A DNA stretch of 39,499 nt, from the NCBI GenBank assembly GCA_017441205.1, contig JAFRYG010000220.1, positions 1 to 39,499 of the forward strand, read 5' to 3'. Source of the DNA: Pseudomonadota bacterium. Lineage in GTDB: Bacteria; Myxococcota_A; Bradymonadia; UBA4248. This document shows positions 1-39,499 of this stretch, piece by piece; the first letter of the stretch is position 1, and every line of letters starts with the position of its first letter. The notes under the pieces are model-generated. The model saw only the letters and a list, made by a program, of their open reading frames with translations, searched no databases and was not told the DNA's origin. A program made the position numbers and the translations under genes.

Positions 1-91
1 ACGCCCCAGACATATCTTTATTCAGACCTTCCCTAAGCACTGATAGCTTTGATTCTGGTAAAAAATTTTGTCGTTTCGAATTAGGAAATCG

Positions 92-1489
92 TTAGAATTC
101 TACTTTACAATTCTGCCAAATATTTCGAGAAATATAAAATGCATATTTACGATACGGATCCTTAATATCAGTGGCTATATCACTAAAAGACTTATCGCTC
201 TTAATGCATTGCTTAATCATTTCTGATATCTGTATTAAATATTCATCAGAGAAATGATACACGCTAACAGAATTGGTTTGTATTAATTTATTTTTAAGCA
301 CACACACGTAAATATCAATTGAATTCTTCGACTCAACCTTTTCACCATTGATAGTTAATTTCTTTAATTTTACTGCCTCGATAAATTTTGATAACAAGCT
401 CAACGCAGTACCGCTTGTAAATGAATCAATAACATGTAAAAAATAATGATTGCAAGCTGATTCCTTTAGACTTGGCTCGCAATATAGTTTCAAGAAATCT
501 TTAGCAATATTTTTAAATGCAGTATTGTGTGCTTTAAATTCGAAATGATTAATTGTACCATCTGTATAGAGAGAGAGATCAACTCGCGCGCTTGTATAAC
601 CAGACTTTTTGTTTGTATTGTCAAGCTCATCGGCGGACGGTTCAACCTGTATATCAACGTCTGTTGAATCTTCCTCTTCAATATCAGTGTCATCGTTATT
701 ACTCGAATTAATTTCAATTGAGTTTAAAAGTACGCATGAAGAATCAATAATACTTCCAGAGAATTTATAATCATTAACAGTCGGAGTTTCTACTGATAGT
801 TTATAATCACATTTCAAATTTGAGATATTTTTACTAAATACGTATATAAACAGCTGCTTGAATTCCTGTTCACTCAATCTATATTTATCAGAAATAACCA
901 CACTGTCGTCAGTGTGTTTATAATAGCTCGGCATTTTCAAAAATAGACTAGCATCAAAAGAATTATTGGAATCAAATGCCATAAGTTTGCAAGACTCTAT
1001 AATTAATCTTGTAATTTCATTACTTGTGTCGCAATCGCAGACAGGCCAATTTGATTCTTCATCCAATGAAAAAGTATCAAGAACCGGTTTTGTTGTATGA
1101 GTATGCTCAACTGTTACAGAATTGTCCTTTGAATTAAGCCAGCTATTGATTAATCCAAAGAGTTCTTCAAATGTTGTTGACTGATATTCATTTCCGATGG
1201 TTGTTAGCTGTTCGTTGTTCGTATTGATATTGAAAAATATATAATATGACTTTCCAACCCATCTGCGGCATGTTCTTACAAAGTCTTTACTGGTTTCTTC
1301 TGGGAAAACATCCTCTAGAACACCAATATTAACACGGGTTTTGGATTCTTTAACTTCGCAAATTATAATTGTTAGGTTTTTATTGTTTGAATACGTGAAT
1401 ATATATTTGGTTTTGCTGGCTGCACTAGAACTTGTCAGTTGTTCAAAAGTGCTCTCTATTTTTCTTGCACACATTATTATATAATTCAC
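92..1489 (-). CDS. hypothetical protein, probably with a frameshifted 5' end
   Basis: I do not recognise this 465-residue AT-rich gene. It has no signal peptide or membrane segment. An acidic linker lies near residues 260-290. After it comes a segment with VDLSLY followed by FEFKAHN, a spacing reminiscent of PD-(D/E)XK nuclease-like folds; that is a weak inference. The open frame begins at a GTG (1489) with no good ribosome site, just after an in-frame stop. A far better start, ATG at 1508-1506 with AGGAGGAG at 1516-1523, lies in another frame. It reads about 21 codons and stops. Removing one A from the A5 run (T5 on the plus strand, 1459-1463) would join the two frames into MSNNVLSELYNNVCKK followed by IESTFEQL. 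After the TAA at 92-94 the same frame stays open to the window edge, so the gene may be decaying or continue further. Function unknown. Confidence 0.6.
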   Translation of the reverse strand: MNYIIMCARKIESTFEQLTSSSAASKTKYIFTYSNNKNLTIIICEVKESKTRVNIGVLEDVFPEETSKDFVRTCRRWVGKSYYIFFNINTNNEQLTTIGNEYQSTTFEELFGLINSWLNSKDNSVTVEHTHTTKPVLDTFSLDEESNWPVCDCDTSNEITRLIIESCKLMAFDSNNSFDASLFLKMPSYYKHTDDSVVISDKYRLSEQEFKQLFIYVFSKNISNLKCDYKLSVETPTVNDYKFSGSIIDSSCVLLNSIEINSSNNDDTDIEEEDSTDVDIQVEPSADELDNTNKKSGYTSARVDLSLYTDGTINHFEFKAHNTAFKNIAKDFLKLYCEPSLKESACNHYFLHVIDSFTSGTALSLLSKFIEAVKLKKLTINGEKVESKNSIDIYVCVLKNKLIQTNSVSVYHFSDEYLIQISEMIKQCIKSDKSFSDIATDIKDPYRKYAFYISRNIWQNCKVEF

Positions 1490-1535
1490 TCAAGACATTA
1501 TTACTCATTTTCTTTCTCCTCCTACTATCAGATTA

Positions 1536-1587
1536 ATTATAGCCCCCATGCAAAACAGATAATGCCCATCGATATGTGATGTGTCAA
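1536..1587 (-). promoter_or_regulatory. candidate promoter for the leftmost gene
   Basis: On the minus strand a perfect TTGACA (1582-1587) is followed after 17 bases by CATTAT (1559-1564). A separate perfect TATAAT sits closer to the gene (1536-1541) without a good -35 box. Both precede the AGGAGGAG ribosome site at 1516-1523. This supports a sigma-70-like promoter; the exact boxes are uncertain. Confidence 0.4.
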
Positions 1588-1682
1588 TGAGAAAGCAGAT
1601 TGAAATTGTCTTTTTTGCGAGTACAAGTTATGCATAATATAGCCATCAAAAAATGTGTATAAGCTGCATGATTTCGGGAATG

Positions 1683-1721
1683 AAAATCTCCCGAAGATCA
1701 AGTTTAGAAAATTTTTTGAAA
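1683..1721 (+). repeat. imperfect direct repeat, copy 1
   Basis: About 39 bases starting AAAATCTCCCG and ending near TTTTTTGAAA recur with a few changes at 2119-2158. Both copies can be read as a similar short peptide (NLPKIKFRKFF here, NLPPTNFRKNF in copy 2), which suggests duplicated 3' ends of a lost gene. The stretch 1524-1886 otherwise holds only very short reading frames. Confidence 0.45.
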
Positions 1722-1886
1722 TTATTTTCTATTCAGGATGGTGATTGTCACCAGAATAAAATGATACGCGTTCTGAAGTGGCTATACTTATCTGCGTTTT
1801 GAGGGGCTGTCTGCTCTCACGTGTTGACAATCGAATAAGAGTAAGCAGGAGGCTTAAACCTCGTTCATTGCCGGTCAACAAATGGG

Positions 1887-2156
1887 TTGGTCAAGCTGCT
1901 GAGTGCTGACGATTATCGCCCTGGAGAGGCGGAGTGTCACAGCCTGGCGGGAAAATTAAGTGAAGCCATGGAAAAACATGGTATTATCGACAATTTGTAC
2001 GCTGAATGGGTGCAGGAATAACACAGGCATAAGCTGAATGGACTGGTCGCGGAGGATGGATACTCACTTTATTTGGGGCAGCCTGCGTATGTGCTTCCAA
2101 AAGGGATGAGAGCAAAGCAAAATCTCCCGCCGACCAATTTTAGAAAAAATTTTTGA
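1887..2156 (+). pseudogene. remnant of a small gene with an in-frame stop
   Basis: One frame runs from a TTG at 1887 through a protein-like stretch (GIIDNLYAEWVQE) to TAA at 2019-2021. It then continues in the same frame (LNGLVAEDGYSLYLGQPAYV) to TGA at 2154-2156. The two halves look like one peptide interrupted by a single stop. No start with a ribosome site is visible and I do not recognise the family. The 3' end contains copy 2 of the imperfect repeat. It could also be chance open frame. Confidence 0.3.
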
Positions 2157-2158
2157 AA
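2119..2158 (+). repeat. imperfect direct repeat, copy 2
   Basis: Second copy of the 39-base segment at 1683-1721, starting AAAATCTCCCG. It differs at a few positions plus small A/T-run length changes. It ends about 50 bases before the small gene at 2211. Confidence 0.45.
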
Positions 2159-2210
2159 ATGATCGATTCGCTTTACACGTTGTGAACCAGGAACAGAACA
2201 AAAGGAGAGG

Positions 2211-2489
2211 ATGATGTACGACGACTATTTTGATGATTGGCTGACTGAACAAGAATTATTCGTGAGAGAGGCTGACAAATTGGGAAGAACAAAGGAACAT
2301 CACTACGTTTGTCGTCTCATTGGCACTGTGTCCACTCAGTATCGTGTTTATGGAGATATTCAGGAGGTCTGTGCATTTATCGAGGAGTGCGAAAGATATT
2401 ATTCTCATTCAGAAGATATTTGCGAAATCACAATTTATTGTCTGGATACAGGACGCATTGTTGGCAGAGATGAAGCCTTCAGATTATAG
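2211..2489 (+). CDS. small acidic hypothetical protein
   Basis: A 91-92 residue protein rich in Asp, Glu and Tyr, opening MYDDYFDDWLTEQ. It has no signal peptide, membrane segment or recognised motif. Two tandem ATGs (2211 and 2214) follow AGGAGAGG at 2203-2210. Spacing favours the second ATG, giving 91 residues. It lies alone between the decayed coding remnants and a short hairpin at 2498-2516. The clear ribosome site and protein-like composition argue that it is real. Function unknown. Confidence 0.6.
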   Translation: MMYDDYFDDWLTEQELFVREADKLGRTKEHHYVCRLIGTVSTQYRVYGDIQEVCAFIEECERYYSHSEDICEITIYCLDTGRIVGRDEAFRL

Positions 2490-2497
2490 TTTCTGAG

Positions 2498-2516
2498 AAT
2501 GCATGAAACATGCATT
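2498..2516 (+). terminator. hairpin after the small gene, possible terminator
   Basis: Perfect 8-base arms AATGCATG and CATGCATT separated by AAA, starting nine bases after the stop codon of the small gene. Only a few T residues follow, so termination would be weak. Confidence 0.35.
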
Positions 2517-2648
2517 TGTTATACGCATCAAGGTATGCTATTTAGCTGACGGATAGTCTGCGAGTAATTGGACGGGTTATTTGCCCTTGAGTTAGTCGTT
2601 TGCCAGCATTTCACATCGTAACGGATATGGTGAATTACGGGAGGTTTT

Positions 2649-4997
2649 ATGTCGAGAATTCATTCGTTCATTAAAGCATCGATATTATTCGCTGTTCTCA
2701 TTTCATGCGGCTGCGAATCCGATTCGTCGGCCAGTTCGGTTGTGCCTGAAGAAGAGTGTACGGATTCCTGTCAACCGGACAGCAAACGCTGCGGCACGGA
2801 TGGCGTCGAGATTTGTGTTAAACCCGATGAAGGATGCCCGGACTGGCAGCTTGATTCGAAATGCAAATCGGGGACGCATTGCAATGAAGAGTCGCTCAAA
2901 TGTGAAGCTGACGAGGAACCGCCGAAGGAATGTGAAGTATCCTGCGAAGATGGCAGCAAAAGATGCGGCGTCGATGGCATCGAAATTTGCAAGAAAGTGG
3001 ATGATGAGTGCTTTGACTGGCAGCTCGACAAAGCATGTGAAGGTGACACACATTGCGACTCGGACAAGTTCGAATGTGTTGAAGAAGATGTAGAGGACCC
3101 ACCGGGGGAATGCTCCGATGTTTGTGAAGAAAATGTAAAACAGTGCGGCGAAAATGGGGTCGAAATCTGCAAGAAACAGGAGAATGGCTGCTTAGAATGG
3201 GCAACAGAAAAGCCATGTGATGATGGTACACTATGCGATGCAGAAAAACTCGACTGCGTAGCTGGATGTGCTGAAATCTGTGAAGAAGACAAAAAAATTC
3301 GCTGCAGCGAAGACAATGAACTGGAAGAATGCAAACCGAATGCAAACGGCTGCGCGGAGTGGTCTGTGCTCAAAGACTGCGGTGATCTTGCATGCAGCGT
3401 CGAAAAAGCAGACTGCATCAAGGATTGCACACCGGAATGCACAAAAGATGAAAAGAAGTGCGACGGCAATGGGATCGCGACCTGTATCGATCCGGACAAC
3501 GATGGCTGCACGGTCTGGGATGCACCGGCAGCATGCGCCGATAATCAGTCCTGCGAAGGAGCCAAATGCATTGACAAATGCACTTCAGACCCGGACTGTA
3601 CCAAGGAAGGCGCAACCAAAACTACTTTTACCAGTATTAGTACTTGCAAAAAGACTGCTGAAGGCTGCCTGAAATGGGAAAATACTTTAACCTGCAATGG
3701 AGGCGAAAAAATCAGCGGCGGCAAATGCGTTAAAGTCTGTGGAAACAATTGCGATCCATTTTCGATCGTTTTGTTGCCGGATCCCCAGGAATATACGCGA
3801 TATGTCGACTCTAAAGGCAATAAATCCCCATCCACGAAAGATGGCCTTCCAAACACAGATATCTTTGCAGATCAGCTGAAATGGATCTCAGAACGAAAAA
3901 AGGAGAAAAATATCAAGGCGGTCATTCATCTGGGAGATATCACTGATACCAATAACGCTCATGCCTGGAAATTGGTCGACAATACCTATGCCAAATATTT
4001 TGATACCAAAGGAAACAGCGATTTGGCATATATCCTTGCGCCAGGCAATCACGACTTTTTACAGTGCAAATCGAATGATAGTGCAGTCGATAGTTGTCAT
4101 TATGCAAGGAAAAGTAATTTCAGTACTTATTTCAAATCCAAAAGATATAATGATACGCAAAAAAAATGGTTTGGCGGGTATTATAAAGATAAGAATGACA
4201 CAAAAACAAACTCATACATTACATTTACAGCAGGAGGCATCGATTTCATGGTCATCGCTTTGGAATATGCTCCCCGGAAGGAAGTTATCGACTGGGCCAA
4301 CAAGCTCATTATAGACAGTGAAGCGAAAAGAGAAAAAGAGGGAAAACCGGCTTATAAGGTCATTATTGAGACACATGCCTACATCAGTCCAAGAAGTTGT
4401 CTGAAGAATCCCAACCCCAATACAGATGGATATTACACAGGGGGGTATTCTTCAGTCGACGATGCCAGAAAAAAAGCTTTAGGCGGCAGTGCGCTGGGTG
4501 GCAAAGAAATGTATGATCAGCTCACATCGCGCCATAACAATATTATTTTGGTCGTCAACGGGCATCACTGCGGGTCTTATTTCAGACTCAACAAAGGTAA
4601 ATCCGGTAATGTCTTTGGTGAACTCATCGTCGATTACCAATGTGAAAATGGCTATGTTAAAAAATATAAAAAAGAAAAGGATTGTGACCACTCACACCAC
4701 AACGGAGGCGCTGGAATCGGTTTATTACGCATGCTTCATTTTGATCCAGCAAAAATGACTATCACGGCCAAAACGCATTCCACTTTGGGCGAAGCCAAAT
4801 TTAAAAATAAAGATAAGCGCATGTATTGCAACAGCGAAAAAGTAGATGTTAATGGAAAGGAAGTAGCTCTCTATCCCAAAGATTATTCACAAAAACCAGA
4901 TTTCAATATTGATTCAAAACATCCATCTACCAAAAATCATACATTCACGGTTACTGGTTTGGATTTCGTAACACCGATTAAACATGTATATAAATAA
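2649..4997 (+). CDS. cysteine-stalk metallophosphatase lipoprotein
   Basis: This 782-residue protein is predicted to be exported and lipid-anchored. The N-terminus has a basic and hydrophobic signal ending in a lipobox-like AVLISC. Residues about 35-370 hold roughly six cysteine-rich repeats of about 45 residues, with a pattern of C-x3-C, then a Cys-Gly, G-x3-C, and C-x2-W. Residues about 371-782 form a calcineurin-like phosphoesterase domain (PF00149 type). Metal-ligand motifs are visible in order: LLPDPQ, HLGDITD, APGNHDF, ETHAY and NGHHCG. It would therefore hydrolyse a phosphoester outside the cytoplasm; the substrate is unknown. The start is supported by GGGAGG nine bases before the ATG. 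It stands alone, with a long gap on the 3' side. The enzyme assignment is firm at fold level; the stalk role is inferred. Confidence 0.85.
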   Translation: MSRIHSFIKASILFAVLISCGCESDSSASSVVPEEECTDSCQPDSKRCGTDGVEICVKPDEGCPDWQLDSKCKSGTHCNEESLKCEADEEPPKECEVSCEDGSKRCGVDGIEICKKVDDECFDWQLDKACEGDTHCDSDKFECVEEDVEDPPGECSDVCEENVKQCGENGVEICKKQENGCLEWATEKPCDDGTLCDAEKLDCVAGCAEICEEDKKIRCSEDNELEECKPNANGCAEWSVLKDCGDLACSVEKADCIKDCTPECTKDEKKCDGNGIATCIDPDNDGCTVWDAPAACADNQSCEGAKCIDKCTSDPDCTKEGATKTTFTSISTCKKTAEGCLKWENTLTCNGGEKISGGKCVKVCGNNCDPFSIVLLPDPQEYTRYVDSKGNKSPSTKDGLPNTDIFADQLKWISERKKEKNIKAVIHLGDITDTNNAHAWKLVDNTYAKYFDTKGNSDLAYILAPGNHDFLQCKSNDSAVDSCHYARKSNFSTYFKSKRYNDTQKKWFGGYYKDKNDTKTNSYITFTAGGIDFMVIALEYAPRKEVIDWANKLIIDSEAKREKEGKPAYKVIIETHAYISPRSCLKNPNPNTDGYYTGGYSSVDDARKKALGGSALGGKEMYDQLTSRHNNIILVVNGHHCGSYFRLNKGKSGNVFGELIVDYQCENGYVKKYKKEKDCDHSHHNGGAGIGLLRMLHFDPAKMTITAKTHSTLGEAKFKNKDKRMYCNSEKVDVNGKEVALYPKDYSQKPDFNIDSKHPSTKNHTFTVTGLDFVTPIKHVYK

Positions 4998-5127
4998 AGG
5001 ATAAAGCATGCAGCCGGATGGGGAAGTATGGGGGCATTAATCTGGATGGCAGGAAGCGAATATGAAACGTTGAAATCGTGCTGAATTCGATGATTACAGC
5101 ACCATTGGGGGGCATAATTTTATTGTA

Positions 5128-5162
5128 AACCGCCGCGTATCCCTGCAGGGGACGCGGCGGTT
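5128..5162. terminator. strong GC-rich hairpin, possible terminator
   Basis: Arms AACCGCCGCGT and ACGCGGCGGTT pair perfectly. The interior also pairs (CCC-TGCA-GGG). No T run follows on either strand, so it may be a factor-assisted terminator or a repeat hairpin. It is the only structure I see in the 374-base gap between 4998 and 5371. Confidence 0.4.
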
Positions 5163-5371
5163 CAGGCGGTGTATTTGCTGCAGTCAAATAACTGCGCAAA
5201 TGATCTGCATAGACGCATTGAGTTCCTGATGCCGCAATTCATTGTCTGGAATGGCAGGAGGAATACTGTCGGGCGTATGGTTTGCGGACGATGAATTTAT
5301 GTTGTCTGATGAGTCGTAAACCGGGTACAAGACAATGCCCGGGGGGTGGTATTTTTGAATGAGGATGACCT

Positions 5372-7711
5372 ATGTATTCTTTGGACAGTTTAATTCATAT
5401 ACTCGACAAAATCGAAGCTCATGATGAAGAAACCATCCGGCGTTACCCGGAAGTAGCCGGTATGCTGGAAATCAGTCCGGTTCATCGGGCTGTTCTTTCG
5501 ATTGAGCATAGTCATGAGGGATGCAATCCGGTTTGGGCGCATTTGAGAAATGTGATCGGTTCCAAGCTCAGGGGAATTGTACTCAATGATGTTCACTATT
5601 TTAGTGCAGCAGATTCGCTTGGGGAAGCTTCTTTCCGGTCACTGGTTGAGATGTACCGGGATATTTCGCATGTTCCGCTGCTGGCAGACTGTCTACATAT
5701 TGCACTGTTGTTTTCGGATATATCGAAAGGGGCTGATTATGTCGCTGAGTTTGCGTCCATAAAGGAGATCGATTGTTCGATTCATAATGAGGCATCGGCG
5801 AAAATTCTGCGTATGAATCAGACCATGCATCGGCTGGAATTCGATGAAATGGGTTCTGAAATTGTACTTGCCCTCATCGAATCTCATGGATTGATGGGGC
5901 AGTTTTTGCGCGGAGAGATCACATATCACGCATTTGAACCATGGCGTCGGTTTTTAAAAAAATATGTTTCTGTTTTAGCAGAAAAATATACAAATGGCGA
6001 TCATACCAAATCGTCCGCATTATTGAATACTTTGTATCGTTTGCTCAATATCATCGATACGGCAGGCGTTCGTGACGGACTGATGACGGATAATCTGCTT
6101 GAGCGGTTTATGGCCGTCGATTTGGATAAAATTGCAGATAATATTCCGTTTTCTCCGTTTGATTCTGAGATCGAGAACAGAATTTCAATATATTCTTCCG
6201 AATCATCGGAAAGATTGAGCAGAAATGTATCACTCGCTGTTCGCATTGAACATTTGCGGGAAAAGCGTCGAACGAGTCTCGAAGATGATCGCGCCGTATA
6301 TGATGAGGTATCATCCCTGAATGATACTTTTTTTGCATGGTTCGAAAAGCATCTTTCGCGTTGTCAGCTCTGGTACTGCGAATCTGCGGCCGGGGATCTT
6401 TCTGTATCCGCGCAGATTAAATGGATAGCTGCCGGTATGTATTTTTGGGAAAAGTCCGATTCATATCGCGCCGATGCGATGTTCCATGTCGATTTTTCAC
6501 CCATTGCGATGCTTCTTTCGCCTTTTGCGCCTGCGCCTTCGGCAGAACTCGCCAGAAGCCGTTCGAATTATCGGAAAAGACTGATGGAATCCATGATGGA
6601 GACTCAGTCTTACGAAGATATTATGAACGGAACTGCCGGTATTTATCATTCTGAACTGGTCTTATGCGCCGAAGGGAAGAAGGGGATATATTCCATCAGC
6701 CTTGAACTGACGGAATCTGAAGAAGCCAATGCGCTGATAACATTGCTTTCGATATACGAACGCAAATCGAGCGTTGCGTATCACAGTGCACTGAAATTGC
6801 TTTGCGATCTTTATGGCCTTCGCAAGGATGATTTTGACAGACTGGCCAACGAAGCGCAGTATTTATCGACCATGAATGCGGCAAAATCGGATAAGGAACG
6901 CATGCTCAGGTGGCTTACATCCGGGAAAATTGTCGAAGTCGGTCCCGGCGGAGGTGTCGTGCTGGAGCTGCTTGAGAAGAATTTCCCCGATGCAGATATT
7001 ATTGGAATCGATATCAGTGAGCAGGTGATTGCGGCACTGGAGCAAAAGAAGAGGACTCAGAATGCCCGATGGCGCATCATCAAAGGGGATGCGTTTGAAC
7101 TGCCGGGATTGTTTGAGGAGAATTCGCTCGACGGCGTCGTATTCTGCAGTATTCTGCATGAGATATACAGCTATATTGAAATCCCTGATGGGACTAGGTT
7201 CCATTTGGAATCGGTGCGGGATATGCTTCGTTCGGCATTTGCCGTGCTTAAACCGGGCGGACGCATTCTGATTCGCGACGGCATCATGCCGAAGCATGAA
7301 CCCCGGCTGCTGCAGTTCTGCTGCGAGGATGCCAGGAATTTCTTCGACGCATTCTGCCGCGAATTCAAAGGTCGTACTATCGGCTATGAATATATTGATG
7401 ATAATACGATTCGTATCGACAGTGCGGATGCCATGGAATTTATGTACACCTATACCTGGGGGCCGGAGAGTTTTCCCTATGAAGTGCGAGAACAGTATGG
7501 TGTCATGACATATCGTGATTATTGTCAGCACATCATGGAATGGCTCGGATCTGCGGCAAAACTGATTGAAATACCGGATGGCGAAGCCCAGTATCTTCAG
7601 TCCGGATATGTGACTGCGCTCAGGGATCGGCTTAAATATATGGATTCAGAACGCAATCCTGTAGAATTTCCGCCATCGAATGCGATTATTGTGATTGAAA
7701 AAAGTATTTGA
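5372..7711 (+). CDS. large protein with C-terminal class I SAM methyltransferase domain
   Basis: A 779-residue cytoplasmic protein. Residues about 1-500 are mainly helical and I do not recognise them; they contain several conserved-looking His residues but no clear motif. From about residue 515 a Rossmann-type methyltransferase is plain. Motif I is VEVGPGGG, followed by the acidic-loop segment IIGIDIS. Next come GDAFELPG, the LDGVVFCSILHE strand and LKPGGRILIRDG. The target of methylation (small molecule, lipid or protein) cannot be told. The ATG at 5372 follows GAGG at a usable distance. The gene is monocistronic: a 374-base gap precedes it, and it converges on gyrB across a hairpin-rich repeat. 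The N-terminal part may be a substrate-binding or carrier-type domain; that is a guess. Confidence 0.75.
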   Translation: MYSLDSLIHILDKIEAHDEETIRRYPEVAGMLEISPVHRAVLSIEHSHEGCNPVWAHLRNVIGSKLRGIVLNDVHYFSAADSLGEASFRSLVEMYRDISHVPLLADCLHIALLFSDISKGADYVAEFASIKEIDCSIHNEASAKILRMNQTMHRLEFDEMGSEIVLALIESHGLMGQFLRGEITYHAFEPWRRFLKKYVSVLAEKYTNGDHTKSSALLNTLYRLLNIIDTAGVRDGLMTDNLLERFMAVDLDKIADNIPFSPFDSEIENRISIYSSESSERLSRNVSLAVRIEHLREKRRTSLEDDRAVYDEVSSLNDTFFAWFEKHLSRCQLWYCESAAGDLSVSAQIKWIAAGMYFWEKSDSYRADAMFHVDFSPIAMLLSPFAPAPSAELARSRSNYRKRLMESMMETQSYEDIMNGTAGIYHSELVLCAEGKKGIYSISLELTESEEANALITLLSIYERKSSVAYHSALKLLCDLYGLRKDDFDRLANEAQYLSTMNAAKSDKERMLRWLTSGKIVEVGPGGGVVLELLEKNFPDADIIGIDISEQVIAALEQKKRTQNARWRIIKGDAFELPGLFEENSLDGVVFCSILHEIYSYIEIPDGTRFHLESVRDMLRSAFAVLKPGGRILIRDGIMPKHEPRLLQFCCEDARNFFDAFCREFKGRTIGYEYIDDNTIRIDSADAMEFMYTYTWGPESFPYEVREQYGVMTYRDYCQHIMEWLGSAAKLIEIPDGEAQYLQSGYVTALRDRLKYMDSERNPVEFPPSNAIIVIEKSI

Positions 7712-7744
7712 TTATTCGCGCATCGCCAAAAATAAAAATGCGAA

Positions 7745-7838
7745 GGCGTATGCGCGCAGCCCGAAGGGCGAGCACATAGCCGAGCGCGCAGGCTGCAGGG
7801 GCGGGCAAAGACGCACGGTTCGTGCGGCTTTGCCCGCC
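7745..7838 (+). repeat. intergenic hairpin element A (bulged-G hairpin plus long GC hairpin)
   Basis: The first hairpin, 7745-7781, has outer arm GGC, an unpaired G at 7748, then TATG pairing with CATA and closing on GCC, with a longer imperfect inner stem. The second, 7800-7838, has perfect 11-base outer arms GGCGGGCAAAG and CTTTGCCCGCC. Its inner stem is CGCACG/CGTGCG with a single mismatch between. A C5/A6 run follows. It lies between the convergent methyltransferase and gyrB genes and belongs to the family described in the findings. Confidence 0.7.
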
Positions 7839-7870
7839 GCAAAGCGCGCCCCCAAAAAAGTATATATTAA

Positions 7871-10469
<2,599 letters not shown>

Positions 10470-10544
10470 GAATGGCATTTTCCCTATAGCACAAACCTGA
10501 CATTTTTTGTAGTTAAATGTGTGTGTATGTGTGGTTAAAATGGG

Positions 10545-11702
10545 TCATTCTTCGACTTTGAGGTCGTAGAGGCAGGTATTGTAATCCTTGTTGATTTTCC
10601 AGCTGCAGGAACCATTTATGCAGGCACATTCCCTTGGGAATTTGCGATGACAGGTAATATCCCGTTCCACATTGGCTGTGGCTTCAGAATCGATATGGAT
10701 GGATCCTTTCATTTTGGAAACGGCTTCGAGCGTTTTAATGGATGTCATGAGGGTTTCGTTGTTGGCACCGTCATGAATGACCATCTCAAATCTGCCATCC
10801 GTGATAGGTTGATCCGGGATAGCGGTCGCAATCACTTCATTTCCGAGCAGGAGGAGAATGATATTTCCGGACTCAGTCCATGATTTGAATGTTGCATGTA
10901 TGGAGTCGGCGAGCTGCGCACTCAAAATGAGATCGCCGTTGTCTGTTCTGTACTGCAGGTCTTTCCACAACCTGACGGAGATGCGCTGTCTTTTGTCGAC
11001 TGGCCAGAAGCGCAGCTGGGCAATTTTATCGAAGATAACATCGTATGCCCATAATCGTTCGATTTTGTCGTCTTCGAACAGATCGATATCAAGCACGGGG
11101 GCGACTTGTGTCCACGTATTTCGGATATCGTCCTTCGAAAGTACGTCGCCGGATCTGATTTGCTTTTCGACGAGTTTTCCTGCACCCTTCATCGAACGCA
11201 TGGTGGAATCGGGATCATTGAGTCGTTCGAAAAGCGCCTGAGAGTGTTCGGTGGCTTTGGGATGGAGTTTTGCGAATCCGGATTGGGGCAGATGATTGAG
11301 CGCAGTTTCGATGCGTTCCCTCTGAGCCTGAGTCGCCATGAAGGAAAGCGTCCATCTACCGGCGGCGTAGCCGCCAAGCCGCACGGTTTCTGCCTCTCGT
11401 ACGGTGAGCTGGTCTGTAACGATGCTTTTGACCGCACCGATATCACTCGGATCGTCGATGGCGAGGACGAGACGCTGATCGCAGAATTCTGGCTCAGGCA
11501 TTGCTCTGCACATGGTCATGTGGCATCCGGTAACAATGCAGTCACTGTCCTCTGAGCAATGATTTCCGAGCGCAGTTCGCGTTTTTTCAACTTTTGCCTG
11601 GAACTGTGCTTCTCTTTCTTCGTCATCGTTGCATGCAGTCAGAAAGGAGAAAAGAGCTGCCAGCAGAATGATAAACTGGAATTTCAATATTTTTTTGAAC
11701 AT
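10545..11702 (-). CDS. lipoprotein with cysteine cluster and SecD-like segment
   Basis: A 385-residue predicted lipoprotein: a hydrophobic signal ends in the lipobox FLTAC. Cysteines are concentrated at both ends, near residues 48-80 (HCSEDSDC, GCHMTMC) and near 350-378 (CHRKFPRECACINGSC). This resembles the eight-cysteine clusters of myxobacterial lipoproteins. In between, GNEVIATAIPDQPITDGRF strongly resembles the P1 head region of SecD-type translocase proteins, which normally reads like a GKVVSAP followed by a PITGG motif. No SecDF membrane helices follow. The protein may be a periplasmic paralogue of that domain rather than a translocase. A clear ribosome site is not visible before the ATG at 11702. 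Precise function unknown. Confidence 0.65.
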   Translation of the reverse strand: MFKKILKFQFIILLAALFSFLTACNDDEEREAQFQAKVEKTRTALGNHCSEDSDCIVTGCHMTMCRAMPEPEFCDQRLVLAIDDPSDIGAVKSIVTDQLTVREAETVRLGGYAAGRWTLSFMATQAQRERIETALNHLPQSGFAKLHPKATEHSQALFERLNDPDSTMRSMKGAGKLVEKQIRSGDVLSKDDIRNTWTQVAPVLDIDLFEDDKIERLWAYDVIFDKIAQLRFWPVDKRQRISVRLWKDLQYRTDNGDLILSAQLADSIHATFKSWTESGNIILLLLGNEVIATAIPDQPITDGRFEMVIHDGANNETLMTSIKTLEAVSKMKGSIHIDSEATANVERDITCHRKFPRECACINGSCSWKINKDYNTCLYDLKVEE

Positions 11703-11810
11703 GAAAAAAAATCACGGTGTCTGGTCGTGCCTAAAAAAACAAGGAAATACGGCCAGGAGAAATCTGATTAATGCCAGATTGTAGTTTTGCGGGCTTTCCC
11801 GAATCGGGGG

Positions 11811-11975
11811 ATGCCGAGATTCTCACGTTCGGTGAACGGTGAGAAACGCAGAGGCCAATGCGCAAATAAAAATTGCGTGTTGGAGCGCTGAGGCGCGGGA
11901 AACGAAGCAGGTTTTATTGCGATTTAAGGAAGCGCGTATTTGCTTGTAAATAGCGCTGCAGGGGCCTTGGCCCCC
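11811..11975 (-). repeat. composite intergenic element B
   Basis: Read on the minus strand from just after the dnaK stop, three modules follow in order. The first is a GGGGCC/GGCCCC hairpin (11961-11974). The second is a bulged hairpin (11931-11957: arms AGCGC/GCGCT, inner arms TATTTGC/GTAAATA, unpaired base at 11936). The third matches element C at 13852-14176: TCCCGCGCCT, GCGCTCCAAC, TGGCC, then an inverted repeat around CACCGTTCACCG and ATCTCGGC. Apart from these modules the 11703-11987 gap shows no gene. Confidence 0.65.
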
Positions 11976-11987
11976 ACCCATACAATC

Positions 11988-13535
11988 CTAACCGACGCGT
12001 CTTTGTGCTTCTGCAAGCTGATTTTCAGTTAGTCCAACGGCATTCTGGATGACGAGTTTTTTGACGGAGTTCGTCTGTTTTTCGATACCGAGTACATTGA
12101 CGACGCCATCAGCATCGATGGTGAATTGTACTTCAATTCTCGGCTTTCCTGCCGGCATCGGCGGAATATCCGACAGGACGAAGGTTCCCAGGCGTGCGCA
12201 TTCACTCGCTTTATTGGAATCTCCCTGCGTGATGGTAATCCTGACGAAGCTTTGGTTATCTTCAGTCGTGGTGAAGAGTTTTGAGGCTTTTGTCGGAATG
12301 GATGTATTTCGTTCGATGAGGGTGGATACCCGGTCACCGGCAGTTTCGATGCCGAGATTGAGGGGGGTAACATCGAGCAGAATGACTTCTTCGATATCAC
12401 CGGAAAGAATACCGGATTGAACTGCAGCTCCGAGCGCAACAGCTTCGTCGGGGTTGACACCGTGGCTGACTTTTGTCCCGAAGATTTCTTCGACGCGGTT
12501 GCGGACTGCGGGCATTCTCGTCATACCGCCAACGAGCAGAACTTCATCGAGGTCATCTGCAGACAACCCTGCTTCTTTGAGGGCATCACTGCATGGCGCA
12601 TTGAGCTTATCAATCAGGGGGGCAATGAGCTGTTCGAGCTGTTCTCTTGTTACCATCATCGAGAGATGAACCGGACCGGCCGGACCGATGGCGAGGAACG
12701 GAAGATTGACGTTTGTTTCGGAGAGCGTGGAGAGTTCGCATTTGAGCGATTCTGCAGCTTCCCGAACGCGCTGGACTGCCATTTTGTCGTTGGAAATATC
12801 GATTCCGGTTTCGTTTTTGAATTCTTTGACCAGATAGTTATAGATTTCAGTGTCGAAATCATTTCCGCCGAGATGGTTGTTGCCGGCAGTTGCAAGTACT
12901 CTGAAAGTTCCTTCGTTGCATTGGAGAATGGAGATATCGAATGTACCGCCACCGAGGTCGAAAACGGCGATATTGGCGGACTGACGATTTTTGATACCGA
13001 AGGCAAGGGCTGCCAGGGTCGGTTCATTCATGATGCGGAGGACTTCGAGGTCAGCGAGTTTGCATGCATCTCTTGTAGCCTGACGCTGGGCATCATTGAA
13101 ATATGCCGGCACAGCAACGACACACTGGGTGATGGTTTCGGAGGTATAAGCTTCGGCGCATTCCTTGAGTTTGCGCACGATCATTGCGCTGATTTCCTGG
13201 GGGCTGTAGCTCTGGGAATCGATTTGTACCCACGCATCGCCTGTGGGGCTTGGAACAATTTTGTAAGGCATGGAACTTTGCAGTTCCTTGATTTCTTCGT
13301 CGTTGGCACGTCGTCCAATCAAGCGTTTGATGCCCAGAATTGTCCTTTCCGGGTTGACTGCCGCCTGGCGTTTTGCGTGGACACCGACATGACGTTCACC
13401 TTTTGTTGTGAATGCAACCATGGATGGCGTTGTTCTCTGGCCTTCTGTATTGACGATGACAATGGGTTCATTGCCTTCGATAATGGCCATACATGAATTG
13501 GTTGTTCCAAGGTCAATCCCTAATATCTTTCCCAT
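11988..13535 (-). CDS. dnaK: DnaK-type Hsp70 chaperone lacking the C-terminal lid
   Basis: ATP-driven chaperone. The ATG at 13535 follows AGGA at normal spacing and gives 515 residues; DnaK proteins usually have 600-640. The nucleotide-binding domain is complete: GIDLGTTNS, AVPAYFNDAQRQAT, RIMNEPTLAALAFG, FDLGGGTFDIS, LVGGMTRMP and NPDEAVALGAA. The interdomain linker DVTPLNLGIET and the beta substrate-binding domain (PAGKPRIEVQF, DADGVVNV) follow. The protein stops soon after GLTENQLAEAQRRVG, so nearly the whole helical lid is absent. No lid-like sequence appears in other frames downstream. Element B begins about 13 bases past the stop. There is no grpE or dnaJ beside it, so this is probably not the main dnaK locus. 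It may be a specialised lidless paralogue or a 3'-truncated gene. Confidence 0.92.
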   Translation of the reverse strand: MGKILGIDLGTTNSCMAIIEGNEPIVIVNTEGQRTTPSMVAFTTKGERHVGVHAKRQAAVNPERTILGIKRLIGRRANDEEIKELQSSMPYKIVPSPTGDAWVQIDSQSYSPQEISAMIVRKLKECAEAYTSETITQCVVAVPAYFNDAQRQATRDACKLADLEVLRIMNEPTLAALAFGIKNRQSANIAVFDLGGGTFDISILQCNEGTFRVLATAGNNHLGGNDFDTEIYNYLVKEFKNETGIDISNDKMAVQRVREAAESLKCELSTLSETNVNLPFLAIGPAGPVHLSMMVTREQLEQLIAPLIDKLNAPCSDALKEAGLSADDLDEVLLVGGMTRMPAVRNRVEEIFGTKVSHGVNPDEAVALGAAVQSGILSGDIEEVILLDVTPLNLGIETAGDRVSTLIERNTSIPTKASKLFTTTEDNQSFVRITITQGDSNKASECARLGTFVLSDIPPMPAGKPRIEVQFTIDADGVVNVLGIEKQTNSVKKLVIQNAVGLTENQLAEAQRRVG

Positions 13536-13592
13536 TACTGCGTCCTGTGTGAAATGATTTTTTACCCCGCAAATCAAATCAATAGGGGGGAT

Positions 13593-13619
13593 ATTATACT
13601 ACCCGCAACCCAGTATAAA
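13593..13619 (-). promoter_or_regulatory. candidate promoter for dnaK
   Basis: On the minus strand TATAAT (13593-13598) lies about 58 bases before the start codon, with TTTATA (13614-13619) 15 bases upstream. A second TATAAT occurs at 13663-13668 with no matching -35. No CIRCE inverted repeat was seen. Spacing is short, so confidence is low. Confidence 0.3.
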
Positions 13620-13851
13620 CTGATGCTGAAATATAGTAAACCAACAATTTCTGAATAACCCTATTATAGTTTGGTTGTCTTGTAAATACGTTTCGTATGC
13701 AGTTTTTTCAGGGCTCAGACAATCCTATTAAAAGAAGCTATAAATCAGAGACATGCGAGTCTGCCGTGTAAATAAGCATGCGTTATCAAATCGGCGGCTT
13801 GAATTCGGACTATTGCATAAAGAATGATGTCATCTTACGGGAGTTTTGGGA

Positions 13852-14176
13852 CTTTTTTTGGGCAGGGGGCAGTGGCCCCTTGCGCTGCTATTGGCGCAAA
13901 AGCGCCAATACGCAGCTACCCCCACAGCGGGAGATTTCAAGACTATACGTCCCCGCAACGCCCCTAATCCAAACAATTCGCCTCAGTTCGCAAAGGGCCA
14001 TTCACTTCGTCTCCCGCGCCTGTCGGCGCTCCAACTCGTGTCTGGCCGTTGCTCACTGGGCTCTGCGATTCGCACCGTTCACCGGACGGTGCGAATCTCG
14101 GCCCCCGCGCCTGTCGGCGCTCCGGCTTGTGCCTGGCCGTTGCTCACTGGGCTCTGCGATTCGCACCCGGACGGTG
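13852..14176 (+). repeat. composite intergenic element C with tandem 91-base unit
   Basis: A T7 run is followed by a GGGGC/GCCCC hairpin (13866-13879). Next is a bulged hairpin at 13884-13916: arms GCTGC/GCAGC, inner TATTGGCGC/GCGCCAATA, unpaired C at 13911. After a spacer, a unit beginning CCCGCGCCTGTCGGCGCTCC occurs at 14013-14103 and again, slightly shorter, at 14104-14176. Unit 1 contains a hairpin at 14067-14097 with perfect arms GATTCGCACCGT and ACGGTGCGAATC. The order of modules matches element B in the opposite orientation. Open frames across this stretch read repeat DNA and are not genes. Confidence 0.7.
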
Positions 14177-14212
14177 TGAGCCGCGGTATTGGATTTGAAA
14201 TGCAGTAATAAT

Positions 14213-17200
14213 CTAGAGATGACAAGGATTAGTGCTGCGTTTGTCAGAGACTTTCTTTCGCAGTTCGTCGGATGAACGCCGGAGTGAATTCAACCGATCG
14301 CTTTCTTCCCGAATCACAGTTTGGATTTCATTCATGTTGATGGAATCTTTTGAATTGGAATAGTTCGATTTTTGATTCTCATGAATGGCTTTGAGTTTTG
14401 CGGTTTCAGACAGCTCAAGGGCAACATCTGCGTGTTCGATGATGAGCTGGCGGAGTTCCTGCTGGTATATGTCGCACTGATGTTGTGGATTGGATGTTGT
14501 TTCGGTTTGTGTCTGAAGTGACGACGAAGAATTTGTTCCGATGAGATTTTCACGCTGACTCTTGCGGCGCTGGGATTCTTCTGCACTGAGTTTATTTTCG
14601 GCAGTCGTCTGGAGCTGATTGAAATGCTCGAACAGGCTCGCATTTGAACTCAGATAATGATGTCCGACCGGCATGCACGCGAGTTCAAAAAATGCATTGA
14701 AGGCATCTTTTTCGTTTTCTGTGCTGAGAGGCGAATTAAAGGATTTTTCGACCTGAGCAATCAGATCCTGTTCGTGCGAGAGCTGGTACTTGAGCGCATC
14801 TTCATCAGTGACACTGGGGATGGTCAGGAGGTTGTTTCCTTTGGCATTGGGAACCAGTTCCTTGATCCAGACATTGACTTTTTCGAGTTTGGGCTTTGCG
14901 CTTGAGAGTATTTTGGGACCGCCGGGAATGTTGGAAATCTTTTGGATGAGCTCGTTAATGGCCTGGATTTGAGGCTGTCGGATGGGGGTTCCGGAACTCT
15001 TTTGTTTGTCGAGGTTTTTGAGCAATTCCTGAAGCCGAATGACGTTTTGATTCAAATCAGCCTGCATAAATATGTGATCGGCGTATTTGTCCGTTGAGGG
15101 CTTTTCTGCGCTTGCAAAGAAGCATTCGGGCTGAACGCGGGTCTGAAGCTGTCTTCGGGTGCCAAGACTTCTGCTCATGCAGACGAGGTTATCGACGACT
15201 TCCTGATAATTCCGGAGAATGAGATCGAATGCGGCTAGGTTCGAGATGGAGCTCATCCAGTCGTGGTTATACTGTGAAGAATTCATTTGGAGCACATCCT
15301 GCGCAGACAGATCCTGGACGACAGAGGCGAGGATCAGGGCATTCTGGCGGTATTCTTCGTCGGTTCGTTTGCGGTTTTCGATGGGATGCGGGATGATGAG
15401 ACGCAGATCATCCACAGAAGAACGGAGATCTTCGAATTCGGTCTCGTAAGCCGCTTTTTCGAACTGGTTCCACAAATTGACCAGGACATTGAGGTAGGTC
15501 AGTTGTTCGATGAATTCATAAATCTTTTGGCCGCCGCCGGGTATCACAAGAAGTTTGGAATATGCTTCGAGAATATCGAGTCTTGGGATGGGTTGAAGCG
15601 GGTTTTGGTCTTCGTAAACAGATTCAATGAGTTCCTTAAGCGTCTGAGCGTGTTTTGTGCGCTGGGCAGAAATGGACTCATTGAGAGCACTTTCTGAGGC
15701 CGTTTTGACTGAAATGGAGCAGGATGTTTTGGAACTCAGAAATGTGTTGAGTTGTTTGATTTTTTCACTATGTTCCTGGAGAAATGTCGGGCCCCCCGGG
15801 GTATTTTCGAGTTCCAGAACAGATATGTTGAGCAAATCAAAGAGTGATTCGATGTTCTGATCTGACGAAGCGGCAGATGAATCCTGGGATGCGAGGATTT
15901 CCGAACTCAGGAATTCGAAGCTCTGAGAATGATGTTTGAGTCTGAACCGATAGGCTGGCCAGTCTGTGTAGTCAGAGGGGGCTTCCTGACTGTAGGGGGA
16001 AAAGAAATCGTTGTCCCATGGGAACAGATCGTTTGCATCCGGTTTAAAGCGCCGGATGCGCATGAGTTCAGACAAAAAGTCCTTTCGTTCGGGCTGGAAG
16101 AATAAGTAAGCGCCGCCCGGGGCATAGAGCAGTGCCGCCATGTCTGTCTTGAGTGCATCCGCAGCCGATTTGCATTCGGGGGCATCATTGCGGTCGAGAC
16201 ATTTGAGATTCAGGCGATAAAAGTCATCCAGGGCATTGTCGAGTTCAATCTGGTGGAATGTCGCATTGCGCTCAGCAAGTGCATTGGCAAAGTATTCCGA
16301 TGGGTATACGACCTGAGTCGCATTCGCATTGGAACTGGCGTGCTGATTCTGGTTAATGCGCAAAAACGTCGATGCATTGGATTGGAGGCAGATATTGGAA
16401 CCGGGAATGGGTTCGATCTTTTGAATCAAGGCATTGATGTCGCTGATGGTCATGGACTGGATCTGGGAATCCGAGTCCAGTTTGGTGTTCTGTTCATAGA
16501 GGTATTCGACGAGTTTCCTTTGATAATGCCTGATTCTGAACCGCGATATGGGATCGGATGCATAGATATTATCGGGATCATATATGGACTGAATGGCAGT
16601 ACATGCATCGGGCAGGGAATTGGAGAGTTCCGACGGAGAGTCGCCGAAAGTGTAAGTTTCGTTGATGATGGACTGGATGCAGTTAATCTGTGAGAGAACC
16701 TGATAATTCTGTGCGATGTAGTAGGTTTGTGCGCTGTTATCGAGGGATTGGAGGAGCTGATTGAATTCCGAAAATTGCTCTTCCCTGAGATGGTTTTTAC
16801 TTTGATACGAGTCGATCATGGAGAGGATGAGCTTGTCGAGCTTTGAGAACTGATCGACAATCGGTTGATTTTTTTCATCATCTCCTGCGGTACTGTCAGG
16901 GAATTTAAGGGTATTGGGGGAATTGAGGATTTTCTGGGTCTGATTGATCTGTTTGAGCAGATTTCCGTTCAGGGCACTGAACAGCTTGAAGGTATTGGAA
17001 TCCGTTTTGGCAATGAGCTGCGAGATGGCAGTGTTTGCATTATCGATCTGCGCCTGGGATGCAGGATTTTGGGATGATTGTTCGGTCTGGATATCGAGCA
17101 GTGCCTGGTCGAGCTGTGAAAGCGAAGTCAAAAGTGCAGAGTTTTCGACCAGAGCAACGTTGAAAACGCTTTTGACGGGTGCGTTTTGTGTGGTGGCGCA

Positions 17201-17269
17201 TCCATTCATGGCCATAAAAAGCAGAATGGAAATCGAAATAAGTATTGAAAACAAGGAGTGACGTGTCAT
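14213..17269 (-). CDS. large helical lipoprotein with degenerate Pro-Gly-Gly repeats
   Basis: A 1018-residue predicted lipoprotein: the signal ends in a lipobox-like AMNGC near residue 24. The start at 17269 follows AGGA six bases away. The rest is soluble, helical and rich in Gln, Asn and Ser. I see at least seven degenerate repeats about 90-120 residues apart. Each has a hydrophobic helix, a turn (IPGS, APGG, TPGG, IPGG, IPGG or MPVG in the clearer copies), a short hydrophobic segment, and then a helix with a conserved Asn such as LKQINQ, LSQINC, IKQLNT, LEKVNV or FEHFNQ. I know no family with this signature. A scaffold or binding role at the inner face of the outer membrane is possible but is inference. 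It lies between element C and elements D/E. Confidence 0.7.
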   Translation of the reverse strand: MTRHSLFSILISISILLFMAMNGCATTQNAPVKSVFNVALVENSALLTSLSQLDQALLDIQTEQSSQNPASQAQIDNANTAISQLIAKTDSNTFKLFSALNGNLLKQINQTQKILNSPNTLKFPDSTAGDDEKNQPIVDQFSKLDKLILSMIDSYQSKNHLREEQFSEFNQLLQSLDNSAQTYYIAQNYQVLSQINCIQSIINETYTFGDSPSELSNSLPDACTAIQSIYDPDNIYASDPISRFRIRHYQRKLVEYLYEQNTKLDSDSQIQSMTISDINALIQKIEPIPGSNICLQSNASTFLRINQNQHASSNANATQVVYPSEYFANALAERNATFHQIELDNALDDFYRLNLKCLDRNDAPECKSAADALKTDMAALLYAPGGAYLFFQPERKDFLSELMRIRRFKPDANDLFPWDNDFFSPYSQEAPSDYTDWPAYRFRLKHHSQSFEFLSSEILASQDSSAASSDQNIESLFDLLNISVLELENTPGGPTFLQEHSEKIKQLNTFLSSKTSCSISVKTASESALNESISAQRTKHAQTLKELIESVYEDQNPLQPIPRLDILEAYSKLLVIPGGGQKIYEFIEQLTYLNVLVNLWNQFEKAAYETEFEDLRSSVDDLRLIIPHPIENRKRTDEEYRQNALILASVVQDLSAQDVLQMNSSQYNHDWMSSISNLAAFDLILRNYQEVVDNLVCMSRSLGTRRQLQTRVQPECFFASAEKPSTDKYADHIFMQADLNQNVIRLQELLKNLDKQKSSGTPIRQPQIQAINELIQKISNIPGGPKILSSAKPKLEKVNVWIKELVPNAKGNNLLTIPSVTDEDALKYQLSHEQDLIAQVEKSFNSPLSTENEKDAFNAFFELACMPVGHHYLSSNASLFEHFNQLQTTAENKLSAEESQRRKSQRENLIGTNSSSSLQTQTETTSNPQHQCDIYQQELRQLIIEHADVALELSETAKLKAIHENQKSNYSNSKDSINMNEIQTVIREESDRLNSLRRSSDELRKKVSDKRSTNPCHL

Positions 17270-17365
17270 TGCTGTTCCTGAGCAAACCTCAAAAAAACCG
17301 CATTGATACTAATCGATTTGCAGACGAATGGAAAGAGGGAAGGCGTTTTGAAGACAAAACCGGCA

Positions 17366-17437
17366 GAGCCGCCGTATGCCCGTTAGGGCATAGGCGGCTC
17401 AGTGCGCGCCGTATGTCCCGGTGGGGCATAGGCGCGC
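17366..17437 (+). repeat. tandem bulged-G hairpins D and E
   Basis: Hairpin D (17366-17400) has arms GAGCCGCC/GGCGGCTC, an unpaired G at 17374, inner arms TATGCCC/GGGCATA and loop GTTA. Hairpin E (17404-17437) has arms GCGCGCC/GGCGCGC, an unpaired G at 17411, inner arms TATGTCCC/GGGGCATA (one G-T wobble) and loop GGT. They lie just beyond the aquaporin terminator. Confidence 0.75.
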
Positions 17438-17439
17438 CC

Positions 17440-17470
17440 AAAAAAAAGCCCGATTCACGGGGAACCGGGC
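17440..17470 (-). terminator. intrinsic terminator of the aquaporin gene
   Basis: On the minus strand a GCCCGGTTC/GATTCGGGC-type hairpin (one mismatch) at 17448-17470 is followed by T8. It starts 23 bases after the aquaporin stop codon. Confidence 0.8.
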
Positions 17471-17493
17471 CTGGAAATCAGAAAGCGTCTGAA

Positions 17494-18312
17494 TTATTCA
17501 GCAGCTTTTTCTTCTTTCACTTCTTCTTTCTTTTCGCATTTGCAATCGTCGCATTTTCCGCAGCATTTGCATTCGAAGACGAATTTGTAGAGCACACCGG
17601 CGATCACGGCACCGAGGATTGGGAACACGATGAATACCCAAAGCTGAACGAAGGAGTCACCCTGGTTGAAGACTGCCATGGCGAGGGAGCGGGCAGGGTT
17701 GACGGAGGTGTTGGTCACGGGGATGCTGATGAGGTGAATGAGGGTGAGGCAGAGGCCGATGGCAACAGGGGCGAGTCCTGCAGGAGCACGTTTGTCGGTC
17801 GAGCCGATGATGACGAACAGGAAGATGCAGGTCAGTACGGTTTCGGTAAGAATGGCCGAGAGCATACCGAAGGTGTGGCCGCCGAAGGCATTGAATCTGA
17901 CTTCTTGACCGTCAATCGTTTTAATGATTGCATCTTGGGCATCTGTCCAGCCGTTGGTTGCAAAACCACCGACGGCACCGGTGAGGTCAGGCTGTGCAAT
18001 GACAAAGATGAGCGTAGCAGCGAGCAAGCCACCGACGACCTGGGCACCGATGTAGGCACAGGCACCCTTAACACCATCATCAAAACGACCGGCAGCGCAG
18101 AGGCCGAGCGTGACAGCCGGGTTCAGGTGGCAGCCGGAGATGTGGCCGATGGCATAGGCCATGGTCAGAACGGTCAGACCGAAAGCGAGGGCAACACCGA
18201 CATAGCCGATGCTGGGGGTGGCACCACAGGCGAGCACTGCTGCGCCGCAGCCGCCGAAGACGAGCCAGAATGTACCGATAAGTTCAGCAATAGCTTTTTT
18301 TGCAAGACTCAT
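17494..18312 (-). CDS. aqpZ: aquaporin Z-like water channel with cysteine-rich C-terminal tail
   Basis: A 272-residue inner-membrane channel of the MIP family with six membrane segments and both NPA loops (HLNPAVT and SVNPARS). The selectivity filter matches E. coli AqpZ by position. Phe is in the [10 protein letters not shown] helix, and His of TLIHL, Thr of NTS and Arg of NPAR have the same 9- and 15-residue spacings as AqpZ His174, Thr183 and Arg189. This indicates water rather than glycerol transport. Two oddities: a Cys replaces Gly before the first NPA loop ([11 protein letters not shown]), and the predicted cytoplasmic tail carries [16 protein letters not shown] followed by Glu/Lys residues, a metal-binding-like cluster not found in AqpZ. 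The start has AAGGAG eight bases upstream. The gene is monocistronic, with a strong terminator. Confidence 0.95.
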
Positions 18313-18372
18313 GAATCAAACTCCTTTCTGCATGAGTAATCAGCCTGATACAGGCATAGACATGAAATAATA

Positions 18373-18429
18373 CGGTATTTTACCATACCGCTCCTGCCCC
18401 ATACTATACCGAGAATTTGAATTTGTAAA
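18373..18429 (-). promoter_or_regulatory. candidate aquaporin promoter and leader inverted repeat
   Basis: On the minus strand TTTACA (18424-18429) and TATAGT (18403-18408) are separated by 15 bases; shifting to TAGTAT gives 18. Downstream, CGGTAT and ATACCG (18373-18390) form a 6-base inverted repeat that could be an operator or leader hairpin. Support is weak. Confidence 0.3.
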
Positions 18430-18525
18430 TCTTATGATAAATGGGGACATAAGGCTTTGATTTCGTTTGGTGAATGCAATCTGGGCGAATTTGCTTCAGA
18501 TACCTGAACGTGTGTCATTCTCAGG

Positions 18526-20664
18526 TCATTGCTTGCTCTCTTTGCTAAAAGGTATGACGCCGAAGAATTTTCGGACGATTTCCTGGTTTTTAGATAATAT
18601 TTTTTTATCCGATGGCCTTTGATCCATGTAGTAGCTGAACAGATAATTCTCCTTGTTGTAGCCGTTAATTTTATGCGTTTCGTTGTTGAAGCACTTTTCG
18701 GTCTCGTAATAGCGCGCTTTTTTCTCACTGTTCTGATGAATTTCGTTGCTGAATTCCATCTGGACGCCGATTCTGGTTTTGGACTTTTTGGAACCGCCGA
18801 CAATGACCGTGGGATCGCTTTTCTGAATGTCCATGAGCGCATTTTTATAGGTGCCGTATTTGACGTGATTCATATAGTTGTATTTACTGCCGTTTTCATA
18901 ATATCCGACCTGAATGATGACATCGTCGAAGATATCCAGTACGTTGGTCACTGCTCCCATGGCGAGTACCTTATCTGGAACTGCGTATGACAGTGGATAG
19001 AAAGGAGACCAAAGGAATTTGACTGCATTCCAGGTTTTTCCATCTTTTGTATAGGGTTTATGAATGTACTGTGACAGCTTATTGAATAATTTGATGTGAG
19101 GGTTTTTAAGGGGATCTTTTATATCAATTTTATAGTTAATATCCTCACTATGAATCGATTCGCTGTGAATGTAGATGCCGACGACGTGTTTGTTCCATTT
19201 TTCCGGACCGAGTGCAGTGCGTAAATCATCGATGTACTGTGTGTACATCTGATAATGGAGTTCAAAGAATTCTTCGGCAGAATATAATTTTTTTGCATTT
19301 TCTGGATCAGATTTATAACACTTTGCAGACCCGGCTTCTTTGATCTCATATCCACATTGCATCATAGGTGTTCCAATCCAGACTTTTTTGTTTTCGCCAT
19401 TTGTCGAACTGATAATCATATTGAGCGTGTCAGTCATAATTTTGACAAGGGTCGGAAAACGATGGTCTGTATTTGGCTCGCCGTATCCCCATGTTCTGTA
19501 ATCAACTGCCGGACACAACACGAAGTGGGTGAGGCCGAAATCATCAATTTCATCCGAATCATAGGGTAAATAAGGGGTTCCGGTGTACAGGAATACTGCT
19601 TTATTGGGGCAGCCGTTGGCGCACGGATGTTTGGAGAGACAGTCTTTGGGGCATTTTTCGTAGGTTTCGGTGTCCTGGCATATTTTGTCGCCGCAGTAAT
19701 TATTGCAGTCCTGAGGGCAAGTGTTGAATGTTTCGCCGTTGTTGCAAATGCTGTCACCGCATTCTTCGCAGCGGCCGCAGTCCACCGGGCATGATTTGCA
19801 TGTTTCTCCGTCTTTGTCTTCGCAGCTATTGTTTCCACAGACTGCGCATTTCCCGCAGTCTTTCTCGCAAGACTTGCAAGTTTCATCGCCGTTGCATGAA
19901 CCATCTCCGCACGAAGCGGTTTCCGCGCATTTCCCGCAGTCTTTTTCGCAAGATTTGCACGTTTCGTCGCCGTTGCATGAGCCATCGCCGCACGAAGCGG
20001 ATTCCGCGCATTTCCCGCAGTCTTTTTCGCATGATTCACACGATTCATCGCCGTTGCATGAACCATCGCCGCACGAAGCGGTTTCCGCGCATTTTCCGCA
20101 GTCCTTTTCGCACGATTCGCACGTTTCATCGCCGTTGCATGAACCATCGCCGCAGGAAGTGGTTTCCGCGCATTTTCCGCAGTCCTTTTCGCACGATTCA
20201 CACGTTTCGTCTCCGCTCCATGTTCCGTCTCCGCACGAAGCGGATTCCGCGCATTTCCCGCAGTCTTTTTCGCACGATTCACACGTCTCATCACCGTTGC
20301 ATGTACCGTCTCCGCACGAAGCGGATTCCGCGCATTTTCCGCAGTCTTTTTCGCACGATTTGCAGGATTCATCGTCGCTGCATGTACCGTCTCCACAGGA
20401 GGGAGTTTCTGGGCATTTTTTGCAGTCCTTTTCGCACGATTTGCAGGATTCGTCGCTGTCACATGTACCATCGCCGCACCAGCTGTTTTCGTTACATGAT
20501 CCGCAGTCCTTTGGGCACGATTCGCATGTCTCATCGTTTTCGCATGTATTGTTGCCGCAGGCGTCTGATGGCGAATCAGAATACTGCAGAGTGGAATCCT
20601 CACAGCTGAATGTGAACAGGGATAGTGCAAGGATGGCAGTAAAATACGCGTGTTTCTTCATCAT
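18526..20664 (-). CDS. lipoprotein with twelve short Cys repeats and DUF4855-like domain
   Basis: A 712-residue predicted lipoprotein with signal and lipobox FTFSC. The ATG at 20664 follows GGAGG. Residues about 36-340 are twelve repeats of about 25 residues with the pattern CGDG-x-C-x3-E-x-C-x2-C-x3-C-x2-C. The middle nine are nearly identical. In the fifth copy the third-position Cys is Trp (codon at 20218-20220). Residues about 345-712 form a globular domain with VVGIYIHSESI, KFLWSPFYPL, a DDVIIQVGYY strand and a late GVQMEFSNE. These resemble the TIM-barrel, glycosidase-like DUF4855 family, where a Glu near IHSES or QMEF could be catalytic. Carbohydrate binding or cleavage at the surface is inferred. 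The repeat stalk would hold the domain away from the membrane. Confidence 0.7.
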   Translation of the reverse strand: MMKKHAYFTAILALSLFTFSCEDSTLQYSDSPSDACGNNTCENDETCESCPKDCGSCNENSWCGDGTCDSDESCKSCEKDCKKCPETPSCGDGTCSDDESCKSCEKDCGKCAESASCGDGTCNGDETCESCEKDCGKCAESASCGDGTWSGDETCESCEKDCGKCAETTSCGDGSCNGDETCESCEKDCGKCAETASCGDGSCNGDESCESCEKDCGKCAESASCGDGSCNGDETCKSCEKDCGKCAETASCGDGSCNGDETCKSCEKDCGKCAVCGNNSCEDKDGETCKSCPVDCGRCEECGDSICNNGETFNTCPQDCNNYCGDKICQDTETYEKCPKDCLSKHPCANGCPNKAVFLYTGTPYLPYDSDEIDDFGLTHFVLCPAVDYRTWGYGEPNTDHRFPTLVKIMTDTLNMIISSTNGENKKVWIGTPMMQCGYEIKEAGSAKCYKSDPENAKKLYSAEEFFELHYQMYTQYIDDLRTALGPEKWNKHVVGIYIHSESIHSEDINYKIDIKDPLKNPHIKLFNKLSQYIHKPYTKDGKTWNAVKFLWSPFYPLSYAVPDKVLAMGAVTNVLDIFDDVIIQVGYYENGSKYNYMNHVKYGTYKNALMDIQKSDPTVIVGGSKKSKTRIGVQMEFSNEIHQNSEKKARYYETEKCFNNETHKINGYNKENYLFSYYMDQRPSDKKILSKNQEIVRKFFGVIPFSKESKQ

Positions 20665-20921
20665 CAGATACCTCCGTTGTGATGCTGGAAAGTGAAAAAA
20701 TCGAGCAATTGTCTGTCAGTCAATATCATAATTCAAGAACAGGATTATTCTCCAATAAATAATTTGTTAAGATCGATTGTTCTGGCAGGGACTGACTCCG
20801 GAGTTTTCAGGGAATTTTCCGTATTGGGGCGCCGGTTGAATTTGAGGGGGAGTGGATGCGCGAACCTTCAGAACCAAAATAATTGCATGAATGGCTTTTG
20901 TTTGTGATAAAGATGCTGCGA

Positions 20922-20939
20922 CTGGCTCGGTTGAGCCAG
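20922..20939 (+). promoter_or_regulatory. inverted repeat in the leader of the NtrC-type regulator
   Basis: Arms CTGGCTC and GAGCCAG around GGTT lie 33 bases before the proposed start codon of the regulator. It could be an operator for autoregulation or an RNA hairpin. There is no further support. Confidence 0.3.
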
Positions 20940-20971
20940 ATAACTTATTACCATTTGGAAAAGGTGTTCCC

Positions 20972-22441
20972 ATGGCCAATGCCAATATTCTCGTTGTGGA
21001 TGATGAAAAGAATATCTGTCGGACTATCAGCATGGTTCTGCAGGGTGAGGATTACGAAGTCGATACGGCATCGAGTGCCGAGGAGGGGCTCGAGATGTTG
21101 GCGGAACGTTCGTACGATGTTCTGCTGCTCGATGTTCAGATGACGGGCATGACCGGCCTGGAGATGCTGGAACGCGTTCATCAGATGGATGGAGCGCCGG
21201 AAGTCGTGATGATGAGCGGCCATGCGATGCTGACGGATGCGGTCAATGCGACGCGTCTGGGGGCATTCGATTTCCTCGAAAAGCCGCTCGATCGCGAAAG
21301 GCTGCTGCTCGTGGTGCGCAATGCCGGCGAACGGCATTTTCTGGCACAAAAGGTCCAGAGCCTTGAGAATACGGATGCCCGATACTGCGGCATGATCGGG
21401 GAATCACCGGCGATGCAGCGGGTGCGCAAGGCTGTGGCAGTGGTTGCACCGACCAAAGGAAAGGTTCTCATTTTGGGAGAATCCGGCGTCGGCAAGGATC
21501 TTGTGGCTCGCTCCATACATGCCCTGAGCGATCGTGCAAAGCGTTCGTTTGTCAAAGTCAATTGTTCGGCGATTCCTTCCGAATTGATTGAGAGCGAGTT
21601 GTTTGGTCATGAAAAGGGATCGTTCACTGGTGCAGGCGCGAGCAAGAGAGGGTTGTTTGAGATGGCCGATGGCGGTACGATTTTCCTGGACGAAATCGGC
21701 GACATGTCACTTGCCGCGCAGGCCAAGGTTTTGCGCGTTCTCCAGAATGGTGAATTTACGCGCGTCGGCGGTGAGAAGCTCTCTTTTGTGGATGTGCGCG
21801 TGATCGCAGCGACGAACAAGGATTTGAAAAAAGCCGTTGCGGAAGGAACTTTCCGCGAAGACCTTTATTTCAGGCTCAATGTCGTTCCGATCGAAGTACC
21901 TCCGCTTCGCGAACGCCTTGAGGACATACCGCTGCTGGTCAATGCATTCCTTGCGCAAATTGGCGAGGAGTATGGTCGTACACCTCTTAAAGTGAGCGAC
22001 AAGGCCATGGAGACGCTGTGCAAATACACGTATCCCGGCAATATCCGTGAGCTTCGCAATCTGTGTGAACGCTTTGTGATCATGTGTCAGGACATCGTGA
22101 CAGCGGCAGATCTGCCTGAGGAAATCCAGGAAGAAGTCGAGAGCCAGTCACCCAAGCAGAGCATGCATGTTTTGCAGGCGATCGCCCCGGTTGAGCAGTC
22201 ATTGGGACAGCCATCGGGTGAGGATGATTATCTGGCCAACCTGGCCAAAGTTAAACCGGGCACAGTGACGCTTCGCGAATTCCGTGCAATGGCCGAACAT
22301 GCTTTCATCAAGGCGACGCTGGACATGACGGGGCAGAGTGTGTCCAAGGCTGCGGATATGCTCGGTATTGAGCGCACGAATCTGCACAAGAAGATTAAAA
22401 AATACGAATCACCGAACGGTGCCCTGGATGATGATGATTAA
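20972..22441 (+). CDS. NtrC/NtrX-type sigma-54-dependent response regulator
   Basis: A 489-residue two-component activator. An upstream in-frame extension of 27 codons lacks receiver similarity; ATG 20972 with AAGG upstream begins MANANILVVDDE. The receiver domain (about 1-120) has the acidic pair DDE, phospho-acceptor Asp in LLLDVQM, Ser in MMSGHA and Lys in EKPLD. The AAA+ domain (about 140-380) has Walker A GESGVGKD and Walker B GTIFLDEIGD. Its sensor/arginine region reads FREDLYFRLNV. The sigma-54 contact loop reads GSFTGA instead of the usual GAFTGA. The C-terminal Fis-type helix-turn-helix ends SKAADMLGIERTNLHKKIKKY, as in NtrX. No histidine kinase is adjacent, so it is an orphan here. 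It activates sigma-54 RNA polymerase; targets are unknown. Its stop codon overlaps the stop of the convergent permease gene. Confidence 0.92.
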   Translation: MANANILVVDDEKNICRTISMVLQGEDYEVDTASSAEEGLEMLAERSYDVLLLDVQMTGMTGLEMLERVHQMDGAPEVVMMSGHAMLTDAVNATRLGAFDFLEKPLDRERLLLVVRNAGERHFLAQKVQSLENTDARYCGMIGESPAMQRVRKAVAVVAPTKGKVLILGESGVGKDLVARSIHALSDRAKRSFVKVNCSAIPSELIESELFGHEKGSFTGAGASKRGLFEMADGGTIFLDEIGDMSLAAQAKVLRVLQNGEFTRVGGEKLSFVDVRVIAATNKDLKKAVAEGTFREDLYFRLNVVPIEVPPLRERLEDIPLLVNAFLAQIGEEYGRTPLKVSDKAMETLCKYTYPGNIRELRNLCERFVIMCQDIVTAADLPEEIQEEVESQSPKQSMHVLQAIAPVEQSLGQPSGEDDYLANLAKVKPGTVTLREFRAMAEHAFIKATLDMTGQSVSKAADMLGIERTNLHKKIKKYESPNGALDDDD

Positions 22442-23883
22442 TCGCCTCTGAATGCCTGTACCGGATCGAGATGAGCTGCGCGCCAGGCTGGCCTGGCGCA
22501 GCCGATAAGGCAAAAGAGAATACCGCATGCGATGGCGCCCGCGACGAGCGATGGAGAGATCTCGAAGAAACTGTCTGTGCGGATGGGCATATCGGGAACG
22601 AGAGCGGCGATGCCCCAATCGACGAGTTGAATGCCGAGGACTGCGAGGGTGATTCCCAGTACTGATCCCGCAATGCCGACGATCGTTCCTTCGAGCAGAA
22701 TCATTCTCGCAATGTGACTCCGCGATGCCCCAAGTGCCCGGAATATGCCGAGTTCGAGGCGTCTTTCGGCGATGATCATGAAAAATGTCTGAGTGATATT
22801 GATGGCACTGATGGTGACGATGAGCAGGCTGATGAGAGAAAACAGCAATGTCAATATCGAGATCATCATGCCGATGCGGTCGGCCTGGGCATGGCTGTCG
22901 TCGAGTTCAAATCCCAGTTCCCGGACTTTTCTGGCGATTTCGGCCACCGAACTGTTCGAATCGGCTTCGAGAACGATGGAGTGGTAGGTTCTGCTTTCGG
23001 TCTGCCCTGTAAAATAGGCATTAAACCTGCGAACGTAGGCAATGGGCATGGTAAAGCCAACGGGAATGGCTTTTGAAGACAGTCCGACGCACTGCATTTT
23101 TCGCATTTGCGGTTTGCCCTGTGCAGATTCGCCAAGGTACGAGTTGCCGAGTTCGACGTCAAAGATGAAGCCGACGAGAGCTTCTTCGGTCAGTTTGGGC
23201 AAACGGACGCCGCTGCCGCTCGAAAGAGCAGTCGTCAATCCCGTATTATAGACATTGAGCAGGGAGGGATTGACGATGATGGGAATGGGCATATCGCAGG
23301 TCTGGGTTTCGCGGACACAGTAGGTTGGTTCCGGGCACTGACGGATCATGCTGTCGGGATTGCAATGTTTTTTGCGACAAAATCCCTGGTCACAGAATTG
23401 CCCCGGCGGGCAGATATCCGTTTCGGACGGCAGACAGCTGATTTCGGCATCCCAGTCGCGAAAACGGGAAGGATCCTTGAGATCTGTTGCCAAATGGGGA
23501 GCAATGCCGTCGGCTATGACTTCAGCCCTGAAGTTTTTGCCGAGGACTTCCTTGCCTCCGGAAGCCCATGCCGGAAAAGTCCATTTCATTTTAGGATAGG
23601 CCGCTGTGACATGCGGGATCTGCGACAGTTTGTCGGCAGCATTTTCATTCAGCTTAATGATGGAAAATTTTGTCAGTCCAAAATCGTACATTCTGGGAAC
23701 AACTTCGATTTGGCGGATTGCAAACAAATCTTCCAGCACAACGCGCTTGACACCATTGCCCAGAGCGATGAAGAACACGAGTGCAGCAATGCCGACGATG
23801 AGTCCGATGGATGAAATCATCAGCGTATGGCGATTGCGTTTGAGATTTTGTTTTACAAGGTGAGTTATGCCCATAATGCCCAT
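22438..23883 (-). CDS. MacB/FtsX-family ABC transporter permease with cysteine-rich insert
   Basis: A 481-residue inner-membrane permease. It has a first membrane helix at about 21-43 (SIGLIVGIAALVFFIALG), a large periplasmic MacB-type core, then three C-terminal helices of the FtsX domain. These include the typical ERRLELGIFRALGASRSHI coupling segment and the end DPVQAFRGD. Such proteins pair with an ATPase for lipoprotein release or macrolide/peptide efflux by mechanotransmission, but no ATPase gene is next to it. Residues about 150-197 of the periplasmic part contain a dense cysteine cluster (ETDICPPGQFCDQGFC, then KKHC, RQCPEPTYC and TQTC) that is foreign to MacB. Starts at 23883 or 23874 are both possible and lack a strong ribosome site. 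The start region overlaps that of the divergent aminotransferase gene. Confidence 0.88.
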   Translation of the reverse strand: MGIMGITHLVKQNLKRNRHTLMISSIGLIVGIAALVFFIALGNGVKRVVLEDLFAIRQIEVVPRMYDFGLTKFSIIKLNENAADKLSQIPHVTAAYPKMKWTFPAWASGGKEVLGKNFRAEVIADGIAPHLATDLKDPSRFRDWDAEISCLPSETDICPPGQFCDQGFCRKKHCNPDSMIRQCPEPTYCVRETQTCDMPIPIIVNPSLLNVYNTGLTTALSSGSGVRLPKLTEEALVGFIFDVELGNSYLGESAQGKPQMRKMQCVGLSSKAIPVGFTMPIAYVRRFNAYFTGQTESRTYHSIVLEADSNSSVAEIARKVRELGFELDDSHAQADRIGMMISILTLLFSLISLLIVTISAINITQTFFMIIAERRLELGIFRALGASRSHIARMILLEGTIVGIAGSVLGITLAVLGIQLVDWGIAALVPDMPIRTDSFFEISPSLVAGAIACGILFCLIGCARPAWRAAHLDPVQAFRGD

Positions 23884-25072
23884 TTTTCAACATAGCCGAA
23901 CGCCATCATTGGATGACCTCGAAGCAAACGCGTGTCATGCCGCATGGGAATCATTTTGTCAATGCGGTGAACGAGGCTTCGATTTATCGGGGAGCAATCC
24001 GACATGCGTGGGATTGCCATCCATTGCGCTGGACAAAGAACTTTGTGCAGACGCAGTGAGTGCCGGTTACCGTGCATCCGCGCAGGGGCTTCAGATAACC
24101 CGCGAAGCTATCGCATCATTTTATCATCATCCTCGCGTGAGTGCAGATATTATTCAGCTGTTTGCCTCGACGAGCGAAGCAATTGGTGCGCTGCTCAAAT
24201 TGCTGTGTGCCCCCGGGGACGAAGTCGTCACCTGCGAACCGACGTATCCGCTGCTCGATTGTCTGACTTCGCTCGAAAGCGTGAATCTGCGCAAAATTCA
24301 GCTTCAGGATTGCGCCGGGATTTGGGCCATCGACTTCTGGGCGCTCGAACAGGTCTGCAATGAAAAAACGCGCGCAATACTCGCCGTTAGTCCCAACAAC
24401 CCCACGGGTCACCTCATACCATGCGATGAAATCGACAAACTCGCCGGATTTTGCGCAGAGCATCATATCGCGCTCATCGTGGACGAAGTCTTTGCCTGTT
24501 ATCGCCTGGATGAAGATGCCGGGGGATATCAGCAGCCGGCCTGCGCGCGTTTTGATGAGGGACTGGTGATCAGTCTGAGCGGTTTGTCGAAGGTCTGCGG
24601 ATTGCCGCAGCACAAACTCGGATGGGGGGTATTCTGCGGCGAACCGCAGATCGTCCGCGAAGCCATGCAGCGTCTGAGTTTTATCACGGATTCGACGCTG
24701 AGCGTATCGGGGTGGGTGCAGCGGATGGCACCGTATTTTCTGGAACACCGGAGGGATTTTTCCGATCCCTGCAATGCGAGGATTCGCGAGAATTACAGGG
24801 AATTGCATCACTATGCCCGGACGCATGAGGTCCAGTGGACTGTGGACAAAGCCGATGGCGGATGGAGCGCATGCGTCCGCCTTCCCGGTTGGGCCGATGA
24901 TGAAGAGGTTGCCGTGAAACTGGCCGAACGCGGCGTTCGGGTGTTTCCCGGATTATTCTTTGGTTATCGTCCCAATCAGCCCACACTCGTCATCAGTCTG
25001 ATTACGCCTCCGGATATCTTCAGGGATGGCATCGAACGGATGGCAGATGTTCTGCATGAGTTGTTGAATTAA
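23867..25072 (+). CDS. PLP-dependent class I/II aminotransferase
   Basis: A 401-residue cytosolic fold-type I enzyme. Visible hallmarks are the substrate/PLP segment ASTSEAIGALLKLL, EPTYPLLD, SPNNPTGH (Asn contacting PLP), and IVDEVFACYR (Asp to the pyridine nitrogen). SLSGLSKVCGLPQHKLGW contains the Schiff-base Lys. A late basic segment, GYRPNQPTLVIS, probably binds the substrate carboxylate. Length and order fit the aspartate-aminotransferase family; the specific amino acid cannot be told. The ATG at 23867 has AAGGTGAG just upstream, better placed than for the ATG at 23876. The first codons overlap the start of the permease on the other strand, so its promoter must lie inside that gene. A hairpin at 25090-25115 closes the unit. 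Confidence 0.9.
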   Translation: MPIMPIFQHSRTPSLDDLEANACHAAWESFCQCGERGFDLSGSNPTCVGLPSIALDKELCADAVSAGYRASAQGLQITREAIASFYHHPRVSADIIQLFASTSEAIGALLKLLCAPGDEVVTCEPTYPLLDCLTSLESVNLRKIQLQDCAGIWAIDFWALEQVCNEKTRAILAVSPNNPTGHLIPCDEIDKLAGFCAEHHIALIVDEVFACYRLDEDAGGYQQPACARFDEGLVISLSGLSKVCGLPQHKLGWGVFCGEPQIVREAMQRLSFITDSTLSVSGWVQRMAPYFLEHRRDFSDPCNARIRENYRELHHYARTHEVQWTVDKADGGWSACVRLPGWADDEEVAVKLAERGVRVFPGLFFGYRPNQPTLVISLITPPDIFRDGIERMADVLHELLN

Positions 25073-25089
25073 TATATATTTTTCCGCAA

Positions 25090-25115
25090 TTCTGCCATGC
25101 TGCAGCATGGCAGAA
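25090..25115. terminator. bidirectional hairpin between convergent genes
   Basis: Perfect 11-base arms TTCTGCCATGC and GCATGGCAGAA around TGCA, midway between the stops of the aminotransferase and the Cys-repeat lipoprotein. Neither side has a strong T run, so efficiency is uncertain. Confidence 0.5.
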
Positions 25116-25139
25116 GAGATACATCTGTGTGAATAGATT

Positions 25140-28100
25140 TTAATTCACCGGGCCACAGGAAGCTTCTTTGTCCAGTTTGCAGTTCGGAGTGCATGTGGGA
25201 TTGTTGCATGAATAACCGCTATGATAGTGACTGCATAAGGTGCCGCAATCCTTAAAATCTTTGCCATCGCATTCTTCACCATCATCGACGACACCATTGC
25301 CGCATTTCGTGCAAACATAGTTGGTCCTTGGTTCGCATGACGGACTGTAGCACTTCGGCCACTTGTCGCCGGCGATTTGTTCTTCGACACTGGGAAGAAG
25401 CAGCATGCCTGATGCCTGACAGTACTGTTTGAGCTCATCGAGGGAACGATACGTATCGACTGAATTGATGATGTCACAGATTTCATCTTTATCAAGGACG
25501 CCATTGCCGCATGTCGTACAGCTCTTTTCGATGTCCAGCTTGCATTGATCGGTACAATACCAATCTTCTGCTTTGCCGTACTGCGGATAAAAACTCAGGT
25601 TGGCTACGAGCGACGGATCGGCAGCCTGACATGCTTTCGTAAACAATTCTGCATCATAGGGCGAATAGTTCATCGCCACACCTGCTGTGACATCGCAGTC
25701 CTCGCCATTTTCCAGATCCAGTTTGCGGTCGCCGCAGCGCATTTCATCCAGAACATTCAGAGGACAGGAGAATTTGCCGAAATCATCCGAAAATTTCTTG
25801 AGAAGAGCATCGGATTCACTCGAAAGAAGTCTGATATAATTAATCCCTGAGTAGTCTTGTTTCAGATCGGATGAAAATTCCAACAATTCTGAAGAATACA
25901 GCTCGCTTGCCAAATAATTGCAGTTCCGGATGCGTCTGATGATGTTGTCTTCCCCTTCGAGCAGGAAGGTCATGGTAAGGGAGTCGCCGGTGATGGGCTT
26001 TGTCTCGTCAGTGATATCGCTTTCAGCAAAGACCGGAACATTTTCATCGCAGTAGATGGCAACGGCCCTGTGCAATGCTGCCATCTGTGCAAGGTTTACT
26101 TTATCATCCGGAATATAGATATCGCAGGGAAGCTTGATGGGCGGTACCGCGTCGTTGGGCATTGCTTCGATCGCTTTTTTGGTGGATTCAGAGCATATCG
26201 TCCAGACATGGAACGGTTCGATCTCCGGAATATTTATCTTTTCGATGGGATAATGTCTGTTGTATGGATACTTTTTCTTTGTAATGTATAGAGCGCAGTG
26301 GCCGGGATCCTTGGTCAGACCTACGTTCATGAATTCAAGAGCAAAGATATTTTTATCATCTTCATGAGTTTCGACATCGGCCTGAGTCAGAATGGGTTTA
26401 AATACATTGCATTCAAATTTGCCCATATCATCCCAGAATAAGGCCGTTTCGTAGAATTTGTTGTCAAGTACTTCGCCGTCGTTTGTGGAATATGAACTGC
26501 CCATATTCGAAACCGGCAGCCAGGTTTCGATGCGTCTTTTGATATTGCATACCGGTGCGGTCTGATCGCATCTGCGCATAGCATTCGATATTTCATGGTG
26601 AGTATATTCCAGGTCGCCATCCTTGATGTATTCATTATAAGGCGTGAGGACTTCGATGGGCGTCACTTCGACAGGTGCGCTTTCGGATGGCTCTGCGATG
26701 TCACCGCATACGATGGCCAAAGCATCTCCCTGAGTTGCCGGTTCTCTCGAAGTGGAGATTTTGAGCGGCTGAAGCGTGTCGAGGATTTCGTCGCAGAACT
26801 GTTTTGAATATTCGTTGAGTGTATAATAAGCATTGTCCTTCGTATATTTCTTGAATCCGGCTGCACAGAGGACGATCGATTTGCCGGAAGGCATCGATTC
26901 GGGGAATGACCAGGCGCGCGAAGTCGCTTTATACACCGGTGTTTCGCCGTTGAATGTATAACTGACGTGATAGACGCCGCATTTGGAACCATCCGTACCA
27001 TCGCCGACATTCGTTATTTCATACAAAGACGTATCGTACACGCTGTATTTTCCTGATTCGCTGGTCTGCAGGCTCTCGCCTACGATAACAAACTGCGTAA
27101 ATATTGGTGAAATGGGATCATCGATGCAGGATTTTGTCGTATCGATGTGACACGTATCATCACAAGCGAGCGTTTCGGCATTGTGCTTGCCCTTGCCGCA
27201 TTCAAATTTCGTATCGAACTGCTCCTTGTCGCATTCTTCCTTATCATCGTTAATCACACCATCACCGCACTTAGGTGCAATGCAGGAATGTTCAATATCT
27301 ATTTCACATGTATCAGTACATTTAAGATCACTTGCAGTGAGGTAGTTTTCCGGGCAGCTGACATCTGCATTCCACTCGAATTTGTTCAAATCGCATTCTT
27401 CACCGTCATCCAGTGTGCCATTGCCGCATTTTGGGGTGCAGGACTGTTCAAGATCGATGGTGCATGATTCTGTACAGACGCGTTTTTGAGCAAACTCGAA
27501 TTTATCTGGACAGCTGACCTCCGGATTTTTATCGAATTCGTTCAAATCGCATTGTTCGCCTTCATCCAGCGTGCCATTGCCGCATTTGGGAGTGCAGGAT
27601 TGTTCAAGATCGATGGTGCAAGATTCTGTACAGACGCGTTTTTGAGCAAATTCGAATTTATCTGGACAGCTGACCTCCGCATTTTCATCGAATTCGTTCA
27701 AATCGCATTGTTCGCCTTCATCCAGCGTGCCATTGCCGCATTTGGGGGTGCAGGATTGCTCAAGATCGATGGTGCATGCATCGTTACAAACGAGGTTTTG
27801 CGCAGGTTCCGTACCCTCGGGGCAGGAAACATCGATATCATTTCGGAACTGTGATTTATCGCATTGTTCGCCGTCATCCAGTTTGTCGTCGCCGCATTTG
27901 GGGCCAGCCGCAACGCAGGATTTCTGCAGATCAATCGTGCATGTGCTGCTGCAGACGAGCGTTTGTGCGGGCGTTGTATTATCGGGGCAGTTGACGGCAT
28001 TATCCTGTCGGAACGATGTGTTGTCGCACTCTTCTCCGTCCTCCAGTATGTTATTGCCGCATCTGGCGATAATCGGTACGCAGGATTTATCGATATCGAG

Positions 28101-28307
28101 GGTGCATGTATCGGTGCAGAACAGCGTTTGTGCGGGCATCGTGTTTTCGGGACAGGTGATGGTGGATATATCAGGAAATGCTGTTGTGTCGCATTGTTCC
28201 TGATCATCGATGACGCCATTGCCGCATGCTTTGGAGTGGCTGGCATCATCTGAACATGCGCTGGTGAGTAAGGATAAAATGGCAGAAATAAAAATGTATT
28301 TTTTCAT
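25140..28307 (-). CDS. large Cys-repeat lipoprotein with unknown central domain
   Basis: A 1055-residue predicted surface lipoprotein. The start at 28307 (AAGGA upstream) yields a lipobox LLTSAC; the longer frame adds 11 residues without support. Residues about 25-390 hold seven repeats of about 50 residues, each CGNG-x-LD-x-GE-x-CD, an Asn/Glu-Phe segment, CP, then C-x3-C-x-ID-x4-SC. Three are nearly identical in DNA (period 156 bases). Residues about 400-860 form a domain I do not recognise, with scattered cysteines. Three more CG-repeat units follow (CGDRKLD, CGNGVLD, CGNGVVDDGEECDG), giving a stalk-domain-stalk plan. The pattern is related to, but distinct from, DUF4215. It is transcribed divergently from the fibro-slime genes. 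A cell-surface or adhesive role is inferred only. Confidence 0.75.
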   Translation of the reverse strand: MKKYIFISAILSLLTSACSDDASHSKACGNGVIDDQEQCDTTAFPDISTITCPENTMPAQTLFCTDTCTLDIDKSCVPIIARCGNNILEDGEECDNTSFRQDNAVNCPDNTTPAQTLVCSSTCTIDLQKSCVAAGPKCGDDKLDDGEQCDKSQFRNDIDVSCPEGTEPAQNLVCNDACTIDLEQSCTPKCGNGTLDEGEQCDLNEFDENAEVSCPDKFEFAQKRVCTESCTIDLEQSCTPKCGNGTLDEGEQCDLNEFDKNPEVSCPDKFEFAQKRVCTESCTIDLEQSCTPKCGNGTLDDGEECDLNKFEWNADVSCPENYLTASDLKCTDTCEIDIEHSCIAPKCGDGVINDDKEECDKEQFDTKFECGKGKHNAETLACDDTCHIDTTKSCIDDPISPIFTQFVIVGESLQTSESGKYSVYDTSLYEITNVGDGTDGSKCGVYHVSYTFNGETPVYKATSRAWSFPESMPSGKSIVLCAAGFKKYTKDNAYYTLNEYSKQFCDEILDTLQPLKISTSREPATQGDALAIVCGDIAEPSESAPVEVTPIEVLTPYNEYIKDGDLEYTHHEISNAMRRCDQTAPVCNIKRRIETWLPVSNMGSSYSTNDGEVLDNKFYETALFWDDMGKFECNVFKPILTQADVETHEDDKNIFALEFMNVGLTKDPGHCALYITKKKYPYNRHYPIEKINIPEIEPFHVWTICSESTKKAIEAMPNDAVPPIKLPCDIYIPDDKVNLAQMAALHRAVAIYCDENVPVFAESDITDETKPITGDSLTMTFLLEGEDNIIRRIRNCNYLASELYSSELLEFSSDLKQDYSGINYIRLLSSESDALLKKFSDDFGKFSCPLNVLDEMRCGDRKLDLENGEDCDVTAGVAMNYSPYDAELFTKACQAADPSLVANLSFYPQYGKAEDWYCTDQCKLDIEKSCTTCGNGVLDKDEICDIINSVDTYRSLDELKQYCQASGMLLLPSVEEQIAGDKWPKCYSPSCEPRTNYVCTKCGNGVVDDGEECDGKDFKDCGTLCSHYHSGYSCNNPTCTPNCKLDKEASCGPVN
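27415..27775 (-). repeat. tandem 156-base coding repeat
   Basis: Units begin at 27415, 27571 and 27727 (GTGCCATTGCCGCATT). The first two full units are nearly identical at the DNA level and encode 52-residue Cys repeats. The third is partial before diverging. The near identity points to recent duplication or gene conversion. Confidence 0.8.
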
Positions 28308-28495
28308 GTTTTTCCTTGGTTTTAGGGAATAATTTTGCATTTAATAGCAAAGAAAAGCCGATCAATTATAGAAGTTTTCGGCATGTATGGCAAGTTAATA
28401 CGAAAATCTAAAAAGGTTGACGAATTTAATTCTAAAGTTCGTGGATATATTTTTGTGGCATGCCTTTGCGCTGCATGCGCATGCGGCATGCACTT

Positions 28496-28583
28496 GCGGC
28501 TATTTGCGCTTTGGTCTGGGAGTTCATCCGGTACGATGCCTGCACAGATAATGTGTTGTCATCAATGCGCGCAAATACGCCGC
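28496..28583 (-). repeat. bulged-G hairpin H with a long loop
   Basis: Outer arms GCGGC (28496-28500) and GCCGC (28579-28583) and inner arms TATTTGCGC (28501-28509) and GCGCAAATA (28569-28577) pair perfectly except for one unpaired C at 28578. This equals the unpaired G of the family when read on the minus strand. The loop is about 59 bases, far longer than in the other copies, and may hold an insertion. It lies in the 28308-28946 gap between divergent lipoprotein genes. Confidence 0.6.
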
Positions 28584-28636
28584 TTTGCCGCTGCTTTTGC
28601 TGCGCAATACGCATCGGCTGGGATATGTTGGGAGCT

Positions 28637-28798
28637 TGTAATTCATAATGCATAATGCATAATTCGTAATGCATAATGAATAATGAATGTTGTTAGAGAC
28701 GTGTCGCGACACGTCTGTACTGAATGATTATTGGGTTAATGCGTAATGGGTAATGCGTAATGAATAGTTAGAGACGTGTCGCGACACGTCTGTACTGA
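28637..28798. repeat. AT-rich heptamer tracts alternating with a duplicated palindrome
   Basis: About seven degenerate 7-base units related to CATAATG (28637-28689) are followed by a 31-base repeat (28693-28723). That repeat contains the 20-base palindrome with half AGACGTGTCG. A second run of heptamers (GCGTAAT, GGGTAAT, 28734-28766) precedes an identical second copy of the 31-mer (28768-28798). The period is 75 bases. Similar heptamer-plus-hairpin pairs are known from cyanobacteria and other phyla; a relationship is not established. Confidence 0.8.
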
Positions 28799-28946
28799 TA
28801 ATAATTTGATTAAATGATTGCGTATCAGTTGTAGGATACAAAACATACGTTGCATTTAAAGCATTGAATATTCTATAATAAAATGTGTTTTTGTGCACGC
28901 TTCGATGTGAAAATCGGTGTGGAATAATGATAGTTCGGAGGTCGTT

Positions 28947-31900
28947 ATGAAAGTTATTCATCATTGTCTTGTGTTGAGTCTCCTCTGTGTTGTGGGGGCT
29001 GGATGCAGTGATCTTACGTGGAAGTCGCCGGATGATTTGTGCGGCAACGGTAAGCTCGATTTCGGTGAGCAATGCGATGAAGGGATGAATAATGGGGATG
29101 ATAAATGGTGTACATCCCAATGCGAAATGAACACCGGCGTGCATTGCAACAGCGAACATACGTCTTGCAAGCCGGCAGGCTGCGGCAATGGCATGATAGA
29201 CGATGGCGAAGAGTGCGACGATGGTGAAGGCAATAATGGGGATGATAAATGGTGTACGTCTGGCTGTAAGATAAATACGGAAGTACATTGCGCGAATGGT
29301 CACACGGATTGCAAGCCGATAGGCTGCGGCGACGGGGTGATTGCAGGCGATGAAGAGTGCGATAATGGAACTGATAATTCCGATGAAGCCTGGTGTACGA
29401 CGCTGTGCAAGATCAATCCTGACTATCACTGTGATGCAAGTCGAAAGAACTGCGTACGGATTGGCTGTGGCAATGGTGTGATCGATGAAGGCGAAGAATG
29501 CGATGATGGGGAAGGCAATAATGGCGATGATAAGTGGTGCAATTCGAACTGTAAGATTAATACAAATGTTCATTGTGATAGTGACCACACGAATTGCAGG
29601 CAGCCTGATTGCGGTGATGGCGTGATAAATGGTGACGAAGAGTGCGATGATGGCGAAAATAATGGAAATGATAAGTGGTGTGATTCGGAATGTAAGATCA
29701 ATACCAAAGTACATTGTGATAGTGACCACACGAATTGTAGGAAGCATGACTGCGGTGATGGTGTGATAAATGGCGACGAAGAGTGCGATGATGGTGAAAA
29801 AAATGGAGATGATAAATGGTGTAATTCGGAATGTATGATCAATACCAGTGTTCGTTGTAATAGCGAACGCACTGAGTGCAAGAAGATAGGCTGCGGCGAT
29901 GAAGTTGTAGCCGATGAAGAGGTGTGTGATGATGGCAATCAGACTGATGGAGATGGCTGCAGCAGCGACTGCAAGAAAGTTGAGATAGAAAATGGATATA
30001 TATGTCCAAAGTTGGGAGGCAAATGTATACAGGTAGAATGTGGTAATGGAATCATTGATGGCAATCCAAATGAATTTGTCGGTGCTGTCGAAGAATGTGA
30101 TGAGGGTAAAGAGAATAATGCACCAAATAATTGGTGTACAGACAAATGTGAACTTAATCCCAAGTATCATTGTGATCCTAAATATGAAGATTGTATAAAA
30201 ATAGGGTGCGGTGATGGCATGATTGATCAGGATCAAGAAGAGTGTGATGAGGGGGAAAAGAATTCAGATAAAGGCTGGTGTACACCTGATTGCAAAATCA
30301 ACAAGAGTGTACGCTGCGATGATAATCATTCGAACTGTGTAGAGATTCAATGCGGAGATGGTCACATTGATATTGATGAAGAGTGTGATGATACTAATAA
30401 TGATCCAGGCGATGGCTGTGATGGAACGTGTCATCTTGAATCTGGATATGTATGTCCCAGAAATGGCGAAAAGTGTAAACAAGCTGTCTGTGGGAACGGT
30501 ACTGTAGAGGGAGACGCTGATAATTATGTCGGAGCCACAGAAGAATGCGATGATGGATGGAAGAATTCCAACACGAATTGGTGTATGATGGATTGTACAA
30601 TTAATCTGTCATTCAGAAAAGATGATAATGGAAACTGGGTAAAGAAATATTGCGGCGATGGCGTCGTTGACACAGACCTTGGTGAAACCTGCGATGATGG
30701 CAATAACGGTGCGGGTGATGGCTGCGATCCGCTGTGCAATGTCGAGCAGTTTTTTGAATGCAGCAAAAATGATAAACAAAAAAGCGAGTGTAAACCAATA
30801 TGTGGAGATGGGGTATGGCTGAGTGAACGTGTTCTGGATAATAAGCTTAAAAACATTGCAGAAGCATGTGATGATGGTAATAAAGAAAATGATGATGGTT
30901 GTAATTCGAATTGTGAGGTTGAGCCAGATTATATGTGTATACCCAGATCTTTTAATAGTTTAGATAATTTCAAGAAATATGTGAGTCTTGGTGATGAGCT
31001 TGCCCAAGCTATATACAATAATATAGTTAAGAATAGCATTTGGGTAATGGCAACTCAACGCGATTTTAGATGGTTTAGAGAACAGAGTGGAGATGGTGGA
31101 AAGACAGAACAGGCATTTCTGGATACGCTTAGCGAAGATTGTAAATGTAAAACCATTGAATGTAAAGATGGTGAGCGTGGATTTGCTGTTGGCTATGGAC
31201 ATCCGGACTTTCAAACAATAGATACGTCTAATATTTATAGTGATAATATTTTAGAATCGGTTCTAGATGAACACGATAAGCCTGTTTTAAATTTAAATCG
31301 CCAAGACGCAGCAGATAAGTTGAAACGTCCGTGGACTTGTCAAAGCTCATTCGATATGTGGTTTAACGATGATCCGTTATTTAATCGCCGATATTATTCT
31401 GTTCTGAGGCTTGTTAAAAGTGATAATGTTTTTAAGTTTGATTCCGATAATGGTGTGTTTGGTAATGTTATTAAAAAAAGTGATAATACAGATTGTGATA
31501 AGAATAAAATAATTCAACAAGAGTTTAACAGTGTTAAATGTGATTATTATGGTTTGGATGGTGACTATTATTTGAATTATTATAGACTGGGTGATATTTA
31601 TGGATTGAGTAATGTTGGTAGATACTATCCAATTGTTCAAAAGTCATTGGAATTTGTATGTAATAATAGTGATGGCAAAAATTCTGATTTTACAACGGAG
31701 ATTCACACGTTTATTAAATATGAACCTAGTGATATAAAATACTCTACGCGTTCTGATGATGATAGCTGGATGTTTGTAAATCATCGGTTATTGATAGATA
31801 ATGGTGGAATTCATGGTGCGTCGTATATGGAAAAGGATATTGATAACAAAGATATTTCAGTTGGTAATGATAGCAAAGTTAGATATAGTAATGCCTATCA

Positions 31901-32027
31901 AATGTTTAAAGGTGGTATTTATCCGGTTTCGGTATTTTTTGTTGAGCGTGGCGGTGGATCGACACTCGAGATTGGTATTCCCGATCTGATCGATGCACAG
32001 GCCTCGATTTGTGTGAAGACAAATTAG
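28947..32027 (+). CDS. fibro-slime domain lipoprotein with DUF4215-like repeats
   Basis: A 1026-residue predicted surface lipoprotein. The ATG at 28947 with GGAGG upstream gives a signal and lipobox VVGAGC. Residues about 30-660 contain thirteen cysteine repeats of DUF4215 type (CGDG or CGNG, about six residues, GEECDDG, then C-x3-C). Three early copies are nearly identical. Residues about 668-1020 are a fibro-slime domain. It shows a RDFRWF start, GHPDFQ, LKRPWTCQSSFDMWFNDDP, a SDDDSWMFVNHRLLIDNGGIHG metal-site-like core, and GGIYPVSVFFVERGGGSTLEI. Fibro-slime domains occur in bacterial and Dictyostelium extracellular matrix proteins, so adhesion or matrix formation is the likely role. The domain-coding 3' third is markedly more AT-rich than the repeat region, hinting at a mosaic origin. 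A decayed copy of the 3' end follows the gene. Confidence 0.88.
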   Translation: MKVIHHCLVLSLLCVVGAGCSDLTWKSPDDLCGNGKLDFGEQCDEGMNNGDDKWCTSQCEMNTGVHCNSEHTSCKPAGCGNGMIDDGEECDDGEGNNGDDKWCTSGCKINTEVHCANGHTDCKPIGCGDGVIAGDEECDNGTDNSDEAWCTTLCKINPDYHCDASRKNCVRIGCGNGVIDEGEECDDGEGNNGDDKWCNSNCKINTNVHCDSDHTNCRQPDCGDGVINGDEECDDGENNGNDKWCDSECKINTKVHCDSDHTNCRKHDCGDGVINGDEECDDGEKNGDDKWCNSECMINTSVRCNSERTECKKIGCGDEVVADEEVCDDGNQTDGDGCSSDCKKVEIENGYICPKLGGKCIQVECGNGIIDGNPNEFVGAVEECDEGKENNAPNNWCTDKCELNPKYHCDPKYEDCIKIGCGDGMIDQDQEECDEGEKNSDKGWCTPDCKINKSVRCDDNHSNCVEIQCGDGHIDIDEECDDTNNDPGDGCDGTCHLESGYVCPRNGEKCKQAVCGNGTVEGDADNYVGATEECDDGWKNSNTNWCMMDCTINLSFRKDDNGNWVKKYCGDGVVDTDLGETCDDGNNGAGDGCDPLCNVEQFFECSKNDKQKSECKPICGDGVWLSERVLDNKLKNIAEACDDGNKENDDGCNSNCEVEPDYMCIPRSFNSLDNFKKYVSLGDELAQAIYNNIVKNSIWVMATQRDFRWFREQSGDGGKTEQAFLDTLSEDCKCKTIECKDGERGFAVGYGHPDFQTIDTSNIYSDNILESVLDEHDKPVLNLNRQDAADKLKRPWTCQSSFDMWFNDDPLFNRRYYSVLRLVKSDNVFKFDSDNGVFGNVIKKSDNTDCDKNKIIQQEFNSVKCDYYGLDGDYYLNYYRLGDIYGLSNVGRYYPIVQKSLEFVCNNSDGKNSDFTTEIHTFIKYEPSDIKYSTRSDDDSWMFVNHRLLIDNGGIHGASYMEKDIDNKDISVGNDSKVRYSNAYQMFKGGIYPVSVFFVERGGGSTLEIGIPDLIDAQASICVKTN

Positions 32028-32044
32028 AAGCGTGCTGCAAAATT

Positions 32045-32070
32045 GTATGGAGGAGCTGGCTCCTCCATAC
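32045..32070 (+). terminator. hairpin after the first fibro-slime gene
   Basis: Perfect 11-base arms GTATGGAGGAG and CTCCTCCATAC around CTGG begin 18 bases after the stop. The following CTCTTGTTTG is only moderately T-rich. Confidence 0.6.
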
Positions 32071-32075
32071 CTCTT

Positions 32076-32197
32076 GTTTGATGGCGGCATTTATCCGGTT
32101 TTAATATTCTGTATGGAACGCAGTTACGGTTCGAGGTTAAAACCCGAATTCCCGATTTGATTGATGTGCAGCCTTCGATTGGTGCGAAGAAGATAAG
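32076..32197 (+). pseudogene. decayed duplicate of the 3' end of the fibro-slime gene
   Basis: This stretch repeats the last ~115 bases of the preceding gene with many changes. It encodes GGIYPVLIFCMERSYGSRL (compare GGIYPVSVFFVERGGGS), then after a frameshift IPDLIDVQPSIGAKK (compare IPDLIDAQASICVKT). Only the end of the gene is present, so it is probably the tail of a former tandem paralogue. Confidence 0.75.
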
Positions 32198-32326
32198 TTC
32201 GTTTTTGTGGGGGGGGAGCTTGCTTCCACACCCTCTCTGAAATGCTGCGCATTTCGAATGGATAGTGAATATTGGAATGCATGGGATGATTGGCTGATGC
32301 CGTCGTGGTGCATCGTGTATATTTAT

Positions 32327-32405
32327 GCGCGGCGTATGATAATAGCCGCGCGGGGGAAGGTGCGTATTGGCTTTGCCAATAGCACCGAAGGGGGCCTCTG
32401 CCCCC
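32327..32405 (+). repeat. tandem bulged-G hairpins F and G plus G/C hairpin
   Basis: Hairpin F (32327-32351) has arms GCGCGGC/GCCGCGC, an unpaired G at 32334, and TAT pairing ATA around GATA. Hairpin G (32359-32386) has arms GGTGC/GCACC, an unpaired G at 32364, inner TATTGGC/GCCAATA and loop TTT. A GGGGGC/GCCCCC hairpin follows (32390-32405). The rest of the 32198-32607 gap shows only two further short hairpins, at 32533-32549 and 32562-32580. Confidence 0.75.
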
Positions 32406-32607
32406 TCAAAATATATAAAAAAAGTTCTATTGCACGAATCCTGTGTTGAACCGAAAAAATGTCTTATTATCAACGCGTTTTGACAATTAATTATTTCATT
32501 GAAGTGCAAAAAATGGCTATATTGCGTGAGTCTGCCCCTGCAGGGGGCATAAGCGTCACTTGATCATTTCTTGAAATGACTTGTTTTTCCTTGAAGGAGA
32601 ATTCGTG

Positions 32608-35600
32608 ATGAGATCTAGATTTTGGATATGTGCAGCGTGCTTCGCAGTGGTAACACTCGTCGGATGCGGCAATGACTCCAACTCATCGAAAGTTCCGGGA
32701 CCATCGGGCATCGGCGTATGCGGCGATGGAAGCTGGAACGAGGGTGAAGCCTGCGATGACGGCAATGCTGCACCCGGCGATGGATGTTCTGACACCTGTA
32801 CCGTCGAACCGGGGTATGAATGCCCGGATGGCAAGGTGTGCAGGCTGATCGAAGCTGCAGAAACCTGCGGCAACGGCGTGCTTGATGATGGCGAAGCCTG
32901 TGATGACGGCAACCGCGAATCAGGCGATGGGTGCATGCTCAATTGCAGAGCGATCGAAGCAGAGTATGAGTGTGCGGTTCCGGGAACCCCATGCACGAAA
33001 AAAGGTGATCCAGAGCCATCCGTAAACGACTATTGCGGTGACGGCCGTGTAACAGAGGGCGAGGAATGTGATGATGGCAATCTTGCCAATCTGGATGGCT
33101 GTTCGGACCAGTGTCACGTTGAAGCCGGTTATGAGTGTCCTGATGAAGGACAGCCATGCATACTCAAGGCTGTAGATGGCGGCTGCGGTGATGGTGTTTT
33201 GCAATCCGGTGAAGAGTGCGACGACGGCAAACGCCTAAACGACGATGGTTGCTCTGAGTACTGCAGAATTGAAGAGGGTTGGGTATGCGATGATTCTGGC
33301 AAGAATTGTCACACAGAATGTGGTGATGCAATCATTGCCGGAGATGAAATCTGCGATGACGGCAACGCCGAGGACGGCGATGGCTGCAAAGCCGACTGCA
33401 GCGGCCTGGAAGAAGGATTTTTGTGCGAAACGCTCAACAGTATGACGTTTTGCATGACGGAATCCTGCGGCGATGGCATTGTCCAGAGCAATAAGGAGGA
33501 TTGCGACTACGGCCTGACATCAGCAGATACCTCCACGCCCGGTTATGGCTGGGATACAGTGAATAATGCTCCGCTTTGTCATATGTGTTCACATACGCCG
33601 TACTGCGGTGATGGTTTGACTGCCGAAGGTGAGGAATGCGACGAAGGCGTTCTTGACGAGAATGGCAAGCCGATGCTTCTGGATGAGCAGGGCATGCCCA
33701 AAGGCGGCGTGGGCAATTATAATGGATGTACTGCGGACTGCAAACTTGCCGAACGTTGCGGCGACAGCGAGCTTCAGTCAGGTGAAGAGTGCGATGAAGG
33801 TCTGAATAACGATGGCCATTATGGCGGCTGCAAAGCAGACTGTACATTTGCGCCTCGCTGCGGCGATGGTATCGTTCAGGAAGGAGAAGTCTGTGATGAA
33901 GGTATTATCGACGCAGACGGCAATGCGGTTGGCGGAACGGGTCAATATGGTCACTGTGATGCCGACTGTTCGGGTTATTCTGCCGGTTTCTGCGGCGACG
34001 GCGTCGTGACCGATGGTTACGAACAATGCGATGACGGCGGTTATGTGCTCAATGAGGACGGTTCGAAAAAGCTCGATGAAGAAGGCAAACCGATCCCCAA
34101 GTATCACGATGAATCCGGGAATATTGTCGGCGGTGACGGTAGTTACGGCGGCTGCAATGCCGATTGTACGAAAGCAGCATTTTGCGGCGATGGTTTGATC
34201 GATACTGTCAATGCAGAAGTCTGCGATGATGGTGTATTGAAGGACAACGTCTTTGTCGGCGGCTTTGGTTTTTATGGCGGCTGCAACTCCGACTGTACAC
34301 TCGCCGGTTACTGCGGTGACGGCAAAGTGGATGCCTTTGAGCAATGTGACCTTGGCAAAGATAAGAATACAGGTGGTTACGATGGCTGCAATGCCGATTG
34401 TACGAAGTCTGAGCATTGCGGCGATGGCATTACCAACGGTACGGAACAGTGTGACAACGGCGTTTATGGCAATGTCGGTAATTACGAAGGCTGCAACGCC
34501 GATTGTACGCTTGCAGCGCGCTGTGGTGATGGCATCGTCAACGGCCCTGAGCGCTGCGACGATGGTACCGAGAACAATAAAGGTGAATACGGTGGCTGCA
34601 ATGCCGATTGTACGCTTGCTTCGTACTGCGGCGATGGTGTTACCGACAAGGATAATGGTGAAATCTGCGATAATGGCAAGTTGAACAGCGATACTGCCTA
34701 CAATGGCTGTACGAAATCGTGTCAGCCCGGTCCCAGCTGCGGGGACGGTACGAAGAACGGCCCTGAGCAGTGCGATGAAGGCGGTGCCAATGATGACGCA
34801 GCCTACGGCGGCTGTACGACGGCTTGCAAACTGGGTCCCCGGTGCGGTGATGGCATTAAGAATGGGTCAGAAGTATGTGACGATGGCACAGCCAATAATG
34901 ACAATAAATACAATGGCTGTACGAAGTCCTGTACGCTGGGTCCCCGCTGCGGTGATGGCATTAAAAATGGCACCGAAATCTGTGATGCCGGTGCTGATAA
35001 TGGCAAAAATGCCTACGATGGCTGTACCACGGAATGCAAGTATTCCTCGATATGCGGCGATGGTGTGGTCGATGAGGCGTATGGTGAGGATTGTGACGAA
35101 GGTTCACTGAGCGCGATCGGCAAACCCAAACTCGTCGATAGTTTGGGCAATCCCATCGGTGGTTTGGGGAATTACGGCGGCTGCAATGTGGACTGTACGA
35201 AAGCTCCGTACTGCGGTGATAGTATCGTCAACGGCAGTGAGAAGTGCGACGATGGCAACAAGACCTCCGGCGATGGCTGCGAGAGCAATTGTCTTGCGAT
35301 AACAGCCAAATGGGAATGCAAGACCAACAGTGACGGCAAGTCTGTATGCAGCCGCATTCCCTGCGGCAATGGCGTGATGGATAGTGGAGAAGTCTGTGAC
35401 GACACGCTTCATAGCGGCATGTGTCTGAACTGTAAACCGCGTTCCGGTTATATGTGCCTTGGCGGAACCCCGAAATGTCCTGCTGATTATTGTTCGGATA
35501 CGCAGCGTTGCCGTCCGATTTCCGATCTTTTCGGCGATGGTGTCGTTCAGTCGGATTTTGAAAAATGCGATGACGGCAACACCACTGATAATGATGGATG

Positions 35601-38600
35601 TACTCAGGGAAAAGTGGATCCGGGTTATGCCTGTCTGGACGCAGGTGAACGCTGCGTACCCAAAGCCTGTGGTGATGGCATTAAGGCCAATGGTGAAGAA
35701 TGTGATGATGGCAATACCGATAATGGCGATGGCTGCTCGGCTCGCTGCAAACGCGAAGAAGGCTATCGCTGTGATATCCCCGGTGATCCGTGCGAAGAGG
35801 GGTATTGTGGTGATGGCATCGTGCAATATGGCGAGGAATGCGACAGCGCAGGCGGTATAGGATGTACCAACTGCAAGATAGATCCTAACTACGAATGCAA
35901 GACCGATGGCGGATCATGCCAGTCCGTCACTTGCGGTGACGGTGATGCAGAACCTACGCCTGGTTATACCTCCTATAAAGAATGTGATGATGGCAATACC
36001 GATAATAGCGATGGCTGTTCGAGTACCTGCAAAATTGAAGATGGCTGGCATTGCGAAACTGTCAGCGGAACATCGGTTTGTGAAACCGGATCCTGCGGCG
36101 ACGGAACACTCGATGGCGGTGAAGAGTGCGACGATGGCAATCTCAAACCCGCAGATGGGTGCAATCCCGCCTGTGAGCTGGAAAGCATCTTTGAATGCAA
36201 TGAATTCGGTTGTCAGCCGACCTGTGGTGACGGACTCGTCATTCCAGATATCGAAGAATGTGACGATGGCAATCTCGTTTCCGGTGATGGCTGTTCAAGT
36301 ACATGCAAGATCGAGACGGGTTTTGAGTGTGTCGTCAAGACGAGCGGTACCCCGGATATATTGGAACTGCCCATCGTTTATCACGATTTCCCGAGATACA
36401 GCTCGAAAACGGATTCAGTCGTTCCTCGCGAAGCTCCCAAAGATTCTCACGGCAATTACATTCCCACGGATGGTTATTTGACGCAGGAGATCTACGATTT
36501 ACTTCCGGATCACTGCAAACCCGGTGGGGTAGGCGCTTCTTATCGTCATACCTCCGAGACAAATCTCGAGGGTTATAGTGCGAAAGCTATTCTGGCCGTC
36601 GGGCGGCCCGATCCTGACTTCCTCTCCTATTGCCCTGGCATGTCGTGTAAGAGGGCCGTTCTGGACAAACTCGGAAAAGACGGCACACCGGATCTGGCGG
36701 CGTATGCCACGATTAAAGCGAACAGTGATGTTGCTAATGGCCCCAGGGCACAATGCGCCCTTCTGTGGACATGCCCTGAAGTTTTCAAGTGGTGGTTCAA
36801 CGATGTGCCCGGTATCAACAGACGCGTTGAAAAGACGATGAAGTTCACCAAGATATCGGGAACGACGAACGATTATGTGTACGATGCAAAAGGGTCATTC
36901 CTGCCTCTTGGCGCGAACGAAGGTTACGGAAAATCCGAATCGAACGGAACTAATAATGGCGAGTTTACTTCGCATTTCCAAACCTACTTTAAGTTTAAAG
37001 GCGGCGAACAATTGGATTTCAGCGGCGATGATGATGTATGGGTATTCTTTAACGGATATCTTGGGGTCGATGTCGGCGGCATTCATGGTTCGCTCAATGC
37101 GAGCGTCAAACTGACGACTGATTTTGCTGCCAAAAATCTTCACATGTATCCCGGTGGAATTTATGCCATCGATATGTTCCATGCCGAACGCTGTCTCGGT
37201 GGTTCAAACTACAAAATGACATTGCGCGGCTTCCTGAGCATGGGTACGAGTACATGTACATCCATCTGCGGCGATGGGATCGTCGCAGGGGCTGAAGAAT
37301 GCGATATTGCCGGACATATTAATGATGATGTCTCTGAAATGCTCGGATGTCAGTCATGTAAGAAAGTCCCCAAGTGCGGCAATGGAATCGTCGAAGAAGG
37401 CGAGACATGCGACTCCGGGTATCTGTGCACGGGGGCTTATGCGAGCGTCTGTACCAATTATCCTTCGGTCAAAGAACATGGATGTCTCGATAACTGCACC
37501 AATCCTTCGTGCGGCAATGGAATCGTCGATAGTTGGGAAGATTGCGATGTTGCATTGTCCTATCCGGGTAAACATTGTCTTGAATCATGTAAATTCTCCA
37601 CCTGCGGCGATGGGATCGTCGATAAGGAGATGGGTGAAGAATGCGATTTGGGTGAAGGCAATGGTCCGGATGCCGGCTGCATGACGACGTGTAAACAGCC
37701 GTTTTGCGGTGATGGTATTGTCACAGAACACCTTGGTGAAGTCTGTGATGATGGTAAGAATGATGGCAGCTATGGCGGCTGCGGACTTGGCTGCGCATTT
37801 GTCGCGCCTTACTGCGGCGATGGCATCGTTCAGGGAATCAATGGCGAAGAATGCGATGAAGGCATCAACAACAGCAATGAGGCTTACGGCGGCTGTTCTA
37901 CCGATTGTAAATTGGGGGCATCGTGCGGCGATGGCATCGTCAATGGCTACGAAGAGTGCGACAAGGGCGAAAGCGGCAATACGGGCGGCTACGGCGGCTG
38001 TAATCCCGATTGTACGCGGGCTTCATATTGCGGCGACGGTCATGTCGATACGTCTAAAGGCGAGGAGTGCGATGAAGGCGGTGCCAACGACGACGGCGCC
38101 TACGAAGGCTGTACGACATCGTGCAAAATGGGTCCTCGCTGCGGCGATGGCAAGGTCGACAGTGCTTATGAGGCATGTGACAAGGGAACCGGCAACGCGA
38201 GCGGCGGCTATGGCGCAGGCAAGTGCAATACAGACTGTACGCTGGCTCCGTATTGCGGCGATGGTGTACTCGATGAATCCCATAGTGAAGTCTGCGATTA
38301 TGGTGAGGAATTGAATACCGGTTCCTATGGCGGATGTACTTCGAATTGCGAAGAAGCACCTTATTGCGGCGACAATCATACCGATCCTGAATTTGAGGAT
38401 TGCGATGATGGTACAGCCAACAACACTGGTCATTATGGCGGCTGCACTCAGTATTGTACGAGAGCGCCTTTCTGCGGAGACGGCATTCTGCAGACAGCTT
38501 ACGATGAAGTCTGCGACAATGGTGTTGAATACAACACGGGCGTCTATGGCGGATGCAAGAGTGACTGCACGAAAGCTCCGTACTGCGGCGATGGTCATCT

Positions 38601-39312
38601 GGATGCAGAGGAAGAGTGCGATGATGGTACAGCCAATAACGACGGTCATTACGGCGGCTGCAACAAATTCTGTATGAAAGGCCCATATTGCGGCGATGGC
38701 ATTAAGAATGGCGATGAAGTCTGCGACTTCGGCACGGCCAACAATGACACCACGTATGGCGGCTGCACGAAATCGTGTAAGCTTGGTCCTCGCTGCGGCG
38801 ACGGTATCAAGAATGGCAACGAAGCCTGTGACAAGGGCGAAAGCAATAATACCGGCGAATACGGTGGCTGCACCAAGAATTGCCAGCTTGCACCGTATTG
38901 CGGCGATGGTGTCAAGAATGGAACCGAAGAATGTGACTTCGGAACCGCCAACAACACGGGTGTCTACGGCGGCTGCAACATGGATTGCACGAGAGCTTCG
39001 TATTGCGGCGATGGCAATGTCGACGCCAATGAACAGTGTGATGACGGCACCGAACACAATACAGGTGGCTATGGTGAATGTACCTCAACCTGCAGACTCG
39101 GTCCGTATTGCGGCGATGGCAAGATTCAGTCCGGAGAACAGTGCGATGACGGTACAAACAATGAAGATGGCCTCTACAACGGCTGTCAGAAGGATTGTAC
39201 CAAGGGTCCGTATTGCGGTGATGGTATTGTCAATGGCGATGAGAAATGCGATTACAATGCACCGGGTATGGATGACAGTTGTTCGAAGACTTGTACACTC
39301 AAGGTGAATTAG
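32608..39312 (+). CDS. giant fibro-slime lipoprotein with about 46 cysteine repeats
   Basis: A 2234-residue predicted surface protein. ATG 32608 has GAAGGAGAA just upstream; an in-frame TTG at 32581 lies before the ribosome site and is rejected. The signal ends in lipobox LVGC. I count 27 repeats before and 19 after an internal fibro-slime domain (about 1250-1545). The domain shows [54 protein letters not shown] and [15 protein letters not shown]. Two repeat subtypes occur. One is classical DUF4215 (CDDGN-x3-GDGC-x3-C); the other is longer and lacks that loop, ending YGGC-x3-C-x4-YCGDG. The N-terminal ~9 and central ~7 blocks contain the classical type, while the C-terminal third is almost all YGGC type. 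Likely a long disulfide-rigid adhesin or matrix fibre; the repeats may bind calcium through their Asp-rich loops (inference). Confidence 0.9.
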
Positions 39313-39333
39313 TTTTCATTTGTGTGCGGTTAT

Positions 39334-39364
39334 AAAAGGCAGCCCGTTTGGGCTGCCTTTTTTT
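39334..39364 (+). terminator. intrinsic terminator of the giant fibro-slime gene
   Basis: Arms AAAAGGCAGCCC and GGGCTGCCTTTT around GTTT, ending in T7. It starts 21 bases after the stop codon and is the best terminator in the window. Confidence 0.92.
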
Positions 39365-39365
39365 G

Positions 39366-39499
39366 GTGTGCCGGGCATGGCACAATTCTAACGGGTGAAA
39401 GTCCCGCCACAGGTATTTACCGCCAAGTGTAGTGAACCACAAGCCGGAAGCAGCAATGCCAAGGGGGAGGAAGTGGGTAACAAAACCGACGAGCCTACG
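39366..39499 (+). mobile_element. 5' end of a group II intron, probably class C (cut by the window)
   Basis: It begins GTGTGCCGGGCATGG and continues with TCTAACGGGTGAAAGTCCCG, the conserved start of domain I. It closely follows the Oceanobacillus iheyensis class C intron, which starts GUGUGCCCGGCAUGG and has GGGUGAGAGUCCCG. Class C introns characteristically insert just after intrinsic terminators; here the T run ends one base before the intron. The ribozyme core and any reverse transcriptase gene lie beyond the window. It would be a self-splicing retroelement if complete. Confidence 0.85.

Follow-up and report, generated by a model that had tools for sequence, protein, structure and literature searches.

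A conserved cysteine-rich C-terminal tail in the aquaporin Z of one bacterial family, possibly a tethered metallothionein-like element

The DNA stretch analyzed here in its entirety (39,499 nucleotides, hereafter the window) encodes an aquaporin that ends in a dense cluster of cysteines, and this raises the question whether the cluster is an accident of sequence or an element with a function added to a water channel and, in the latter case, what that function might be. The gene and its channel part are located as follows.

17494-18312, minus strand: aqpZ, aquaporin Z with an extended C-terminus, 272 aa (ORF call, profiles and fold)
17575-18312, minus strand: channel part, residues 1-246 (alignment of 32 AqpZs and predicted fold)
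18130-18132, minus strand: Cys61 (SGCHLNPA), preceding the first NPA motif, ordinary for AqpZ

The product of this gene is a canonical AqpZ by sequence and by predicted fold. It scores 289.1 bits against the NCBIfam aquaporin Z equivalog NF003838 (cut-off 256) and 148.4 against the Pfam MIP family (threshold 25), narrowly missing the broader TIGR00861 model (163.4 vs. 171.25). In the alignment of 32 AqpZs, both NPA motifs are present (N64-P65-A66 and N205-P206-A207), and the selectivity filter consists of F44, H193, T202 and R208, the filter positions being those given in a figure legend of PMC6912568. The sequence matches AqpZ structures, and the top PDB matches of the predicted fold are AqpZ crystal structures, with TMt of about 0.9. 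The description of this protein in an earlier note, made from the DNA letters, as an otherwise canonical AqpZ is thus borne out by profile, alignment and fold alike, and water transport is predicted from its membership in the AqpZ class. No other MIP-family gene was found in the source genome, which is 94% complete. The AqpZ of Escherichia coli (PDB 1rc2; NF003838) shares with it the six-helix channel, both NPA motifs, the filter residues and the fold but ends right after the last helix, whereas the protein from the window continues for 26 extra residues that include the six cysteines. The loop that follows FATNGW (residues ~121-148) is longer than in most of the other sampled AqpZs, and the corresponding loop of the Fibrobacter AqpZs is lengthened too. 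The same note had also pointed to a cysteine next to the first NPA loop as an oddity; Cys61 is indeed there, but cysteine is the commonest state at this position among the sampled homologs (75 of 111 rows, or 72 of 108 distinct proteins), so we rejected it as a peculiarity of this protein.

The extension itself consists of two parts.

17536-17571, minus strand: Cys cluster, residues 248-259, with C250, C251, C254, C257, C259 and K258 invariant in 7/7 family proteins
17497-17535, minus strand: Lys/Glu-rich end, residues 260-272, charged in relatives, with varying length and sequence

Six cysteines within 12 residues (248, 250, 251, 254, 257 and 259) and a charged Glu/Lys end are both present at the C-terminus, as originally noticed. 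By the alignment and the predicted fold, the tail directly follows the last helix; in the predicted model, pLDDT is ~50 across the tail, suggesting that it is probably disordered without a ligand. Three of the tails described below were compared with Pfam and matched no family, even at E up to 10. At a Cys frequency of 1.5-2.5%, which was assumed and not measured, the binomial chance of at least six cysteines in a given 12-mer is 1e-8 to 2e-7, and if 1.4 million such 12-mers are assumed, 0.01-0.3 runs of this kind would be expected. A single one could be luck, but luck does not account for a cluster that recurs in the same position in all seven AqpZs of the host family. The possibility that such tails are a genome-wide habit was discarded, given that a query made of the C-terminal 31 residues matched aqpZ alone in the source genome.

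AqpZ is encoded in seven of the eight host-family genomes examined; the remaining genome (G002), although 99% complete, lacks aqpZ. The other six proteins are 70-84% identical to that of the window, and the Cys tail is present in each of the seven, with five of the six cysteines, K258 and also K261 invariant in the alignment, in which the placement of gaps within the tail is partly the choice of the aligner. Within DCKC[DE], codons vary synonymously (GAC/GAT, TGC/TGT, AAA/AAG) and the residues are mostly retained. The motif CC-x(0,12)-C-x2-CKC-[DE] is found in 7/7 tails, compared with 0.07-1.4% of composition-preserving shuffles per tail and 0.6-3% if shuffling is confined to the Cys-bearing part, a statistic that applies to a motif chosen after the tails were seen and ignores shared ancestry. 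A DNA pattern for CKC-[acidic]-KK matched aqpZ in six of the eight family genomes, the misses being G002 and G007, whose tail lacks the exact pattern; two further short ORFs matched in G006 and look like chance hits. Tail length, counted after E247, varies from 26 to 91 residues within the family. The longest tail, that of G007 (91 residues after the equivalent Glu), contains 20 Cys arranged in CxC and CC and in repeated, near-identical KCEIKCDAS-like and CDASKCEIK-like units. In the AqpZ of G005 (L005:1477-2295), the last helix reads ETIMMALVISAVTIVGG as opposed to the QLWLFWVAPI-like sequence of its relatives, possibly the result of an assembly error or of two frameshifts that compensate each other.

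The presence of the tail in every close relative that has the gene, together with its expansion to ~20 Cys in one of them, suggests that the channel probably carries a genuine metal- or thiol-binding appendage. Dense cysteines in CxC, CC and CxxC arrangement are found in the family tails, a spacing that we take to be of the metallothionein type. In a reducing cytosol, such clusters with Lys spacers are typical ligands of soft metals, and we therefore favor, at roughly even odds, the reading of the extension as a metallothionein-type thiolate tail, located in the cytoplasm and probably disordered, that was added to AqpZ and would bind soft metal ions. The metallothioneins themselves (bacterial SmtA type, PF02069) show the same CxC, CC and CxxC with Lys between them, most closely resembled by the tail of G007, but the family tails differ in being fused to a membrane channel and, for the three compared, in having no Pfam match. 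Metal binding is suggested by the spacing of the cysteines taken together with their conservation, spacing alone being no proof. On this reading, the lineage has attached a Cys tail, which is encoded in frame, to the AqpZ water channel, with the C-terminus predicted to be cytosolic as it is in E. coli AqpZ. A review of prokaryotic aquaporins, where it describes AqpZ, places both termini in the cytosol (PMC6912568), which would put ~24 thiols below each tetramer. The four tails could then form a local metal-thiolate site of ~24 Cys, in which the reduced thiols would hold soft metals, for example Zn(II) or Cu(I). The likeliest use would be to bind or buffer metal at the membrane, and an influence on water flux, although possible, has no support. 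Points against a metallothionein-like tail are the missing Pfam match of the three tails compared, the lack of a recognizable metal gene in the annotated part of the window, the presence of at most one Cys in 12 of 29 Fibrobacter tails and the absence of aqpZ from G002.

The neighborhood of aqpZ contains one gene with a recurrent association.

20891-22441, plus strand: sigma-54-dependent NtrC-type response regulator, with a homolog near aqpZ in five of the six relatives examined

For all 25 NCBIfam models listed, out of 114 matched, the score of the regulator falls short of the curated cut-off. Homologs with 71-89% identity lie on the aqpZ stretch of G001, G003, G004, G005 (where the contig ends within the gene) and G006; in the sixth relative, G007, aqpZ is on a 4 kb contig with other genes around it. 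The two genes are divergent in G003, G004 and G005 and convergent in G006; in G001 they are divergent with a protein kinase gene in between, and in the window they are divergent with an ORF for a 712-aa Cys-repeat protein in between. The regulator is a possible partner of aqpZ, and the link may be only genomic. No conserved shared element was seen in six stretches compared upstream of aqpZ, and the window has no Rfam or tRNA matches. No metal gene was recognized beside aqpZ (besides this gene, the window has 17 ORFs of at least 100 aa, and 8 of them were compared with family libraries), and a free bacterial metallothionein (PF02069) was found in 0 of 9 genomes. The flanking ORFs, 14213-17269 and 18526-20664, match no Pfam family, the next gene being the response regulator.

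Several ORFs of the window have compositions of their own. That at 18526-20664 (minus strand), the 712-aa ORF mentioned above, has a signal-like start, tandem CGDGTCNGDETCESCEKDCGKC-type repeats and 74 Cys, and is absent from the aqpZ stretches examined in the relatives. Large Cys-rich ORFs with lipoprotein-like starts at 2649-4997, 25140-28340, 28917-32027 and 32581-39312 (57, 76, 86 and 221 Cys, respectively) make the region unusually Cys-rich, and a relative of the largest is present in G005. The ORF at 14213-17269 (minus strand) encodes a lipoprotein-like protein of 1018 aa in which a short IPGG-containing motif occurs several times.

The tail cysteines might instead serve a structural or redox role, cross-linking or bridging the subunits or tethering a partner, with metal unneeded or merely structural. 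Each tetramer would have many cysteines adjoining a charged Lys/Glu end that could bind a partner, and a kinase or response regulator gene is found near aqpZ in several relatives, both of which are compatible with such a role. However, in the cytosol of an anaerobe the tail would be expected to be reduced, and no partner was identified. We consider this reading improbable. We are similarly skeptical of a metal- or redox-gated channel, in which metal or a disulfide in the tail would open or close the pore at its cytoplasmic mouth, in line with the suggestion of the earlier note that the tail could sense metal or redox state and gate the channel. The tail begins directly after the last helix, four copies would lie beneath the tetramer, and PMC6912568 names divalent cations among the factors that gate aquaporins in eukaryotes. 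Against this stand the tail modeled as disordered, its length range of 26 to 91 residues, awkward for a gate, and the call in the same review for further investigation of gating in prokaryotes. Neither structure nor comparison gave any sign that the tail touches the pore, and the proposed gating is not supported.

Vicinal thiols bind As(III), and the tail could in principle capture As(III), Sb(III) or similar thiol-reactive species at the membrane; elsewhere in the phylum, some distant aquaporins also end in CC or CCC. The selectivity filter, however, is of the narrow AqpZ type rather than that of a glycerol or arsenite channel, both ORFs flanking aqpZ lack a Pfam family and are followed by a response regulator, and nothing recognizable as ars was seen near the CC-ended channels when their ORF lists were read by eye. 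No ars genes were found beside aqpZ in the window either, where the flanking ORFs were compared with Pfam and the other ORFs are partly annotated. We find metalloid capture unlikely. A parallel is AqpS of Frankia, like the AqpZ of the window a prokaryotic aquaporin, which has a long cytoplasmic C-terminal stretch that possibly retains arsenic oxyanions (PMC4531530). In the account of AqpS given there, this stretch is arginine-rich in one Frankia strain, with no mention of Cys, and the gene is grouped with arsR, arsC2 and cadI. The distant aquaporins of the same phylum that end in or near CC/CCC (L025, L026, L027, L028 and L029) possibly represent an independent thiol tail.

Outside the host family, the tail thins out. 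In the same class, AqpZ was found at E 1e-30 in 15 of 57 genomes, eight of them outside the family, and among these eight channels a Cys tail is present in G037 alone (ACCKKCCCEKKDGE; tail ACCKKCCCEKK). Six of the best 80 loci from a scan of named genomes have at least two Cys in the last 35 residues, which is not an unbiased rate because one of the six query peptides came from the tail and the 80 are the best of a larger match set; 13 of the 80 (including L097) were scored by the Cys count in the last 35 residues, and all had 0. The six comprise a roe deer omasum record with the tail of G004, two from Fibrobacter(ales) and one each from Lentisphaeria, Accumulibacter and Saezia, three of them belonging to the clade of the family and Fibrobacter. 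Among the best 80 loci sampled, Cys tails elsewhere in AqpZ sequences are rare. A second Cys-tailed lineage around the Lentisphaeria tail (L077) was considered and rejected: 9 of 118 genomes matched, and among the seven of eight other tails inspected, several Cys occur in L172 alone.

The sequences nearest to the family are from Fibrobacter. Among 120 relatives of a Fibrobacter genome, 33 match AqpZ at E 1e-30, and 29 of these 33 proteins are 68-75% identical to that of the window. At least two tail Cys, as in the window protein, are present in 17 of the 29, in a shortened, ECKCCKK-like form of ~7 residues compared with 26 or more in the family, and CKC is found in 16; the other 12 have one tail Cys or none. 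Thus, conservation in orthologs, proposed earlier as the check on the tail, holds throughout the host family (7/7), whereas the tail is absent or nearly so in part of this more distant group.

For phylogenetic analysis, identical proteins, proteins shorter than 200 aa, nine duplicate loci (L001 and L119-L126) and rows without NPAR were dropped, leaving 135 rows, and the removal of eight distant rows (L018 and L024-L030) left 127. In the maximum-likelihood tree of these 127 AqpZs, for which the alignment included a few tail residues and the bootstrap had not settled, the family and Fibrobacter channels form one clade (100/98). This clade persists (SH-aLRT 99) in a quicker tree of 87 rows, built on an alignment cut before the tail. 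Its rows were those of the family and of Fibrobacter, what remained from the genome searches, 35 others drawn at random, and L077, L101 and L107. Within the clade, the Fibrobacter sub-clade is well supported in the 127-row tree (100/98) and the grouping of the family's seven proteins weakly (43/83). G008, from the same order, is placed elsewhere and has no Cys tail; G037 is sister to the clade in the 127-row tree (90/90) but not in the 87-row tree. When the presence of at least two tail Cys is mapped on the 87-row tree, at least 10 changes are required, suggesting that the trait was gained or lost repeatedly and, together with the 12 of 29 Fibrobacter proteins with at most one Cys, that outside the family the tail is labile and can be dispensed with. 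On the simplest reading, the gene would have been transferred, in one direction or the other, between the family and Fibrobacter when its Cys tail was still short; the family would then have lengthened this tail, and some of the Fibrobacter lineage would have eroded it.

Such lability is also what might be seen if Cys, Lys, Asp and Glu codons drifted and duplicated at an unconstrained C-terminus, producing a near-neutral, low-complexity tail; the highly variable length, the near-identical repeats of G007, which resemble recent duplications, the short or missing tails in the Fibrobacter group and the 10 changes on the tree would all fit. This scenario is nevertheless doubtful, given that five cysteines are invariant in 7/7 family proteins with synonymous changes between them and that the motif exceeds its expectation from composition in shuffles, shared ancestry being uncorrected. 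We give little credence to the compound proposal of a tethered metallothionein-like gate, with a metal-thiolate cluster of four tails and metal- or redox-responsive flux, in a gene transferred between Fibrobacter and a lineage unrelated to it that shares its gut habitat.

The cytoplasmic ends of AqpZ are described as short in the review cited above (PMC6912568). Among the matches listed in searches of the open-access literature (titles and abstract openings), no aquaporin with a Cys-rich, metal-binding or metallothionein-like tail is described, nor does such a protein appear among the matches listed for Fibrobacter aquaporins and arsenite aquaporins. Even if the tail merely buffers metal at the membrane, the protein would still be a fusion of a channel with a metallothionein-like element, of which we found no description in that literature. 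We know of no ligand-gated prokaryotic aquaporin so far, and a metallothionein-gated AqpZ, if true, would to our knowledge be the first. The Cys-tailed AqpZ, its tailless Fibrobacter sisters and the relative with the super-expanded tail together make up a comparative set for tail-dependent metal binding or gating.
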